Source of the DNA: Stieleria magnilauensis
GTDB lineage: Bacteria > Planctomycetota > Planctomycetia > Pirellulales > Pirellulaceae
Length of the DNA: 64,000 nt
Assembly (NCBI GenBank): GCA_007753675.1
Contig: CP036432.1
Location: forward strand, 3,818,394-3,882,393
Direction: 5' to 3'
In this document: positions 1-64,000 of the stretch, piece after piece
Numbering within the stretch: position 1 is the stretch's first letter
How the letters are laid out: each line of letters opens with the position of its first letter
The notes under the pieces: generated by a model
Seen by the model: only the letters and a program-made list of their open reading frames with translations
What the model was told of the DNA's origin: nothing
Databases searched by the model: none
Position numbers and translations under genes: made by a program

Positions 1-960
1 CTGCGACGCCACCTCGGTTACAACAACGTGGTGGCAAAAATCAGCTGCTGGTTCGCCTGCGTCTGGAGCGTGATCGTCGCCTGCGGATTCGTTTACCTGA
101 TGTTCACCTCATCTGGTGGCGGTGATGCCGCCGCGGCCGAAGGCGGCGAAGTGGTGGCGCCCAAAACGGTTTGGGATTACCTTTGGTTGGCGCCCCTGTT
201 GATGTTGATCGGGTCGGCACCCTACCTGCTGCGTCTGCTGAAAACGTGGTGGGCGGCGTTTCGGATTCGTCGACACATGCGAGTCGGGAAACGGGAAATC
301 GGCACCACGCGCAAGCTGCTGCATTGGATTCCCACCAAAGAATTGGCCAGTCAACCGTTGCCGCGTTACGATCGGACTGACGACCGCTACGAATTGCTGA
401 ACAAGTTTCAGTCGGTGATCGATCGACTCGGCTATTCCGGCATGATCGTGCTGATGGACCGCGTCGACGAACCCCACATGACCGGGGGCAAGACCGAGTT
501 AATGCGTCTGTTTGTTTGGCCGCTGTTGGACAACAAGCTACTCAAGCATCCCGGGATCGGATTCAAATTGATGCTGCCCCAGGATTTGCACCGAGACATG
601 GAACGCGAGTCACGTGACTTCCATGAGCGCGCCCGACTGGACAAGCAAAATGTGATTCCGTCGTTTCAATGGACCGGCGAATCCCTCTATGATCTGGCGC
701 GGGCCCGGATGATGGCCTGTGCGGCGCCGGGGCAATCGCCCGAGCCGAAGGACCTGTTTGCGGATCTGGATTACGCACGGATCATCTCCGCATTCAACTC
801 ACTGCGCGTGCCCCGGCATCTGTTTCGATTCCTGTATCGGGTCTTGGTCGATCACTGCAATCGATACACCGACTCCAATCCCGAGTACAAGATTCGCTCG
901 GAGACGTTCGAAACCGTCCTGGCCGTCTACAGTCGTGAAGTCGACTCCAACACGCTGTGA
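1..960 (+). CDS. Putative P-loop NTPase-like membrane protein, 3' part only
   Basis: The frame is open from base 1, so the gene starts upstream and only about 319 C-terminal residues are visible. There is a hydrophobic segment near the left edge (about residues 15-35), a low-complexity GGGDAAAAEGGE stretch, a second hydrophobic segment, then a soluble domain. In the soluble domain MIVLMDRVDEP looks like a hydrophobic strand ending in acidic residues, i.e. a Walker-B-type signature. It is followed by TGGKTELMRLFVWPLLD and a helical tail. No Walker A is present in the visible part, so it should lie upstream. Family assignment (KAP/STAND-like NTPase) is inference; it could be another membrane-anchored hypothetical. 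Its stop overlaps the GTG start of the next gene by 3 bases (957-960), which suggests translational coupling. Confidence 0.6.
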   Translation: MRRHLGYNNVVAKISCWFACVWSVIVACGFVYLMFTSSGGGDAAAAEGGEVVAPKTVWDYLWLAPLLMLIGSAPYLLRLLKTWWAAFRIRRHMRVGKREIGTTRKLLHWIPTKELASQPLPRYDRTDDRYELLNKFQSVIDRLGYSGMIVLMDRVDEPHMTGGKTELMRLFVWPLLDNKLLKHPGIGFKLMLPQDLHRDMERESRDFHERARLDKQNVIPSFQWTGESLYDLARARMMACAAPGQSPEPKDLFADLDYARIISAFNSLRVPRHLFRFLYRVLVDHCNRYTDSNPEYKIRSETFETVLAVYSREVDSNTL

Positions 961-1730
961 GCGATCCAGTGCAGCGTCCGGTCCACGATCCGGCGCAAGG
1001 CTCGGGCGGACCGGCCGCGGCGACGTGGCAAAGCAAAGCCGCCATGATTGTGCCGCTGCTGGTGTTCTTTGTCTTGGCCGCAGCGATCGACACCAGCCCG
1101 GTCCGCGACGGCGACACCATCAACGCCCAGGCGTACTTGATTTCCGTCATCGCTCGGGTCGTGGCGATGTCGGCGATGATGCTTTGGTTCGGCAAAGAGA
1201 TCGTCCGCCAGTTTCCGTTGGCGATCGATCGCTGGGGATGGATCGTCGGCATCGTCGGCGCGGCGGTTTGGATCGGCGTCTGTTCGCTCGATCTGGAACG
1301 CCAACTCATCGAGGCCGTGGGACTATCGGACGATTGGTTGCCCCAACGCGAAGGGGTCAATCCGTTTGCGACGTATCAACCGGGATTCGAGCTGATCGGT
1401 TTTCTGATGGTGCGATTCACCTTGCTGGCGGTTTGCGTCCCGATCGCGGAAGAATTGTTTTTGCGTGGGTTTGTGATGCGGGCCTTCGAAGCGGAAAATT
1501 GGCCCGCACTGCCGCTGCACGAAATCGGCCGTAACGGTTTGATCGTCGGTACCGTCTACGGAATCGCGACACACCCGGCCGAGTTCATCGCCGCGGCGTT
1601 GTGGTTTTCGTTGGTCAGCTGGCTGATGGTGAAAACGGGAAAGTTTTGGAATTGTGTGATCGCACACGGTGTCACAAACTTGATCTTGGGCATCTATGTT
1701 TGCCTGACCGGCACCTGGCATCTTTGGTAG
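957..1730 (+). CDS. CPBP family intramembrane metalloprotease (CAAX protease-related)
   Basis: Predicted 257-residue polytopic membrane protein. The CPBP/Abi signature is clear: AEELFLRG gives EExxxR at residues 165-170, followed by ATHPAEF (His206) in the next helix and AHGVTN (His237, Asn241) in the last motif. In this family the Glu and His residues coordinate the catalytic metal and substrates are cleaved within or next to the membrane. The layout (N-terminal hydrophobic helices, a loop with a conserved region before EELFLRG) is like CAAX-protease-related proteins associated with exosortase systems, but no exosortase is visible here. The GTG start overlaps the upstream stop, and the stop at 1728-1730 abuts the methyltransferase start, so it sits in one transcription unit with them. 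Confidence 0.8.
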   Translation: MSDPVQRPVHDPAQGSGGPAAATWQSKAAMIVPLLVFFVLAAAIDTSPVRDGDTINAQAYLISVIARVVAMSAMMLWFGKEIVRQFPLAIDRWGWIVGIVGAAVWIGVCSLDLERQLIEAVGLSDDWLPQREGVNPFATYQPGFELIGFLMVRFTLLAVCVPIAEELFLRGFVMRAFEAENWPALPLHEIGRNGLIVGTVYGIATHPAEFIAAALWFSLVSWLMVKTGKFWNCVIAHGVTNLILGIYVCLTGTWHLW

Positions 1731-1741
1731 TGATCAACGCC

Positions 1742-2458
1742 ATGCACTTGAAGACCCGCGATCGCCAAGACGAATGGATGGACGAACCGGACATCGATTC
1801 GACCTTGCACGCCGATGCCTTGCGAGGCCTTTCGCGAGTCAATCGGCTCAGCGGCGCGGTGCGTTCGATTTGGAATCCGATTGCCGAGGTGGCGCGGAAG
1901 CGGACCGGGGGTCCGATTCGGGTGCTCGATGTCGCATCCGGCGGCGGTGACGTCGCCATCGGAATCAAGCAACTGGCCGATCGCAAAGGTTTGGCGATGG
2001 ACGTCGTCGGCTGCGACATCAGCCAGACCGCGGTGGAATTTGCCGGGGAAAACGCGAAACGCCGGAACGCGGACGTTACGTTTGTCCAGCAAGACGTGCT
2101 CGGCCAAAATTTGCCATCGGACTTCGACGTCGTCTATAGTTCATTGTTCCTCCATCACCTCGAATCGACCGATGTGGTTCGTCTGTTGGGTTCGATGCGG
2201 GCCGCGGCACGACACCGAGTGGTGATCAGTGACTTGTTGCGATCTCAGCTGGGCTACGTGTTGGCCAAGTGGGGCATACGGCTGCTGACGACCAGCAAGG
2301 TCTGTCACGTCGATGGTCCATTGAGCGTGCGCGCGGCGTTGACGATGCCGGAAGCGATCGAATTGGCATCGCAGGCCGGGTTGACGCCGGTTCGTATCCA
2401 GCGGAGATGGCCGGAGCGGTTTTTGATGGTTTACGACATTGAAGCCACCTCGCAATGA
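1742..2458 (+). CDS. Class I SAM-dependent methyltransferase
   Basis: About 238 residues. Motif I of the Rossmann-fold methyltransferases is VLDVASGGGD (residues 61-70), followed by VVGCDIS (acidic residue binding the SAM ribose), and the post-II motif region DVVYSSLFLHHLES typical of UbiE/Methyltransf_11 type small-molecule methyltransferases. I chose ATG 1742; a GTG at 1730 overlapping the upstream stop is an alternative that adds four residues. It is followed after 12 bases by a geranylgeranyl-reductase-like flavoprotein. A methyltransferase next to such an oxidoreductase is a known arrangement in isoprenoid, quinone or type III polyketide tailoring, but no synthase gene lies in the window, so the substrate is unknown. 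Confidence 0.85.
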   Translation: MHLKTRDRQDEWMDEPDIDSTLHADALRGLSRVNRLSGAVRSIWNPIAEVARKRTGGPIRVLDVASGGGDVAIGIKQLADRKGLAMDVVGCDISQTAVEFAGENAKRRNADVTFVQQDVLGQNLPSDFDVVYSSLFLHHLESTDVVRLLGSMRAAARHRVVISDLLRSQLGYVLAKWGIRLLTTSKVCHVDGPLSVRAALTMPEAIELASQAGLTPVRIQRRWPERFLMVYDIEATSQ

Positions 2459-2470
2459 TCCGACTTCGCA

Positions 2471-3706
2471 ATGATCCAAGAATTGGCCGCGACGACGACC
2501 CGACAGCAAGCGTCTCAAGAACGCTGGGACGCGGTGATCGTGGGCGCGGGGATCGCGGGATCGTTGGCCGCGCTGGGGCTGGCCCGGCTAGGCCGTAAGG
2601 TCTTGCTGATCGAGCGGACGACGTTTCCACGTCACAAGGTTTGCGGCGCCTGCCTCAACGGCGACGCCATCGCCGGACTTCGCGGCGCCGGGGTCTGGGA
2701 TCCGATCGAAGCACTCGGCGGGCATTGGCTGAGCCAATACAGCATTCGCAGCGGATTGAACCGGGCGAATTTAGAACTCCCCGGCGGACATGCGGTTTCA
2801 CGATTCGCGATGGACCGCGTGTTGGCCGAGTCCGCGATCGCTGCCGGCGCACAATTTTTAAGCGACACGGCGGTGACGATCGGCAGCGACCCTCCCGACA
2901 GTCCGACACGCTCACTGCATGACAACGACGGCCATCGCTATCATGCTTCCGTCTTGATCGCGGCCAACGGTTTGGCCAGCAAGCCGGCTTCGGGTGATCC
3001 CGACGACCGGCTGGTCGTACCGGCGGATTCACGCATCGGCTTGGGCGCCCATTGGACGCAATCGGACGACCCGCGAGGCCCGATGCACTTGTCCAGCGGA
3101 GTGATCTACATGGCGATCGCGGAAACCGGATACGTCGGCTTGGTGGTCACGGAGAATCAGGTGATCAATCTGGCCGCGGCAGTGGATCGGTCCGCGGTCC
3201 AAACATCCGGGCCGGCGGAGGTCTGTCTTCAAATCCTGCGCTCCTGTGGCTGGGATCTGACCAAACAGCTTCAAACGACGCATTTCCGAGGAACGCCCAC
3301 GCTGACGCGTCGCCGCAAGATCGCGGGGGGGCACCGGCTGTTCTATGTCGGTGATTCGTCCGGTTACGTCGAGCCGTTTACCGGTGAAGGCATGGCGTGG
3401 GCGATCCGCGCCGGGTTGGCGGTCGTGCCACGAGTCGATGCCGCAATCGACCGCTGGACGCCGGATCTTCCCCAGCGATGGACCGAGGACTTGAAACAGA
3501 CGTTGGGAAAACAGCAGTGGCGTTGCCGGATGATTTCCAGGTTGCTCCGCCACCCCGTGCTGGTGCGGCACACCGTCGGTGCCCTGTCTCGATTCCCGCG
3601 ATTTGGCCGATTTGCCGTCCAGCAGATCCATCGCGACCGTCGACAAGTGCTACAGGAGCTTCACTCCGAAGCGCGCCAGTCGGGGGCAAGTGGGGATGCT
3701 GCGTGA
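2471..3706 (+). CDS. FAD-dependent oxidoreductase, geranylgeranyl reductase family
   Basis: 411 residues. The N-terminal dinucleotide-binding motif is VIVGAGIAGSLAA (GxGxxG at 25-30), ending in LLIER, which places an acidic residue to bind the FAD ribose. FPRHKVCGACLNG (about 52-64) is the family signature of geranylgeranyl reductase / halogenase-like flavoproteins. YVGDSSGYVEPFTGEGMAWAI (from about 291) is the second FAD-binding motif (GD plus EPFTGEGM). Such enzymes reduce prenyl double bonds or oxidise lipophilic aromatic substrates. The gene follows the methyltransferase by 12 bases; the junction carries a short duplication of CGCAATGATCC at 2451-2461 and 2467-2477. It is probably the last large gene of this transcription unit. 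Confidence 0.88.
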   Translation: MIQELAATTTRQQASQERWDAVIVGAGIAGSLAALGLARLGRKVLLIERTTFPRHKVCGACLNGDAIAGLRGAGVWDPIEALGGHWLSQYSIRSGLNRANLELPGGHAVSRFAMDRVLAESAIAAGAQFLSDTAVTIGSDPPDSPTRSLHDNDGHRYHASVLIAANGLASKPASGDPDDRLVVPADSRIGLGAHWTQSDDPRGPMHLSSGVIYMAIAETGYVGLVVTENQVINLAAAVDRSAVQTSGPAEVCLQILRSCGWDLTKQLQTTHFRGTPTLTRRRKIAGGHRLFYVGDSSGYVEPFTGEGMAWAIRAGLAVVPRVDAAIDRWTPDLPQRWTEDLKQTLGKQQWRCRMISRLLRHPVLVRHTVGALSRFPRFGRFAVQQIHRDRRQVLQELHSEARQSGASGDAA

Positions 3707-3908
3707 GCCGCGGAACCTCTCGATTGGCTGGATTGCCGGCTCTTTTGGCCGTGCCCGGGCCCGCAGGCCATTTTCGGCTTGCCCGTGGTCGTGAATTTGC
3801 TAGGCTTTGGGGCTCGCAGTTGGCCGAGCCGAAGCGCCGGCCGAGACATCCATTCACAATTTTCTAACGGCCGATCAAGTCGGCGCAAACTTTTGGAGAA
3901 CCGACTAG

Positions 3909-3998
3909 GTGGGTACCAAGAAGACCGGTAAAGGGCGACGAAAAGTAGGACGAAAGAAACGACGCATGCGCAGCAAGATTCGGCATCGCAAGAAGTAG
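3909..3998 (+). CDS. 29-residue basic protein, AURKAIP1/COX24 (mS38)-like
   Basis: A 29-codon ORF starting GTG, preceded by TTTTGGAGAA (GGAG at 3895-3898, 10 bases upstream) and ending TAG. The peptide begins MGTKKTGKGRRKVGRKKRR and ends RSKIRHRKK; more than half of its residues are Lys or Arg. Size and pattern (KxxRRKxxRKKxRKxxxKxRxRRK) resemble the tiny AURKAIP1/COX24 domain proteins of bacteria, relatives of mitochondrial ribosomal protein mS38, which bind the small subunit near the decoding region. The role is inferred from that resemblance. A strong rho-independent-type hairpin follows at 4024, which supports a real transcribed gene. It is too short for standard gene callers and is easily missed. 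Confidence 0.7.
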   Translation: MGTKKTGKGRRKVGRKKRRMRSKIRHRKK

Positions 3999-4023
3999 AC
4001 GCCTGCGGTGATGACAAGTGAAC

Positions 4024-4053
4024 AAACGGCTTCGACCGCCATCGGGGCCGTTT
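4024..4053 (+). terminator. Rho-independent terminator after the small basic gene
   Basis: AAACGGC (4024-4030) pairs with GCCGTTT (4047-4053), and the stem runs into a T-rich stretch (TTTTTT). It lies 25 bases after the stop of the 29-residue gene, in the correct orientation. Confidence 0.7.
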
Positions 4054-4071
4054 TTTCGTGCGCGGTCGGGT

Positions 4072-4099
4072 GGTTTCAGGTTTCAGGTTTCAGGTTTCA
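4072..4099. repeat. Four tandem copies of GGTTTCA
   Basis: The heptamer GGTTTCA is repeated four times without interruption just after the terminator. A simple-sequence tract; no function can be read from it. Confidence 0.85.
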
Positions 4100-4502
4100 G
4101 ATCGCTCCCACTGGGAGAGTTCAGCGTAGCAAAGAGAGGGTTTTCTCTGCTCGGAGGGACGCGACTCTGACCGGCGAAGTGAACACCGCGATTGACCGTT
4201 CGACCTCCCCTCGCTTCGCTCGACCGGCCTGCCGGAAGGGTGGCTTCACATTTTGCGACACATGTAGACCCCCACGGGCTTGGTCGTAGTCGGCCCGGCT
4301 GGCCCTTCCCGGCTGTGATCGGTTTGACTTCAGTTGGGCGTCGGACGCTGCAACTCCCAACCGGTCTTGACTGATTCCTCGCCCAACCTCGTCTCGACCG
4401 GGTGATTGGCGATCTTGTAGGATGCGCGTTGTCGGCGTCGCGATTGCTCGAATCGCGACGCGTCCTTTTTTCCCTTAGTTACAAGAGACTGGTTCTACCC
4501 GG
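4100..4502. other. Intergenic, no gene recognised
   Basis: About 400 bases upstream of the rhomboid gene. Short ORFs here overlap on both strands and have no plausible composition, motif or ribosome binding site. The promoter of the rhomboid gene should lie at the right end, but I cannot point to convincing -35/-10 boxes. Confidence 0.5.
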
Positions 4503-5420
4503 ATGGGATTGTACGAACGTGATTACGGCCGCGAGGATGAATCGCCCTGGGATCGGCACATGCGATCACAATCCCAGATGCCCAAGAGCATGACGATCAT
4601 CTTGGTGATCATCACCGTGGCGGTCTTTCTGGTCGACGTGTTCACGGCCAAAACGGTCGGGCAAGGCGAAACGGTCAGCCGGTTGATGCCCTGGTTCGGC
4701 TGCTGGAAACAAACGCTGTTGCAGCCCTGGATGTGGCACCAGTTCCTGTCCTACGGGTTTCTGCACTCGTTGGAGACGCCGTTTCATGTCGGCTTCAACA
4801 TGTTCGGTCTGTTCATCTTCGGCCGGTCGGTCGAAGAGCGGATGGGACGCTACGAGTTTCTGCGGGTTTATCTGGTTTCGATGTTTCTCGGCGGTATTGC
4901 GGGCTGCCTGACGTACTGGGTGATGGGCGTACCATCGGGCGTGGTGATCGGTGCCAGCGGCGCGGTCAGCGCCGTGACGATCCTGTTCGCCTGCTACTAC
5001 CCCCACGCGAACATCCTGTTGATGTTTATTTTTCCCGTCAAAGCTTGGGTGGTCGCCGTTTTCTTTGTGATCAGCAACTTGTTCGGTTCATTGTCGATGC
5101 TGTCCGGGCCGGCGGGCCAGGACAGCGGTGGGACGGCCTTCACCGTCCACCTGGCCGGAATCGCATTTGCCTTGGCCTATCACTACCAACGCTGGAATCT
5201 GAGCTGGCTGGACGTTTCCAAGCACCGAAATCGCGTGGGCCGATCGGTCAAACGAACCAAGTTAAAACTGCACGACCCCGACGCCAAACTGCGGCGGGAA
5301 GAAGACGACGTGGACCGAATCCTGGCCAAGATCCACGCTTCCGGTGAAGCCAGCCTGACGCGGGCCGAGCGACGGACCCTGGAACGACACAGTCGCCGGA
5401 AACGCGAGAGCCGCAAGTGA
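4503..5420 (+). CDS. Rhomboid family intramembrane serine protease
   Basis: 305 residues with six or so hydrophobic segments. WHQFLSYGFLHSLETPFHVGFNMFGLFIFG corresponds to the rhomboid L1 loop and the helix-2 HxxxN region. VVIGASGAVSA contains the GxSG catalytic motif with Ser152, and HLAGIAFALAYHY supplies the catalytic His216. The C-terminal 70 residues are a charged cytoplasmic tail (KLRREEDDVDRILAKIHASGEASLTRAERRTLERH) similar to the tail seen in many bacterial rhomboids. Family knowledge: these enzymes cleave membrane proteins within or near transmembrane helices; the substrate here is unknown. It is monocistronic, with gaps of about 500 and 117 bases on either side. Confidence 0.9.
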   Translation: MGLYERDYGREDESPWDRHMRSQSQMPKSMTIILVIITVAVFLVDVFTAKTVGQGETVSRLMPWFGCWKQTLLQPWMWHQFLSYGFLHSLETPFHVGFNMFGLFIFGRSVEERMGRYEFLRVYLVSMFLGGIAGCLTYWVMGVPSGVVIGASGAVSAVTILFACYYPHANILLMFIFPVKAWVVAVFFVISNLFGSLSMLSGPAGQDSGGTAFTVHLAGIAFALAYHYQRWNLSWLDVSKHRNRVGRSVKRTKLKLHDPDAKLRREEDDVDRILAKIHASGEASLTRAERRTLERHSRRKRESRK

Positions 5421-5537
5421 GACCGGTGCGTTGCCGTCGTTTGGTTTCACGATCGGGTCAGGATCTGTCCTGGCGAGATTGATCATGCAGGACGAGTTCC
5501 TGAGCTACACACCACCACGTCACCATGAGGGTTCCCG

Positions 5538-6179
5538 ATGAGTTCACCACCCGTTTCGTTCAGGCTCGCTCGTTCCACTCGCACACGCTCAGGCGTGGCA
5601 CTCGTCGCACTGCTGGGCGGCCTGTTGGGTGGCCTGCTGGTTGCTTCGCCGCTGTCAGCGGCAGACGCTGACAAACCAATTGCCGTCGGTGACAAGGCGC
5701 CTGATTTCGAATTGCCGGTCCAAGGCAAAAACGGATTCGTGACGCTCTCGCAGCTCAACGAGCAGGGTCCCGTGGTGGTCGTCGTTCTGCGGGGTTATCC
5801 GGGGTACCAGTGTTCGATCTGCAAGCGACAGGTCGGCAACATCATCAATCGAGCCAAGGCACTCGCCGCAGCGTTGGGCGATCAACCGAATCGTGTGCTA
5901 CTGGTTTATCCCGGCAACGAATCCAGCGCCGAACTGGATCGACTGGCCACACAATTCATCGGTGGACGCAGGATGCCCGATCCGCTGGTGATGGTCTGCG
6001 ACCCGGGGATGGAGATGGTCAAATCGTGGGGGCTTCGCTGGGACACACCTCGCGAGACCGCCTATCCGGCGGCGTACGTGATCGGTGCGGGACGCCGCGT
6101 CGAGTGGGCCAAGGTCAGCGATTCACACGCCGGTCGCGCCTCGGTCGATGACATCTTGAAGGCGCTCAAGAACCTGTAG
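5538..6179 (+). CDS. Exported AhpC/TSA (peroxiredoxin-like) thioredoxin-fold protein
   Basis: 213 residues. The N-terminus has basic residues, then the hydrophobic stretch GVALVALLGGLLGGLLVASPLSAA, an export signal likely cleaved after SAA/ADA. The mature part opens with VGDKAPDFELPVQGKNGFVTLSQL, the standard AhpC/TSA N-terminal strand, followed by VVVVVLRGYPGYQCSICKRQ with a CxxC pair (Cys92, Cys95). RGYPGYQCSICKRQ rather than the PxxxTxxC of true peroxiredoxins makes this a redoxin-domain protein with thioredoxin-type cysteines. It probably acts as a periplasmic thiol reductase or oxidant sensor. It stands alone between the rhomboid gene and the sugar-nucleotide pair. Confidence 0.82.
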   Translation: MSSPPVSFRLARSTRTRSGVALVALLGGLLGGLLVASPLSAADADKPIAVGDKAPDFELPVQGKNGFVTLSQLNEQGPVVVVVLRGYPGYQCSICKRQVGNIINRAKALAAALGDQPNRVLLVYPGNESSAELDRLATQFIGGRRMPDPLVMVCDPGMEMVKSWGLRWDTPRETAYPAAYVIGAGRRVEWAKVSDSHAGRASVDDILKALKNL

Positions 6180-6257
6180 TGCTCCGTCAACATTTAGATT
6201 GACGGTGCCGCTCGTGTTTGTCATTTCCCGTTCCCTTCCAATTATCCGGCGACCGCC

Positions 6258-7127
6258 ATGCAGGTTCGAAAAGCAGTCATCACAGCTGCGGCCCCCAACC
6301 AGAATCGTATTCCAACCCAGCAACTGGTTGACTGCCAGGGGAAAGACAAATCCGCGTTGCAGCTGATCCTTGAAGAGGTCCTGTCCTGCGGCGTCGAAGA
6401 GATCTGTCTGGTGATCCGGCCGGGCGATCAACGGTCCTTTGAACAGGCCGCCGGTGATCTGGTCGGCAGTCTGCAATTTGTCGAACAACCCGAGCCGGTC
6501 GGATACGCCGACGCGATCTTGCGTGCCAAGGGGTTCGTCGCCGGAGAACCGTTTCTGCACTTGGTCGGCGATCACTTGTATTTGAGCGCGTCGAACCTCT
6601 CCTGTGCGAAGCAGTTGGTCAACGTGGCCTCGGAGTTTTCGTGTTCCGTCTCGGCCGTCCAGTCAACGCGTGAAAACAACCTGCCCTACTTCGGAATCGT
6701 CTCGGGCACCCGCGTGGCGCGAAAGGAGGGTGTTTTTGAAGTCCAACGGGTGGTGGAAAAACCGACTCCGACACGCGCGGAGCAAGAATTGGTCACGCCA
6801 GGACTTCGATCCGGTCACTACCTGGGCTTCTTCGGCATGCACGTGCTGACCAACGACGTCATCGCCGCGCTGGAACAAGTCGTCGCGGATCACTCGGTCA
6901 GCAAGCCGACGCTGTCCGATGCGCTGGACGTGCTCCGTTCGCGGCACAAGTACATGGCCTATGAAGTTCACGGGACGCGCTACAACTTGGGCATTCCCTA
7001 TGGGTTGCTGATCTCGCAATTGGCGATTGCACTCTCGGGACGCGATCGCGATCGAATCCTGACCGAGTTGGTGGACTTGCTGGCACAGCGCAATGCCGTC
7101 GCCGTCGACGGGGGACGGAACGCATGA
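6258..7127 (+). CDS. GalU-like sugar-phosphate nucleotidyltransferase, signature loop degenerate
   Basis: 289 residues with the overall plan of bacterial UTP-glucose-1-phosphate uridylyltransferases: an N-terminal strand (KAVITAAAP), the VEEICLVIRPGDQRSFEQAAGD helix/strand pair, VEQPEPVGYADAILRAKGFVAGEPFLHLVGDHLY with the metal-binding-type Asp105, and a Lys/Glu region around RVVEKPTPTRAEQE. The expected glycine-rich G-x-G-T-R-x-x-P loop at the N-terminus is replaced by AAAPNQNRIPTQQ, so catalysis is uncertain; it may be a regulatory or altered-specificity paralog. Its stop overlaps the start of the next gene as ATGA (7124-7127). Because that gene has a UDPGP-family domain and a sugar-kinase domain, the two probably act in one pathway. 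Confidence 0.75.
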   Translation: MQVRKAVITAAAPNQNRIPTQQLVDCQGKDKSALQLILEEVLSCGVEEICLVIRPGDQRSFEQAAGDLVGSLQFVEQPEPVGYADAILRAKGFVAGEPFLHLVGDHLYLSASNLSCAKQLVNVASEFSCSVSAVQSTRENNLPYFGIVSGTRVARKEGVFEVQRVVEKPTPTRAEQELVTPGLRSGHYLGFFGMHVLTNDVIAALEQVVADHSVSKPTLSDALDVLRSRHKYMAYEVHGTRYNLGIPYGLLISQLAIALSGRDRDRILTELVDLLAQRNAVAVDGGRNA

Positions 7128-10100
7128 GCAATCGATTGATTGACATCATTCGGTCGGAAGACGATTCGGTTCGGCACCGTTCCTTGGAATCGGTCGTCGC
7201 CGACGCCGACACGCAACAACTGCTCGAGCATTGCCGACAACTGGACGCCTACCGACGGACCGAAGACAACCTTTATTGTCGCGTCCGCGCCTTGTTCTTT
7301 CTCTCCTCGATCCACCGCTATCACCTGCCGGATCGACTCGAGCAGGAGCTTACCGATTCGACCGCGCGACGCTGCGACGGATTGATCCCCTTTAGCGGTT
7401 ATGAGCATCTGCTTTCGCGTCGCTTCGGCGAGGCGATCGATGAATTTCTTCAGACCCAGGAAACGTCCGGCCCCAGCGATGCGGTCAGCAGCGCCTTGGC
7501 CCAAGCGTATCACCAACTGGGTTTTCAAACGCTGGCCGACCAGGTGCGAAAAAGCGTTCGCACGGTCCGCGGCAATCAATGGATGTTTCGCCTGGGGCAC
7601 CCGATCGACCATCCGCTACGGCTGCGGCGTGAATTGCTCGACGGCGATCAACAACACGGTGTGATGCCGTTGCTGTGTGAAACGACCGCAGTCCGCATGG
7701 ACCTTTCGCACAGCGCCTGGAGCGACATCTTTTTTTTAGGGATGGACTACCCCGAAGGCGCGCGGGTGTTGAACATCTCGGTCGACCTGGGTGTGCGTGG
7801 TCGAGACGATCACCCCAGCCCGCCGATTGAAACCTACCTGCGGGTGATCGACGAACCGGTGTTCCGATTGGCCAGCGTCGACTTGGCGGCAACCGCCGAC
7901 GTGACAACGATCGGCGAGATGTTCGATTTTGCCCGCGATTATTTAGGCTTGTTGAAAGCGGCCGTCATCGCCGCGGGCATCGTTCCGCCGGGGCTGGAAG
8001 GCTGTGGTCGACCGATCAGCGAATTGCTGACCCAACTGGTCGGTCCCGGCAAAGGTCTGGAACTGGTCTCCAAGATCAACGACATCCCCAAGGGGTCGCG
8101 GTTGGCCGTGTCGACCAACCTGCTCGGCTCGCTGATTTCGATTCTGATGCGTGCGACCGGACAGATCGAATCACTGACCGGCGGATTGACCGAATCCGAG
8201 CGGCGTCTGGTGGCAGCCAGGGCGATTCTGGGTGAATGGATCGGCGGCAGCGGAGGCGGCTGGCAGGATTCCGGTGGGGTCTGGCCGGGCATCAAACTGA
8301 TTTGTGGCACCGATGCCGGCGAGGGAGATCCCGAGTACGGCGTCAGTCGCGGACGATTGATGCCAGTCCACGATGTCTTTGATCGCAAACGGGCGACCGA
8401 GCAAACCCGTCAAAAATTGCAGGACTCGCTCGTCTTGGTGCACGGCGGCATGGCGCAAAACGTTGGCCCGATCTTGGAAATGGTGACTGAGCGTTACCTG
8501 CTGCGCAGCGAAGCGGAATGGATCGCCCGCAGTGAAGCGATGTCGATTCTCGATGAAGTCGTGGCGGCGATCGAGTCGGGCGATATTCGCAAGATCGGCC
8601 AAGCCACCACTCGCAATTTCCAAGGCCCGTTGCAGACCATCATTCCCTGGGCGACCAACCGTTTCACCGATCGACTGATCGACGCCTGTCGTGACCAATA
8701 CGGCGACCAGTTCTGGGGCTTTGTCATGCTGGGCGGCATGTCCGGCGGCGGCATGGGGTTCCTGTTTGATCCGTCGATCAAAGCGAAAGCGAGCGATTGG
8801 CTTCAATCCAAGATGATCGAAGTCAAGACACAGTTGCAGACCGCGTTGCCATTCGCCATGGACCCGGTCGTTTATGATTTTTCGATCAACGATCATGGCA
8901 CTTGGGCAGAACTGCGAACCGGCGGCGATGGGATCATGCCCGACCGCTATTACCAATTGGTCCTGCCCGGACTGCTGCGAACGGCGCCGCGTGATTTGTC
9001 ACCCAACCGACGGTCGGAGCTGCAGTCGATCGCGCGGCGCTGCGCCGAAGGACAGATCGCGACGACTGCCTCGTCGAAACTGTTGCAAAGCGTCCTCCCC
9101 CACGACGAATCCAAGCAGCGATCTGGCGGCTCCTTGCACGAACTGTTGCACGCGATCGGGTTCGACGCCGAACAACACGAACAAATCCGTGCCGATCTGA
9201 AAAACGGACGCATCGGATTGGCACAGAACCGGCTCTCGCCCAGCACCACGATTCGCGACGTCGGCCCGGAGCACGTCACCGACGTCCGCCAAGGCTGTGC
9301 GGCGAAAGACATTCGGGCAGGGAAACAGGCGATCGCCGACGGACAGGTCGCGGTTGTGACGCTGGCGGCGGGCGTGGGAAGCCGCTGGACCGAAGGCGCC
9401 GGCGTCTGCAAGGCACTACACCCCTTCCATCGGTTTGCCGGCCGCCACCGAAGTTTTCTGGAAGTCCACCTGGCAAAGACGCGCGCGACCACACGCGCGT
9501 TCGGTGGACCAATCCCACACGTCTTCACGACCAGCTATTTGACCGACGCCCCGATTCGAGAACACCTGCAGCAGAACGATGATTTCGGGTTCGAGTCGGG
9601 TGTTGAAGTTTCCACCGGTAAGAGTGTCGGATTGCGAATGGTACCGACCGTCCGCGATCTCCATTTTCTTTGGGAGGAAACGGCCAGCCAGGTCTTGGAT
9701 CAACAGCAGCAAAAGGTTCGCGAGAGTGTTCGCGCGGCGCTGATGAATTGGGCCAAAGCGACCGGCGAAGCGAGTGACTATACCGACAACGTCCCCAACC
9801 AGTGTCTGCATCCGGTCGGTCACTGGTACGAAGTTCCCAACTTGCTGCGAAACGGAATGCTGCATCAATTGTTGCAGGATCAACCGTCGCTTCGCTATCT
9901 GCTGCTTCACAACATCGACACGCTCGGTGCAAACGTCGACCCCGGGCTGCTGGGGATGCACATGCGGAGCGGCGCCGAACTCAGTTTCGAAGTCATCCCG
10001 CGTCGCTTGGAAGATCGCGGCGGCGGACTGGCGCTGGTCGCCGGCCGGCCCCGATTGGTCGAAGGGCTCGCGATGCCGGACGAACGCGTCGAATTCGATT

Positions 10101-10474
10101 TATCGTATTACAACTCGATGACGACCTGGATCGATCTCGACAAGTTGCTGCAAACGTTCGGACTGACGCGCGAGGATTTGGCCAATCAAACCAAGGTCGA
10201 TGCGGCGGTTCGCAAGTTGGCAAAACGATTGCCCACCTACGTCACGCTGAAAGATGTCAAAAAACGTTGGGGCCACGCTCAAGAAGACATCTACCCGGTG
10301 GCCCAATTCGAAAAACTGTGGGGCGACATGACAGCGCTGCCGGAAGTGGAGTGTCAGTTCATGGTCGTCCCCAAGCGTCGCGGACAACAACTCAAGGAGC
10401 AAGCTCAGCTCGATCCTTGGAAACGCGATGGTTCGGCCGATGCGATCGATTCGCTCTGTGATTGGAGCGACTGA
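7124..10474 (+). CDS. Fusion of fucokinase-like GHMP kinase and UDPGP-family nucleotidyltransferase
   Basis: 1116 residues. After a helical N-terminal region, VRMDLSHSAWSDIFFLGMDYPEGARVLNISVDLGV (about 191-225) matches the GHMP N-terminal region of L-fucokinase/FKP enzymes (RVDLxGGWSDTPP...GGAVLN). GGSGGGWQDSGGVWPG (about 374-389) matches the kinase glycine motif and GGWQD of fucokinases. GGMSGGGMGFLFDP (about 537-550) is the C-terminal GHMP glycine motif. From about 743, VVTLAAGVGSRWTEGAGVCKAL is a UDPGP (Leloir) nucleotide-binding loop, continuing through YLLLHNIDTLGANVDPGLLG to the end. The likely reaction is phosphorylation of a free sugar followed by nucleotidyl transfer, as in FKP, but with the domains in the opposite order and a UTP-type transferase. 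The sugar is unknown. The start overlaps the GalU-like gene. Confidence 0.8.
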   Translation: MSNRLIDIIRSEDDSVRHRSLESVVADADTQQLLEHCRQLDAYRRTEDNLYCRVRALFFLSSIHRYHLPDRLEQELTDSTARRCDGLIPFSGYEHLLSRRFGEAIDEFLQTQETSGPSDAVSSALAQAYHQLGFQTLADQVRKSVRTVRGNQWMFRLGHPIDHPLRLRRELLDGDQQHGVMPLLCETTAVRMDLSHSAWSDIFFLGMDYPEGARVLNISVDLGVRGRDDHPSPPIETYLRVIDEPVFRLASVDLAATADVTTIGEMFDFARDYLGLLKAAVIAAGIVPPGLEGCGRPISELLTQLVGPGKGLELVSKINDIPKGSRLAVSTNLLGSLISILMRATGQIESLTGGLTESERRLVAARAILGEWIGGSGGGWQDSGGVWPGIKLICGTDAGEGDPEYGVSRGRLMPVHDVFDRKRATEQTRQKLQDSLVLVHGGMAQNVGPILEMVTERYLLRSEAEWIARSEAMSILDEVVAAIESGDIRKIGQATTRNFQGPLQTIIPWATNRFTDRLIDACRDQYGDQFWGFVMLGGMSGGGMGFLFDPSIKAKASDWLQSKMIEVKTQLQTALPFAMDPVVYDFSINDHGTWAELRTGGDGIMPDRYYQLVLPGLLRTAPRDLSPNRRSELQSIARRCAEGQIATTASSKLLQSVLPHDESKQRSGGSLHELLHAIGFDAEQHEQIRADLKNGRIGLAQNRLSPSTTIRDVGPEHVTDVRQGCAAKDIRAGKQAIADGQVAVVTLAAGVGSRWTEGAGVCKALHPFHRFAGRHRSFLEVHLAKTRATTRAFGGPIPHVFTTSYLTDAPIREHLQQNDDFGFESGVEVSTGKSVGLRMVPTVRDLHFLWEETASQVLDQQQQKVRESVRAALMNWAKATGEASDYTDNVPNQCLHPVGHWYEVPNLLRNGMLHQLLQDQPSLRYLLLHNIDTLGANVDPGLLGMHMRSGAELSFEVIPRRLEDRGGGLALVAGRPRLVEGLAMPDERVEFDLSYYNSMTTWIDLDKLLQTFGLTREDLANQTKVDAAVRKLAKRLPTYVTLKDVKKRWGHAQEDIYPVAQFEKLWGDMTALPEVECQFMVVPKRRGQQLKEQAQLDPWKRDGSADAIDSLCDWSD

Positions 10475-10504
10475 GTCGCCGCCGGGGCGTCAGCCGGCAG
10501 GACG

Positions 10505-10532
10505 ATCATTCTGCCCCCATCATTCTGCCCCC
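10505..10532. repeat. Two tandem copies of ATCATTCTGCCCCC
   Basis: A 14-bp unit occurs twice back to back at 10505-10518 and 10519-10532, in the 64-base gap between the fusion gene and the end of a convergent gene. The reverse complement of the same motif (GGCAGAATGATGGG) is duplicated at 43427-43456, also right at the 3' end of a gene, so this is a dispersed element. Confidence 0.85.
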
Positions 10533-10538
10533 TCCCGA

Positions 10539-11045
10539 TCACGCCGACGGCCCACCAGCCACCCCCATCGACCGATTCCAATTCGCGATCCAGGCTCGGA
10601 CGCGTCGGGCGAATTCCGGCGGAGTCGCTCCGACGGTTTGCAGGAGAGTCTGATCGCCGGCAAGCATCATCCGATCGAGCGTCGCGTCGATTTGTTGCAA
10701 GCGGTCAGAAAGCCGTTGTAGAATTGCGGCTTCATCGTCTGCGGAGATCGGTTCGGTCACCATCCGTAATCGTTCGACGGGGCGATCGATGGATTCGTGT
10801 GGCTGACGCAGGCGGACCAGTTTTCCGTTTTCTGCTTTCAAACGACACGAATCGATAAAGACGCGTCGCAGCCGGCAAGACTCATCGAATTGAAACACCG
10901 GATCCTGGTCCCAATACAGACTCAGCTGCCCTTGGGATCGGAACCCGATCACGACTTCGGCTCGGTCCACCCACAGTCTGCCGCGAACCGGCATTGCGGT
11001 CCCATCGCGGAGCAAGTCTTCACGGTCGTCGGTTTGCTTTGCCAT
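10539..11045 (-). CDS. Hypothetical protein (168 aa)
   Basis: Soluble, no signal peptide or membrane segment. Residues 1-80 are beta-rich (GRLWVDRAEVVIGFRSQG, SLYWDQDPVFQFDESCRLRRVFID). The second half is an amphipathic helix (ADDEAAILQRLSDRLQQIDATLDRMML) and the C-terminus ends APPEFARRVRAWIANWNRS-like. I do not recognise a family. It starts 13 bases from the divergent gene at 11059, so the two starts share a very short region and cannot both have ordinary separate promoters within it. Confidence 0.7.
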   Translation of the reverse strand: MAKQTDDREDLLRDGTAMPVRGRLWVDRAEVVIGFRSQGQLSLYWDQDPVFQFDESCRLRRVFIDSCRLKAENGKLVRLRQPHESIDRPVERLRMVTEPISADDEAAILQRLSDRLQQIDATLDRMMLAGDQTLLQTVGATPPEFARRVRAWIANWNRSMGVAGGPSA

Positions 11046-11058
11046 CAGGAGCGAGAGA

Positions 11059-11616
11059 ATGACGAATCAAATTCAAATGCAGCCGACGTTTCGTGTCCAG
11101 CTTCCTTGGGAACGCGAGGAGGCCAAACAACGGCTTCGCCGTGCGATTCAATCTGACGAACTGTCTCCCCACGCGGAAGCGGCCGGTTGGGTGATCGATT
11201 TCCAGATCGAATCGGCGGACAAACGGTTCTGGTCGCCTCATCTATCGGTCCAATTGAACTGTATCGACGAGCCGCAGTCTAGCGAGGCATTTTGTCGATT
11301 TTCGCCACGGCCCGAAATCTGGACGATGGTGATGGCGATTTACCTGGTCGCGGCCTGCTGTTTCTTCGGCGCGCTGATCTTTGGATTTGTGCAGTGGTCG
11401 ATGGGCAATCCGCCCTGGTCGCTGGTCGTGGTGCCGATCTCAATCGCCGTGATCACCGGGTTGCATCTGGCCAGCCTGGTCGGTCAGGGCTGGAGCCGTG
11501 ACCAGATGGATTTGCTTCGCGCCCGCTGGGACCGCACGCTGGAACTGGCGCGAGACCTGACGGTCGTTGAGTGTCAAAGGAGAGAGTCAGCGAATCCGGT
11601 ATCCCGTTCGGGGTAG
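11059..11616 (+). CDS. Hypothetical membrane protein (185 aa)
   Basis: Begins ATG with GGAGCGAGAGA upstream as ribosome binding site. Residues 1-90 are soluble (FRVQLPWEREEAKQRLRRAI..., a beta/alpha domain with CIDEPQ), followed by two membrane helices (MVMAIYLVAACCFFGALIFGFVQW and LVVVPISIAVITGLHLASLVG). A cytoplasmic helical tail RDQMDLLRARWDRTLELARDL closes the protein. No recognised family. The soluble-domain-plus-hairpin layout suggests a membrane-anchored accessory protein. Diverges from the gene at 10539-11045. Confidence 0.65.
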   Translation: MTNQIQMQPTFRVQLPWEREEAKQRLRRAIQSDELSPHAEAAGWVIDFQIESADKRFWSPHLSVQLNCIDEPQSSEAFCRFSPRPEIWTMVMAIYLVAACCFFGALIFGFVQWSMGNPPWSLVVVPISIAVITGLHLASLVGQGWSRDQMDLLRARWDRTLELARDLTVVECQRRESANPVSRSG

Positions 11617-11640
11617 GCCGCCGACATTCGGTTTAAGGTT

Positions 11641-11708
11641 TTAGCGGAACGGCGCGAGCCGTCCGGTTTGACCGTGAAAGACCGGAGGGCTCGCGCCCTG
11701 CCGCTAAC
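11641..11708. repeat. Dispersed inverted-repeat element, copy 1
   Basis: Arms of about 27 bases: TTAGCGGAACGGCGCGAGCC at the left pairs with GGCTCGCGCCCTGCCGCTAA at the right with few mismatches, around a short central segment. A second copy with about 90% similarity by eye lies at 43502-43567. Both lie just downstream of a gene. Confidence 0.85.
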
Positions 11709-11729
11709 AATGCTTCACAGCGCGATCCA

Positions 11730-12305
11730 CTACGCCTGTTCGGCTTGCTCATGCATGATCGTCAGCAGCCGGTTGATCATCGTGCTTTCCTTGTGAGAAA
11801 CCTTGCCCACTCCCAGATGCCCGCCGGACGCTTTGGCAACGGTAATCATTTGCTTCTCGGTCAAGTGGATCAATCGATTCGCGGCGTTGCGTGACATCTT
11901 TTTCAAAATCCCGCGCGTGTACCGTTTCCAAGCATCGATGCCCAATCCCGGCGGCTGTTTTTGCAACCACGTTTCCAGCACCAGCCATGCGGTGGAGTCT
12001 TCGCGAATCCCCAGCTTGGCGGCCTGTGACTGAATCACCTCGCGTTCTTCCGAGTCGGCGTGGTCTTCGGCCCACGCGACCAACACCAGCGGGATGAATC
12101 GCAGGCAGATCAATTCGTCGGCGGTGATCCCCAACTTGGAAAGCTCGTCGATCAATTGGGGGTCTTCGACACCGGTGCTGCGAACCAACGCGGCGCGCGA
12201 CGCCTCCGAGCCGGCTTCGGCATGGAGTCGCTGGACGATCCTGGCCTCCAACTCGGCGAAGTAGTGGGCCGCTTGTGACTTCGTGGTCTCTGGCTGGTCG
12301 GTCAT
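11730..12305 (-). CDS. TerB-like all-helical protein
   Basis: 191 residues from the ATG at 12305 (MTDQPETTKSQ...); the longer reading frame upstream adds only low-quality arginine/proline sequence. The centre, LRFIPLVLVAWAEDHADSEEREVIQSQAAKLGI, has the pattern of the TerB/TerB-like helical domain (hydrophobic helix, AWADG-type acidic turn, EEREAI helix). In that domain the acidic residues can bind metal. Role unknown; in this family proteins act in stress or metal responses. The C-terminal half contains basic helices (RYTRGILKKMSRNAANRL) and KSTMINRLLTIMHEQAEQA. The gene lies opposite the universal-stress pair, about 450 bases away. Confidence 0.65.
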   Translation of the reverse strand: MTDQPETTKSQAAHYFAELEARIVQRLHAEAGSEASRAALVRSTGVEDPQLIDELSKLGITADELICLRFIPLVLVAWAEDHADSEEREVIQSQAAKLGIREDSTAWLVLETWLQKQPPGLGIDAWKRYTRGILKKMSRNAANRLIHLTEKQMITVAKASGGHLGVGKVSHKESTMINRLLTIMHEQAEQA

Positions 12306-12750
12306 GATGGCTCTCGATTCAACTGGATGGCGGGGAGGACGACGTCGATCACACGTTCGCGGCAAGCGGCGGGTTGATTGAAGCCCGCAGGCGTGAGCGA
12401 CGGGCCACGCGGCGCCCCGCGCTGACGTGTCGCGCCTGGCGCGATCGCATTCGATTCGGAAGATCGACTCATTCGATGTCCCGAAATCAACTCGCGATGC
12501 TCTCCGCCTGAAGGTGCAACTGGAGGGCCAAACCGGGGTGGCAGGATGGTTTTACCGGTGTGATTGGAACGCGTTGTCATGATGTCACACATTGGCGCAC
12601 CACCGATTGAGACAAATGGCACACTGTGGGCCATTTCGCGCGCTCGATGGAAATTCAAATGATCGAGAGGGGCGATCTGACTGTCGTCGCACGTTCTGGC
12701 ATTCGATTTGCTTGACTGCTGGTTGATCACCACCCTGGAGAATTTTTGCT
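12306..12750. other. Intergenic upstream of the universal stress genes
   Basis: Contains the divergent promoter regions of the TerB-like gene and the usp gene. A minus-strand ORF covers it, but its composition (proline/arginine/serine runs, no motif) looks non-coding. The ribosome binding site CTGGAG at 12735-12740 belongs to the usp gene. I see no convincing regulatory palindrome. Confidence 0.5.
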
Positions 12751-13644
12751 ATGCATAATGTCTTACTTGCCATCGACGGATCGACCCCTTCAATCGAAGC
12801 CGCCAAACTGCTTGCTCACCTTCCCCATCCGGACAGTTTGGACCTGACGGTGTTGAGTGTCGTTCAACGTCCTTTCATTCACAGCAGCTATGCGACGGGC
12901 GAATTGCTGGAAAAGGCGTTTGAGCGAGACAAAGCCTTTGCCAACGAGACGTTCAGGCAGGTGGCAGAGATGTTCGACGGGGCCAATGTCACGATCAAGC
13001 ATGCGATGCGTGAAGGTCCGGTCGGTGAATCCATCGTCGAGCTTGCCGGATCGCAGAAACGAGATTTGGTGGTGGTCGGTGCCAAGGGGCATTCGCAAAT
13101 CACGCGTTTGTTGTTGGGCAGCGTCAGCGATCACGTCGCCACCCACGCCCCCTGCAGCACGTTGGTGGTTCGTCCCACGGGGCTGCACGAAACGGCACGT
13201 CCGATCCGAGTCTGCTTGGCGTACGAGAGCAGCGACTCGGCGTCCTTGGCGTTGGAAGAGATCGCAGAAGTCCCTTGGAAAACGGGCACCGATTTTCATC
13301 TGCTGACGGTCGAAACCTACCTTTCGGACTTCATCGGTCAGCGCATCGCGGACGAGGGCATCGAGATCTCGTCGCACTACCTCGACGGTCTCTCTGACGC
13401 CAAAGAGCGACTGGCCGACGTGGCCCCGCACGCCAAAACGCATCTGGTCAAAGGGGATCATATCGGCGAAAGCATCGTCACCTTTGCCGAAGACAACGCC
13501 ATCGACTTGCTGATTGTCGGTGAGACGCCTCGGAGCGCGGTGAATCGATTCCTATTGGGCAGCACGTCGCGGTATGTCTTGCGTCATGCACCTTGCAGCG
13601 TCTGGGTGACACGCAATCGAGCGGTCAAACACTTGGACTCTTAA
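12751..13644 (+). CDS. Universal stress protein, two UspA domains
   Basis: 297 residues in two Usp repeats. Domain 1 begins MHNVLLAIDGSTPSIEAAKLL and ends with the ATP-binding signature VVGAKGHSQITRLLLGSVSDHVATHAPCSTLVV (G-2x-G-9x-G-S/T). Domain 2 ends with LLIVGETPRSAVNRFLLGSTSRYVLRHAPCSVWV, where the GxxG part is less complete. Such tandem Usp proteins bind ATP and are induced under starvation, low oxygen or oxidative stress. Start supported by CTGGAG ten bases upstream. A second, homologous tandem Usp gene follows 32 bases downstream, so the pair is one transcript and probably a gene duplication. Confidence 0.92.
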   Translation: MHNVLLAIDGSTPSIEAAKLLAHLPHPDSLDLTVLSVVQRPFIHSSYATGELLEKAFERDKAFANETFRQVAEMFDGANVTIKHAMREGPVGESIVELAGSQKRDLVVVGAKGHSQITRLLLGSVSDHVATHAPCSTLVVRPTGLHETARPIRVCLAYESSDSASLALEEIAEVPWKTGTDFHLLTVETYLSDFIGQRIADEGIEISSHYLDGLSDAKERLADVAPHAKTHLVKGDHIGESIVTFAEDNAIDLLIVGETPRSAVNRFLLGSTSRYVLRHAPCSVWVTRNRAVKHLDS

Positions 13645-13676
13645 ACCACACCACCACCTCTCTGGAGCGTGAGACG

Positions 13677-14636
13677 ATGAAAGTCTTGCTAGCGACCGAT
13701 TGTTCTCAGCAGGCGGCAGCGGCCGCAAAATTTCTGCGCTCGCTGAAATTCACCGAGCCGATGAGCTTGACGATCATCACCGCGCTCGGCGACCCCTACG
13801 GGTCAAGCCCAGAATCGACCCAGCATTGGTTTCCCGAACTGCTTCGACAAGAACGTGCGCGGGCGGAAGTGCATCAAGCCGACATGGCAAAGCTATTGCG
13901 CGAACGCTGCACACGTATCGATACGATCTGTCGTCCGGGCCATCCGGTCAAAGTCGTCTTGGGCGAAGCCAAGGATTTGGACTGTGATCTGATCGTCATC
14001 GGTGCCCGCGGCCACTCGTTCTTCGGCCGTTTGTTGATCGGCAGCGTCTCGGACAGCATCGCCACGCACGCCAAATGCTCGGTGCTGGTCGTCCGCCCGC
14101 CGGAAGAGGAAGATAGTCAACGCGACGCCGATGCGTCCAAGGCCAATCGAATCCTGATCGGTTACGACAGCTCGAAAGCGTCTCGTGATGCCGTCGAAGA
14201 GCTCATGGCACTCGATTGGCAGGCCGACACCGAGGTCGAATTGCTCAGCGTGGCTCCGATCTACGATTATCTGCTCGGCAACGGTTTGTCGACCGCCGCG
14301 ATCGCCAACGAAGAGGAGATTTTCAAGGAGATGAAGCAGGGTGGTGATCAGATGAAGGACCGCTTGATCAAGAAATTGCCTAAGACCCAATCGGTGATCA
14401 TTCATGACCAGCGGGTCGGAGACGCGATCGCCGATCTGGCGGACAAAAGTGATTCCGATCTCGTCGTCGTCGGTGACTCCGGTCACAGCTTGCTGGACGA
14501 CTTCCTGCTCGGCAGCACCACAAAGTACGTGTTGCGTCATGCCCCCTGTAGCGTCTGGATCTCCAGGCACCACCGCACCAACCCTGATCCAGACACGACC
14601 GCGGCCGACGCAGTCTCCAACGGGACTTCAGAATGA
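13677..14636 (+). CDS. Universal stress protein, two UspA domains (paralog)
   Basis: 319 residues from ATG 13677, preceded by TCTGGAGCGTGAG; the reading frame extends further left but that part overlaps the preceding gene. Domain 1 begins MKVLLATDCSQQAAAAAKFL and carries VIGARGHSFFGRLLIGSVSDSIATHAKCSVLVV. Domain 2 carries VVVGDSGHSLLDDFLLGSTTKYVLRHAPCSVWI. The ATP-binding GxxG(9x)G(S/T) pattern is intact in both halves. Co-transcribed with the preceding Usp gene. Its 3' end overlaps the convergent LuxR-type gene by 9 bases (14628-14636). Confidence 0.92.
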   Translation: MKVLLATDCSQQAAAAAKFLRSLKFTEPMSLTIITALGDPYGSSPESTQHWFPELLRQERARAEVHQADMAKLLRERCTRIDTICRPGHPVKVVLGEAKDLDCDLIVIGARGHSFFGRLLIGSVSDSIATHAKCSVLVVRPPEEEDSQRDADASKANRILIGYDSSKASRDAVEELMALDWQADTEVELLSVAPIYDYLLGNGLSTAAIANEEEIFKEMKQGGDQMKDRLIKKLPKTQSVIIHDQRVGDAIADLADKSDSDLVVVGDSGHSLLDDFLLGSTTKYVLRHAPCSVWISRHHRTNPDPDTTAADAVSNGTSE

Positions 14637-15146
14637 GATCGATTGCAGCGGAGCCGCGTTGGGGTGACAGTAGCGGGCGGCAAAGCCCGTGAGTGATTCG
14701 ACACTGGGCAGCGCCAGTTTTTGTCGCGCCCGTCTCAAGTGCGTGTGAACGGTGCTCGCGCTGACGTCCAAGCGTTCGGCAATTTCACGGGTCGGGCAGC
14801 CCAACGCCAACAGTCCCAAAATCTCGCGCTCTCGATCGGTAAGCGTTTTCAGTTCGCTCGGGATCAACACCGACAACACGCACACGGCGACCTCCGGACG
14901 GTCCAGCGGCCACAACCATTCGCGTGAATGTTGGCCGCGTTTGTTCTCCAGCTCCAGTGTCGCCTTTTCACCGAGCGTGACGACCTTGGCAAAGGCCAGC
15001 TTGGCCCGCTCGCTCGATTCACCGGTCAAGTGCTTCCATGCCAAATCACCGGGTTTCCAAGACGGCTTTCGATCGCTACGCCAGATCACATGGCCTCGCC
15101 AGTCGCAGATCGTGACATTTATTCCATCCAGTATCACATCAGACAT
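14628..15146 (-). CDS. LuxR/GerE-type transcriptional regulator
   Basis: 172 residues. The C-terminal helix-turn-helix is unmistakable: LTDREREILGLLALGCPTREIAERLDVSASTVHTHLRRARQKL (about 102-144). The N-terminal 95 residues (DGINVTICDWRGHVIWRSD..., then ELENKRGQHSREWLWPL) look like a degenerate PAS-type sensor without an obvious phosphoacceptor Asp, so this is not a standard response regulator. It may respond directly to a ligand or redox state. Convergent with, and overlapping, the universal stress pair; whether it regulates them is inference from position only. Confidence 0.85.
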   Translation of the reverse strand: MSDVILDGINVTICDWRGHVIWRSDRKPSWKPGDLAWKHLTGESSERAKLAFAKVVTLGEKATLELENKRGQHSREWLWPLDRPEVAVCVLSVLIPSELKTLTDREREILGLLALGCPTREIAERLDVSASTVHTHLRRARQKLALPSVESLTGFAARYCHPNAAPLQSISF

Positions 15147-15595
15147 TAAGAATCGCCGTCATTTTGCTCGTATTGCGATGTTTCACGGTGCCCAACTCGC
15201 TTACAACTTGGCCTTCATGAATCGGACATTGTTCTTCGAAAATCCACCTCCAGGCGAGACCGGGGCAATCTCGCCGGGAGGCTTCGAAGCAATGCCGGAC
15301 ATAATGGATCTACTCCATTGCGGCTTTTCGATGCGGCGAGTTCTGATTAGATCCACGACATGGTTAACAATGGTGCTCCGATCGTCATCGTTGTACGTGT
15401 TGTAACGTCGTCGCCGATGGGGTTGACCGCCAATTTACCAATTCCTGATCGACCGCTGCGCTAGAAAAAGCTTCACCGCCGTGCCGCCGCGCGATACAGG
15501 TTCGTCGGCTGTTTTGACAGCCCCGCCCTTCAATCACGCGTTATCTGGCGGCTAATACCGCAACGACACGCGACAAAGACTCGAAGGCCGGTGCG
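15147..15595. other. Intergenic, no gene recognised
   Basis: About 450 bases between the LuxR-type gene's start and the end of the ExbB/ExbD operon. Reading frames here are short or antisense-like, and I see no protein motif, RNA gene or strong hairpin. Confidence 0.5.
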
Positions 15596-16489
15596 TCACT
15601 GCACATAGGCTTCGGCCGCATATTGATTGCTCAATCGCGTGCTGCTGTCACACGGCAGCGTACGATAGGTGTACCCGGCCGCCTTGACCGCGTCTTTGAC
15701 CGGATTGAATTCCGAAAATGAATCATCCCAAACGGCGATCAACACATGAAATTGCCCGGGCTTGAATTCGGCCTTCAGACGCGTGACCAAGTCGGACAGC
15801 GATTGCGAGGTCACCGGCGATCCGCGGTGTGGCTTCGGCGTCACGCGCGTCAACGAGCGACTGTGCTGTAGTACAAAGAAATCGTCGCGATTGACGCCTT
15901 CGCTGGGTCCGGTTTGTAACAGGTACCAACGCCCGTACCGTAGCAACACGACCGCCTCATCGGTCATGCTACGACTCAAAGGGCGGAATTCAACGGACCG
16001 TTCGGACTGGGTGCGGATCGCGCTGGCGGTGGCCGCTTGGTCGGCGATCTGTTGTTTCACGTCGGCGATTTGTTGTTCCAGTTCGGACTGGTTCGCCAAT
16101 TGATCCCGCAACGCCTGCTGTTGTGCTTCCTTCAGGTGATCGGTCCGGCCGGCGTGGCGTCGTGCCAGCGAGAGCGTCTGCTCGAGGGATCGCAACCGAT
16201 CCGATTTGGCCATCACGTCGCCGTCGGGGTCCAGTTGTCGCATGATTTCTTGCTGAGCCTGGATCGCGGCGGCGGTCTGCCGGATCTTTGCCTCCACCAG
16301 TACCGCACTGACCGGCACGGGCCGCTCCTCGACTGCGTCGTCCGGTTCCGCCGGCGCGGTCCCTCGCGCGATGATCAACAACGCCGCCAACAGCGTCAAA
16401 AACATCACGCCCCCAAACACATTGGACACCGTGTCCAGTAACAGTTCCAGCGAATCGTCTTCGTTGCTGTTCGTCCTCCGCCGGCTCAT
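15596..16489 (-). CDS. ExbD/MotB-like protein 2 with coiled-coil linker
   Basis: 297 residues, last gene of the operon. A short charged cytoplasmic N-terminus (MSRRRTNSNEDDSLELLLD) leads into one membrane helix (about 21-41, VSNVFGGVMFLTLLAALLII) with an acidic residue (Asp19) at its cytoplasmic mouth, the position of the proton-carrying Asp in ExbD/TolR. Residues 65-150 are a heptad-rich coiled coil (LRSLEQTLSLARRHAG, LANQSELEQQIADVKQQIADQ). The C-terminal domain includes FHVLIAVWDDSFSEFNPVKDAVKAAGYTYRTLPC, which has the strand-helix-strand pattern of the ExbD periplasmic domain. ATG overlaps the upstream stop (16486-16489). ExbD assignment is inference from layout. Confidence 0.65.
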   Translation of the reverse strand: MSRRRTNSNEDDSLELLLDTVSNVFGGVMFLTLLAALLIIARGTAPAEPDDAVEERPVPVSAVLVEAKIRQTAAAIQAQQEIMRQLDPDGDVMAKSDRLRSLEQTLSLARRHAGRTDHLKEAQQQALRDQLANQSELEQQIADVKQQIADQAATASAIRTQSERSVEFRPLSRSMTDEAVVLLRYGRWYLLQTGPSEGVNRDDFFVLQHSRSLTRVTPKPHRGSPVTSQSLSDLVTRLKAEFKPGQFHVLIAVWDDSFSEFNPVKDAVKAAGYTYRTLPCDSSTRLSNQYAAEAYVQ

Positions 16490-17364
16490 CGTGCGTCCCC
16501 CTCGATACGGTCCCCTTCGATCGGCACGTTGCCCTGAACCGTGATCTCGGAATCTTCGTCCAACAACTCTAACGCCAGATTAAATCCGGCCTGACGGAAA
16601 TCAGATAACAAGACGGCACCGGCGCCGGCCACCGAGGGACGCAGCACCAGGATGATCGATCGCGTTTGAGTCTTGTCCGCTAACACGTCACTGATTTGGG
16701 CAACCGTCTGCATCGGGAGCTGCTCCCGGTCGTAGGACACGGTGGTCACATCGGTGAGTTGGAGCACATCGAACAGTTCCGCGTAGGTGTCGCGCAAATC
16801 GACGACCCACATCGGACGCGTGGGGCTTGCGGTGGTCTTGAATGCGACCAGTTTGCCACTGCGGTGGAGCACTTGTTCTTGTTTCAGCGACTCCAACTTT
16901 TCCCGAAGTCGCTCCCGCAATTCAAGGATCTCTTTGCGCTGCTGACTCATCTGCTGTGACGCCACCTGCTGCTGTAACTTCTCTGCCTGTGTCTTCGCCT
17001 CGTCGGCTTGACGAACCAGTTCGGCGAGTTCCGATTGAGCGGCCTGGATGTCAAAGTCCAGGTCGCGAGCGGTTGCATCGAGCAGTTCCTGGTTGTCGCG
17101 GCGCAGTTGTTTTAACTGTTGTTCCAGCTGATCCAAATCCTGGAAGGGATCTTCCATCGCCTCGTCCGGCGGCGTTGTGGCAGCAGCGGCGTTGGCGGCA
17201 TCATCGGCCAGCTTTTCCTGCAGTTCAGCCGCTTGGGTCGCCAGTCGTAGACTCAACTGCACCACCAACAGCAACAAGATAAACAACATCACACCGGCGA
17301 CACCGGTGATGATGTCTTGAAAGGCAAACAGGTTGACGGTCTGCTCACGTCGTCGACGTCTCAT
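16486..17364 (-). CDS. ExbD/MotB-like protein 1 with coiled-coil linker
   Basis: 292 residues. MRRRRREQTVNLFAFQDIIT then a membrane helix (about 18-38, VAGVMLFILLLLVVQLSL) with Asp17 at its entrance, the ExbD/TolR layout. A long coiled coil follows (about 45-165: LQEKLADD..., LDQLEQQLKQLRRDNQELL, KLQQQVASQQMSQQRKEILELRERLREKLESLKQEQ). The C-terminal part RSIILVLRPSVAGAGAVLLSDFRQAGFNLALELLDED resembles the ExbD periplasmic strand-helix-strand. Canonical ExbD is about 140 residues; the extra length is the coiled coil. Starts 6 bases after the ExbB-like gene and overlaps the next gene by ATGA. Together with the other ExbD-like protein it could form a heterodimeric plug. Confidence 0.68.
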   Translation of the reverse strand: MRRRRREQTVNLFAFQDIITGVAGVMLFILLLLVVQLSLRLATQAAELQEKLADDAANAAAATTPPDEAMEDPFQDLDQLEQQLKQLRRDNQELLDATARDLDFDIQAAQSELAELVRQADEAKTQAEKLQQQVASQQMSQQRKEILELRERLREKLESLKQEQVLHRSGKLVAFKTTASPTRPMWVVDLRDTYAELFDVLQLTDVTTVSYDREQLPMQTVAQISDVLADKTQTRSIILVLRPSVAGAGAVLLSDFRQAGFNLALELLDEDSEITVQGNVPIEGDRIEGDAR

Positions 17365-17370
17365 CGTGCA

Positions 17371-18369
17371 TCACTCCAACACAATGGGCCCATCGATGAC
17401 AACTGCGTCCGCGTCTGCTTCGCCTTCCTGGATCACTTCGACCGGGGCAAAACCCGTTTCGTCGTCTGGAATCGATCCAGTTGCGTCCGATTGTGGTTTC
17501 GTTTCAGACGTGACATCGCTCGCGTCGGAATGTGCGATTCGGCTCAGCACTTCGCGCTGACAATACTCCGTGCATTCATCAAGAAACTCTTCTTCCTGTT
17601 TCTTCTGAAACGTCATCGTCATCTGGACCAACAACGCCGCCATCAGGGCCAGTAGTGTTGTTTCAAAGGCTGTCGCCAGTCCGCCCGTCACACCTTGAAG
17701 CGCGCCGATCAATTTCGACGGGTCTTCGGTCTGGCTGAGCACCCGTCCGAATCCGCCGATCGCGATCGATAGTCCCGAAACCGTCCCGATGAAACCGAGA
17801 ATCGGAATCGCCCACACCAACCCGCGAATCAGATTGAAACTGGTTTCCATCACCGATTCGTCGTGCTCGGATTGTGTCCGCAAGATCTCGCCCAGATCGA
17901 CCACACGGCTCAAGTTCCGGGCATTGGACAGGCCGACTTCGATTCGATGCAGCAGCACAAACCGTTTGGGATCGTCACAGACTTCGTACAAGCGATGCAA
18001 CACTTCGCTCACCCGATCGACCGACAGGACAAAGTCGATTTGGTCCGGCATCACGCGCAGCCGTAGCGCCTTTTGTTGCAGCTTCAGTTTGGCGCGTTTG
18101 AACCACAGAATCAGCATCGACCAGACGGAAAAAAAGACGATCACCGGCGGCGTCCAACCTCGTCGAATGAACATGTCCACGATCGGATTGGAACCGATCG
18201 CGACGAACGATCCGAACAGGGCCACCGTGATCGCCGCGGCGATCAGCGCGGGCAACACGCTGCCCACACGCGTGTAGCGCGCGCCCGCAAAACCGAAACG
18301 GCGTTCGATGTCACGTCGCATCCAAACGAGTCGATCGTTGCTGACCGGCGATGCATCCACCTTGTTCAT
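17371..18369 (-). CDS. MotA/TolQ/ExbB proton channel family protein
   Basis: 332 residues from ATG 18369, which overlaps the upstream stop as ATGA; the frame extends further but the overlap decides the start. Membrane helices: about 36-59 (GSVLPALIAAAITVALFGSFVAIG), about 75-90, about 180-207 (LIRGLVWAIPILGFIGTVSGLSIAIGGF) and about 226-250 (TAFETTLLALMAALLVQMTMTF). The last two have the family signature: P-x-LGFIGTVxG and TAFxTTLxAL. A cytoplasmic region lies between helices 2 and 3 and an acidic tail ends the protein. Expected to form the pentameric channel around a dimer of the following ExbD-like proteins and to convert proton or sodium flow into movement. Confidence 0.9.
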   Translation of the reverse strand: MNKVDASPVSNDRLVWMRRDIERRFGFAGARYTRVGSVLPALIAAAITVALFGSFVAIGSNPIVDMFIRRGWTPPVIVFFSVWSMLILWFKRAKLKLQQKALRLRVMPDQIDFVLSVDRVSEVLHRLYEVCDDPKRFVLLHRIEVGLSNARNLSRVVDLGEILRTQSEHDESVMETSFNLIRGLVWAIPILGFIGTVSGLSIAIGGFGRVLSQTEDPSKLIGALQGVTGGLATAFETTLLALMAALLVQMTMTFQKKQEEEFLDECTEYCQREVLSRIAHSDASDVTSETKPQSDATGSIPDDETGFAPVEVIQEGEADADAVVIDGPIVLE

Positions 18370-20438
18370 TTCCTGGTTGTGGAGGGAGTTGATACGGCGG
18401 AGCGTGGTGAGACGACACAGAGGATCGCGCCGCACTGCTGGGCGTCCGGATGGGTCACCCGGAGTGGCTTTGATGTCGGCGCCGCGCCGATGTCGACGCG
18501 TTTCGTCTGTCCGGTTTGCGAATCGACCGGAAAAACAACCAGCGGATCGGAATCGGCCGTCTCACTGAGAACCGATTCGTAGTATTCACCGTCCAGGGAG
18601 ACCCAACCGATCCAACGCGGCGCCGGCGGACGGGGGCTACGGAACGCTTTGAATTCGGCGAGCATCCGTTCGACGCGATTGTTCCAATCGTCCACACCTT
18701 CGAGCAGTCGTCTCGCTTGAGTCACTTTTACCAGTCGATCCACGTCTTCAGGGTCAGACGTCAACCAGTTGGTTTCCCAGTCGAAATCGGACGCTTGCAA
18801 GGATTCGAGCCAATCACCAAAGGCCAATTTGATCGGAACGCTTCCCTGGACGGCGATCTCCAACACGCGTCGCATCCAAATCAGTCGATAGATCGGATCA
18901 AATTCCGGCTCGCTCTGAAACGATCGCAACTCGCTGATCAAACGATACGCGACGGGAGTGAAGTCGGTCACCGTGACGTCGGTGACGCTGGGCGCCATCT
19001 TCGCGGCGAACTGGCTGTGCCCCGACAACGCAACCTTGGGCAGCACTTCCTCACGAAACCGCAAGCCGAAGTTTTGGGTTTCACGCTCCAACGAGGGATT
19101 CAATAAAACCGAAACAAGGTGTGCCCGCGGCGACTTTGGATCCGGCGCCTGTTCCGAATAAAACACACTGCCGCTGGGATCGGGATAGACATAGATGCGA
19201 TTGACCAACGGTGACCGAAACGCCTCACGCAGTTCCTTGATCGCCTCGTCACAGCCGGCGAGGGTTTGATACGTCGCCCGCCATCGGGTCGCCGGAACGG
19301 ACAGCGGATGCTCAGGCTCCAGCGATTCGGCGTGCTCGAGCGTCGCCAACCAGGCTTTCGCCATCTCAGCATCGGCCGATTGTGGCTGTTGATAAGCGGG
19401 ATGGCTCAGCACATCGATCCAGGCAAGCGTGGCATCGATGGCGTCGGCACTCGGGGCGTCTCGCTGCAACCGCTGGGCCAACGTGTCTCGGGGCCAATCG
19501 TCGACAAACTGCTCGATCGCTCGCCTGTAACGTTGGGCGTTTCCCACCGATCGCGTGATCGCCTGAACGAGCTTGTCGCGGTCGGTCTGCTTCCTTTCCT
19601 GCTGGGCGGACGCGGCGAGCATTTTGGCTGCCTGTTTGGCTGCCTCGCTCAATTCCGGATTGCCCAGTTGATGGTCGGCGGCAAACCGCCCCAATTCTTG
19701 TTGCAACTCAAAACGTCGTGCCGCCCGCGCGTCGTCATCAAGTTCCTCGGATTCGACACGAAGGAACCGCTCGACCTTGTCTTGCAATGTCTCGAAAGCA
19801 TGCGTTTGATCGTTCGCGCGGGCGGCTTCTCGTTGCAACCGTTGCTCTTCCACTTTGGCAAGCATTTCGCTGGCGAACTGCCGCTCCTCATCGCTGCGCG
19901 CCAACGTGTTCAATCGTTTGACGTCTTCGGCATCAATGTCGGTCACAGAAGAGGATCGCATCTGATCGGCCAAACGTTTGAATTCAGCCTTGCGTTCGGC
20001 TTCGCGGGCGATCGCTTGATCGACCATTTCACGGCCGCGGACGAACGCGGGTTCGGATCGCGTGTTCTCGTCGAGCTGATCGAGAAAGTCGGATGCTTCG
20101 TCCCAGGATTCCGCCGCAACCAATTTATCGAACTCGGCCTCGTGATTGACCAGCGTTCGCATGCGGTCCAGAGTGGTCAAGCCGAATGCGCCGACGACGG
20201 TCGCAAACAGGCACACCACACAGGCGACGGCGAACATCAGCCGACGCCGTTCCAACATGCGTTCGGCCTGGACGTACTCTTCGGCACGGTACCGCAACAG
20301 CGACGAGAATGCCTCGCCCGACTGCTCGGCCGCCGATTCCGCCGCTGCCAAAGCTTCAGAAACCTCTTCGCGCGACGCACCGGTTTCCAGTGCACGTTGC
20401 AGACGATGAAGAACCGGGTCGACGTTTCGCTGAATCAA
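18366..20438 (-). CDS. Large membrane-anchored coiled-coil protein of the ExbB/ExbD operon
   Basis: 690 residues from a TTG start (weakly supported). Residues 1-65 are a cytoplasmic helical region (LHRLQRALETGASREEVSEALAAAESAAEQ), then one membrane helix (about 68-90, LMFAVACVVCLFATVVGAFGL). About 600 residues follow, with long charged helices (about 95-260: ERKAEFKRLADQMRSS, RQFASEMLAKVEEQRLQREAARAND) and a mixed alpha/beta C-terminal region. No catalytic motif is visible. It lies directly upstream of and overlaps the ExbB-like gene, so it is likely the structural partner on which the channel complex acts, or its periplasmic scaffold. Family not recognised; probably planctomycete-specific. 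Confidence 0.7.
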   Translation of the reverse strand: MIQRNVDPVLHRLQRALETGASREEVSEALAAAESAAEQSGEAFSSLLRYRAEEYVQAERMLERRRLMFAVACVVCLFATVVGAFGLTTLDRMRTLVNHEAEFDKLVAAESWDEASDFLDQLDENTRSEPAFVRGREMVDQAIAREAERKAEFKRLADQMRSSSVTDIDAEDVKRLNTLARSDEERQFASEMLAKVEEQRLQREAARANDQTHAFETLQDKVERFLRVESEELDDDARAARRFELQQELGRFAADHQLGNPELSEAAKQAAKMLAASAQQERKQTDRDKLVQAITRSVGNAQRYRRAIEQFVDDWPRDTLAQRLQRDAPSADAIDATLAWIDVLSHPAYQQPQSADAEMAKAWLATLEHAESLEPEHPLSVPATRWRATYQTLAGCDEAIKELREAFRSPLVNRIYVYPDPSGSVFYSEQAPDPKSPRAHLVSVLLNPSLERETQNFGLRFREEVLPKVALSGHSQFAAKMAPSVTDVTVTDFTPVAYRLISELRSFQSEPEFDPIYRLIWMRRVLEIAVQGSVPIKLAFGDWLESLQASDFDWETNWLTSDPEDVDRLVKVTQARRLLEGVDDWNNRVERMLAEFKAFRSPRPPAPRWIGWVSLDGEYYESVLSETADSDPLVVFPVDSQTGQTKRVDIGAAPTSKPLRVTHPDAQQCGAILCVVSPRSAVSTPSTTRK

Positions 20439-20496
20439 AAGTGCACCGCTGACTGGGAAGACAAGACCGACCGCAGCGCGATCACGCTGCGTTGGC

Positions 20497-21030
20497 TCAC
20501 TGAATCTCGATGAGGTCCCGCTCCAAGCTTAATTCGCTGTTGGTCCGCCCGGTACTCCCTTCCAGCCGTTCGAGTAAAGCTTCCAGCTCTTTTCGCATTT
20601 GCCGAACCTCCGCATTGGTCACGCTCGAGCTGGTCGAGGCACCTTGGCCTTCGTCCTCCAGATCGGACTCGGGTGATTCCCCCGCTGATCCGCCGGCCGG
20701 ATCTCCCCGCAGGCCTGCCAATTCGGTTTCCAAGTCAAAGTCTTTGCCCGGCGGCGGCATCAGTCGCGCTGCGTCCAAGGCCTGCTCAAGCGCGGCTTGC
20801 GATTGTCCCCAACGACGGTTGGACTGAGCTTGCTCGAGCAATTCTTTGGCCGCATCGACCCGGCTCCGCCAATCCATCTCGCCCGACTCGTCTCGGAACG
20901 CCAATTCCTCCTCACGATCAGCGATCGCCTGGGCCTGGCGCTTTTGTGCCGATGCAGGAGACGAAGCCGGTGGCGGGAAACAGCCACAGCAAACCAACAG
21001 ACAGCCAATCACAACGTACGTTCTCTTCAT
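20497..21030 (-). CDS. Small lipoprotein with helical body
   Basis: 177 residues from ATG 21030 (a GTG three codons earlier is possible). MKRTYVVIGCLLVCCGCFPPPASSPAS is a lipoprotein signal; the lipidated Cys is either within VVIGC or the Cys of CCGCF. The mature part is mostly acidic helix (KRQAQAIADREEELAFRDESGEMDWRSRVDAAKELLEQAQ) and ends with a coiled coil (NAEVRQMRKELEALLERLEGS). Starts 9 bases after the stop of the double-thioredoxin gene, and is followed after 58 bases by the large coiled-coil gene. Probably an outer- or inner-membrane lipoprotein of the same complex. No recognised family. Confidence 0.72.
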   Translation of the reverse strand: MKRTYVVIGCLLVCCGCFPPPASSPASAQKRQAQAIADREEELAFRDESGEMDWRSRVDAAKELLEQAQSNRRWGQSQAALEQALDAARLMPPPGKDFDLETELAGLRGDPAGGSAGESPESDLEDEGQGASTSSSVTNAEVRQMRKELEALLERLEGSTGRTNSELSLERDLIEIQ

Positions 21031-21039
21031 CACCGTCAC

Positions 21040-22215
21040 CTATTCCAGATACGTTTCTTTCATTTCGGCCAGCAACGCTTCCAGCAGTTCCGTTTCGCCG
21101 ATCATCCCATTGTGACGAAAGACGATCTTACCGCCCGGCGCGACCAACACGGTGTGCGGCTCGGGCCCCTCCCACTGTGGATCCAATGCCGCGATCAGTG
21201 CATCAACATCCGGGTCGGTAAACAGATAATTGTTCGACGTTCGGCCTTCGGATTCCAGCGAGGGTTTCAATCGCGCCGGCAGTGCGGCTCGGTTTGCCGA
21301 CAGAAAGGCGAGTACACGGTCGCGGTTTTTAGGCAGATCGGTGCTGATGGTGATCAGCTCAAATTTTCGCAATCCCATCCGCCGCGAAACACGCGTCAGC
21401 CCCGGAAACTCTTCGACGCATGGCGCACACGTCGTGGACCAAACATTGAACAATCGATACTTGTCGGTGTTGTTTTCGACCAACTTGGCCAGCCCCGCGG
21501 CATCGATCTCGTCCAGCGTCACCTCCGCCGATTGCCAACGCGTCTCATCCTCTTCCACGTTGACGATCTTTTCACGCCACTTCGTCGAACAGCCGAACGG
21601 TTTGGTCACCGGGACAGGCACGGGTTTTCCATTTAAGAGCGCGAGAACGGCGTCACGTGTTTCGCGCGACTTGACCGTCGCAGGGTCTGGATAGCGGGAA
21701 TTGTCCAGACGCCCCTTGTAGCGCAACTTTCGGTCGGAATCAAAAACGAAAACATGGGGCGTTGCCAAACAGCCATAGCTCTTCGCCGTCGCTTGCGTGG
21801 CCCCGTCGTACAGGTACGGAAACGTGAATCCATGTTCTTTCGCATACGGCGTCATGTCTTCGAAACTGTCATCGTACTTGGAATAGCCCAATTCGTCGGG
21901 CCGAAGCCCGTCGCCGGAATTGGGATTGATGGCGACGACCCTCACGCCCCGGCCGTCGACTTCGCGAACCAATTCCATGAATCGCGGATCGTGGGCGTGG
22001 CAGACCGGACAATGGTTGGACGTGAAGTAAACGATCAACACCTTTCCGTCTGAAAAATCGTTCAAGGTCCAGTCACGGCCGTCGATCCCCGGCAATTTAA
22101 AGTCCGGTGCCGCATCGCCAATTTCCAGGGTTTGCAGTCCGGGTGGAAAATCGGCCCCGCCGGACAACGAGGGCACACAGCTCAGGGCCAACAACACGAG
22201 TAAAACTTTGGGCAT
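21040..22215 (-). CDS. Exported protein with two thioredoxin-fold domains
   Basis: 391 residues from ATG 22215; the frame runs further upstream but residues MPKVLLVLLALSCVPSLSGGA form a clean signal peptide here. Domain 1: IGDAAPDFKLPGIDGRDWTLNDF, then YFTSNHCPVCHAHDPRFMEL with a CPVC active site, and GCLATPHVFVFDSDRKLRYKGRLD with the cis-Pro loop (an AhpC/TSA-type redoxin). Domain 2: LFNVWSTTCAPCVEEFPGLTRVS with a CAPC site, like TlpA/ResA. Both pairs are intact, so it can probably relay electrons or act as a periplasmic thiol oxidoreductase. First gene of the operon that continues into the lipoprotein and the ExbB/ExbD genes; the domain partner pathway is unknown. Confidence 0.82.
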   Translation of the reverse strand: MPKVLLVLLALSCVPSLSGGADFPPGLQTLEIGDAAPDFKLPGIDGRDWTLNDFSDGKVLIVYFTSNHCPVCHAHDPRFMELVREVDGRGVRVVAINPNSGDGLRPDELGYSKYDDSFEDMTPYAKEHGFTFPYLYDGATQATAKSYGCLATPHVFVFDSDRKLRYKGRLDNSRYPDPATVKSRETRDAVLALLNGKPVPVPVTKPFGCSTKWREKIVNVEEDETRWQSAEVTLDEIDAAGLAKLVENNTDKYRLFNVWSTTCAPCVEEFPGLTRVSRRMGLRKFELITISTDLPKNRDRVLAFLSANRAALPARLKPSLESEGRTSNNYLFTDPDVDALIAALDPQWEGPEPHTVLVAPGGKIVFRHNGMIGETELLEALLAEMKETYLE

Positions 22216-22609
22216 CACGATCACTCTGAGGGGAAGTGGCGATATCGGTTCGGTTTCCGGTGCACCCGATTGTAGCGGAACTCGCCGGGCATTTTGCGGT
22301 CCCTCGTTCATCTCACCCGAACCACGAGCGGTGAAGCCGTGAGATCGCAGGATTGACGATCAACGTGAGCTCTAAAAGATCAACGCCGAAAAGCAGCCCC
22401 CCTCGACTCGACTCGATTTCCGCACCTTTTTAGCGGAAACGCGTGTTCATCGCGGTCACTGCGGGAGTCCGTCGACTGATGTTTCGCGATTTGGCACGAC
22501 GTGTGCGATGCACTGAAATCCGCCAACGCAATGTTGAATCTCGATGATGTCCATTGAGACGACTTGTGTGTACCAATCCGGGGCGCAATACCAGAGAGGA
22601 GAACCGATC
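22216..22609. other. Divergent promoter region, no gene recognised
   Basis: About 390 bases between the double-thioredoxin operon (minus) and the DUF5658 gene (plus). It must hold both promoters. I see no strong palindrome; the ribosome binding site AGAGAGGAG at 22592-22601 belongs to the DUF5658 gene. Confidence 0.5.
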
Positions 22610-22975
22610 GTGACATCATGCCAAACAATCAGTTGTCCTACTCGCGCCGAGCAGTTCTTTACGACTCGTCGCGGGAAACGCGTTGGCCTGTTCGCACTTG
22701 TATTGGCCATGCTGAACTGGTTCGATCTCGAGATGACGTTGATGGCGTATCACGCCGGCATCCTCTATGAAGCTAACCCCATCGCCGACTGGGTCTTGAA
22801 CTTTCATGGTCCGGTCGGACTGCGCGTCTTCAAAGTCGCTTTGGTCGCAAGTTCGGTTTCCGCGTTTTTAATCGGAAGACAACTTGCGCTGAGCGAAGCC
22901 GGTTGTATCGGTGCGAGCGTGATCTACCTGGGCGTCGCAATCGCATGGCTAAACTATCCGCTGTTTTATCTTTGA
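22610..22975 (+). CDS. DUF5658 family membrane protein
   Basis: 121 residues if started at GTG 22610, which has a strong AGAGAGGAG 8 bases upstream; ATG at 22544/22547 would add a poorly supported N-terminus. Three membrane helices: VGLFALVLAMLNWFDLEMTLMAYH, GLRVFKVALVASSVSAFLIG and GASVIYLGVAIAWLNYPLFYL. The motif NWFDLEMTLMAYHAGILYEANPIADWVL is that of DUF5658, where N-x-x-D-x-x-T and E-x-N-P are conserved. Function unknown. Convergent with the arginine catabolism operon (12 bases between stops). Confidence 0.75.
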   Translation: MTSCQTISCPTRAEQFFTTRRGKRVGLFALVLAMLNWFDLEMTLMAYHAGILYEANPIADWVLNFHGPVGLRVFKVALVASSVSAFLIGRQLALSEAGCIGASVIYLGVAIAWLNYPLFYL

Positions 22976-22987
22976 ACCCAACGACGA

Positions 22988-24343
22988 TTAACGTTGGAAG
23001 TCATAGATCGCTCCCAGACGCAACAGATCGGTCAGTTCATCTAACGCTTGATAAGACTCTTTCATTAAAACAGGATCGGCCAAGTCGGCCGCGGTGAGAG
23101 ATTCTCGGTAGTGCCGATCGATCCAGTTTTCCAACTGAATCACAAGTTCGTCGGTCAATAAAACGCCCGATGCGACCGATGCCAGTTCATCAGGCGTCAA
23201 AACGACCCGCAGCCGCAAGCACGCCGGCCCTCCACCGTTGTCCATGCTCTCTCGCAGATCGACGAATTCGACTCGGTCGAACGTGTTGTCCTCGACCAAC
23301 TCGCCCAGCAGGGCGTTCACGCCGGAATGTTGTCGACAATCCTCCGGGGCGACCAAGACGGTCTGGTCCGTTTCCGTCGTCACGATCTGGCTGTTAAACA
23401 GGTACGTTGCAACGGCATCGTCCAGGCTGACACGTTGCTCGGGAACCTGGACGACTCGGATCGTGTCGTTAGTCGTCCGCCGCAAGTCCTCGATGACTCG
23501 ATCCGGTTGCGCAAAAGCTTGTTCGTGGCAAAGCAGCAGCTGGCGATGTCCCACCGCGATAACATCGTTGTGGAACACCCCCGCGTCGATGGCGCGAGGA
23601 TTCTGTTTTGCAAAGACAACTCGGTCCGGATCGAGACGATGAAGTCGAGCAATGGCCTCGCCGGCCGCTTTCGATTGGCGGGCCACAAACCGTTTCGGAC
23701 CCGATCCGTCATCGCCGCGGGAATCGCTTCCGTACACAAACAGTTGCACCCCGGGAGCGTCGAACGTGTCACAGAATCGCGTGTGATTGGCGGCGCCTTC
23801 GTCACCCATGTCTGTCGAACTGGGGACCGCATCGTGGTGCACGAAGAATCGCGGGTCGTGAAAGATGCGTCTGAGAAGCATCGCCGTCACGTCGGTTTCG
23901 CTGGCACGGTGCAGACTGGTGACCAGATTGGCCGGTGTGAAGTGGACGCGTCGGTCGTCGGCGTCGGCCGACGGACAAACCGTTGCCGCGTTGGCCGTCC
24001 ACATACTGGAACTAGACATCGCGGTCGCAAGTAAATGTGGAGACTGCTTCTGTGCCGCTTCCAACACCGTCGCGTCATCACCGGAAAATCCCAACCGTCG
24101 CAATAGGCCCAGGTTCGGCCGCGGTTGCGGAGGCAGAACCGCCTGCGGAACCCCCAACGAACGCAACCGCGCCATCTTTGCCAGCCCCTGGCGGGCGGCA
24201 GCGCGCGGATGGCTTGGTTCACGGCGGTGCGACCGTGAAGCAAGGTTGCCCGGAGCGAGGCCGGCGTAATTGTGTGTCGGTCCGATCAGACCATCGAAGT
24301 TGACTTCGGCGGTGGTTGGAGCAGTCGTATTGGACATCGGCAT
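22988..24343 (-). CDS. astB: N-succinylarginine dihydrolase
   Basis: 451 residues. Begins VNFDGLIGPTHNYAGLAPGNLASRS, the strongly conserved AstB N-terminus. The catalytic residues are visible in context: AANHTRFCD (His), and the C-terminal MDNGGGPACLRLRVVL that carries the nucleophilic Cys. It hydrolyses N2-succinylarginine to N2-succinylornithine, two NH3 and CO2, step 2 of the arginine succinyltransferase (AST) pathway. AGGAGGGTG at about 24356-24365 serves as ribosome binding site; a TTG one codon upstream of ATG 24343 is an alternative start. It follows astD by 37 bases. Last gene of the operon. Confidence 0.95.
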   Translation of the reverse strand: MPMSNTTAPTTAEVNFDGLIGPTHNYAGLAPGNLASRSHRREPSHPRAAARQGLAKMARLRSLGVPQAVLPPQPRPNLGLLRRLGFSGDDATVLEAAQKQSPHLLATAMSSSSMWTANAATVCPSADADDRRVHFTPANLVTSLHRASETDVTAMLLRRIFHDPRFFVHHDAVPSSTDMGDEGAANHTRFCDTFDAPGVQLFVYGSDSRGDDGSGPKRFVARQSKAAGEAIARLHRLDPDRVVFAKQNPRAIDAGVFHNDVIAVGHRQLLLCHEQAFAQPDRVIEDLRRTTNDTIRVVQVPEQRVSLDDAVATYLFNSQIVTTETDQTVLVAPEDCRQHSGVNALLGELVEDNTFDRVEFVDLRESMDNGGGPACLRLRVVLTPDELASVASGVLLTDELVIQLENWIDRHYRESLTAADLADPVLMKESYQALDELTDLLRLGAIYDFQR

Positions 24344-24380
24344 CAAGTTGAAGAATCACCCTCCTCGCAGGAGCGTCGAA

Positions 24381-25829
24381 CTAAGCGGGGGCCGGGTCAA
24401 TCCCCGGCATGATCGTCGCAGGCATCGACAACGATTCCGACTCCAGCATCGCGGCCGCGTCGCTGCAGTAATCGGCCGCGAAGTAACCACTCGGGCGATG
24501 ATTGCCCGACGCACCCAGACCGCCAAACGGCAGGCGACCACTGGCACCGATCGTGGCTTGGTTCCAATTGACGACGCCGGCACGAATGAATGTTCGAAAC
24601 CGATCGAACAACTCGCGATCATCGCAAAGCAGCGAGGCGGACAATCCATACGCCGTACGATTCGCTTCGTCGATCGCCGCATCAAAATCAGCGACACGGA
24701 CGACCTGAAGCAGCGGCCCGAAAACCTCTTCATCATTCCGATCGGGCATGGCGGTCACATCAATCAGACCGGGGCGAATCAGCGCCGGATTGCGAGGATC
24801 ACGCTCCGCCGTAACAAGTTCCACCGCGCCACCACGAAGCCATTCGGCTTGGGCGCTGAGCACTCGGTCGGCGGCCAGGCTCGAGATCAACGGCCCCATG
24901 AATGGTTGCGGATCATCGTCAGGCAATCCAATTCGCAAGGTCTGGCAATGCACGGTAAGCCTTTCCAACAACGGTTCCGTGTCGGCGCCGTCCACCAACA
25001 CCAACCGCCGCGCACACGTGCAGCGTTGGCCGGCGGTGACGAACGCCGAAACGGCAGTCAGATACGCCGCGGCGTCGAGATCTTTGGCTTGATGAACCAC
25101 CATCGGGTTGTTGCCACCCATCTCCAACGCCAACAATACCTGGGGGCGGCCGGCCAACGATCGATGGATCGCGCAGCCGGCGGAGTAGCTGCCGGTGAAC
25201 AGGACACCGTCGACGGCTTGCGACACCAGCGTGGCGCCGACCTTGCCGTCGCCCTGAACGGTCTGCAGCACGCCCGGCGGCAACCCGGCGGCTTGCCAAA
25301 GCTGGACCAGCAATTCTCCCGTGCCCGGCGTCATTTCGCTGGGCTTGAATACGACCGTATTCCCCGCGATCAACGCCGGAACGATGTGCCCGTTGGGCAA
25401 GTGGGCAGGAAAATTAAACGGTCCGAGCACCGCCATGACGCCGACGCCACGATAGACCACGCGTCCGATGCCTTGCGGCAGATCGATCTGTTGCGCCCCA
25501 CTCCGCTCGCGATAGGCTTCGATGGCCAACTTGACTTTCGCCGGAATCAGCTTCGCCTCGCCGACGGCTTCCCAATGGGGTTTACCGGTTTCACGACTGA
25601 TCTGTTGCGCGATCTGGTCCTGGCTCTGGATCGCCGCGTCGGCAAATCGTTCTGCCACAGCGATCCGTTCCTCCACCGGGCTGGTCTGCCATGACGTCAG
25701 CGCGGCCCGTGCGTGCGAGACGGCGTCGGCCACCTGCATCTCTGTCGCCACGGTTCCTTCCCAAACCACTTCATTGGTTCCCGGAAAGCAGGCCACCAGG
25801 GGCGGCGTGGACTCGGATGAAGCTGTCAT
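24381..25829 (-). CDS. astD: N-succinylglutamate 5-semialdehyde dehydrogenase
   Basis: 482 residues, aldehyde dehydrogenase fold. LALEMGGNNPMVV carries the general base Glu236 and FVTAGQRCTCARRLVLVDG the nucleophilic Cys270 (34 residues apart, as in the family). VLFTGSYSAGCAIHRSL is the NAD-binding GxxxxG region and VFGPLLQVVRV the usual C-terminal motif. It oxidises N-succinylglutamate semialdehyde to N-succinylglutamate with NAD (AST pathway step 4). Its ATG overlaps the astA stop (25826-25829), so it is translated with astA. The SGRLPFGGLGASGNHRPSG tail is typical of AstD. Confidence 0.93.
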   Translation of the reverse strand: MTASSESTPPLVACFPGTNEVVWEGTVATEMQVADAVSHARAALTSWQTSPVEERIAVAERFADAAIQSQDQIAQQISRETGKPHWEAVGEAKLIPAKVKLAIEAYRERSGAQQIDLPQGIGRVVYRGVGVMAVLGPFNFPAHLPNGHIVPALIAGNTVVFKPSEMTPGTGELLVQLWQAAGLPPGVLQTVQGDGKVGATLVSQAVDGVLFTGSYSAGCAIHRSLAGRPQVLLALEMGGNNPMVVHQAKDLDAAAYLTAVSAFVTAGQRCTCARRLVLVDGADTEPLLERLTVHCQTLRIGLPDDDPQPFMGPLISSLAADRVLSAQAEWLRGGAVELVTAERDPRNPALIRPGLIDVTAMPDRNDEEVFGPLLQVVRVADFDAAIDEANRTAYGLSASLLCDDRELFDRFRTFIRAGVVNWNQATIGASGRLPFGGLGASGNHRPSGYFAADYCSDAAAMLESESLSMPATIMPGIDPAPA

Positions 25830-26875
25830 GATGGTTTCCTTTCGTTAGACGGCTCGCCGCTCCAGAAGGCTTTGGCCGTTCCCTTCAGCGGCGAGACGAT
25901 CAACGAATCACCCACCGAAACGCCCAGGCTTTCGGCATCCTGTGGTTGCATTTGTATTCCATCGGGTGACCGCCGCGTCGCACAACCGATGCACCGGAAG
26001 GGACCGTCGGCGGTCGCCACCAGGGTGTCCATGACGGCATCCTGGTTCTCGTTGAACAGGCCCACCAGTTCAACCTGACTCGATTCAACAATCGTCCGAA
26101 TCGCCTTGCGATCGCATCGAATACACGGCCCGCCGTCAAAGATGTCGACCATTTGAGCCTCGTGGAAGCCTTCGGATTCGAGCAACCGCAAGGCGGGCTC
26201 GGTGTCGGTGTGCACCTTCCCGATCACCTCACGCGCCTGCTCGGGAAGCAGCGGCACATAGATCGGATGCGTCGGCATCAACTCCGCGATGAACCGCTTG
26301 TCTCGAAACGACAACGTGTCGGCGATCGGAAAATCGACCTGAAAAAAAGGCCGGCCGACGGCGTCCCAAAACGGAGAACGCCCATCCTGGTCGATCACGC
26401 CCCTCATTTCTGCAATGACCTGCCGATCGAAACGCTCGGGGTCACGGGCGATCAGCATGAACCGCGACAGCGACAACACACGACCTTTCCCTCCGCCGCG
26501 AAATTGGGGATGCAAAAACAACGTCCCCAGCTCGGTCGGCCCGTCAAAGATCTTGGCCAAATGCAAGGTGTCGACCTCGGTGCGAACGTTCAACGCCTCC
26601 GATCGATGGATGCTGCGTTCCAATCGAAACGCGTAAAACGGTTCCCCTTTGGCGGAATCACCGACGTGGGTGAACAATCCCGCGGTCCCGATCACGCGTT
26701 GCTCAGCACCCTCCACCCACACCAACAACGGCGATTGGCCACACTCGGATTCTTCAATCCGCTTGGCCAGCCGTTCGCGATCCGGTGTCAAGGTGGTCAA
26801 CCCAAATGTCGACTGGCCGGCCAAGTCGAACAGTGCATTCAGGTCTGCCGGCCGGACGAGCCGGATGGTGTGCAT
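25826..26875 (-). CDS. astA: Arginine N-succinyltransferase
   Basis: 349 residues, GNAT-like fold. Begins MHTIRLVRPADLNALFDLAGQSTFGLTTLTPDRERLAKRIEESE, the AstA N-terminus, and contains LGTLFLHPQFRGGGKGRVLSLSRF (acyl-CoA-binding loop), PIYVPLLPEQAREVIGKVHTDTEPALRLLESEGF and VDIFDGGPCIRCD, all conserved family blocks. It transfers succinyl from succinyl-CoA to arginine, the committed step of the AST pathway. First gene of astA-astD-astB. The other two enzymes (astC transaminase, astE desuccinylase) are not in the window. Confidence 0.94.
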   Translation of the reverse strand: MHTIRLVRPADLNALFDLAGQSTFGLTTLTPDRERLAKRIEESECGQSPLLVWVEGAEQRVIGTAGLFTHVGDSAKGEPFYAFRLERSIHRSEALNVRTEVDTLHLAKIFDGPTELGTLFLHPQFRGGGKGRVLSLSRFMLIARDPERFDRQVIAEMRGVIDQDGRSPFWDAVGRPFFQVDFPIADTLSFRDKRFIAELMPTHPIYVPLLPEQAREVIGKVHTDTEPALRLLESEGFHEAQMVDIFDGGPCIRCDRKAIRTIVESSQVELVGLFNENQDAVMDTLVATADGPFRCIGCATRRSPDGIQMQPQDAESLGVSVGDSLIVSPLKGTAKAFWSGEPSNERKPS

Positions 26876-26947
26876 CGATAGGTATCCTGAAAAGTAGGCA
26901 TGTTATTGTATCCCATTGAACACGATCGGTCCAAATCGATCGGCCTC

Positions 26948-27021
26948 GGAAAAGGGGGCAGGTACCAAAAATGCGAAGCACCCTTTGGGCCATTTGGTTT
27001 TTGGTACCTGCCCCCTTTTCC
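26948..27021. repeat. Inverted repeat with 23-bp perfect arms
   Basis: The 23-base left arm (26948-26970, core AGGGGGCAGGTACC) is exactly complementary to 26999-27021 (core GGTACCTGCCCCCT), with a 28-base loop that itself contains AAATG/CATTT. It sits between the stop of the DUF1501 gene and the start of astA, both on the minus strand. It could terminate the upstream operon or be a REP-like insertion. Confidence 0.85.
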
Positions 27022-27035
27022 GCTCGACTACGAAC

Positions 27036-28496
27036 CTAAGCCAGCAACTCCTTCACCACGTGTCCATGCACGTCGGTCAGCCGATAATCACGCCCCTGGA
27101 ATCGATACGTTAACCGTTCGTGGTCGAAGCCCAGTTGGTGCAGAATCGTGGCTTGCAGGTCGTGCACGTGCACGGGGTTTTCGGCGACACCAAAACCCAA
27201 CTCGTCGCTCTGACCATACTCGAATCCGCCCTTGACTCCCCCGCCGGCCATCCACATCGTGAACACGTCGGGGTAGTGATCACGACCCAAAATCTTGCTC
27301 TTCGCCGTCCGGCCCTCGCGAAACGGCGTCCGACCAAATTCACCGCCCCAAACGATCAGGGTGTCTTGCAACAGGCCGCGTTGTTTGAGATCGCGGATCA
27401 ACGCCGCGATCGGCTTATCCATCGTCGCACACTTGTTGGTCAGGCCGTCGGTCAGTCCCGTGCCGGCTTGCGTGCCGTGGAAGTCCCAGCCCCAATCGAA
27501 CAACTGCACAAACCGCACTCCCGATTCGACCAACCGGCGGGCGAGCAAACAATTGTTGGCTAAACTCGACGCGCCCGGCGTCGCACCGTATTCATCCAGA
27601 GTCTTCTGGGACTCGGCCGAAATGTCCATCACCTCCGGAACCGAGGTTTGCATCCGGAAGGCCAGTTCGTATTGCGAGATCCGCGTCAACGTTTCCGGGT
27701 GTCCCATCTGTTCGGCTTGCAACTGATTCAGATCCGCCAACGCATCGAGCGTCGCGCGGCGCGTCGCTCGGCTCATCCCCGGCGGGTCCGACGAATAAAG
27801 TACCGGGTCGCCCTTGGATCGACACTGCACGCCTTGATAGACCGATGGCAAAAATCCGCTGCCGAACGAGTTATTGCCGCCGTTGGGTTGGACGCCGCTG
27901 GAAATCAAGACGACGAACCCGGGCAGGTTTTCGTTTTCGCTTCCCAGCCCGTACGTGATCCAAGATCCCATCGAAGGTCGTCCGCTACGCGGCGAACCGG
28001 TGTAAACCAACAACTCCGCAGGCGCGTGATTGAATTGATCGGTATGCATCGAATGCACCACACACATCTCGTCGGCGACTTCATGGAAATGTGGAATCGC
28101 ATCGGACATCCACATGCCCGATTGACCGACGCGCTGCCACTTCCGCGGCGACCCCATCAACTTCGGCGTCCCGGATGTAAACGCAAATTCACGACCGGCC
28201 AGAAACTCGTCGGGGCAATCCTGGTCGCTGCGTTTGACCAGTTCGCTCTTGTAATCGAACAAGTCCAGGTTGGGCGGCGAGCCGGTCATGTGCAGATAGA
28301 TCACCCGCTTGGCCTTGGGAGCAAAATGGGGCGATCGACTGGCAAGTGGATCACTCGCCCGTAGGACCGCTGACTCGCCGGCGACACCGTCTCCCGCCAT
28401 CAACGACGCCAACGCCATCGAGCCGATCCCGGCAGTGGATTGCTGCAAGAAATGCCGGCGGGTGCGCAATTGAAGGTGATTGAATCGAGGATCCAT
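27036..28496 (-). CDS. DUF1501 domain protein (exported, sulfatase-fold)
   Basis: 486 residues. The N-terminus RTRRHFLQQSTAGIGSMALASLMAG is a twin-arginine (Tat) export signal. The DUF1501 body is recognisable from KRVIYLHMTGSPPNLDLFDYK (metal-type DxF region), VVHSMHTDQFNHAPAELLVYTGSPRSGRPSMGSW, WGWDFHGTQAGTGL and WGGEFGRTPFREG...GRDHYPDVFTMWMAGGGVKGG. DUF1501 is related to alkaline phosphatase/sulfatase folds and in planctomycetes is almost always encoded beside a DUF1549/DUF1553 cytochrome protein, as here (next upstream gene on the same strand, 224 bases apart). The pair is thought to handle polysaccharide or sulfated substrates; the exact reaction is unknown. Confidence 0.9.
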   Translation of the reverse strand: MDPRFNHLQLRTRRHFLQQSTAGIGSMALASLMAGDGVAGESAVLRASDPLASRSPHFAPKAKRVIYLHMTGSPPNLDLFDYKSELVKRSDQDCPDEFLAGREFAFTSGTPKLMGSPRKWQRVGQSGMWMSDAIPHFHEVADEMCVVHSMHTDQFNHAPAELLVYTGSPRSGRPSMGSWITYGLGSENENLPGFVVLISSGVQPNGGNNSFGSGFLPSVYQGVQCRSKGDPVLYSSDPPGMSRATRRATLDALADLNQLQAEQMGHPETLTRISQYELAFRMQTSVPEVMDISAESQKTLDEYGATPGASSLANNCLLARRLVESGVRFVQLFDWGWDFHGTQAGTGLTDGLTNKCATMDKPIAALIRDLKQRGLLQDTLIVWGGEFGRTPFREGRTAKSKILGRDHYPDVFTMWMAGGGVKGGFEYGQSDELGFGVAENPVHVHDLQATILHQLGFDHERLTYRFQGRDYRLTDVHGHVVKELLA

Positions 28497-28720
28497 GGCA
28501 GTCTAAAGGTTCGTTGGGGGCTTGTAATAATCGTTGCAAGATTCAGTGCAAAATCGTCAATGCAAAATCGTTGATGATGACTCAACCAGACCCAATGACG
28601 GCCGTAACGGACGCCACCGCCAGCCAACCATCGGCGCCTCCTTCTCATCACTGACCCTTCTTCGCGGGGAGGGGCAAGCGAGGTGACAGGAGCATCGCAC
28701 CAGCAACGTTTTTGTTCTCT

Positions 28721-31700
28721 CTATCGTTTCATCAACAGTTCGTCCAAGTTCAAGATCACGTTGGCGACCACCGTCCAGGCGGCGTATTCGGCCGGGTCGG
28801 CATCGACGGGCAGGGCGCCGATCGGATCGGTTGCCATCTTCATCGCATCTGCGGTCGCCTCGCGATAGGTCTCGGTCGCGGCGATCACGAGTTGTTCCAG
28901 ACGCTTGATCTCCGCAGCACTGGGCGGCCGAATCAATGCGGTCTGAAAGGCGTACTGGATTCTTCCTTCGGCCGAGTCCGCCTCGCGGATCATGTTTCGC
29001 GCGAACGACTGGGCCGCTTCGACATAGACCGGATCGTTCATCGTGACCAAAGCTTGGAGTGGGGTGTTGGTTCGAATCCGGCGGACCGTGCAAACCTCTC
29101 GGTTGGGTGCGTCGAACTGGGCCATCGACGGATAGGGGCTGCTGCGGCGCCACGTCGTGTACAACCCGCGTCGGTAGCGGTCTTCCCCCTTGCTCGTCTG
29201 CCAATCGGTGGCCGATCCGAACGCGGCTTTCAATCCCAGCTCGGGTTGCGGCGGATTGACCGGCGGCCCGAATCGTTTGTCGCTCAACAGCCCGCTGACG
29301 AACAATGCCTGGTCGCGGACCATCTCTGCCGAGACGCGGAATCTCGGTCCCCGTGCAAGCAGTCGGTTGGCCGGATCGGCGGCGATCAATTCCGGCGTTG
29401 TCACGCTGCTTTGCCGATAGGTTGCGGACATCACCATCGACTTGATCAAGCGTTTGATGTCCCATCCGCTGTCACGAAACTCGACCGCCATCCAATCCAA
29501 CAGACGCGGATGGGAGGGCAATTCACCTTGCGATCCAAACTCTTCGCTCGTTTCGACGAGACCAACGCCGAACAACTGTTCCCAATGTCGATTGACGATC
29601 ACCCGCGGGGTCAACGGGTTTGCCGGATCGACCAACCAGTGCGCCAAATCCAGGCGGCTGGGGTTGTCGGCATGGGCGATCGGGTGGAATGCTTCCGGCG
29701 TGCCCTCCTGGACCACATCGCCGGTGCTTTGGTAGTTGCCCCGCAGCTGCACCTTGGTGACGCGACGCTTGTCGGTGGGCAGCTCCTTCATCACCGGAAC
29801 GCTGGTTATCGGCTTCATCTGGGCTAGTTCGTCGCGCGCCGCCTGCAACTCGTCTCGCCACGGTTGGAGCGCCGGTGCAATGTCACGGAAATACGCTTCA
29901 ACTTGCGATGCCTCGTTTTCGTTCCAGCGATCTTTGCGTTTGGCGACGATGCGACGAATCGGGTCCGGCAACGTCGCCCAGCGGGTCAGGTTCACGTCCG
30001 AACTGATGGACAAGCGAAAGTGATCGATCAAATGACGCGGGTGTTCCGATTCTTGTGCGATCGATACCGTCAGCACGCCCTCGGCCGCCGGGGTCGGTGC
30101 ATCGAGCGACACGGTCAATTGATGGGGGCGTCCGACCTGAGGCGCGATGGCCCAGCCCGACTTGGAACTGACCGGCGTTTGCAGGACGGCCGTTGCGGGA
30201 AATCCACTTTGTTCGTGATCGGCCGACGCATGACTGAACGAGACCGTTCGAACCCCGGATGGGGACAGGGCATGTTTGGCTTTGGCCGGGGTCTCGGGTT
30301 TGCTCGTCCAGACGACGTCGCGTTCGTTGCTCAACAGCGTCACCGTGAATCCGTTCAACCGTTCGATGATTCCCGCGCCTCCGTCGGTGCGATTCCACAG
30401 AACCAGGTTGTCGATCGGCATCGCTTCGCCTAAATCGATTTCAACCCAGGGGTCCGTTTCACCGTTGGTGTGTTGGACCGAACCCTTGTTGTAGTCGCTT
30501 GCCGTGTTGCCGTCGTTGACTCGCGTGGCGTCGGCATCGGCGTAGGTAGAACTCTGAGTCGCCTTGCCGCGCGGCGCGACGTTTTCGCCTTCGCTGAACA
30601 CTTCGATCTCCGCGAGATGCAAAAACCGTGATTTCCCAGGCAAATCGACTCGCACGAATCGGGCTTGGACCGGAGCAAGTGGCTGGGGCGTCCAGGTCGC
30701 GCGAAGCTGGGTGATCACGAAGTTACGTTTCTGTGACGGTGACGTTTCCAGGCGAAGGCCCGTGATGGATTCGTCCGAGGTGGGAATCTGGATCTGATAC
30801 GTGTCCGTTTCCAGCTCGTCTTCGGCAGCCTGAATCCATCCGTCGTCGGTCATTTCCAGCTGGCGTTTGGAGTCGATCGAGGCGACATCGGCGATTCGCC
30901 ACTCGGGCGGCGAAGAGAACTGGGCCAACCACTGTTCACGTTCCTGGTCGACTTGATCGGTGGGGGCGACCAGTTTGGCCTGGAGTGATTCGATGCGTGC
31001 GGACAATTCGACTTTGCGGCGTTCTTGATCGTCACTCCAGACTTCCAGCAGCGGGCTTTCGTCACGTTTGTCTGCATCTTCGGTGCTATTGAAGAAAGCG
31101 AAGAATTGGAAGTATTCGTCTTGGGTGATCGGATCGTACTTGTGGGTGTGGCATTGGGCGCAGGCCATGGTCGTTCCCATCCAAACCGCCATCGTCGTGT
31201 TAACCCGGTCGACCACCGCGACGTTGCGAAATTCTTCGTCATTGGTGCCGCCTTCGTTGTTGGTCAACGTGTTTCGATGAAAGGCCGTGGCGATCAATTG
31301 CTCGTCGGTGGGATTGGGCAGCAAGTCACCGGCAATCTGCTCGATCGTGAATTGATCAAACGGCATGTTGTCGTTGATCGCTTGGATCACGTAATCGCGG
31401 TAGGCCCAGATGGTGCGTGGCGGGTCATCGGCGTAACCTGCCGAGTCGGCGTAGCGGGCCAGGTCCAGCCAGACCCAGGCCCAGCGTTCTCCGAATGCCG
31501 GACTGGCGAGCAACGAATCCACGTAGATCTCGTACGCATCGGCGCGATCGTCCTCGGCAAACGCTCGGGCTTGTTCCCAGTTCGGCGGCAAACCCGTCAG
31601 GTCGATCGCCACGCGTCGGGCCAGCGTCAAACGGTCTGCTTGGGGCGAGGGATGCAAGCCTTCGGCATCCATCCGTGCCAGCGTGAAATGATCGATCGGA

Positions 31701-32158
31701 CCGGTCGGCCAGGCCGGGTCGGACACTTTCGGCAGCGGCGGTCGACGAGGGACTTCGTAAGACCAGTGTCGGGCGTAGCGTCCGCCCTGTTCGATCCACG
31801 TTCGCAGCAAAGCGACTTCGGCCTGCGTCAGCGGATCGCCTTTTCCCGACGGCGGCATCACCACGTCTTCGTCGTCGCTGGTCACCCGGGAGATCAGTTC
31901 GCTGGCTTCGGGGTCACCGGGCACCACGGCCGCGTATCCGCCCAGTTCCTCATGCGCCCCTTCGGCGGTATCCAACCGCAATCCCGCCGCCCGCTCCGCT
32001 TCGTCGGGGCCATGGCACGTGACACAGCGATTGAACAGCAGCGGCCGAATGTCACGATTGAAATCAACCGCGGATTCCCCCGCCGGTGCGAAGGCCGGTG
32101 CGATGGACAAAACCAAGGCATAAAGCAGAGAAACCGAAAAAACGCGTGTCAGTCGCAT
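28721..32158 (-). CDS. PSD1 and planctomycete cytochrome C domain protein
   Basis: 1145 residues with a signal peptide (MRLTRVFSVSLLYALVLSIAPAFA). VDFNRDIRPLLFNRCVTCHGPDE is the planctomycete cytochrome C domain with the heme motif CVTCH (Cys45, Cys48, His49). DUF1549 follows (GPIDHFTLARMDAEGLHPSPQADRLTLARRVAIDLTGLPP, WAWVWLDLARYADSAGYADD). In the middle, FVRVDLPGKSRFLHLAEIEVFSEGENVA...WVEIDLGEAMPIDNLVLWNRTDGG is a discoidin/F5-8C-type carbohydrate-binding domain. The C-terminal DUF1553 includes NPLTPRVIVNRHWEQLFGVGLV and TNTPLQALVTMNDPVYVEAAQ. A periplasmic c-type cytochrome thought to act with the DUF1501 partner. Confidence 0.93.
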   Translation of the reverse strand: MRLTRVFSVSLLYALVLSIAPAFAPAGESAVDFNRDIRPLLFNRCVTCHGPDEAERAAGLRLDTAEGAHEELGGYAAVVPGDPEASELISRVTSDDEDVVMPPSGKGDPLTQAEVALLRTWIEQGGRYARHWSYEVPRRPPLPKVSDPAWPTGPIDHFTLARMDAEGLHPSPQADRLTLARRVAIDLTGLPPNWEQARAFAEDDRADAYEIYVDSLLASPAFGERWAWVWLDLARYADSAGYADDPPRTIWAYRDYVIQAINDNMPFDQFTIEQIAGDLLPNPTDEQLIATAFHRNTLTNNEGGTNDEEFRNVAVVDRVNTTMAVWMGTTMACAQCHTHKYDPITQDEYFQFFAFFNSTEDADKRDESPLLEVWSDDQERRKVELSARIESLQAKLVAPTDQVDQEREQWLAQFSSPPEWRIADVASIDSKRQLEMTDDGWIQAAEDELETDTYQIQIPTSDESITGLRLETSPSQKRNFVITQLRATWTPQPLAPVQARFVRVDLPGKSRFLHLAEIEVFSEGENVAPRGKATQSSTYADADATRVNDGNTASDYNKGSVQHTNGETDPWVEIDLGEAMPIDNLVLWNRTDGGAGIIERLNGFTVTLLSNERDVVWTSKPETPAKAKHALSPSGVRTVSFSHASADHEQSGFPATAVLQTPVSSKSGWAIAPQVGRPHQLTVSLDAPTPAAEGVLTVSIAQESEHPRHLIDHFRLSISSDVNLTRWATLPDPIRRIVAKRKDRWNENEASQVEAYFRDIAPALQPWRDELQAARDELAQMKPITSVPVMKELPTDKRRVTKVQLRGNYQSTGDVVQEGTPEAFHPIAHADNPSRLDLAHWLVDPANPLTPRVIVNRHWEQLFGVGLVETSEEFGSQGELPSHPRLLDWMAVEFRDSGWDIKRLIKSMVMSATYRQSSVTTPELIAADPANRLLARGPRFRVSAEMVRDQALFVSGLLSDKRFGPPVNPPQPELGLKAAFGSATDWQTSKGEDRYRRGLYTTWRRSSPYPSMAQFDAPNREVCTVRRIRTNTPLQALVTMNDPVYVEAAQSFARNMIREADSAEGRIQYAFQTALIRPPSAAEIKRLEQLVIAATETYREATADAMKMATDPIGALPVDADPAEYAAWTVVANVILNLDELLMKR

Positions 32159-32315
32159 AGGTGGGAACGTTCAACGTTTGGAGGGGCAAGGGGCGCCATT
32201 AGTATACCCGAAACACAAGTCGACTCCCGAATCCCCGCCCGCACAAATCCCCTCCCGCCGGCATCCCACCACTCCGCAGACCGCCGTCCCCCGAATCCCC
32301 CCATCGACCTCAACC

Positions 32316-32470
32316 ACCCGGGGACACGGCACCAACTCACCCGGGGACACGGCACCAACTCACCCGGGGACACGGCACCAACTCACCCGGGGACACGGCA
32401 CCAACTCACCCGGGGACACGGCACCAACTCACCCGGGGACACGGCATTAACTCACCCGGGGACACGGCAC
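32316..32470. repeat. 23-bp tandem array containing GGGGACACGGCAC
   Basis: Six full units of 23 bases (starts 32316, 32339, 32362, 32385, 32408, 32431) and a partial seventh (32454-32470) that stops after GGGGACACGGCAC. Units are identical except the sixth, where CACCAACTC becomes CATTAACTC. There are no spacers. The array lies 214 bases upstream of a RAYT-like transposase gene, and the same core recurs in reverse orientation downstream of it (34007-34110) and in the 46771-47190 region. Confidence 0.95.
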
Positions 32471-32583
32471 GTTGATCTAATCCAGTGCTATCAAACTTAA
32501 AAGATTGTGTCTGATCTGAGCTGGATTTTGGAGCAGCGAAGGTTGACTGATGGATCGGTTTGCGTTGCAATGAAAGCTCGTGG

Positions 32584-32608
32584 GAGTCGCACGGAGCGAC
32601 TCGTTTTT
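32584..32608. terminator. Hairpin followed by a T run
   Basis: GAGTCGC (32584-32590) and GCGACTC (32596-32602) form a 7-bp stem with a 5-base loop, followed by GTTTTT. It has the form of a rho-independent terminator, but no plus-strand gene ends just upstream, so it may instead be part of the mobile element's left end. Confidence 0.4.
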
Positions 32609-32683
32609 GGGCTACGCAATTTGAAGAAGATTCACTTCAAACCGTAGCAACGTCTAGAAACGAGTCTCTTTGATGAGGATGCG

Positions 32684-33790
32684 ATGTCACGTTCCAACCG
32701 CGGCGACAAGATTGACCCTCGCGAGGTCCAAATCGTTCATGCCATCAGTCGCACCACGCGGGCTTGCCGGTTGTTTGGCGACGATCCGCTGTCCGGCAAG
32801 AACTGCGACCATCGCAAGGGCTGGATTGAAGGGTTGATCGAGCATTTCGCAGGCCAGTTTGCCATCGACGTTCTGGCGTATTCGGTCCTCTCCAGCCATC
32901 ACCATCAGATGCTACGTTCGCGCCCCGACATCGTCCAAACTTGGGACGACACCGAAGTGGCACGACGCTGGCTGATGATTTGCCCCAAACGCAAAGACGA
33001 CCACGGCAACCCATTGCCGCCGTCAGAGTCCGAGCTCAACACCATTCGGAACTGCCCGATCAGGCTCAAGCAGATACGTCTTCGGCTCAGCGACGTTTCC
33101 TGGTGGATGCGTCTAATGAACCAACGCGTTGCCCAGCGAGCCAATCGGGAAGATGACTCCAGCGGCCGATTCTTCGAAGACCGCTTCAAGGGGATTCCGG
33201 TGATTGATGATGAATCCGTGTTGGCTTGTGCCGTCTACGTGGATTTGAATTGGATTCGAGCTTGCATGGCCGAAACATTGGAGTTGAGCAATCACACGTC
33301 GGCTCAGCGCCGTATCGAAGCGATCACGGCGGAAACGCAAGCCCCGGCGTCGGACCCTGCATCGGCCCCCACCAGTGCGTCGGAGCCCGCGGACAGACGT
33401 GGCCGGCCGCTTGCGGATTCGTTTCTAGCGCCGGTTGATCTGAATGAAGCGACGGAGTTGCCCGGCCCCCAACCGAGCCAATGCGATGCACGCTGTAGCG
33501 ACAAGGGGTTCCTACCAATCAGTGCGGCGGAGTACCTTGAGCTACTTGACTGGTCGGCTCGCCAATCGGCGGTTGGTAAACCCGGACGTACCCCTGACAC
33601 TCTCCCGCCGATATTGATTCGGCTCGGTTTATCGCCGACAGTCTGGCTGGAGCTTGTGGCCAATTTTGATGATCTGTTCACCACAATGGCTGGATTACCG
33701 GAACACATCGATCAGCGACGTGGCAAACAAACCGGTCGCTGCTTTCACGTCCAGAAGCGGACGCGTGAGCTGTTCGCCCAAGCGGCCTAG
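32684..33790 (+). CDS. Y1/RAYT-like transposase
   Basis: 368 residues. The HUH-type nuclease motif is in IDVLAYSVLSSHHHQMLRSRPD (His72-His73-His74, the usual H-x-H with an extra His), equivalent to AYVVMPNHVHLLL of IS200/RAYT proteins. Downstream, SGRFFEDRFKGIPVIDDESVLACAVYVDLNWIRACMAET matches the R/W-x-x-RF...YIxLNPVRAG region, with Tyr185 in YVDLN. The C-terminal 130 residues (ASAPTSASEPADRRGRPLADSF..., GRTPDTLPPILIRLGLSPTVWLELVANFDDLFTTMAG) are an extension found in the larger planctomycete members. Likely acts on the surrounding GGGGACACGGCAC repeats. GATGAGGATGCG precedes the ATG as ribosome binding site. Confidence 0.8.
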   Translation: MSRSNRGDKIDPREVQIVHAISRTTRACRLFGDDPLSGKNCDHRKGWIEGLIEHFAGQFAIDVLAYSVLSSHHHQMLRSRPDIVQTWDDTEVARRWLMICPKRKDDHGNPLPPSESELNTIRNCPIRLKQIRLRLSDVSWWMRLMNQRVAQRANREDDSSGRFFEDRFKGIPVIDDESVLACAVYVDLNWIRACMAETLELSNHTSAQRRIEAITAETQAPASDPASAPTSASEPADRRGRPLADSFLAPVDLNEATELPGPQPSQCDARCSDKGFLPISAAEYLELLDWSARQSAVGKPGRTPDTLPPILIRLGLSPTVWLELVANFDDLFTTMAGLPEHIDQRRGKQTGRCFHVQKRTRELFAQAA

Positions 33791-34006
33791 ATTGAACAAT
33801 CTCCATCGATCTGGTTGGATCTTGCAACAAAGGCTTTGCAAGATCGCAGCATGCTCGCTGCGTTTCCGCTTGGCTCTCTGTGTGCGGAGTCGCTGACGTC
33901 TGCAGGGCGACGTCGCTCGGGTGATTGAGTCGGGTCGAAAAACAAGGTTTGAACCGCAGGCCGAAGCATTTGCAGCAACAATCGAAATCTCTACGCTGAA
34001 GAAGCT

Positions 34007-34110
34007 GTGCCGTGTCCCCGATCGTTGTTATCGTTGTTCTGTTGGGTTGATTTGATGCCGTGTCCCCAGGTGCTGTTTGTTATTGCTTTGGGCTGGTGCC
34101 GTGTCCCCGG
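34007..34110. repeat. Three reverse-orientation copies of the transposase-associated repeat
   Basis: Copies of the reverse-complement core GTGCCGTGTCCCC: GTGCCGTGTCCCCG at 34007-34020, TGCCGTGTCCCC at 34056-34067 and GGTGCCGTGTCCCCGG at 34095-34110. Spacing is about 49 and 39 bases, so unlike the left array they are not a regular tandem. Confidence 0.85.
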
Positions 34111-34215
34111 GGTGTTGGGTGGGCGGGCATTTTTTGCTTTCCCGGCCGGTAGACGTTAGACTCGGGCGGTTTAGACCTGCGATTTCCTTTTTCTTTTCAA
34201 CGGAAGGGCCAATTG

Positions 34216-34593
34216 ATGGGCGTTCGATTCAGTGAAGTCGACTTGGCGACTCGAAACGATAGCAACGTGATTCACTTGCATGTCAGCGGCACGATGAACC
34301 ATGAAGATTACGAAATCTTCGGCCCCGACATCGAGCAGGTCATTCAGAAACATGGCAAGATTCGCGTGCTGCTGGAATTGGATGACTTCCACGGCTGGAC
34401 GGCCCGAGCACTGTGGGATGACATCAAGTTCGACATCCAGCACTTTCGCGACATCGAGCGAATCGCCATGGTCGGTGACAGCACCTGGGAAAAGTGGATG
34501 GCCATTTTCTGCAAACCCTTCACCGCCGCCACGATCAAGTACTTTGACGCCAGCGACATCGACGCCGCTTGGGATTGGATCTCCGAGAAATAA
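34216..34593 (+). CDS. SpoIIAA-like (STAS-related) protein
   Basis: 125 residues from ATG 34216, with GGAAGGG 8 bases upstream. The sequence follows the SpoIIAA-like fold of the DUF3478 group: VIHLHVSGTMNHEDYEIFGPDIEQVIQKHGKIRVLLELDDFHGWTARALWDDIKF, then IERIAMVGDSTWEKWMAIFCKPFTAATIKYFDASDIDAAWDWI. Members are small cytoplasmic proteins with a hydrophobic pocket; they lack the phosphorylated Ser of classical anti-anti-sigma factors and their role is mostly unknown. Monocistronic, between the mobile element and the Dab cluster. Confidence 0.8.
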   Translation: MGVRFSEVDLATRNDSNVIHLHVSGTMNHEDYEIFGPDIEQVIQKHGKIRVLLELDDFHGWTARALWDDIKFDIQHFRDIERIAMVGDSTWEKWMAIFCKPFTAATIKYFDASDIDAAWDWISEK

Positions 34594-34660
34594 TACGAAC
34601 GATTGTCGCTTCACGAAAAACGCCACCTGATTTGGTTCGCTTGCGGCGTGGTCGCCGGGA

Positions 34661-36139
34661 TCATGGCAACACGCTGCTGGTGGCGACAGCAACTGCCGCG
34701 CGGTTGCTTGTTTTCTGTTGCGAGCTTTCTCGTGATTCCGTTGTCGCGTCAGCTGTCGTGAGACGCAGTCGCGTCAGTTCTTTGGCGGCGTGGTAGCGTG
34801 ACGCGACGCCGGGCTGCGGTACCAGACCGCCGCCGAGAATCAGCACCGTCAACAGCAGCACCGCGATCCGTTCCGCGGGACGAGCGTGCATCGGAACCTG
34901 GGTCCGAGTCGGGTGACCGGTGAAGATGCGAAAGTACGCCGAGAGCACGGTGATCCCGCACAGTGCAGCCGCGATCACCACCATCGTTCCGACCAGCGGG
35001 TAGATATCCACCGCACCTTCGATCAGCAATTCCATGCCGACGAAGCCGACCGTCGCGGGAAAGCCGATCGCAGCCAGCCCGGTCAGCAGGAAAAAACCCG
35101 CCAGCATCGGCATCTGGTGATACAAGCCGTGGTAATCGGCCAACGCGACCCGCGAGATCCTCGCTTCGATACAGCGGAGCGTGATCCCGAACCCGGTCAG
35201 CGACAGTCCCACGGACAACCACAGGCACAATGCACCGGTCAGTCCGATCGGCGTGACCAGTTCCAGTCCGGCCAGCACCAGCGAAGATTGGCTGAGAAAC
35301 AAAAAGCAAAACATCCGCCGGGCTTCTCGTTGAATCAAGGCCATCGATCCCGCATAGACGGCCGTCACCAACGACAGCACGGCAATACTTTGCAGCGCCC
35401 ACGACGGCGCGATCGGCAACACCAACCGCATCACGGCATAGGCCCCGACCAGCGGCGTGGAAAACAGAATCGCGGTTCCGAAGGTCGCCTTTTCAAACAG
35501 ATCCGTCATCCACAGATGAAACGGGAACACGCCGCTGCGAAACAACGCCGCCGCCGTCAACAATGCCCCCGGGATCAGCACCGCCGTGCTGTTCATCTCG
35601 GTCATGCTGAGCCAGCCATAGCCGACCAGCAGCAGCGCCGCAAAGACGGCCATGTGCAACACATACAGACGCGTGCACCGCTGCCGGTTCCGCAGTTCCA
35701 AATATGGTGGAATCGTCGCCGCGATCAGCAACACGATCAGCGTCCAAGAGCTGCGACAGCTGAACGTTGCCAACACAAGCGTCTCGGAGACCAACGCGAG
35801 TTTCAGCGAGAACCGTGGCGCTTTGGTGCGCAGCGTCGACATCACCGTGACCAGAAAGATCAACGCCGCGAGCGGCAATTGAAAGGCGCTGAGTTCGTCG
35901 ACGACAAAAACGTCTCGATCGAACATCCAATCGATAAACGGCCAATGGTCGTGCGCTTCGAACGTCCCGATCAAGACAAAATCGATCAGTTCGCCGATCG
36001 TCAATGCGAGCGTCACCGAACAAATCGCGATGGCGTGTCGCAAGATGTTGTCGCGGTTGCCGAGCACATGAATCCAAACCGCCCCGAACAGGGGAACCAG
36101 AATGGAAACTTCAATCCAGGGAAAGTGAAACTCGGGCAT
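34661..36139 (-). CDS. NADH dehydrogenase-like proton antiporter subunit of the Dab cluster
   Basis: 492 residues, about 13-14 hydrophobic segments, of the NuoL/M/N (proton_antipo_M) superfamily. Typical pieces: [61 protein letters not shown] with the antiporter-type HxW, and [38 protein letters not shown], the conserved broken-helix region. Third gene of a minus-strand run dabA - 36186 gene - this gene, with a 46-base gap. Most DAB systems use a single such subunit; here there are two, so this one is either a second DabB-like partner or an extra ion-translocating subunit. Confidence 0.75.
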
Positions 36140-36185
36140 CGTGGACGTTGCGGGGGTAAGTGATCAAATCGTGGACGGTGATGCG

Positions 36186-37580
36186 TTAAGCCGCGGACTT
36201 TAAATCTTCGGGGTGCAGTTCAGCCTGGTCGGATTCACGTGACGCTTCATTGGACAACGCATCGGTGACTTGTCGCTCCATCGAATCGCACCAGCGGAAC
36301 ACCCGCACGAATGGCTGGACGATCCACTTGTCCAAAGCGATGTCCATGAATCCCCGCTCGAATCCGAACCGGTAGCACCAACGCTGCATGCGTGGCGGCA
36401 AAAAACCAGCTCCCACCCAGGCATCACGCGGCAATCGCGTGCCCATCTTGTTTTCCAAATCGCTGTAGTCCCTGAGCAACGTCGGGGCACGCAACAATTG
36501 CATCGTTCGCAGGCTCGCGTGTCCGATGATGTGGATCAGTGCCAGATACTTCAGCCCCAATCCGATCTCCACGACGATGATTCCGACCTGGGTCAGCGAG
36601 GCGTAGGCGAGCGAGACCTTGACATCGTTTTGCACGCGTGACATGACCGCGCCGCAAACCGCCGAAACGACGCCGAGACTGATGACCATCACTTGCAGGG
36701 TCAACGAGGCTTCGAGAATCGGACTGAGTCTTAACAGTAAGAACGCGCCCAAGTGAACCGACAAGGCGCCGTAAAAAATGGCACTCGAGGGTGTCGGGCC
36801 TTCCATCGCTCGGGGCAGCCAACCGCTGAACGGAAACAGGGCCGACTTACCGGCCGCCGCGACCAACAGCAGCGACCCGACCATCAAGGCCTGGCTGGAC
36901 GTGATCGCGGCCGTGCCCTCGGGCCAAACGCCGCTGCTCATCAGCCCACCGAAGTCGCCTTCGCCGGTCATGTGATGCATCGTGATCGCGGCGATCAAAA
37001 ACGCGGCGTCGCTGAGGCGATAGATCGACCACACCCGTTGACCGTTGCGCACCGGATTGGTCCGTTCATGAAAATAGGCCACCAGCAGCGCGGACGACAG
37101 GCCGACCATTTCCCAGCCGACAAACAACGTTTCGATCGTACTGGCCAACGAAGACAGCACCATGCCACAAAAGAACATCGCGTAGTACAGAAAGAAACGT
37201 CCATACCCTTCCTCGCGATGCAAGTAGCGACGTGTGAACGCACCCACGACACCACAAAGGACGCAGGAGAGCATCAAGAAAGGAATACTGAGGCGATCGA
37301 AAACGAACTTCAAATGAAATTGAAACTGCTCCTCGGGAATCGTCACCCAGTTCCCCAACTCGATCGGCACATAGCGAATGTCCGTTGCAAGCATGATCAA
37401 CAGGATGGCAACGGCGGGCAGCAACGAAAACAGTACGGCCGCCTGCGTGAAACGCGCGATCGACGTCTCGCTCAAGGGACGATTGACGAGTGTCGAAAGC
37501 CCAAGAATCGCCAACAACACGATCGGGCTGCAAACGACCGCCGTGCCGAGGATATGAAAGAGCAGGTGGAGGGGAGTCAT
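36186..37580 (-). CDS. NADH dehydrogenase-like membrane subunit (DabB-like)
   Basis: 464 residues, polytopic, NuoL/NdhF-like: [76 protein letters not shown]. The core includes [59 protein letters not shown] (the [28 protein letters not shown] signature) and [46 protein letters not shown]. This is the type of subunit that pairs with DabA in dissolved-inorganic-carbon uptake. It lies directly downstream of dabA (122-base gap that holds a small repeat). Confidence 0.85.
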
Positions 37581-37617
37581 GATGAAGGGTTCAAATTGAA
37601 TTCAAGGTGCGAGCCGA

Positions 37618-37684
37618 AGTGGCGTAAGCTGCTAGCTTGCGTTCGGTGGTCTGTTTGGAGATGGCAAGCAAGCTGCTTCCCCGA
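37618..37684. repeat. Dispersed repeat element, copy 1
   Basis: GTGGCGTAAGCTGCTAGCTTGCG and, after a spacer, GATGGCAAGCAAGCTGCTTCCCC frame this element. A related copy is at 63426-63513. It sits in the dabA-dabB gap. Confidence 0.7.
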
Positions 37685-37702
37685 CGATTGAATCGGACAA
37701 TC

Positions 37703-40700
37703 TCACGAGGATTCTTCGATCGACGCATAGCCCAGGTGATCTCGCTGGCCGCGGTACCAATCGGCCGACGACGCGACGACCGGCAAATCGCTCGACTCCG
37801 GGGTGTAGCGTTGATACGTGCCGTTGACGTACCGCATGATCGTCGAGGTCTCGGGATCGATCAGCGCAATCTGAACCCAATTCCCCTTGATCAAGCGTTC
37901 GATCCCCGGGTTCTCGTTGATGATCCTGTCCATTTTTTCTGGCGAGGTTTCGATGACGAACAGGATCCGCATCGGTTCGTGGATTTCAACCATCTGTTGA
38001 GACAATCCCGGACGCAGATCACTGGCGGCTCCGGTCATCACGCCGATCATCGACGCCACGTTGTGGGGCAACTTGGATCCACAGCCGTATCCTTCGACAT
38101 CGACGGTGGAAAAGTAGTATTCCAAACTGATCCCCGCACAGACGGGGATCGCCGCTTGCAGAATCCGGGTCAGCACGCTGACGTGTTCGTCGTCCACCGC
38201 CGGATCGTATTCTGTCAAGAACACGCGACGATCCATGAACAGGCCACGGGTCCAGTCGCGACGTCCGACGGTGACGACCGCATTGGTCGCGTGGTTGTAT
38301 TCCGGCCGAGCCTGAGACAAATCTTCCGCCCGCTCTTCGACATGTTCGAGCGCCTCTTCGGCGGTCAGATCCAACGGCGCGGATTCGAACCGTCGAGCCC
38401 GTTCGTGAGCATTTCGGGCGCGCGTCTCGTTGACGCTTTTTTCAATGCGGCGAAACAGCGAACGATGCGTCCGTGGCAACAGATCCAGATCGTAGTACTC
38501 CACGTCATCATTGCAGGTGTTATGAAACGCCCCCACAAAACGCACGTCATCGGGCAATTCCATGCCGCGTCCGGAGATCAATCGTCGGACACGGGGATCG
38601 TTGGCCATCATGGCAAAGGCTCGTGCGTTGGGACCGCCACGTCCGCCGCTGCAGGCGCCACAGTTGTAAGCGGATTCATGGGGATTATTCAGACTGCCGC
38701 TGCCATGACCGAAGAAGACGATGATCGGAGGAAAGTTGTCGACCATCCCAATGTCTTGCAGGATACGGATCACGATCCCCGCCATCTCGTCCAAGCTGTA
38801 ACCGAGCGATTCGGGTTCGGGTCCGGGTGCTGCGGCGGTCCGTTCCAGATGCAACTCGGTCGCGGGTGGTTTGACAAAGGACCCCATCGTTGCGCGAATT
38901 TTGGAAGTCAGCCGCGGAGCCAAGATGCGTGCCACCATCGGGAATGTCGCCAACGCCCCAAAAACCCCGGTCACCCAGCCACCGATCATGGTCCGCGAAT
39001 GGGCGTGAACTTGATGGGTGAACCAACCGATGCGGCGGCGTCGTTCCGCCCGTTTTGCGCTGACGTGCCTGGCCGAGAACAGGGGTTCTTCGCGGACGAA
39101 ATGCTGCGGCGTCAGAATCGCCGGACAGAGCGCTCGGTAGTGTGCGTGGTCGACGCCCTGGTAATACATGGCGACCGCGAAGAAACCGGCGGCCGAGGCC
39201 GTCACACTTTCCGGATCGACTTCTTCCAGGTGTCGGCGGAACGATTCTTCCCGATCATCGATGCAAAAGATCGCCGCATACGCGGGCTTGCCGGACTTGC
39301 TGTCGCGACGTTTTTGGCGGCGACGAGCCGAATGGATGGCGATCGCATCGAGCGTCGCATTGCGATAGTGCCGTTCATAAGCGGCGTGCAGGACGCGACG
39401 CCGTTGGACCGAATCGAACGTTTCGATTTCACGAATCAGACACGCCCATTGCCCGGGCGTCATGTGGACCAATTGTTCGGGTGTCCAACCGCCAGCCTGG
39501 GCGAGTTGAAAGATCGTGTACGTCCGCTCGTCGGTCGAGGGTCCCCGTTTGACGCCAAGCCGGCTTTCGGCGATCCCGCGAATCTCCCGATAATCGCGCG
39601 TCCCGTACTGTCGTTCGCCGAAGTCAGAGATTGCATAGCGTTCGAGCATCAAGCGAATGGCCAAGTATTCGTTCAACGTTCCGCCGCGAACCGGGTGCTG
39701 CAGGAACGGAGTATTCGTCTCCATTTGCCAGATCATGCCCGCCCAGCCTCGCAGGGCCAACAGCGTCGATGCGATCTTCTCTTCGACCTCTTCCTCGGCG
39801 ATCCCCAATGCTTTGAGCGACTGCTGGATCGAGACGAGCGGATCGAACGGTTCGGACTGGATCGCTTTCAATTCGCCGACGATCCCGTTCATCCAGTTCG
39901 GCGTCACCGCCAGCGATCCCTGGTACAACCGTGCAAACGCTTGCGCGAATCCGAGTCCTCGATCGGGCAACGCCCAATCGGAAAAACCTTGATCGAGAAA
40001 GGCGCCGCAGAAACGAATCAGCACGTCGTTGACGCTGACGTCGATGTCTTCGCCAGAAACCTCCCACAACAAGTCACGTAACCGGATCGGATCCCGCCGT
40101 TCAAATTCGGGTAGTCCGGCGGATTGGACGCCGGCGCGTGAAATCTGCCACAGCAGTTCCAGCGTGAAGGCTTCCCACTGGGCGTCGGACCACCATTCAA
40201 TCGACTGGCGACGTGAACGATCGACCGCCGACAAAACGACATCGGGCAATCGCGTCTCCGAATCGCCTCCGTCACGTTCCGCCGCTTGCCCAGTCAGATC
40301 CAGATGACGCATCACCCAACTGCGGGTCTTCCCCACCATCTGTTCGGCACGCTGTGGCGAAACCTCGGCGCGAAACCGGGTCAGCAAATCCGATTCGGCC
40401 AACAACCATTTCAGCTCCGCATCGGGGGCCGAATGCAGCGTCATCTGCAGCATCGCCAAGCGAAGGGTGTAGCGTGTCCCGAAACTGGCGACCAATTCAT
40501 CAGCTTCCTCATCCAGGTCATCCATCAAGACCTGTCGCAGATCCTCCGCTGAGATCCGCCCACGAGCCAGTTCGCTCCGATAGCGTTGTTCCGGCCAGTA
40601 GGGCTCGCAACCGTAACGCCGTCCCCCTTCGATCACCGCCTGTTCAAACGGCATGTCCTCAAAGGAATGCAACGTGTTGTGGTGAACGAAGACCGAGATG

Positions 40701-40897
40701 GGTCCTTGAGAAGGCAAGAAGTGAGTCGCGTGTTCGATCGCCGCTTGCAGCTTGGAGTGTTGATCCGCGCCGGCTCGAACGAAGGCTTCGGTGGTGGGAA
40801 TGACGGCGGAGGTTGCGTCTTGCATGGTGGCGATGGCTGGTTCGAGCAAGGTGATCACATCTTCATGATTTGTGTTGTGATCACGTGTTGACGTCAT
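37703..40897 (-). CDS. dabA: DabA-type inorganic carbon (bicarbonate) transporter subunit, DUF2309
   Basis: 1064 residues from the ATG at 40897; longer frames upstream read through low-quality sequence. The carbonic-anhydrase-like zinc site of DabA is complete: FCIDDREES supplies Cys545 and Asp547; FFGHGSGSLNNPHESAYNCGAC supplies His731 and Cys746, 15 residues apart as in characterised DabA. Other blocks: PISVFVHHNTLHSFEDMPFEQAV and KRIGWFTHQVHAHSRTMIGGW. With the membrane subunit it is thought to convert CO2 to bicarbonate unidirectionally using the ion gradient. Start not backed by a strong ribosome binding site. Divergent from the CA-like gene. Confidence 0.92.
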   Translation of the reverse strand: MTSTRDHNTNHEDVITLLEPAIATMQDATSAVIPTTEAFVRAGADQHSKLQAAIEHATHFLPSQGPISVFVHHNTLHSFEDMPFEQAVIEGGRRYGCEPYWPEQRYRSELARGRISAEDLRQVLMDDLDEEADELVASFGTRYTLRLAMLQMTLHSAPDAELKWLLAESDLLTRFRAEVSPQRAEQMVGKTRSWVMRHLDLTGQAAERDGGDSETRLPDVVLSAVDRSRRQSIEWWSDAQWEAFTLELLWQISRAGVQSAGLPEFERRDPIRLRDLLWEVSGEDIDVSVNDVLIRFCGAFLDQGFSDWALPDRGLGFAQAFARLYQGSLAVTPNWMNGIVGELKAIQSEPFDPLVSIQQSLKALGIAEEEVEEKIASTLLALRGWAGMIWQMETNTPFLQHPVRGGTLNEYLAIRLMLERYAISDFGERQYGTRDYREIRGIAESRLGVKRGPSTDERTYTIFQLAQAGGWTPEQLVHMTPGQWACLIREIETFDSVQRRRVLHAAYERHYRNATLDAIAIHSARRRQKRRDSKSGKPAYAAIFCIDDREESFRRHLEEVDPESVTASAAGFFAVAMYYQGVDHAHYRALCPAILTPQHFVREEPLFSARHVSAKRAERRRRIGWFTHQVHAHSRTMIGGWVTGVFGALATFPMVARILAPRLTSKIRATMGSFVKPPATELHLERTAAAPGPEPESLGYSLDEMAGIVIRILQDIGMVDNFPPIIVFFGHGSGSLNNPHESAYNCGACSGGRGGPNARAFAMMANDPRVRRLISGRGMELPDDVRFVGAFHNTCNDDVEYYDLDLLPRTHRSLFRRIEKSVNETRARNAHERARRFESAPLDLTAEEALEHVEERAEDLSQARPEYNHATNAVVTVGRRDWTRGLFMDRRVFLTEYDPAVDDEHVSVLTRILQAAIPVCAGISLEYYFSTVDVEGYGCGSKLPHNVASMIGVMTGAASDLRPGLSQQMVEIHEPMRILFVIETSPEKMDRIINENPGIERLIKGNWVQIALIDPETSTIMRYVNGTYQRYTPESSDLPVVASSADWYRGQRDHLGYASIEESS

Positions 40898-41131
40898 TCG
40901 TTGGGCACAATCCGTACCAAATCGATGAAGACCGTCTCGGCGGCGGCCCCCGATTGCCGTCCGTCCCCCCAAACACGGACGTTTGCGCCAATCACCGACA
41001 AGAAAAAAACCAGGATGGCATGACGCAGCAGCGGGCAATCCCACACCCCTTGCTTGAAAGGCGGGCAGGTGCATGCCGTTGCTTCGACGCATCGAGAGGC
41101 GTACATGCTTCATCTTGCAGAGTGCATCGCC

Positions 41132-41147
41132 TTGCACGTACGTGCAA
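41132..41147. promoter_or_regulatory. 16-bp perfect palindrome TTGCACGTACGTGCAA, possible operator
   Basis: Perfect dyad in the 447-base region between the divergent dabA and CA-like genes. Half-site-like TTGCAC recurs nearby (41151-41156, in GATTTGCACAG) and TTGCAG at 41115. Such spacing suits a regulator controlling both directions. No regulator is identified; inference from symmetry and location only. Confidence 0.5.
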
Positions 41148-41164
41148 AGATTTGCACAGTTCAG

Positions 41165-41193
41165 CGCATCGATCTGTTCAACGCATCGATCTG
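41165..41193. repeat. Direct repeat CGCATCGATCTG, two copies
   Basis: Copies at 41165-41176 and 41182-41193, 17 bases apart, right after the 16-bp palindrome. Could be regulatory half sites. Confidence 0.6.
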
Positions 41194-41344
41194 CAATTCA
41201 CTGCGCGGCCGGCATCGAATTGCATCACATCCAGGCCAATAGGGCCGGAGTCACGTGGCGTCGAGGGATGAAAACGGATTGGCATGCGGTATGCGAAGCG
41301 TGCAGCGAGGAAATTCCCAACAGACCGGCGATCGAGGCGGGGAG

Positions 41345-41986
41345 ATGCACCGACGTATCCAATTGCACAAACACGTTCACACACTTCGGGCAGACGAATT
41401 CGGCTCGCTCGCCGACGTTCGTGAATCAGCCGCTGCGACTTCACCGCGGATTTTGATCGTCGGATGTGCCGATCATGGACTGGCTCCCGACATGCTCTCC
41501 TTCGCGACACCGGGTCGCTGTGCCGTCGTGCAAAACTTGGCGGCGTCGATTCCGGCGGCGGACCAACCTTACGATTCCACGATGGCCAGTCTCGAGTACG
41601 CGGTCGTTCAACAGGGTGTCCGCGACATCATCGTGTGCCACCACCTGTGCTGCCGAATCGTACGTTATTGGATGAGAACACCGATCCTGCACGCCCCCAA
41701 CGATCCCGGTTGTCGATTCAACCAAAACGCTTGTTGGACCGTCGACCGTCTTTACCGCTACACGACCCAAAGTGAGCGGCAGACGCTGATGATTTGTGAG
41801 CACACGCTCTATCAACTTGAAAACCTGAGGTCACATTCCTTCGTTCAGGATCGGCTGGCGGTTGGGCGATTACGGCTTCACGGCTGGGTCGTCGACGACA
41901 GCACCGCCAGGGTCTTGGCGTACACCCCCCACACGCACCAGTTTGTGAGTATCGAAAAAATCTCCAACGGGAAACGCATCTCATGA
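41345..41986 (+). CDS. Beta-carbonic-anhydrase-like protein, active site partly degenerate
   Basis: 213 residues from ATG 41345 (GAGGCGGGGAG just upstream); a longer frame from 41255 is less likely. RILIVGCADHGLAPDM (Cys41, Asp43) aligns with the CxDxR motif of beta-carbonic anhydrases, and IIVCHHLCCRIVR supplies His99-x2-Cys102, so all three zinc ligands are present. The Arg of the Asp-Arg dyad is replaced by Gly45, and the region after His99 is CC rather than CG. The fold is probably intact but hydration activity is doubtful. SMALL-domain order also matches: VQNLAASIPAADQPYDSTMASLEYAVVQQGVRD. Divergent neighbour of dabA, so likely linked to carbon uptake. Confidence 0.75.
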   Translation: MHRRIQLHKHVHTLRADEFGSLADVRESAAATSPRILIVGCADHGLAPDMLSFATPGRCAVVQNLAASIPAADQPYDSTMASLEYAVVQQGVRDIIVCHHLCCRIVRYWMRTPILHAPNDPGCRFNQNACWTVDRLYRYTTQSERQTLMICEHTLYQLENLRSHSFVQDRLAVGRLRLHGWVVDDSTARVLAYTPHTHQFVSIEKISNGKRIS

Positions 41987-42065
41987 TGAACGAGCTCGAC
42001 GGCGGATAAACTCGTGACACGCGAGTCTTCTTTTTCCAACGACAACTTTCTCACAGCAACACGCG

Positions 42066-43436
42066 ATGTTTGACTCTCATGACGGGCGGGGGATTCGTCG
42101 GTTCGCATTCGGGCTGGCGTTGCTGAGTCTGACGGCGGTCTCGGTCACCGCCTGGATCCTGTCCAACGTCCGTCGCGAACAGGAGATCGTGGCGCGTTTG
42201 ATTCAACACTTGCCCGAGAGCGACCTGCAAGTAGCCAAGGAACTCTCCGGCGATTTGAACCTTCAAAGCAGCCTGTCGTTTCTGCTGGTGTTGAATATCG
42301 TCGCAACCGCGATCGCGTTCGCGCTGGTCGTCCGCGGTTACTTGAGCAGCGAACGAACGCTCCGCGACGTTCGGGTGCTTTCGGCGGACATCTTGGCCAG
42401 CATGGATGTGGGTGTCATCACCACGGACAAGAACGCGGTCATCACCAGCACCAACCCCAGCAGTCGTGAGCTGATCGGATTGGACGGTGATGGCGTTGGC
42501 ACCCGGTTGTCCGAGATCGATCCGCAACACGCCTTGCTGGACGAGATCTGCGAGGAAATCACGACCTACCATCAACCGATTCGCGATCGAGACTACTGCG
42601 TCCATCGCAACGGTCACCCCTCGACCCTGCGCGCCGGTTGCACGATGCTCCACAATCGACACGACGAGCAAATCGGCATGGTGATTCACGTTCGTGATGT
42701 CACCGAAAAAACGCTGATGGAAGAACGGCTCCGCAGGATGGAGCGTTACATGGGTCTCGGATCACTCGCGGCCGGCTTGCAACACGAAATCAAGAACCCG
42801 CTGAGCGCCCTGTCGTTGCACATCCAACTGTTGTGTGAACGACTGGACCAGGAGAGTGAGGATGCGGAAGTCGCCGAGTTGCTGGACATCTTGAACACGG
42901 AGGTCAGACGCATCAATGACGTGCTCGATGGTTTCCGCAACTATGCCTCCGTCGCCGAGCTCGGCCGCGTACCGGTTGACGTGACGTTCTTGGTCGAAAA
43001 ATTGATCCGACTGCTTCGCCCCCAAGCGGAACACCAGAACGTCAAACTGGTGGCCGATCTTCCGTCGGAGATGGTCGGGATGATCCAAGCCGATTCGGCG
43101 CGGTTAGAACAGGTCTTCTTGAATCTGGCAATCAATGCGCTCGCGGCGATGCCCGCGGGCGGCACACTGCGTTTTGAAATCGCCGGCGAAAATGGCGACG
43201 TCAAGATTGCCGTCAGCGACACCGGAACCGGTATCCCCGCGGAGATCCAGGACCAGATCTTTGATCCCTATTTCACGACCCGTAACGAAGGCACCGGAAT
43301 GGGCCTCGCCCTGTGCGACAAAATCATTCGCCAACACGACGGCAGCATCGATTTTCAGTCTAACGGTCAAGGCACCGTGTTCACCGTGGTTCTGCCTGTC
43401 GGGACGGTCGAAAGCGGGGGACAGATGGCAGAATGA
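42066..43436 (+). CDS. Sensor histidine kinase with PAS domain
   Basis: 456 residues. Two membrane helices (about 12-33 and 70-95) enclose a short periplasmic loop. A PAS-type domain follows (DILASMDVGVITTDKNAVITSTNPSSRELIGLDGDGVG). The dimerisation/phosphoacceptor box is GSLAAGLQHEIKNPLSALSLHIQLL with His240, and the ATPase domain shows NLAINALAAMPAGG (N box), VSDTGTGIPAEIQDQIFDPYFTTRNEGTGMGLALCDKIIRQHDG (G1/F/G2 boxes). It should autophosphorylate; the partner response regulator is not in the window. Starts 79 bases after the CA-like gene, same strand; could sense carbon status but this is inference. Confidence 0.92.
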   Translation: MFDSHDGRGIRRFAFGLALLSLTAVSVTAWILSNVRREQEIVARLIQHLPESDLQVAKELSGDLNLQSSLSFLLVLNIVATAIAFALVVRGYLSSERTLRDVRVLSADILASMDVGVITTDKNAVITSTNPSSRELIGLDGDGVGTRLSEIDPQHALLDEICEEITTYHQPIRDRDYCVHRNGHPSTLRAGCTMLHNRHDEQIGMVIHVRDVTEKTLMEERLRRMERYMGLGSLAAGLQHEIKNPLSALSLHIQLLCERLDQESEDAEVAELLDILNTEVRRINDVLDGFRNYASVAELGRVPVDVTFLVEKLIRLLRPQAEHQNVKLVADLPSEMVGMIQADSARLEQVFLNLAINALAAMPAGGTLRFEIAGENGDVKIAVSDTGTGIPAEIQDQIFDPYFTTRNEGTGMGLALCDKIIRQHDGSIDFQSNGQGTVFTVVLPVGTVESGGQMAE

Positions 43437-43456
43437 TGGGGGGCAGAATGATGGGG
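43427..43456. repeat. Two copies of GGCAGAATGATGGG
   Basis: Copies at 43427-43440 and 43442-43455; the first overlaps the stop of the histidine kinase gene. Same motif, opposite strand, as the repeat at 10505-10532. Confidence 0.85.
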
Positions 43457-43501
43457 GCGCGGGGGCGGGCGCCCAACCCCAGCTACTTTGGCTCTGAAGG
43501 T

Positions 43502-43567
43502 GTTAGCGGAACGGCGCGAGCGGCCTGTTTCAGCGAAAGACCGGAGGGCTCGCGCCCTACCGCTAAC
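43502..43567. repeat. Dispersed inverted-repeat element, copy 2
   Basis: GTTAGCGGAACGGCGCGAGC at the left is complementary with few mismatches to the right arm ending CTACCGCTAAC. Closely similar to the copy at 11641-11708, including the central AAAGACCGGAGGGCTCG. Confidence 0.85.
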
Positions 43568-43679
43568 AAATGCGCCCCGCTTGGCGGCAAAGTAGCAGGC
43601 ATCGGGGTCGCGTCGTGCTGGTATAGTGTTCGGCAGATCAATCCGCGTTTCCTTCCGTCATTCAAGCGAGATCTGCGAC

Positions 43680-46610
43680 GTGAATCCCCGGTGCTCCTTC
43701 GCCCCCACGAACTTTGTCCGCTCCGTCGCATCCCTGCTCGTCATCGGCTGGCTCACCTGCTGCTGCCAGGCCGATGACTTCCCGCCCGTGTTCAACAACG
43801 AGGCAAGCTCCGACGCCAGCCCGATGCCTGCTGCCGAAGCCGCCGCCACGATGACGCTGCCCGAAGGGTTTCGGGCGACGGTTTACGCCAGCGAACCCGA
43901 AGTGCGTAACCCGATCGCGATGGCCTGGGACGACCGTGGCCGCATGTGGGTCGCGGAGAACTACACTTACTCCGATCGCACCCAGCACTTTGATCTTTCG
44001 TTGCGTGACCGGGTGATCATTTTGAATGACCGCGACGGCGACGGGCACGCGGAATCACGCAAGGTGTTCACCGACAACGTCCAAATGCTGACCAGTGTCG
44101 AAATCGGTCGAGGCGGCGTTTGGTTGATGTGCCCACCGCAGTTGCTGTTTATTCCCGATGCCGATGGTGACGATGTCCCCGACGGATCACCCGAAGTCGT
44201 CTTGGACGGGTTCACGGTCTCGCAAAGCAACTACCATAACTTTGCCAACGGACTCCGCTGGGGCCCCGACGGTTGGCTGTATGGGCGTTGCGGCCATTCC
44301 TGTCCCGGCAATTTGGGTGTTCCAGGGACGCCGGAAGATCGACGGATTCCGATCGATGGCGGCATGTGGCGTTATCACCCGCAGCGTCAGACCGTCGAGG
44401 TTCTAAACCACGGCACCGTCAACCCTTGGGGATCCGACTGGGACGCCAACGGCGAACTGTTTTTTATCAACACCGTGATCGGCCATCTCTGGCATTCCAT
44501 CCCCGGCGCCCACTTCATCGAGTCGTTCGGTGAAAGCCCCAACCCGTTGGTGTTCGAGCGGATGGACATGATCGCTGACCACTACCACTACGATCGCACG
44601 GGATCGTGGACCAACAGCCGCGATGGAGCCGCCGATGAACTCGGTGGCGGCCATGCCCACATCGGCATGATGATTTATCAATCCGACCGATGGCCGCAGC
44701 AATATCGCGACAAGTTGTTCACCTTGAACATGCACGGCTTGCGGGCAAACGTCGAAAGGATCAACCGTCACGGCGCCGGTTACTTGGCCAGTCACGAACC
44801 CGATTTCTTGATTTGCAAAGACCCGTTCTTTCGCGGCATCGAAATCAGCGTCGGTCCCGACGGCGATGTCTATGTGCTCGACTGGAGTGATACCGGTGAA
44901 TGCCACGATCACACCGGCGTGCACCGAACCAGCGGACGCGTTTACAAAATCAGCTATGAAGGCGGCAGCAAGCCGACTCGCCCATTCACCAAGCCGGCCT
45001 GCTTGGCCGGTGACGGCGAATTGCCCCAGCTTTGGCGTGACTACCAAGCGGGGAACACGACGCCCGAGCAACTGCGAAGCCTGCTCAGTGATCCCGATGA
45101 ACACGTGCGTGTCTGGGCCATTCGGCTGCTGACCGACCACTGGCCGCTGGACACGTTGCTGGGACCGCAACCCGATGTCACTTATCCCGACGATCCTAAT
45201 ACGCTGGCGGCGTTGAAACGCTCTGCGCAGCGAGATCCATCCGGGCTGGTCCACTTGACCTTGGCGTCCACGCTGCAACGTTTGCCCGTCCGGCAACGCG
45301 CCTTGATTGCCAGCGAACTGGTCGCCAAACCAGAATTTGCCGAAGACCGCGATTTACCGATGATGGTCTGGTTCGGTCTGATGCCGCTGGTCGATCAAGA
45401 CCCCGCGGCGTTGGCGGAGGTCGCGGCAAAGTGCCGCTGGCCGGACACGCTGCGATGGATCACGCGTGGATTGGCAACCCGGGTCGAAACAACGCCCCAG
45501 CCCCTCGACGGTGTGTTGACCGCTGCGCTGAAGATGCCGGAAAGATTGCAAGCGAGCGTTCTGCGCGGCATGGCGGAAGCCTATCGCGGGTGGCTGAAAG
45601 TTCCCATGCCTGAGAACTGGCCATCCATCGCACAAAGCCGAGCGGCACGAGCCCATCCGGATATCGTTCGAGAGCTAAATCTACTGTTCGGTGACGGCAG
45701 AGCCATCGACGAGTTGCGCGAGCTTGCGATGTCGTCCAAGGTTTCGCTCAAGACTCGGCAATCGGCGCTAGAGAGTTTAATCAGTGCGCGGCCCGATGAC
45801 CTACGTGAGATCTGTGAATCGCTGCTGACCCAGCGTGAGCTCAATGCGACGGCGGCTCAAGGTTTGTCGCTTTTCGACGATCCCGCCGTCGGCGAAAAAC
45901 TGGCCAAGATGTATCGCCGGTTTCATGTCAATGATCGGCCCGCGTTGATTGAGATCCTGGTTTCCCGCCCCAGTTTTGCAGCAGCGTTGCTGGATCGGAT
46001 CGACGCACCGAAAGACCCGATTCCTCACAGCGACATCAATGCGTTTCACGCCCGGCAAATCCTGGGACTCGGTGACGATGGCTTGCGGGAAAAGCTGACC
46101 GAATCCTGGGGCGCACTGCGTGATTCGCCCTCGGAACGTCGCGAGAAAATCGCGGCGATGAAGGCCCGGCTCTCCGGCGATGTTCTGGCCGAAGCGGATT
46201 TATCGGCAGGGCGTGCGTTGTTCAAGAAAACGTGCTCGCAATGCCACATGTTGTTCGGTGACGGTGAGAAGATCGGTCCCGACCTGACCGGTGCCCAGCG
46301 ATCCAGCCTGGAATACCTGTTGGAAAACATCCTCGATCCCAGTGCGGTGGTTGGCAAAGACTATCGCATGACGATCGTGTTGATGGAGGATGGTCGCGTG
46401 TTGAACGGCTTGGTCGTTTCGAAGAACGACAAGACGATGGTCATTCAAACCCAATCCCGTCAAGAAACCATCCCGATCGAATCGATCGAAAACGTCAAAG
46501 AAACGACACTCTCACCGATGCCCGACGGGTTGCTGACGACACTGACCGACGACCAAATCCGTGATCTAATCGGCTACCTGATGTCTCCGACGCAAGTCGC
46601 GTTGAAGTGA
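43680..46610 (+). CDS. PVC-type heme-binding membrane-bound dehydrogenase 1
   Basis: 976 residues from GTG 43680, which places a signal peptide (FVRSVASLLVIGWLTCCCQA) at the N-terminus. Domain order: beta-propeller dehydrogenase (PEGFRATVYASEPEVRNPIAMAWDDRGRMWVAENY, repeated DRDGDGHAES, GLRWGPDGWLYGRCGHS, DVYVLDWSDTGECHDHTGVHRTSGRVYKI), a HEAT-like helical region, and a C-terminal cytochrome c domain with CSQCH (Cys852, Cys855, His856) in ALFKKTCSQCHMLFGDGEKIGPDLTG. The PVC dehydrogenase family is periplasmic and probably oxidises sugars or similar substrates; the substrate is unknown. Promoter not seen; a dispersed repeat lies upstream. Confidence 0.92.
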   Translation: MNPRCSFAPTNFVRSVASLLVIGWLTCCCQADDFPPVFNNEASSDASPMPAAEAAATMTLPEGFRATVYASEPEVRNPIAMAWDDRGRMWVAENYTYSDRTQHFDLSLRDRVIILNDRDGDGHAESRKVFTDNVQMLTSVEIGRGGVWLMCPPQLLFIPDADGDDVPDGSPEVVLDGFTVSQSNYHNFANGLRWGPDGWLYGRCGHSCPGNLGVPGTPEDRRIPIDGGMWRYHPQRQTVEVLNHGTVNPWGSDWDANGELFFINTVIGHLWHSIPGAHFIESFGESPNPLVFERMDMIADHYHYDRTGSWTNSRDGAADELGGGHAHIGMMIYQSDRWPQQYRDKLFTLNMHGLRANVERINRHGAGYLASHEPDFLICKDPFFRGIEISVGPDGDVYVLDWSDTGECHDHTGVHRTSGRVYKISYEGGSKPTRPFTKPACLAGDGELPQLWRDYQAGNTTPEQLRSLLSDPDEHVRVWAIRLLTDHWPLDTLLGPQPDVTYPDDPNTLAALKRSAQRDPSGLVHLTLASTLQRLPVRQRALIASELVAKPEFAEDRDLPMMVWFGLMPLVDQDPAALAEVAAKCRWPDTLRWITRGLATRVETTPQPLDGVLTAALKMPERLQASVLRGMAEAYRGWLKVPMPENWPSIAQSRAARAHPDIVRELNLLFGDGRAIDELRELAMSSKVSLKTRQSALESLISARPDDLREICESLLTQRELNATAAQGLSLFDDPAVGEKLAKMYRRFHVNDRPALIEILVSRPSFAAALLDRIDAPKDPIPHSDINAFHARQILGLGDDGLREKLTESWGALRDSPSERREKIAAMKARLSGDVLAEADLSAGRALFKKTCSQCHMLFGDGEKIGPDLTGAQRSSLEYLLENILDPSAVVGKDYRMTIVLMEDGRVLNGLVVSKNDKTMVIQTQSRQETIPIESIENVKETTLSPMPDGLLTTLTDDQIRDLIGYLMSPTQVALK

Positions 46611-46613
46611 ATG

Positions 46614-47110
46614 GGTCAAAAGATGAGTTGGTCAAAAAATGGGAACCTCCCGATGGAGACTTGGTCCTGAGTACTCGACTTCATTTTTTGACCAATCAAT
46701 TTCTCGACCATCAGACTATCCACGTTGGATTCCTCGCTGGACAACCGTAGAATCATTGCCCAACAAACAAACCCGGGGACATGGCACGAAAGCAAACCTG
46801 GGGACATGGCACGACCCCTTGGATTGCAATCAAATCCCCTCAAGGAGCCGTGTCCCCGAGCCGGCTCTGGCTCTGCTATTGCAATCAAATCTTGCCCGGT
46901 GCCGTGTCCCCGAACGGTGTGTCGGAGTGAGTTGGTCAAAAGATGAGTTGGTCAAAAAATGGGAGCCTCCCGATGGAGACTTGGTCCTGAGTACTTGACT
47001 TCATTTTTTGACCAAACAATTTTTTGACCATCAGACAGTCCACGTTGGATTCCTCGCAGGACAACCGTAGAACCATTGCCCAACAAGCAAACCCGGGGAC
47101 ATGGCACGAA
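46614..47110. repeat. Two 177-bp copies spaced 320 bp, each with an inverted repeat
   Basis: 46614-46790 and 46934-47110 align base for base with an offset of exactly 320 and about 7% mismatches by eye. Each copy contains TTGGTCAAAAAATG (46628-46641, 46948-46961) and its exact reverse complement CATTTTTTGACCAA (46682-46695, 47002-47015). Each copy ends with GGGGACATGGCAC, one of the repeats that also surround the transposase. Confidence 0.9.
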
Positions 47111-47190
47111 CGCTTGGCTTGCAATCAAATCCCCTCAAGGTGCCATGTCCCCAAACTGGCTATCAAATCCTCTCAAGGTGCCATGTCCCC
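46771..47190. repeat. Orphan cluster of GGGGACA(C/T)GGCAC repeats, no transposase
   Basis: Direct copies at 46775-46787, 46801-46813 and 47095-47107 read GGGGACATGGCAC. Reverse copies at 46847-46857, 46898-46911, 47139-47152 and 47177-47190 read GCC(G/A)TGTCCCC. They are the same motif as in the transposase locus at 32316-34110, but with C to T changes and no transposase gene nearby. Confidence 0.85.
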
Positions 47191-47613
47191 GAGCTGGCTT
47201 GTTCTTGATCAATCGAACGTGCTCCACCTTGCTGTCGAACACGGCGGACTGCGAATTTGACGTCGTGTCGCCGATCGGGCAGTCGAGCGCTAGTGTGAAA
47301 GGCTCTACCAACACAACGCGGGTCTCAAGATCGGCATCGGCTAGGCGCACCGCCAACCAGGAACCGATGCATTCGGCAATCGGATTCTGATTTCGAAATT
47401 GAGTTTCCAATGCGACTCGCAGTACCGCCGCAATCGCCGCCGGACCACCATCGGTAGCGGTGCGAACAATCGACTCAATTGGAGTCGCATCTTCGCTACA
47501 TCGAAGCAAATCGGTTAGCAAGTCGTGGTTTCACGGGTCAATCCGGCTCCGTGAATGGCGAGCCATTCCTTGGTGACCAAGCCCGCCGGAAAAAGGTGTT
47601 GACTTGGGAACAT
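47135..47613 (-). pseudogene. Possible decayed gene, 3' end replaced by repeat sequence
   Basis: Two minus-strand ORFs look coding but are out of frame. The first (47613-47515) reads MFPSQHLFPAGLVTKEWLAI then HGAGLTRETTTC. The second, in a shifted frame from about TTG 47521, reads LTDLLRCSEDATPIESIVRT and onward (ATDGGPAAIAAVLRVALETQ, NPIAECIGSWLAVRLADADL). Both are amphipathic and non-repetitive and would join at the overlap TTGCTAACC. The C-terminus runs into repeat-derived ARGHGTLRGFDS. Could be a frameshifted fragment of a larger protein, or chance coding-like sequence. No family recognised. Confidence 0.35.
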
Positions 47614-47754
47614 CCAGATTGCGGTGGTTAGTAGAATAGCGAATCCGCGGTGTTTTCGGTGACGGCATCCAATGCATGCAATCACCGTCGAAAGCGAGAG
47701 CACTCGTGAGTGGGTCGATCCGTTTTTCAGTTTCAGTTTTGACTTGAGTGATGA

Positions 47755-50715
47755 ATGATGCGTTTTGTGATGACTCTTGCGGCTTTGTTGGTTGCGTCTG
47801 CGGTCCAATCGGCCGAGCAGGACAAGGCGAAATCTGCACTTGAGGCGATTGAGAGTAATCGCGGCGGCCGGCATTGGGTCGAACAGGAAACGGCGCCGCC
47901 GAAGTCGCCGGCGGATTCGCTCAACGCGATTCAAATTGAACCGGGCTATCAGATCTCTCTGTTCGCGGCCGAACCACTGGTCCGCGATCCCGTCGCGATC
48001 TGTTTCGACAAACATGGCGACATGTACGCCGTCGAATACGGCGACTATCCGATCGGTCGCGAAGATGAGGGTGATCCGCTATCAAAGATCGTGATGTTGG
48101 AAGACAGTGACGGCGACGGCGTTGCGGACCGCCGACACGTCTTTGCCGATAAGCTGGATTTCGCCCACAGCATGATGGCTTACAAGGGAGGCTTGCTGGT
48201 CGGTGCGAAAACGAAAGTCTTGTTCCTCAAGGACACCGACGGAGACCATGTCGCCGATGTCCAAGAAACCTTATTCCACGGATTCACCCCCGCGCACCCC
48301 CAGATGCAAATCGGCAACCCACGCTGGGGAATCGATAACTGGGTGTACTTGAATTACGGTCCGGGAAAAGTGACGTCGAAAGCCGACCCGGATTCATCCA
48401 TCGATCTGCCGCGCAAAGACTTTCGCTTCCATCCCCAGACGATGGAGTTTGAAGCCGACAGCGGAATGGGACAGTTCGGCAACACCGTCGACCGTTGGGG
48501 GCATCGTTTTTATTGCACCAACCGAAACCCGATCATCACGACCTTTCTGGCCCCGAGCGTCCTGGCGAGAAACCCGTTTCATATCGTCAGTGCCCCCTAC
48601 TACGACGTCGCTCCTTCGGGCGGACAATCACAAGTCTTTCCCCTGGTTGCGATGAAAAGCAATTATCTGTCTCACGCGGGAACCCATACCTCGGCCTGTG
48701 GCACGACCGCGTACACGGGCGACCTGGGAGACGAATCGTTTCGCAACAGCGTGTTCGTTTGCGAGCCGATCGGCCACTTGGTGACACGGTCGATCGTCGA
48801 CACCGATTCCCTGAAATTCACAGCGAAACGTGCGCAACAGAAAAGCGATTTCGTGGCCTCGGCCGACACTTGGTTCCGGCCATCCAGCCTGGCGACCGGT
48901 CCCGACGGTGCGCTGTACCTGGCAGACATGTATCGTCTGTGGGTGGAACATCCAAAATTTCTGCCGCCGGAAATCGCGGCAAAGCTGGACTGGCGGGCCG
49001 GCGATGATCGCGGCAGGATCTATCGAATCGTTCCCGCCGGTTCGAACACACGGCCATTCACTCCGCCGCAATCAGACGCCGATTGTGTCGACTTGTTGGC
49101 CGACGGCAACGGATGGCGCCAATTCCTGGGTCAACGGCTGTTGGTCGAGCAGCAGGCGACCGATCAGACGGCTCGAGTGCGCAGCCTGCTGACGTCGCAA
49201 TCACCGACGACACGTTTGCACGCCCTTTGGACGCTCGACGGGTTATCGGCACTGACACCATCCGACATCCGGCAGATGAGTTCCGACGCGAACGTTCATT
49301 GCCGTGTCGCGGCGGCGACGTTGGCGGGCGACATGACCGATGACGACACCGTTCAGGACGCTTTGAACTCGCTCGCGGGCGACCCCAGCCCCCGCGTCCG
49401 TTTCCAAGTCGCCCTATCGCTCGCGGCCAACGATTCGCCACAGGCCACCGCAACGTTGACTCAACTGGCGCGACGCGATGGGCACGACAGCGCCTTTGCC
49501 GACGGATTGCTGACCTCACTCCGGCAGCGCAGCGGCGCGGTGTTGGTCGGGTTGATCGCCGACGGTTCGTTTCGCGAGCAAGGTAACGCCGGCAAGTTGG
49601 AATTGGTCCGAAGACTGGCCGCGATCGTCGGCGCCCGTGGCGACCAGACAGAATTGAGAACTGTTTTTGAATTGCTCGGCAGCGACGGCGACGAAAATTG
49701 GTGGCGTGCCGCGGCGATCGCCGGGATCGGTGACGGCCTGCCGCGTTATCGTGGCGAGCGGGGACGGATGACGTTGCCGAGTCTGATCGCGAAGCCGCCC
49801 GCAGAGCTGAGCGATTCCATCGTTGCACTCAAAGCGGTGTTTGATCGCAGCGGAGACATTGCGTTGGATCCCGAACAAGCTGTCGCGGATCGCGTCGCGG
49901 CGATCGAGTTGATGGCCTATCAACCGTTTGACGCCGCCACAATAATGTTTGCGGAGTTGCTCTCGAGCGAACAACCGGTGCAAATCCAATCGGCCTGTTT
50001 GGAGGCACTGCAACGGAACGGCTCGGCTGGAGCCGCGCAGATCGTTTTGGATCGGTGGCCAGAGCTGGGACCGTCGGTCCGCGGCACCGCCATCGCGTTC
50101 TTGCTGCGTCGGACCGAATCCACCCGTCTGACACTTGATGCGATGAGCGAGGGAAAAATGAACCCGTCGGCGTTGAGCATCGATCAACGGGTACGATTGC
50201 TCAAACACTCCGATGAACAACTGCGAGACCAAGCGACAAAACTGTTTGGCGGAGTGGTTTCGCCGAACCGCCAGAAAGTGGCAAAGGATTATGAGAGCGC
50301 GCTGGCGATGAGTGCCGACGCCGCGCACGGCAAACAAGTCTTCACGCGGGTTTGCGCCAGTTGTCACCGGATCAGCGGCGAAGGCCATGAGACGGGTCCC
50401 GATTTGACCGACGTCCGCAATCGTTCCAAACCTGCGTTGCTGTACGACATTTTGGATCCCAACGCCAAAGTCGAACCGCGTTTTACGTCGTATTCGATTT
50501 TGACGGCCGAAGGCTCGGTGTTCACAGGACTGATTGAATCGGAAACCAGCGAGGCGGTGATCTTGAAGATGGCGGAGGGGAAGACCAAAGCGATCGGCAG
50601 GGCAGAGATCGATCAGATGAAAGCCAGTGACGTGTCGTTGATGCCCGAGGGAATCGAAAAAGACATCACGCTGCAGCAGATGGCTGACCTGTTGGCCTTT
50701 CTGAAGGACCGTTAA
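47755..50715 (+). CDS. PVC-type heme-binding membrane-bound dehydrogenase 2
   Basis: 986 residues. MMRFVMTLAALLVASAVQSA is a signal peptide. The propeller part starts IEPGYQISLFAAEPLVRDPVAICFDKHGDMYAVEYGDYPIGRE and has DSDGDGVADRR and DTDGDHVADVQ repeats; TGPDGALYLADMYRLWVEHPKF closes it. HEAT-type repeats occupy about 430-820 (TRLHALWTLDGLSAL, PRVRFQVALSLAAND). The cytochrome c motif is CASCH (Cys867, Cys870, His871) in GKQVFTRVCASCHRISGEGHETGPDLTDV. Paralog of the dehydrogenase at 43680 with the same domain plan; the two are separated by the repeat cluster. Substrate unknown. Confidence 0.92.
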   Translation: MMRFVMTLAALLVASAVQSAEQDKAKSALEAIESNRGGRHWVEQETAPPKSPADSLNAIQIEPGYQISLFAAEPLVRDPVAICFDKHGDMYAVEYGDYPIGREDEGDPLSKIVMLEDSDGDGVADRRHVFADKLDFAHSMMAYKGGLLVGAKTKVLFLKDTDGDHVADVQETLFHGFTPAHPQMQIGNPRWGIDNWVYLNYGPGKVTSKADPDSSIDLPRKDFRFHPQTMEFEADSGMGQFGNTVDRWGHRFYCTNRNPIITTFLAPSVLARNPFHIVSAPYYDVAPSGGQSQVFPLVAMKSNYLSHAGTHTSACGTTAYTGDLGDESFRNSVFVCEPIGHLVTRSIVDTDSLKFTAKRAQQKSDFVASADTWFRPSSLATGPDGALYLADMYRLWVEHPKFLPPEIAAKLDWRAGDDRGRIYRIVPAGSNTRPFTPPQSDADCVDLLADGNGWRQFLGQRLLVEQQATDQTARVRSLLTSQSPTTRLHALWTLDGLSALTPSDIRQMSSDANVHCRVAAATLAGDMTDDDTVQDALNSLAGDPSPRVRFQVALSLAANDSPQATATLTQLARRDGHDSAFADGLLTSLRQRSGAVLVGLIADGSFREQGNAGKLELVRRLAAIVGARGDQTELRTVFELLGSDGDENWWRAAAIAGIGDGLPRYRGERGRMTLPSLIAKPPAELSDSIVALKAVFDRSGDIALDPEQAVADRVAAIELMAYQPFDAATIMFAELLSSEQPVQIQSACLEALQRNGSAGAAQIVLDRWPELGPSVRGTAIAFLLRRTESTRLTLDAMSEGKMNPSALSIDQRVRLLKHSDEQLRDQATKLFGGVVSPNRQKVAKDYESALAMSADAAHGKQVFTRVCASCHRISGEGHETGPDLTDVRNRSKPALLYDILDPNAKVEPRFTSYSILTAEGSVFTGLIESETSEAVILKMAEGKTKAIGRAEIDQMKASDVSLMPEGIEKDITLQQMADLLAFLKDR

Positions 50716-50780
50716 TCAAGGAGCAGCAATCAAGTGGATTAGGTTCCTGTCTGTCATTTCAGCATGGACAGGCAGGAAGC

Positions 50781-51401
50781 CTATTCCACTTTGCGGCTCA
50801 GGTATTCGGAGTTCACGTCGACGAATCGCAGGTTGCGGTGTTTGGCCTTGCTGATACCGATCCGTTTTGTCGCCCGGATGACGGGGACACGCGGGATCGA
50901 ATCGGTGAACACGCCGATCCGTTCGTCGCTGACCAGACATCGGCCGTCGTCGCCACGATCGATTTGCAACGCCTGGCACAACATTGCCGGACCGCGAGTC
51001 AACCGGCGGACATCGTCGTAACCCCGGAGGCGACGCATGACATCCAGGCCCCAAACTGGTTCGATGGCCCGGATCAAAACCGCGGCCCCCTGGTCAGCCG
51101 GTTGCGTGACCGCATTGAGACAATGTTTCGCATGAATCGGATAAACGTACAGCGTCCCCGGGTCGGAAAACATCGACGCGTTGCTGGCCGTCTTTCCACG
51201 CGCCGAGTGACTGGCCGGATCGCCTTGATCCAGATACGCTTCTGTCTCGACGATCCAGCCGCCCAGCCATTGACCGTCGACGTGATGAAGCAGAGCTTTG
51301 CCGATCAGTTCTTTCGCCACGACCGCCGTCGGACGTCCGTAGAACGCGGCGCCGAGGCGATTGGAGTGCAGCGATTTTGGGGGCGAGAAATGTTGGACCA
51401 T
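50781..51401 (-). CDS. DNA-3-methyladenine glycosylase, MPG/AAG family
   Basis: 206 residues. Conserved blocks: AFYGRPTAVVAKELIGKALLHH (substrate-pocket strand), GGWIVETEAYLDQGDPASHSARGKTASNASMFSDPGTLYVYPIHAKHCLNAVT (the ETEAY/GDPASHSxRGxTxRN signature, with the catalytic Glu in VETEAY) and AAVLIRAIEPVWG. It excises 3-methyladenine and other alkylated purines from DNA. Start is 25 bases from the divergent amidohydrolase gene. A short gap separates its end from the dehydrogenase gene on the left. Confidence 0.95.
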   Translation of the reverse strand: MVQHFSPPKSLHSNRLGAAFYGRPTAVVAKELIGKALLHHVDGQWLGGWIVETEAYLDQGDPASHSARGKTASNASMFSDPGTLYVYPIHAKHCLNAVTQPADQGAAVLIRAIEPVWGLDVMRRLRGYDDVRRLTRGPAMLCQALQIDRGDDGRCLVSDERIGVFTDSIPRVPVIRATKRIGISKAKHRNLRFVDVNSEYLSRKVE

Positions 51402-51426
51402 TCAAGACATTCGAAGAAATGACGCT

Positions 51427-52665
51427 GTGAACGCAACAGGCCGTGAAACAATCTATACCGCTGGTTGGATTTTCCCCATCTGTCGACCGCCGATCAATGG
51501 TGGTTTCTTGCGCGTCGTCGATGACCGAATCGTGGAGATCGGGGCACTGTCTGACGGCGATTACCGACACCAAGATGTCGTGGATCTGGGGGACGTGGCG
51601 GTGCTACCACGAATGGTCAATGCGCACACGCACCTGGAGTTTTCTGATTGTCTGACACCGATCGGCCAACCGGGGATCGCACTGTCCGACTGGATCGGCA
51701 GCGTGATCGCCGCTCGCGGTGTGGCAACGTCTGACCAGCGTCAGGATTGCATCGGCGCGGGGATCGCCGAATCGGTCGCCGCCGGCGTGGGATTGATCGG
51801 GGATATCGCGACCGCACCGTCCGCCTACCCGACCGACGCGGGTGCGACGATTGTCTCGTTTGCCGAAGTACTGGGTTTGAGTATCGACCGAGCCGGAGAG
51901 CGGTTTCGATCCGCACAGAAGCACGCGGACAGCTTAGCGGCGAACCCGTCGGTCGACTTTGGCGTCAGCCCCCACGCGCCCTATTCAACGCCACCTGATT
52001 TGATTCGCCGCTGTGTCGATTTGGCCAAGCAGCACGGCGCTGCATTGGCGATGCACGTCGCCGAGTCGCCCGACGAGCGAACGTTGCTGCGGCAGGGCAG
52101 CGGGCCGTTTGCCGATGCCCTCCGCAGCGCCGGGCTGTGGACGGAGGGGCTTTTCCCTTGGGCCGGTTCACAACCGCTGATGGAGCTGATCGGCTGGCTC
52201 GCCGAGGCGCCGAGGGGCTTGCTGATTCACGGCAACGACCTTCAAGACGACGAAATCGAGCGAATTTCGCGACACCGTCAACTGAGCGTTGTGTACTGTC
52301 CACGAACGCACCACTTTTTCGGTCATCCCCGCCATGGCGTCCAAAAACTGCTCGACGCGGGAATCCGAGTCGCTATCGGCACGGATTCGCGGGCCAGCAA
52401 TCCCGACCTGAGCGTCTGGAAAGAAGTGCAATTTCTACTCGATCATCGCCCCGATCTCGATCCACACGCGGTGCTGGAGATGGCGACGCTGGCCGGATCG
52501 GATGCCTTGCTAGGCGCCGGATCTCAATGTGGGAGAATCCAACCCGGGCGGATCCCTCACCAGAGGCCGGTTATGATTCCCACGACCGCCAAACGCCTGA
52601 ATCAGGTGTGGCGGGATTTCGCAGTCGGGGAATTGTCGTGCACGGGGTTGCCCGGGCGGGCATAA
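51427..52665 (+). CDS. Amidohydrolase, cytosine-deaminase/MtaD-like
   Basis: 412 residues from GTG 51427; an ATG at 51361 would overlap the divergent glycosylase start. The metal-binding HxH is in RMVNAHTHLEFSD (His67, His69). The central His is in LAMHVAESPDERTL, the next in LLIHGNDLQDDEIERIS, and the Asp in IAIGTDSRASNPDLSVWKEVQFLLD. That layout is the amidohydrolase family with cyclic-nucleobase or aminohydrolase substrates (MtaD, SsnA, guanine deaminase). Substrate cannot be told from sequence. Followed by the radical SAM gene after 47 bases, same strand. Confidence 0.88.
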   Translation: MNATGRETIYTAGWIFPICRPPINGGFLRVVDDRIVEIGALSDGDYRHQDVVDLGDVAVLPRMVNAHTHLEFSDCLTPIGQPGIALSDWIGSVIAARGVATSDQRQDCIGAGIAESVAAGVGLIGDIATAPSAYPTDAGATIVSFAEVLGLSIDRAGERFRSAQKHADSLAANPSVDFGVSPHAPYSTPPDLIRRCVDLAKQHGAALAMHVAESPDERTLLRQGSGPFADALRSAGLWTEGLFPWAGSQPLMELIGWLAEAPRGLLIHGNDLQDDEIERISRHRQLSVVYCPRTHHFFGHPRHGVQKLLDAGIRVAIGTDSRASNPDLSVWKEVQFLLDHRPDLDPHAVLEMATLAGSDALLGAGSQCGRIQPGRIPHQRPVMIPTTAKRLNQVWRDFAVGELSCTGLPGRA

Positions 52666-52712
52666 TAGGTCCGAGTTTCAAGTTCCAAGTCCCAAGTCCG
52701 GTTTGTTGCTTT

Positions 52713-53993
52713 ATGTATCTTCGTTTGGCTTCGCGATTCCTTTTCGAAACCGACAAGCGATTGCTTGCCAAAGCGGCGTGGACGCTTGGTGTGAAGGGAC
52801 TTTGGAGTGTGCACAAGCACAAGCGGCGGCTGAAACGCGGCGAGTTCTTTCCGCCGTTTCTGTATCTGTCGGTGATCAACAGTTGCAATTTGCGCTGCCA
52901 AGGTTGTTGGGTGGACGTGGCGGCCAAACAACAGCGGATCGAACTGGATGCGGCGAACGAGACGATTCGGCAGGCCAAAGCGATGGGCAACAGCTTTTTC
53001 GGCATCCTGGGGGGGGAGCCCTTCATGCACAAGGACCTGCTGAAAATCTTTGAACAAAACCGCGACGTCTATTTCCAAGTATTCACCAACGGTCACTTCA
53101 TCACCGACGAGGTGGCTGCGGAATTGAAACGGCTGGGGAACGTCACGCCGCTGATCAGCGTCGAGGGATCAGAAATCATCAGCGACGAGCGACGTGGTCG
53201 TGCCGGCGTCTTGAATCAAACGATGGAAGGGCTGAAGACTGCCCTGAAACACAACTTGTTGGTCGGCGTGTGCACGAGCGTTTGCAAGTCTAACATCGAT
53301 GACCTTGTCAACGACGCCTGGGTCGATCGATTGATCGAGATGGGGGTGATGTATTGCTGGTTCCACATCTATCGACCGGTCGGTCCGGAATCCAATGCTC
53401 AGTTGGCACTCAATAGTGACGAGCAACGGCGGGTTCGACAGTTCGTCGTGGACACCCGCGCGACCAAGCCGATCATCGTCATCGACGCTTATCACGATGA
53501 CGCCGGAAACGCCCTGTGCCCTGCGGCGACCGGGTTCACCCACCACGTCGGCCCGTGGGGCGATCTCGAGCCCTGTCCGGTGATCCAACTGGCCACCGAG
53601 TCGATCCACGACGACCGTCCACTGGCCGAAACGTTCAACGAGTCACAGTTTCTTAAAGAGTTCCGATCGCTGACGGCCGAGCACACGCGCGGCTGTGTGA
53701 TCATGGAGCGCCCCGACTTGCTGGTCGAATTGGCCGAAAAGCACGGCGCCCGCGACACGACCGCTCGGGGTGCCGTCATCGAGGAACTGAAAAACGTCAC
53801 GCCGCGGCGGAGCCAGTTCCAACCCGGTGATGAGATTCCCGAACGGAGCTTTGTTTATCGCTGGGCCAAGAAGTACGCCTTCAACGATTTCGGAACCTAC
53901 GCACGGCACTTCGACGCGGCGAAGTATCGCGACCCGGACAAAGACGCCCCGGATCGCGAGTCGTCCAAGAGTGAGTTACCGGTGCTGCAGTAG
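52713..53993 (+). CDS. Radical SAM protein
   Basis: 426 residues from ATG 52713; the frame extends left through the amidohydrolase in another frame, but the ATG begins a clean protein (MYLRLASRFLFETDKRLLAKAAWTLG). YLSVINSCNLRCQGCWVD gives the CxxxCxxC iron-sulfur motif (Cys58, Cys62, Cys65). FGILGGEPFMHKDLLKIFEQN is the GGE SAM-binding motif, and VTPLISVEGSEIISDERRG the following strand. The C-terminal region has NALCPAATGFTHHVGPWGDLEPCPVIQLA, with cysteines that may bind a second cluster (SPASM-like). Substrate unknown. A direct repeat-like GTTTCAAGTTCCAAGTCCC lies just upstream of the start. Confidence 0.88.
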   Translation: MYLRLASRFLFETDKRLLAKAAWTLGVKGLWSVHKHKRRLKRGEFFPPFLYLSVINSCNLRCQGCWVDVAAKQQRIELDAANETIRQAKAMGNSFFGILGGEPFMHKDLLKIFEQNRDVYFQVFTNGHFITDEVAAELKRLGNVTPLISVEGSEIISDERRGRAGVLNQTMEGLKTALKHNLLVGVCTSVCKSNIDDLVNDAWVDRLIEMGVMYCWFHIYRPVGPESNAQLALNSDEQRRVRQFVVDTRATKPIIVIDAYHDDAGNALCPAATGFTHHVGPWGDLEPCPVIQLATESIHDDRPLAETFNESQFLKEFRSLTAEHTRGCVIMERPDLLVELAEKHGARDTTARGAVIEELKNVTPRRSQFQPGDEIPERSFVYRWAKKYAFNDFGTYARHFDAAKYRDPDKDAPDRESSKSELPVLQ

Positions 53994-53999
53994 CGCGCC

Positions 54000-54054
54000 G
54001 CTCCCCCTTTCGAACGGGCGGCGGCAAAGCCGCCGCCCGTTCGAAAGGGGGAGC
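54000..54054. terminator. Perfect 26-bp hairpin with AAA loop
   Basis: Bases 54000-54025 are exactly complementary to 54029-54054; core pieces are CCCCCTTTCGAACGGGCGG and its mirror. The loop is just AAA. It lies 7 bases after the radical SAM stop, between two convergent genes. It has no T tract, so it would be a bidirectional mRNA-end stabiliser or a palindromic repeat unit rather than a standard terminator. Confidence 0.7.
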
Positions 54055-54173
54055 GGGTTGGGGGCTTTCTTTCCTCGGGTGGCGGTCACTCCGCTGCGCT
54101 CGTTCCCTGACCCCAGGCTATGTTGTGCATGCCCTTTGGGCAAACACTGCGGAACGTTATCCGCACCAGGCAA

Positions 54174-56339
54174 CTACAGCTGGATCACCTGTTCTTCGTT
54201 GATCGTTTCGGCGTGGGATTCGCAGCTTGCGGCCAGTTCGATCTTGGCGTGCCAGCGACCTTCGGCGTCACCGCGGACCAACCAGTGCGGCTGCACGCAG
54301 ACGCTTTGGTGCACTAGTTCGAACCCCGCTTCACTTTGGCTGACCGTTTCGACGGGGAACGCCCAGATGCCGCTGGGGCGATCCAGTTTCAGCGACACGT
54401 CGATCCCCAGCCAGCGATCGGAAAGCGATAACTGTGAGGCGTGTTCCAGATTCAGTTTCTCGCCGAGTTGTCCGAGATGCTGGCCGTCTTCGTCGCTGAA
54501 ATAGCGGTCGTCGGCACCGGAGGGAAGCCCCGCAAAATTCATCTCGACTGCAAAGTGCAGATCGCGATCTCGCGGCAGGTTTTCCAGCAAGTAGGTGATC
54601 TCCAACGCATCGCTTCCGGTCACCATCGTGACGGCTTTGGTCAGCACGATCGGGATTCCCCAGGCGTTGCCTTCGCGGCGCATCTGCACTTGGACGCGAT
54701 CGGCACCCCGACGCAGTTTCGCCTCAAAGGGAAGCTCAACGAAATCGCCGCGTTCCATCGCTTCACCACGGGCGACCGACTCGAGATCCGTGTCGACGTC
54801 GTAGAAGTGGTCCATCAAGCTTTTTCGCGGGTAGCGATCGTATTGCAACCGCTGATCCAGATCGGCTTGTTTGAACACCACGCGGTCGTGGATGCTGGCG
54901 ACGCTGTCGCCATCGGCGTTGGGACCGGCGAGCACTTTCTGGTGGTAACTTTCCGGACGCCGCTGCAGCGTGGCGAGCAAGTTGTGGCTGATCTCGCGCA
55001 CATCCAACTCATAAATTCGACCGCCACGTCCCGGAGCGACCCAGGCGCAGAGTTTGTCATTGCTCAAGCGGACTTCTTGCAGCCCATCAAAGTCGTAATC
55101 GTCGGCAGTCGCCTGGACCGCGCCGGACAGTTCACCGGTCAGTTTGCTGAGCAGATTGTCGGCCGTGATCAGGTGTTGATAGACGGCGTTGCGGAGGTGC
55201 GGCAGATAGATCCCACCAAACGCGCCGTGCCAGTAGGGGCAATTGCACTGGCCGCGGTACAGATGATCGCGAATCACCGCCAATTGCCCGGCGTCGATGC
55301 CGGCCGATTCGGCATCGGCCAGACGACGGCTGACGTGCATCATCCGCGCGTACATCTCGTTGGTTTCTTCGTACTTCGATTTGAAGTTCCGCCAGTACCC
55401 GCCGCGGACAAACGTTTTCAAATCGTTCCAACGCTCGTGGGAGTCCATCTCATGGGTCACCTCATCGAGCACGACTTGTGACTCGGTCGGCAGCGACCAC
55501 TCGGTCATCTCGCGATAGCTGCAATCGGGCAAATAGATTTTCCCGACCGGTGCGGTGCGATTGATCGCTTCGCCGAGGGCCACGGTGTGCAACCACGGGG
55601 CGTTTTCTGTCAGCGCGTTGAACAGCGATTTCAACCAGCCCTTGTCGTACACGTGTACTTTGGTGTCGGGCCAGGTACCAAATTTTTCGCCGTCGTCGCC
55701 GAAGGTCAGGACCGCGCCAGGGGCTCGCTCGGCCACGCTGCGACAATAATCGATCGTCGCCTGGACCGGTTGGAAGGGGATCGTGTAACGCAGGTGTTCT
55801 GAACCGGGGAAGATACGCAGCAACCGCCCGTCGTCTTCGGTGATGAAGTAACCGGTCAATTGATTCTCATCGACTCCCGCGGCCCGGAAGTGATAATCGT
55901 CCAGCACGGTGTAGCGAATGCCGGCATCGGCGACGTCACGCGTCAACGTGGATTCCCAAACCCGCTCCGGCGTCCACATCCCTGCCGGGGTGCTACCCAG
56001 GTGCCGCTCCAGCCAGCGGCCATACGCTTCGATTTGGCCGATCCGGTCTCGCGCCGGCAGCATGGTCAAGATCGGCTCGTATTGCGGACCACCGACGATC
56101 TCGATCCGTCCCGCTTCGACCAACAGTCGCAGCCGATCGAGATACTCCGGATGACGCTCGGCCAACCACATCATCAACGGTCCCGACGTGTGCAGCGAAA
56201 TCTGCAACTTGTCATAGGGCTCAAAGACATCCAAAAACGGTCGATAGCTATCTTGGTATGCCTGCTCAAACACGCCGTCAAAGTTACCGATCGGCTGATG
56301 ATTGTGCAAAACCAAGCAAAGATGAACGTGAGCAGACAT
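54174..56339 (-). CDS. GH57 glycoside hydrolase (alpha-amylase/4-alpha-glucanotransferase type)
   Basis: 721 residues. Begins MSAHVHLCLVLHNHQPIGNFD, the GH57 first motif (HxHQP). GMWTPERVWE carries the catalytic nucleophile Glu125 and VLTFGDDGEKFGTW the acid/base Asp (215 or 216). The C-terminal half corresponds to the DUF1925 and DUF1926 domains that follow the (beta/alpha)7 barrel in this family (IELPEFEAKLRRGADRVQVQMRREG..., VQMNFAGLPSGADDRYF-like). It hydrolyses or rearranges alpha-1,4-glucan. Probably part of the glycogen/maltodextrin metabolism formed with GalT and GlgA downstream in the sequence on the same strand. Confidence 0.92.
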   Translation of the reverse strand: MSAHVHLCLVLHNHQPIGNFDGVFEQAYQDSYRPFLDVFEPYDKLQISLHTSGPLMMWLAERHPEYLDRLRLLVEAGRIEIVGGPQYEPILTMLPARDRIGQIEAYGRWLERHLGSTPAGMWTPERVWESTLTRDVADAGIRYTVLDDYHFRAAGVDENQLTGYFITEDDGRLLRIFPGSEHLRYTIPFQPVQATIDYCRSVAERAPGAVLTFGDDGEKFGTWPDTKVHVYDKGWLKSLFNALTENAPWLHTVALGEAINRTAPVGKIYLPDCSYREMTEWSLPTESQVVLDEVTHEMDSHERWNDLKTFVRGGYWRNFKSKYEETNEMYARMMHVSRRLADAESAGIDAGQLAVIRDHLYRGQCNCPYWHGAFGGIYLPHLRNAVYQHLITADNLLSKLTGELSGAVQATADDYDFDGLQEVRLSNDKLCAWVAPGRGGRIYELDVREISHNLLATLQRRPESYHQKVLAGPNADGDSVASIHDRVVFKQADLDQRLQYDRYPRKSLMDHFYDVDTDLESVARGEAMERGDFVELPFEAKLRRGADRVQVQMRREGNAWGIPIVLTKAVTMVTGSDALEITYLLENLPRDRDLHFAVEMNFAGLPSGADDRYFSDEDGQHLGQLGEKLNLEHASQLSLSDRWLGIDVSLKLDRPSGIWAFPVETVSQSEAGFELVHQSVCVQPHWLVRGDAEGRWHAKIELAASCESHAETINEEQVIQL

Positions 56340-56833
56340 GTTCGCAGGAGTTAAAGTCGTGAATTGGTAGCAACGATTGATGACACCGTGCGTTGTCGCA
56401 CAGCGTAAGGGTTCAACCAGGTTGCCGGACGTGATTACTGAGCGAATTGTATGAAACGAGTGGACGTTTCCGAATGGCCACTCCGGACGGATCAGTCCGG
56501 TTGCACGAAATCGATCAGGCGTTGAAGCAAAAGGTTTCCCAGTTTGTACGTCTTCCCCTAACCGTTAACGGCGACCCACAGCTTGTATCGGCATGACTGT
56601 AGGGGTGGACAACAGTCAGAATCGGCAAATTTTCACAGCGATTCTTGACCGATCGCTGGGGCAGACCGGCCGACAGGGTGGTGCCGGTGACCACACCGGC
56701 CAGCCGGGGAACTGGATTGCTTGAGAACGGGGTCGCCAGCCGGTGGGCCGTCGGGTCGCCAGCCGGGCGGCCGGTTCGCGAGTCTCAACGCCTGGGGAAG
56801 GCGGAGGTCTGGAGCCGCCAGCGTGCGGGTGTC
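56340..56833. other. Intergenic region with short repeats
   Basis: About 490 bases. TCCGGACGGATCAGTCCGG at 56484-56502 is a small inverted repeat. GGGTCGCCAGCCGG occurs twice, at 56730-56743 and 56753-56766. Reading frames here are proline/arginine-rich and not convincing genes. Confidence 0.55.
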
Positions 56834-58249
56834 TTACCGCGTCAGCAAAACGTTTCGCGGATCATGCCGTCGGGCGATCTCGCGGTAACGCAGCGCGGCG
56901 GTTTCCGGCAACAGTGAATTGATCATGCAGTCACAGCTCCACTCGAATCCCGCGGTTTTGTTCAATCGCGGAAAGACATCGAGCGACCATTGAAAGGCTT
57001 CGGGCTGTTGGCCGCCGGGAGGGCAGGTGTGTAGCAGGTAATTGAATGCTTTGCCCGGGAAGGCTTCGTTGACCCAGCAGAGCACTCGCCACAGGAAACT
57101 GGACAATTGGTCCAACGACGTGTCGGTCATCAGATCAAAGTGGGGTTGGTGTTCCACCGACGTCAATCGAATCATGCCACCGAAGCGGCTGGCGAACGGG
57201 CAGAACGCGACAAACGAGTCGGTACGATCGATCACCCGACTTCGCTCGGCCAACTCGGCACGCAACAAATCGCAGGCGAGCGTGCATCCGGTCCGTGCCC
57301 GGTGGTGCTCGCAACGAAGCAACGTGGTACGGACATGGTGCGGCATCAGGCTGGTCGCGATCAGCTGGCTATGGCTGTGCCGCAGCGACGCACCGGCTTC
57401 GGGACCGCAATTCTTGAACACACTGATGTAGTTGATCCCACGGACCTGTCGCCAATGGCGAATCCGGTCGCGGAAAGCGAGCAAGGTCATGTAGACCATT
57501 GCGGGGTCATATTGCGTGATCGATTCGGCGTGCAGCGAGGATTCGACAATCACTTCGTGTCCCCCGACCACATCGGTGATCGGAAACAGATTGTGCCGAT
57601 CGACGTGGCCGCCTTTCTCGGCATCGCAGGGGCTGACGGCCGGAAATTTGTTGGGCACGACACGCACGTCCCAGTTCTCTTGTTCGCCCGGAACGACCTC
57701 GACCGCCGGTCCGGCAAAGCGGGTCGCCGCGCTATCGAGTGGCGCCGTTGCCTGGTCGCCCAATTTGGCCGACCAGACGGCCTCCGGCGTGCGGTTTTCG
57801 GCGCCGACACAAAAGGGACAGGCCGCATCGACGCTCGGACGCTCGAACGTCGGGTGCTCCAACGCCGAATGCTCTGTGGCGGTGGCGACAGAGGGCTGCT
57901 TGGCGGATTCGTAATCGTTGGGGCGCTGATCGCGTTTGGGCGCAAAAATCGTCCAGTCGCCGGTCAGCAAGTCTCGCCGGGTATGCGACGTTGCGCTGCT
58001 GCCCCGATAGGAAGCCGCTTCTTTTCGGCTTTTGGTATCGGCATCTGAACGTGTCAGTGAACGGATGACCGATCGCCGCGCCGGTCGTCCCGGCCACATC
58101 GCTTCGGTTTCGCCGGCCGACGCCAGTCGCGTGTCGGTGTCGATGGTCCCGGGCTTCGCTTGATATTCTGAGACCGCTTCGCTTACTTGACGGGGCAGAT
58201 CTGATTCTGCCGAAACGATTTGCGGTTGTTGCTCAGAATCAGAAGACAT
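56834..58249 (-). CDS. galT: Galactose-1-phosphate uridylyltransferase with N-terminal extension
   Basis: 471 residues; the first 90 or so (MSSDSEQQPQIVSAESD..., rich in Ser/Arg/Thr) are not part of the family and look disordered. The GalT core begins HTRRDLLTGDWTIFAPKRDQRPNDY. A zinc-type CPFC is in ACPFCVGAENRTPEAVW, WDVRVVPNKFPAV and GGHEVIVESSLHAESI follow, and the HxHxQ active site is SLRHSHSQLIATSL, where the usual HPH is HSH. It transfers UMP between glucose-1-phosphate and galactose-1-phosphate. The HSHSQ variation and the extension are unusual and could mean a different sugar. Lies between the GH57 and GlgA genes on the same strand. Confidence 0.85.
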   Translation of the reverse strand: MSSDSEQQPQIVSAESDLPRQVSEAVSEYQAKPGTIDTDTRLASAGETEAMWPGRPARRSVIRSLTRSDADTKSRKEAASYRGSSATSHTRRDLLTGDWTIFAPKRDQRPNDYESAKQPSVATATEHSALEHPTFERPSVDAACPFCVGAENRTPEAVWSAKLGDQATAPLDSAATRFAGPAVEVVPGEQENWDVRVVPNKFPAVSPCDAEKGGHVDRHNLFPITDVVGGHEVIVESSLHAESITQYDPAMVYMTLLAFRDRIRHWRQVRGINYISVFKNCGPEAGASLRHSHSQLIATSLMPHHVRTTLLRCEHHRARTGCTLACDLLRAELAERSRVIDRTDSFVAFCPFASRFGGMIRLTSVEHQPHFDLMTDTSLDQLSSFLWRVLCWVNEAFPGKAFNYLLHTCPPGGQQPEAFQWSLDVFPRLNKTAGFEWSCDCMINSLLPETAALRYREIARRHDPRNVLLTR

Positions 58250-58460
58250 GCGTCGCAGCAGGGTTAGGTTGGGATTGATGAGGATGCCTGAACACGGGTG
58301 CTGCCACCACCGGCTTGTCCATCAACCTCTCGTCCGCTTGAGCCGTCCCAAGTCATCCAGATTGGGAGTGCTGTTTACGGACCCGACTTGCGTCACTCTA
58401 CCAATTTCTGAGCAATTTCCAGTCTTGTCTGAGCAAAAAAACAAAATCGTTTGCCGGCCC

Positions 58461-59963
58461 TCATTTTGGCACGAGAGCCTTGCCCCCCTTAAGGGAAACT
58501 GCGTTGTCGTAAAGCTCCACATACTGGGACGCACTCTTCCTCCAAGACCAGTCCGCGGCCATCGCCCGCTGCACCAAATTATTCCAAATTTTTTGCTCGT
58601 GATATCGCAATTTCAGGGCTCGGCCGATGGATTCGTCGAGTCCGCGCGGAGAAACCTCGCGCAAGTGGAATCCGGTCGCCGTTTGGTTGGATAGCGTTTC
58701 GGCCGTCGTGTCGACGACCGTGTCAGCCAGACCGCCCGTTGCGGTGACAATTGGTATCGTTCCGTAACGGAGGCTATAGAGTTGATTGAGCCCACACGGC
58801 TCATAGTGACTGGGCATCACAAACAGATCCGCACCGGCTTCAATCCGGTGCGCCAGGGCGTCATGAAAGCCGATGTGTGCGGCGACTTGCTGGGGCGCTT
58901 GGGCCGCCAATGCCGTCAGTTCGGCTTCGATCTGCTTGTCGCCGCTGCCAAGGATCATCCATTGCGTCGGCCGGCCTTCTTCAACGTGCTGACGGATCAA
59001 CGGCAGGATCAAATCCCAGCCTTTTTGTTCGGCCAAACGCCCCACCAAACCGATCATCGGCACGTCGGCTGATTCTTCGAGTCCGAACTCGAGCTGCAGT
59101 GATCGTTTGTTGGCGGTTTTGCCCGACGGCCAATTGTTTTGATCGTAGTTTGCGCTCAGGTGAACATCGGTCGCCGGATTCCAGACGGTCTCATCGATTC
59201 CGTTGGTGATGCCAGTCACACGCCCGCCTTTGGACGCCAGCACGCCATCGAGACCGCAGCCGTGCTGCGGCGTGCAGATCTCCATCGCGTAACGGGGACT
59301 GACGGTCGTGACATGGTCGGCGCAGACGATTCCTGTTTTCAGAAAATTGAGCTGCCCGTAGTACTCGAACGTCTCGTGGGTGAAATGTTTCCAATCCAAG
59401 CCCGTCCACTTGAACGCGTCATGGTGAAACTGACCCTGGTAGGCCATGTTGTGGATGGTCATCAAGGTCGCCGCCTTTCCGAGCGACCCAAACGCTTTCG
59501 GTGACGCCTGGAGCAGGGCGGGGATCAAGCCGGATTGCCAGTCGTTGCAATGCAGCACATCGACGTCCATCTCGATCCGCGCGAGCGCAGCCAGCGCCGC
59601 ACGACAGAAGAACGTGAAACGCTCGGCATTGTCCCGATAGTCCCCCAGCGCGTCTCCGTAAAGTGATTCGCGGTCGAAGTACTGGGGCTGGTCGATCAAC
59701 CAAACGACGACGTCGCTGTCGGGAAGCAGACACCGCAGCAGCCTCCCCCCCACCAGTTTTCCTGGCGACATCGGGATGGCGAAACTAATATCCGTCGTGT
59801 CAATCTTGAGACCGGCCCGGTAAACACTACGAAAGGCGGGCAGGATCACGGCACAGCGGTGTCCCAGCGCGGCGACTTCGCGGGGCAGCGTGCCGCAGAC
59901 ATCGGCCAACCCGCCCGTTTTTGCCAACGGTACTGCTTCGGAAGTTACGTAGACAATATTCAA
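58461..59963 (-). CDS. glgA: Glycogen synthase, GT5
   Basis: 500 residues from a TTG start at 59963, giving MNIVYVTSEAVPLAKTGGLADVCGTLPREVAALGH, the standard GlgA N-terminus with KTGGL (Lys15, ADP-glucose binding). A longer reading frame to 59999 exists. LHCNDWQSGLIPALLQ is the family HxNDWQ block, GITNGIDETVWNPATD and LVGRLAEQKGWDLILP start the second Rossmann domain, and PSHYEPCGLNQLYSLRYGTIPIVTATGGLADTV is the C-terminal glucan-synthase motif. It elongates alpha-1,4-glucan with ADP-glucose. AGGTACC about 10 bases upstream of the TTG can act as ribosome binding site. Confidence 0.93.
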   Translation of the reverse strand: MNIVYVTSEAVPLAKTGGLADVCGTLPREVAALGHRCAVILPAFRSVYRAGLKIDTTDISFAIPMSPGKLVGGRLLRCLLPDSDVVVWLIDQPQYFDRESLYGDALGDYRDNAERFTFFCRAALAALARIEMDVDVLHCNDWQSGLIPALLQASPKAFGSLGKAATLMTIHNMAYQGQFHHDAFKWTGLDWKHFTHETFEYYGQLNFLKTGIVCADHVTTVSPRYAMEICTPQHGCGLDGVLASKGGRVTGITNGIDETVWNPATDVHLSANYDQNNWPSGKTANKRSLQLEFGLEESADVPMIGLVGRLAEQKGWDLILPLIRQHVEEGRPTQWMILGSGDKQIEAELTALAAQAPQQVAAHIGFHDALAHRIEAGADLFVMPSHYEPCGLNQLYSLRYGTIPIVTATGGLADTVVDTTAETLSNQTATGFHLREVSPRGLDESIGRALKLRYHEQKIWNNLVQRAMAADWSWRKSASQYVELYDNAVSLKGGKALVPK

Positions 59964-60206
59964 AACTTGGTACCTGAGTCGGAGCCGGACGTCACCCACC
60001 GAATGTGGGCCACGGCCGAAGTTAATTCAACGGGCCAAGGATTTACAGCGTTCCCACCCACCCGTATGGAATTATTGGTCGCAATTAACGATCGAGCGGG
60101 AAAGCGCGGGGGGCGAATACGCCAGATTTCCACCGCATCAGCTAAACTTTCTCCTGAACCGTCGTAATCTGGTCTTCTCATCCAAATCCGTAGTTGTGTT
60201 GCCTGC

Positions 60207-63200
60207 ATGTCGATCGCACAGAGCGAATTCTGGTCTCGTTTGGTCCAATCTGGACTCGCCGACGCGGGGAGTTGCCAACGTTATTCGGCCGCGTTCGAAC
60301 AGTCGCCGGACAAATCGACCGGCGAGGACGCCAAACCGCTCGCAGCGTTCCTGGTCCGCAGCGGCGTTCTGACAAAGTTTCAGGCCGGCGAGTTGCTCCT
60401 TCCGCAGCCACCGACGCTGCGAGTCGGCTCGTTCGTGATCACCAGCGATGCGCCGGTCGCACCGTTTTCGCACTGGATTCCCGTCCAAACGCCGGTCAGC
60501 GAAGACGCCCCCGTCCCGCGGTACGGATTCCTGCTCCGCGTCCCCCTGGCCAGCCTGGATGAAACGCGTCGCGGTTGGCTGGCCGTGCACAGCGAAATCC
60601 AGGCGGAATCGTTACAGGCGATTGAATTGTCCGGTGGCGCCCAAGCGGGCAACGCCGAGCAAACGGTCGAGATTTTCTCACCGCTTCCCGACGGCACGCC
60701 GCTGTTGAACGTGCTGCAATCCAACCCACCTCTGAGCCCCCGCAAGACCATCCGCATCGGCGTCGACCTTGCCAACGCACTGGAAACGCTGCACCAACCC
60801 CTCGACTCCGGATTGGTGATGGCACACGGGGCCGTGGCCGCCGACCACGTTTGGGTGACTCCCAAGGGCCGCGCGATCTTGCTCCGCGATCCCTCCTCCC
60901 CCGCGCGATCGCCTCGCGCCGATCTTTCCACCAGTTGGATCGACCGCATCGAACCACCCGCGCTCTATGCCGCCCCCGAACTGGCCGATCCGGCCGCCAT
61001 GCCGACGCCGGCGTCGGATGTCTATTCGCTGGGATGCTTGCTGTTCTCGTTGCTGCTGGGACGCCCCGCGTTCTCCGGCGATGACGATCGAGATCTGTTC
61101 GCGGCGCACAATGAGGTGCTTCCACCGGAACTGATCGAGGCGGTCGAGCAAGGTGCCGCCGGGAACCCGCTGCTGCGTGTGCTCGCCTACGCGATGGCCA
61201 AAGACCCCGCCGCCCGATTCGGATCCGCCGGGTCGATGGCCGAAGCTCTGCAACGAGCCGGTGAGCTGGTCGACAGCCAACCGAAACCGACCCGTCAAGC
61301 GAAACAGAAACCGAAACCAGCGAAGACGCCCTCGGCACCGCCGGTCGAAGCCCCCACCGCACCGCCGATTGACGTGGCCTCTGCACCGCCGGTTGAAGCA
61401 GCGTCGGCACCGCCGGTTGAATCGTCCTCAGCACCGCCGGTTGAAGCAGCGTCGGCACCGCCGGTTGAAGCAGCGTCGGCACCGCCGGTTGAAGCCGCGT
61501 CGGCACCGCCGGTTGAAGCCGCACCGGACGCCGCCGCCGAGCCCGCTTCGATTCCCCCCAAGCCGCCGACGATCGAGACTCAGCCAACCCGCGATCAGCC
61601 GCCATCAGAGCTCGCCCCGGTTGAGCAGGCGCCTGACGAGCAAGCGTCTGCCGGGGAGACCGCTGAGTCGGAGGCTGAGCAATCGGAGACGCCCGCGCGG
61701 CGAAAGCGGCGCAAACGACGCAAGAACCGGATTCCGATCCTGGCCGGCACGATGATCGTGCCGCTGTTGATGTTGGGCTTGGCGATTGCGCTTCGTGGAC
61801 GCGGCCCCATCGAACCTCCGCCCCGGCCGCGGCCCAACCCCTCGATCGTCAACCGCGTCCCCGAAGTCCGTGAGTCACGGCGCGAGGTGCCCAGCGACGA
61901 GCCGACGCTGGTCAATGGCTATGAGATTGTCGACAGCGATCGCTTGCTTTGGGTGCCACCGTATTCCGCCGATTCTCCACCACCTTCCTTGGAGCTTTTG
62001 CCACCCGGGCCGGCGGTGATCGTTTCGATTCCCCTGGCACGCGTCTCGGCCAGCGCCGATGCGCAAACGTTGACGACGACCTTTGATGCCGAATTGTCGC
62101 CGTTGATCGCCTTGGTCGAACAGCGTGCCGGAGTGACGCGGGACCAGATCGGACGCTGTACCGCGGCGTTGTTCCCCGGCAAGCAGGGATGGCCCGAAGT
62201 CGCTTTGGCGATCGACTTGGTCGCACCGGTCGAACTAGACACGTTGAGCGAGAAATGGCAAGCCTTGGAATCCCGCACCGACACGGGCGTGATCCTCTAC
62301 GCCGGCGAAGACCTGGACGGGGATGCGTACTTCGTCGGCGGCGGTGAAAAAGGAAAACCGCCCGAAGACGGCAAGGCCCAACGGTTCGCCATCGCGTCGT
62401 TGGATCGAATTCGCGAGGTCGCCGAGACCGAGGGCGCGTCGATCCCCTTGGTCCGCAGCATGCAAACGCTGTGGAATCAAACGAGTGTCGAAAGTGATCT
62501 GGTCGCTCTGGTCACGCCCAACTTTCTGTTTGCCGACGGCCGCGAGATGTTGGCATCCTCATTGCCAGAACTCAGAGCGCCGCTGAAACGATGGCTGATC
62601 CCCGATGTCGCCGCGTTCTCCTTGTCCGCTTCGGCAACGGATGGTGCGCTGTATCTGGAATTACGTGAACTGCCCAGCGGCGGCGCGACCGCGGCGACGT
62701 TGTTGAAATCGTTCCGCGAAACAACCCAAACGTGGCCCGATTGGGCGGACAATTTCATTTTGAATTCGGTCCCCGATCCCTCCTGGCGTCTGCTGGCCAC
62801 GCGCTTGCCGCTGATGTTGCGGTTCGTCAACGAACAGACGCGCAGCACGATTCTTGGTGAAACGGTCGTCGCGTCGACCTACTTGCCCACCGATGCCGGA
62901 ACCCAAGTCGCCCTGGGCACGTTCCTGGCGATGAACACCGAACCCGGACAAGAAAGCCTGGTCCAAACTCCGACCGCGGACCCGTTGACGGTCGACGAGC
63001 TGCTGGACCGGCCGATGTCGGTTTCGTTTCTGCAACTATCTCTGCAGTTCGCCGTCGATGCCGTCGTCGATGAATTCAAGTCATCGCTTCCGGCCGGATC
63101 GACGATGCCGGATGTCAGAATCATCGGCGCCGATCTGGAGAAAAACGGGATCACACAGAACCAACAGATCCGCAACTTTCAACGCGATGAAGAACCGTTG

Positions 63201-63401
63201 CGAAAGGTGTTGACCGACTTGGTCTTGGGTGCCAATCCCGACAAGACGGCGACGGGGCCGAGCGACGCAAAACAGTCGCTCGTTTGGGTCGTGCACCCGC
63301 AGGGCAAACCGCCCGAGGAAACCGAGATTCTGATCACGACCCGCGATGCCGCAAACGGCAAGTACGAATTGCCGAACGAGTTCCAGATTCCCGCCCCCTA
63401 A
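60207..63401 (+). CDS. Membrane pseudokinase-like protein with repeat linker
   Basis: 1064 residues. The N-terminal 365 residues resemble a Hanks-type kinase (PLLNVLQSNPPLSPRKTIRIGVDLANALETLHQ, DVYSLGCLLFSLLLGRPAFSGDDDRDLFAAH, PAARFGSAGSMAEAL), but the catalytic loop is AHGAVAADHVWVTP instead of HRDxKxxN and the DFG site is LRDPSS. The Lys-strand is not visible either, so it is a pseudokinase. Next come an 8x8 SAPPVEAA repeat (about 376-439), a Lys/Arg cluster (ARRKRRKRRKNR), one membrane helix (about 505-527), and a roughly 530-residue extracytoplasmic domain of unknown fold. Plausibly a scaffold or sensor. Divergent from glgA. Confidence 0.75.
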   Translation: MSIAQSEFWSRLVQSGLADAGSCQRYSAAFEQSPDKSTGEDAKPLAAFLVRSGVLTKFQAGELLLPQPPTLRVGSFVITSDAPVAPFSHWIPVQTPVSEDAPVPRYGFLLRVPLASLDETRRGWLAVHSEIQAESLQAIELSGGAQAGNAEQTVEIFSPLPDGTPLLNVLQSNPPLSPRKTIRIGVDLANALETLHQPLDSGLVMAHGAVAADHVWVTPKGRAILLRDPSSPARSPRADLSTSWIDRIEPPALYAAPELADPAAMPTPASDVYSLGCLLFSLLLGRPAFSGDDDRDLFAAHNEVLPPELIEAVEQGAAGNPLLRVLAYAMAKDPAARFGSAGSMAEALQRAGELVDSQPKPTRQAKQKPKPAKTPSAPPVEAPTAPPIDVASAPPVEAASAPPVESSSAPPVEAASAPPVEAASAPPVEAASAPPVEAAPDAAAEPASIPPKPPTIETQPTRDQPPSELAPVEQAPDEQASAGETAESEAEQSETPARRKRRKRRKNRIPILAGTMIVPLLMLGLAIALRGRGPIEPPPRPRPNPSIVNRVPEVRESRREVPSDEPTLVNGYEIVDSDRLLWVPPYSADSPPPSLELLPPGPAVIVSIPLARVSASADAQTLTTTFDAELSPLIALVEQRAGVTRDQIGRCTAALFPGKQGWPEVALAIDLVAPVELDTLSEKWQALESRTDTGVILYAGEDLDGDAYFVGGGEKGKPPEDGKAQRFAIASLDRIREVAETEGASIPLVRSMQTLWNQTSVESDLVALVTPNFLFADGREMLASSLPELRAPLKRWLIPDVAAFSLSASATDGALYLELRELPSGGATAATLLKSFRETTQTWPDWADNFILNSVPDPSWRLLATRLPLMLRFVNEQTRSTILGETVVASTYLPTDAGTQVALGTFLAMNTEPGQESLVQTPTADPLTVDELLDRPMSVSFLQLSLQFAVDAVVDEFKSSLPAGSTMPDVRIIGADLEKNGITQNQQIRNFQRDEEPLRKVLTDLVLGANPDKTATGPSDAKQSLVWVVHPQGKPPEETEILITTRDAANGKYELPNEFQIPAP
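61332..61523 (+). repeat. 24-bp minisatellite coding for SAPPVEAA
   Basis: Eight in-frame 24-bp units (61332-61523), the last five nearly identical (TCGGCACCGCCGGTTGAAGC core). The first units have diverged (TAPPIDVA, SAPPVESS). Located in the linker before the membrane helix of the pseudokinase gene. Confidence 0.95.
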
Positions 63402-63425
63402 CGCCGCAAGCTTCCAGCTTGCAAA

Positions 63426-63513
63426 AGTGGCGTCAGCTTCCAGCTTGCGATCCGTGGCTGCAACGCAGACAGAGTGCAAAAACTCTCTGATGGCAAGCAA
63501 GATGCTTACCCCA
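63426..63513. repeat. Dispersed repeat element, copy 2
   Basis: GTGGCGTCAGCTTCCAGCTTGCG and GATGGCAAGCAAGATGCTTACCCC bound the element, like the copy at 37618-37684, but with a longer middle. An additional CAAGCTTCCAGCTTGCAAAAG precedes it. It fills the gap between two convergent genes. Confidence 0.7.
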
Positions 63514-63518
63514 CGTTA

Positions 63519-64000
63519 TTATTCGATCAGATCCAACAACGCGTCGACTTTGGCTTCGGCCGGATCGACCAATGACGCCCGTTGAGCTTGCAAGACGCTG
63601 CTTCGCCAATGCTGTTTGGCGATCTCCGTCGTCGACTCCGCGGCCGCTTGTTGCGGTCGCGTGTGCAAGTCCCAGCCTGCCGTGTCGGGGTTGACGCCGA
63701 CCACATAATCACCGGGCGTGACCAGCGTCGACTTGCTGCTGCCGTCACCGAGTCCGCGATCAAAATCGATCCGGGCCGGGCCGTCCAACCGGTGCTGCAT
63801 CACCGAACCGGCTGCGGCGATCTGCGGTTGACCATTGATCAGGTAATGGAATTCGGCGGGCGATTCACTGGCGTCGATGGTGACGTCCACCGCGGTCTTT
63901 TGACGAAGATCCCAGCTGTCTTGATCGACCACCCAGCGATACATGCCATTCTTAATCGTGTATCGCTTGACGACGCCTTTCCCGTTTTGAAACGCGACGA
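63519..64000 (-). CDS. Hypothetical protein, 3' part only
   Basis: The frame is open to the right edge of the window, so only the C-terminal 159 residues are seen. It reads FQNGKGVVKRYTIKNGMYRW then VVDQDSWDLRQKTAVDVTID, with beta-rich sequence, LVTPGDYVVGVNPDTAGWDLHT, and a helical C-terminus (EIAKQHWRSSVLQAQRASLVDPAEAKVDALLDLIE). No signal or motif is visible in this part. It has the look of a planctomycete extracytoplasmic or structural protein, but I do not recognise a family. Confidence 0.6.
   Translation of the reverse strand, partial: VAFQNGKGVVKRYTIKNGMYRWVVDQDSWDLRQKTAVDVTIDASESPAEFHYLINGQPQIAAAGSVMQHRLDGPARIDFDRGLGDGSSKSTLVTPGDYVVGVNPDTAGWDLHTRPQQAAAESTTEIAKQHWRSSVLQAQRASLVDPAEAKVDALLDLIE

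Follow-up and report, generated by a model that had tools for sequence, protein, structure and literature searches.

What kind of machine is encoded by a six-gene operon of Stieleria magnilauensis in which the gene for an ExbB/TolQ/MotA-type channel is followed by those for two different ExbD-like proteins, here called B and A? The operon (Table 1) lies in the window, by which is meant the whole stretch of 64,000 nucleotides that was analysed, and each of its minus-strand ORFs was found at the positions given by an earlier note on this DNA. At the thioredoxin/lipoprotein junction a TAG is followed at once by a GTG (gap 0), 58 bases separate the lipoprotein gene from that of the 690-aa protein, and 6 separate the channel gene from B; the 690-aa protein/channel and B/A junctions are ATGA overlaps, which reduces the three such overlaps counted in the note to two. 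Promoter and terminator scans gave no excess over shuffles. Family profile searches found no TonB or TolA family among the six operon proteins, and the earlier statement that genes for TonB, TolA, Pal and flagella are absent holds for the proteins checked, namely these six and three neighbours.

Table 1. Genes of the operon, with positions counted from the first letter of the window.
Gene	Position	Strand	Remarks
thioredoxin-like gene	21040-22215	minus	391 aa; enclosing ORF opens at 22311
lipoprotein gene	20497-21039	minus	180 aa; lipobox read by eye
690-aa protein gene (c2 paralogue)	18366-20438	minus	ORF and hydropathy
ExbB/TolQ/MotA-type channel gene	17371-18369	minus	332 aa; PF01618
ExbD-like B gene	16486-17364	minus	292 aa
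ExbD-like A gene	15596-16489	minus	297 aa

The channel protein matches PF01618 with 37.9 bits (curated cut-off 22.9), and its hydropathy profile has four hydrophobic segments. Thr196, Thr228, Thr237 and Thr238 are invariant in an alignment of 43 channel sequences; Thr196, Thr237 and Thr238, found in 43/43, correspond to the pore threonines of the last two TM helices of PF01618. In a tree built without rows III_L166 and II_L181, where the script missed the motif, the channel lineage stands apart from the six other, canonical PF01618 channels of the same genome with a branch support of 100/100, in support of the earlier suggestion of a machine distinct from the TonB, Tol and Mot systems. The match of its profile to TolQ was no better than E 0.09, and a plasmid search returned one distant Anabaena channel.

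Subunit A carries the motif LLLDTVSN, with Asp19 in its TM helix, and B the motif LFxFQDIIT, with Asp17; in each a coiled coil follows and then a C-terminal domain, alpha/beta in B. As in ExbD and TolR, and as had been claimed, both proteins thus have a single N-terminal hydrophobic helix whose N-terminal end bears a conserved Asp; this end is presumably cytoplasmic. In the window's own family, family I, the Asp is present in 62/62 homologues of B and 89/91 of A. AlphaFold2 models of A and B place about 95 more helical residues after the TM helix, and then a C-terminal alpha/beta domain. That of A resembles the solved periplasmic domains of ExbD and TolR, while a fold search with that of B gave no ExbD chain among the 50 matches listed. 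The lack of ExbD similarity that the note would have taken as a refutation is thus half borne out: sequence profiles match ExbD in neither protein, and a structural likeness was seen for the A domain only, which makes this a candidate ExbD-type fold. No match to PF02472 was seen for window A or B among families at E up to 1, ExbD is not among the 25 commonest families listed for the homologue sets (n=38 and n=45), and in hhalign comparisons with sets of 7 or 29 ExbD sequences A and B reached a probability of at most 7.1%, as compared with 100% for ExbD against ExbD as positive control. By these Pfam and hhalign results, sequence profiles do not assign A and B to the ExbD family PF02472. Searches of PDB sequences with A and B returned mostly coiled-coil proteins among the best 60 matches listed, and a fold search with A among viral models was unproductive. 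A and B align with each other in hhalign with a probability of 98.9% over their full length (95.4% for the N-terminal parts alone, 85.6% for the C-terminal parts alone), and are, as judged from these profiles, paralogues of common architecture.

The complete trio channel-B-A occurs in 65 of 80 loci that were found by searching for B and that come from several phyla, and because it recurs so often the arrangement is far beyond chance. A lies directly downstream of B in 70 of the 77 loci with room for it, so that the two ExbD-like proteins are indeed a conserved pair, and the channel gene is found on the same strand, within about 4 kb upstream of B, in 65/71 loci. Four loci have no A by script (L054, L059, L065, L073) and one has no adjacent A (L026); two fall outside the script limits for A, probably through alternative start codons (L035, L042), and no channel was seen in four (L033, L045, L053, L073). 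The lengths of A and B covary (rho 0.43, 70/72 pairs), a value without correction for kinship that was left out of the argument. Of the genes that the note had treated as a unit, those of the trio and the 690-aa protein are kept together; the thioredoxin and lipoprotein genes are not, having homologues in 3/80 and 4/80 loci respectively, all of them the window's nearest relatives. These last two are therefore not the general, dedicated partners they had been taken for. The thioredoxin-like protein matches Pfam AhpC-TSA (1.7e-30) with two redoxin stretches, in both of which a CxxC was recognised by eye, and an NCBIfam TlpA/ResA-like family under the cut-off; it is a putative exported double-thioredoxin of TlpA/ResA-like type. 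No family above cut-off was found for the 180-aa putative lipoprotein.

The usual arrangement in the relatives has a DO-GTPase/GAP1-N2 module, predicted to be a switch of conflict systems, upstream of the trio, and this DO-GTPase/GAP1/GYF neighbour was overlooked by the earlier reader. The complete operon is present, for example, in Botrimarina colliarenosi (L068). Home-made cluster models were applied to the 43 loci that contain a channel and extend for 8.5 kb or more upstream of B; the upstream neighbours were c2, a linker subunit of about 990 aa (38 loci), GAP1 (35, missing from 8), GYF (30) and DO-GTPase-like proteins (26). The Pfam GAP1-N2 family was matched by 35 of 37 GAP1 candidates; matches to DO-GTPase2 were weak, some being under the curated cut-off. 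Within a sample of 199 genomes of the phylum, GAP1-N2 is present in 6/8 with a family I channel vs 7/191 others (Fisher p 6e-7), and lies within 8 kb of that channel in four genomes. Two genomes (G130 and G243) have a family I channel and no GAP1-N2, others such as G007, G008 and G010 have GAP1-N2 and no trio, and with a looser cut-off some GAP1-N2 match is also seen in 25/45 genomes lacking a family I channel. Family profile searches detected no DO-GTPase or GAP1 in the window operon. The same genome has a motorless DO-GTPase-GAP1-c2-GYF operon at C1:2626595-2633789, 1.2 Mb from the window operon; a full-length c2, the second c2 of this genome beside the 690-aa protein, is at L130:3522-6413. 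The 690-aa protein, with one hydrophobic segment at residues 67-85, is a paralogue of c2, lacking the approximately 280-300 residues that precede the TM region in the full-length form. The place of c2 is similar to that of the FNIII-repeat component of DO-GTPase/GAP1-N2 systems, though no Pfam family was found in the two c2 proteins scanned (those of the window and L075). A simple TPR protein was also considered for c2; no Pfam match in these two supports it.

Gene order channel-B-A is kept in two sister families, II and III, where A keeps its Asp and B has Ser at this position in 6/6 family II loci and Ala in 33/34 family III loci, the B of locus L208 having Asp; among 120 homologues of family III B, 9 carry an acidic residue within the 24 positions counted from the motif. 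The B proteins of the three families were equated by gene order, the LFxF motif and full-length scores, the N-terminal part of family I B alone scoring slightly higher with family III A (88.6%) than with family III B (78.4%). Because B of the sister families lacks the Asp that A keeps, these sequences argue for pairing of A with B, as proposed earlier, and for naturally occurring one-Asp motors. A different arrangement would be two motors on one channel, with A2 and B2 homodimers each joined to ExbB for different tasks. In family I, with Asp kept in both subunits, either homodimer could in principle conduct, and for AglQ/AglS the hetero- or homodimer state is not known according to the accessible text of PMC9389320; in families II and III, however, a B2 plug should be dead because its Asp is missing, yet B has been retained downstream of the channel, and we consider two homodimers unlikely. 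The one-Asp argument comes from the sister families, the window's family keeping Asp in both A and B. The Asp-less B may, instead of forming half of a plug, serve as an accessory membrane protein.

The trio could also be mainly a defence device, either a sensor motor like that of Zorya or, within a GTPase-controlled conflict system, an effector that depolarises the membrane, and here the channel's match to PADLOC ZorA1 (9.2e-8) can be cited together with the prediction, in the available part of PMC7159879, that GAP1-N2/DO-GTPase modules are conflict systems with pore-forming effectors among others. In neither A nor B was an OmpA-type family found, though, the channel of 332 aa has no counterpart of the long cytoplasmic ZorA tail (PMC11890865, in the portion available), and conservation of the trio over several phyla contrasts with the highly variable effectors of PMC7159879, as far as its accessible text goes; defence as the main task has perhaps a one-in-four claim, slightly ahead of the two homodimers. 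That the trio is an ordinary energiser of Ton/Tol type, with ExbD subunits of unusual length and a task in uptake or in maintaining the outer membrane, is improbable and the weakest of these alternatives: the PF01618 channel, the single-helix Asp subunits and the ExbD/TolR-like domain of A would all suit it, but the operon has no TonB or TolA family among its six proteins, the genome holds nine PF02472 matches elsewhere, and the channel falls outside the group of the six canonical ones.

The reading we prefer, with a probability of roughly 0.6, is that the trio is an ion-driven motor with a plug of A and B, which in most relatives would be the output of a GTPase switch and in the window's clade would be uncoupled from it. 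The central plug is probably composed of two different proteins; both the heterodimer and the GTPase coupling are what we infer. In this inner-membrane motor of 5:2 type, five ExbB-like subunits would surround one A and one B, the presumed pairing and stoichiometry of a plug that is an obligate heterodimer. Passage of ions past the Asp of the A helix, and in family I also that of B, would turn or tilt this plug, and its coiled coil would carry the movement into the periplasm, presumably towards that portion of c2 which lies past the TM helix and towards the cell wall or outer membrane. A DO-GTPase/GAP1 switch would, in most relatives, have the motor as its output arm and may act on it by way of a GYF/zinc-ribbon/TM adaptor and the N-terminal part of c2, with path and topology as proposed here; the association of the GTPase and motor genes is observed, the signal path postulated. 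The motor operon of the window's clade is physically separate from the switch: it is without GTPase, GAP1 and GYF adaptor, its c2 is without the N-terminal part, and the thioredoxin-like protein and the lipoprotein have been added. The window operon would then be a GTPase-uncoupled envelope motor, possibly redox-tuned -- a redox role of the thioredoxin in the motor is a guess. Tentatively, at a little under even odds, these motors form a branch with an obligate paralogue heterodimer, in which the window's family is the output of the GTPase switch, the window's clade has broken free of it and the sister families are one-Asp motors.

The trio resembles the 5:2 motors ExbB-ExbD and TolQ-TolR in its PF01618 channel with conserved pore threonines and in partners that combine a single TM helix, Asp-bearing at its N-terminal end, with a C-terminal domain, which in A resembles ExbD/TolR structures. 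It differs from them in having two distinct, coiled-coil-extended partners of about 295 aa that lie outside PF02472, a channel with four hydrophobic segments and no TonB/TolA family among the six proteins. In the turnstile model of such motors, as given in the accessible text of PMC9389320, two protonation sites on the central dimer are swapped; one-Asp motors, if real, could not run this cycle, with its two sites swapped per 36-degree step, so either the cycle would not be universal or these would be gated channels and not rotary motors. A plug made of two different subunits would allow each site to be mutated or counted separately without engineered tandem dimers, and with it a direct test of whether two alternating sites are needed. 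The DO-GTPase/GAP1 link, if true, would make this a nucleotide-controlled ion motor and would supply an output for a class of predicted conflict systems. The DO-GTPase2, GAP1-N2/GAP1-M and GYF genes of those systems are the upstream part of most relatives' operons, though the window operon itself is without the module; MotA and TolQ are absent from the main text of PMC7159879, and search listings count no ExbB or ExbD in it.

The likeness to Zorya ZorAB consists in ZorA being the best PADLOC match of the channel; unlike that system, with its long-tailed ZorA and a ZorB bearing a peptidoglycan-binding domain, the trio has no long ZorA tail and has a plug of two proteins, in which no OmpA family was found. 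PADLOC ZorB1 was matched by 2/89 mixed members (best E 5.8e-4), and no ZorB is among the matches listed for the window proteins. Paired TolR-like genes are described for the vWA force-transducer motors of the PVC group in the available text of PMC12204202, and in 18/43 loci the neighbourhood of the trio includes genes of cluster c5, a cluster of vWA and other proteins; the two sets may overlap in part. By a simple pattern, however, a helix of the reported SHLS-His type is missing from 36 of 37 c5 proteins, the single match (L083) being a distant gene, the window operon has no vWA match, and a GTPase/GAP1 link is not mentioned in the section of PMC12204202 on these motors. The AglRQS gliding motor of Myxococcus has one channel and two different MotB/TolR-like partners (PMC9389320, as far as available), and the trio, likened to it by description and not by sequence, likewise combines one channel with two different Asp-bearing partners; the GTPase/GAP1 link, none being mentioned for AglRQS in that text, sets the trio apart. 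The pairing of a channel with two distinct ExbD-like proteins that the earlier note put forward has precedents in AglRQS and the PVC clusters, and the motor would be a variant within a known type.

The operon in the window (G000:C1:3818394-3882393, within a genome of 10.77 Mb on one contig) consists of six closely spaced ORFs on the minus strand, and all six members of the run proposed in the earlier note, a thioredoxin, a lipoprotein, a 690-aa protein, a channel and two ExbD-like proteins, were found. Three ATGA overlaps had been counted there; there are two, the thioredoxin and lipoprotein ORFs abutting instead. The closest relatives of the window proteins carry the names Stieleria and Rhodopirellula, which marks the source as a planctomycete. 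ExbD-like A and B each open with a short N-terminus, after which comes a single hydrophobic helix that bears an Asp at its N-terminal end. In the AlphaFold2 models (mean pLDDT and pTM of 82.9 and 0.47 for A, 74.2 and 0.42 for B) predicted helix continues for about 95 residues more, and a C-terminal alpha/beta domain follows; this bears out the helix-end Asp and long helical stretch described earlier for both. Just downstream of the operon, at 12751-14636 on the plus strand, lie two neighbouring proteins that by eye resemble tandem universal stress proteins, adjoined by a LuxR-type regulator gene (14628-15146, minus strand; Pfam GerE).

Features of the window operon and of related loci in the same genome (G000, contig C1)
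Feature	Location	Strand	Remarks
Double-thioredoxin exported protein	window operon	minus	
Small putative lipoprotein	window operon	minus	
690-aa protein	window operon	minus	one hydrophobic segment
Channel subunit	window operon	minus	PF01618, 37.9 bits
ExbD-like B	window, 16486-17364	minus	
ExbD-like A	window, 15596-16489	minus	
DO-GTPase-GAP1-c2-GYF operon	C1:2626595-2633789; 2596-9790 of locus L130 (G000:C1:2624000-2642000)	minus	complete; c2 of 963 aa
Second channel-B-A trio, paralogous, family III	C1:9155206-9159862; ORFs 207-1250, 1247-3370 and 3367-4863 of locus L163 (G000:C1:9155000-9168000)	minus	channel 498 aa, B 707 aa, A 347 aa

The trio of channel, B and A is widely conserved. A search of reference genomes with B gave at least 80 loci, many from metagenome bins, whose titles name Planctomycetota, Lentisphaerae/Victivallales, Desulfamplus, Verrucomicrobia and others. 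A directly follows B in 70 of the 77 loci with room for it. Of the 71 loci in which 1 kb or more of upstream sequence is available, 65 have a channel ahead of B in the same orientation, and 65/80 have both a channel and an adjacent A. The thioredoxin (3/80) and lipoprotein (4/80) were seen only among the window's nearest relatives, loci L009-L012, the contig of L012 beginning inside this region. Conservation of the channel is strong: apart from the initiating Met, 31 columns are invariant in an alignment of 43 sequences, among them threonines of the last two TM helices. Two Desulfamplus loci, L054 and L059, pair a channel with a short B of 210-234 aa; A was not recognised in their vicinity and may be missing or too diverged.

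Two sister families were compared with the window's own family I: family II, represented by six divergent loci, and family III, represented by L163. In the channel tree family I holds together (100/100) and groups with II (100/100), while III forms a grade; all three stand apart from six canonical channels of the window's genome (100/100, on a long branch with the root uncertain). The A subunit of family I scores 99.4% against its counterpart in II and likewise in III, and the C-terminal domains alone score 96.8% and 97.6%. For B the values are 97.9% against II (N-terminal part alone 82.7%, C-terminal part 8.4%) and 98.8% against III (78.4% and 62.5%). Since the N-terminal part of family I B scores slightly better against A of III (88.6%) than against B of III, equating B across families draws on gene order and the LFxF motif as well. 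Within a few kb of the L163 trio, and on its strand, is a canonical ExbB-ExbD pair. At another locus, L161 (G000:C1:10004000-10020000), three PF02472 matches come after a canonical ExbB-type match in the same orientation, possibly a multi-ExbD cluster of another kind.

The families differ at the Asp position. B of family I carries Asp in 62/62 homologues and A in 89/91, one of the two exceptions starting late and the other bearing a long extension. Family II B has Ser in 6/6 loci, and A has Asp in all five found at these six loci. B of L163 has Ala in place of the TM Asp, as do 120/120 family III homologues, the best 120 of 1164. A sample of 35 family III loci with channel matches, from 35 genomes including the window's, gave B in 34 (Ala in 33, Asp in one) and A in 34, with Asp in 34/34; neither was seen near the channel at the remaining locus (L166/L209). 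At the locus whose B retains the Asp (L202/L208, genome G053), B and A lie on the strand opposite to the channel.

The simplest reading of these sequences is that the plug would be a heterodimer of A and B. In families II and III a plug of two B subunits would offer no Asp at the proton-carrying place; B nevertheless stays beside the channel, which argues for pairing with A. The Asp-less B of these two families may instead be an accessory, non-plug protein. Which family I subunit corresponds to B does not alter the odds of the heterodimer, because the argument from families II and III is independent of it. For 5:2 motors, the available text of PMC9389320 describes a turnstile with 36-degree steps in which the two protonation sites of the central dimer are swapped. 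An A-B plug in family I would work by this same two-site turnstile; with a single protonation site, as expected in families II and III, the swap as drawn could not occur.

In most relatives four more families lie upstream of the trio: a DO-GTPase-like protein, GAP1, a c2 linker subunit of about 990 aa and a GYF/zinc-ribbon/TM protein. In the 43 loci that have a channel and 8.5 kb or more of upstream sequence, c2 was found in 38, GAP1 in 35, GYF in 30 and the GTPase in 26, by cluster models built from the same loci and with the GTPase gene close to where the fetched flank ends; L184 and L187 are complete examples. Pfam GAP1-N2 was found in 35 and GAP1-M in 34 of 37 GAP1 candidates scanned. In a mixed set of 91 members, of which the GTPase cluster contributes 26, DO-GTPase2 matched 19, some of these matches falling under the curated cut-off. 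These upstream families are the predicted GTPase-centric conflict systems described in the available text of PMC7159879, which mentions GYF proteins in planctomycetes; MotA and TolQ are absent from its main text, and no ExbB or ExbD was counted there either.

Of 60 relatives, 15 have a family I channel (E <=1e-60), every one of them together with a strong GAP1-N2 match (E <=2e-24). GAP1-N2 at E <=1e-20 occurs in 7 of the 45 others (Fisher p 3e-9, which is too small, as the 1e-20 cut-off was picked after the list was seen and the genomes are related); with any match counted, the figures are 15/15 versus 25/45. In G005, G011, G012, G013 and G033, five of these 15, some 7 kb of a single contig separate the channel from GAP1. 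A phylum sample of 199 genomes has the channel in 8 (E <1e-100), GAP1-N2 in 13 (E <=1e-10) and both in 6 (p 6e-7), four of these six with the two on a single contig within 8 kb of each other.

In the window's genome the DO-GTPase, GAP1, full c2 and GYF genes form one operon, with no channel or other motor genes beside it. The 690-aa window protein is a second c2. Its start lies just ahead of the TM helix, which leaves out some 280-300 residues, probably cytoplasmic, that precede this helix in other c2 proteins. Genome G013 has both a window-type trio (contig C46) and a GAP1-linked trio (C113). The window operon appears to be a detached copy of the motor, uncoupled from the GTPase, to which periplasmic partners have been added. 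A second GAP1-N2 match, in a 269-aa frame (L131, G000:C1:10331000-10346000, about 6706-8393, plus strand), adjoins a small DO-GTPase-like ORF; this is a different subtype, in whose vicinity neither c2 nor motor genes were matched. Where the c2 N-terminal part and the GYF adaptor are present, the state of the GTPase would act through them. The coiled coils of the plug would extend into the periplasm and there contact the portion of c2 that lies past its TM helix.

In the open-licence literature, as represented largely by titles and abstract openings, neither a link between such a motor and GAP1 nor a plug with one Asp was found described, and the available text of PMC12505986 makes no mention of GTPase. 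The proteins of cluster c5 (vWA and others), found near some trios, may overlap with the vWA force-transducer motor proteins reported for the PVC group (PMC12204202), though most of them are without the SHLS-His type of helix reported for those motors.
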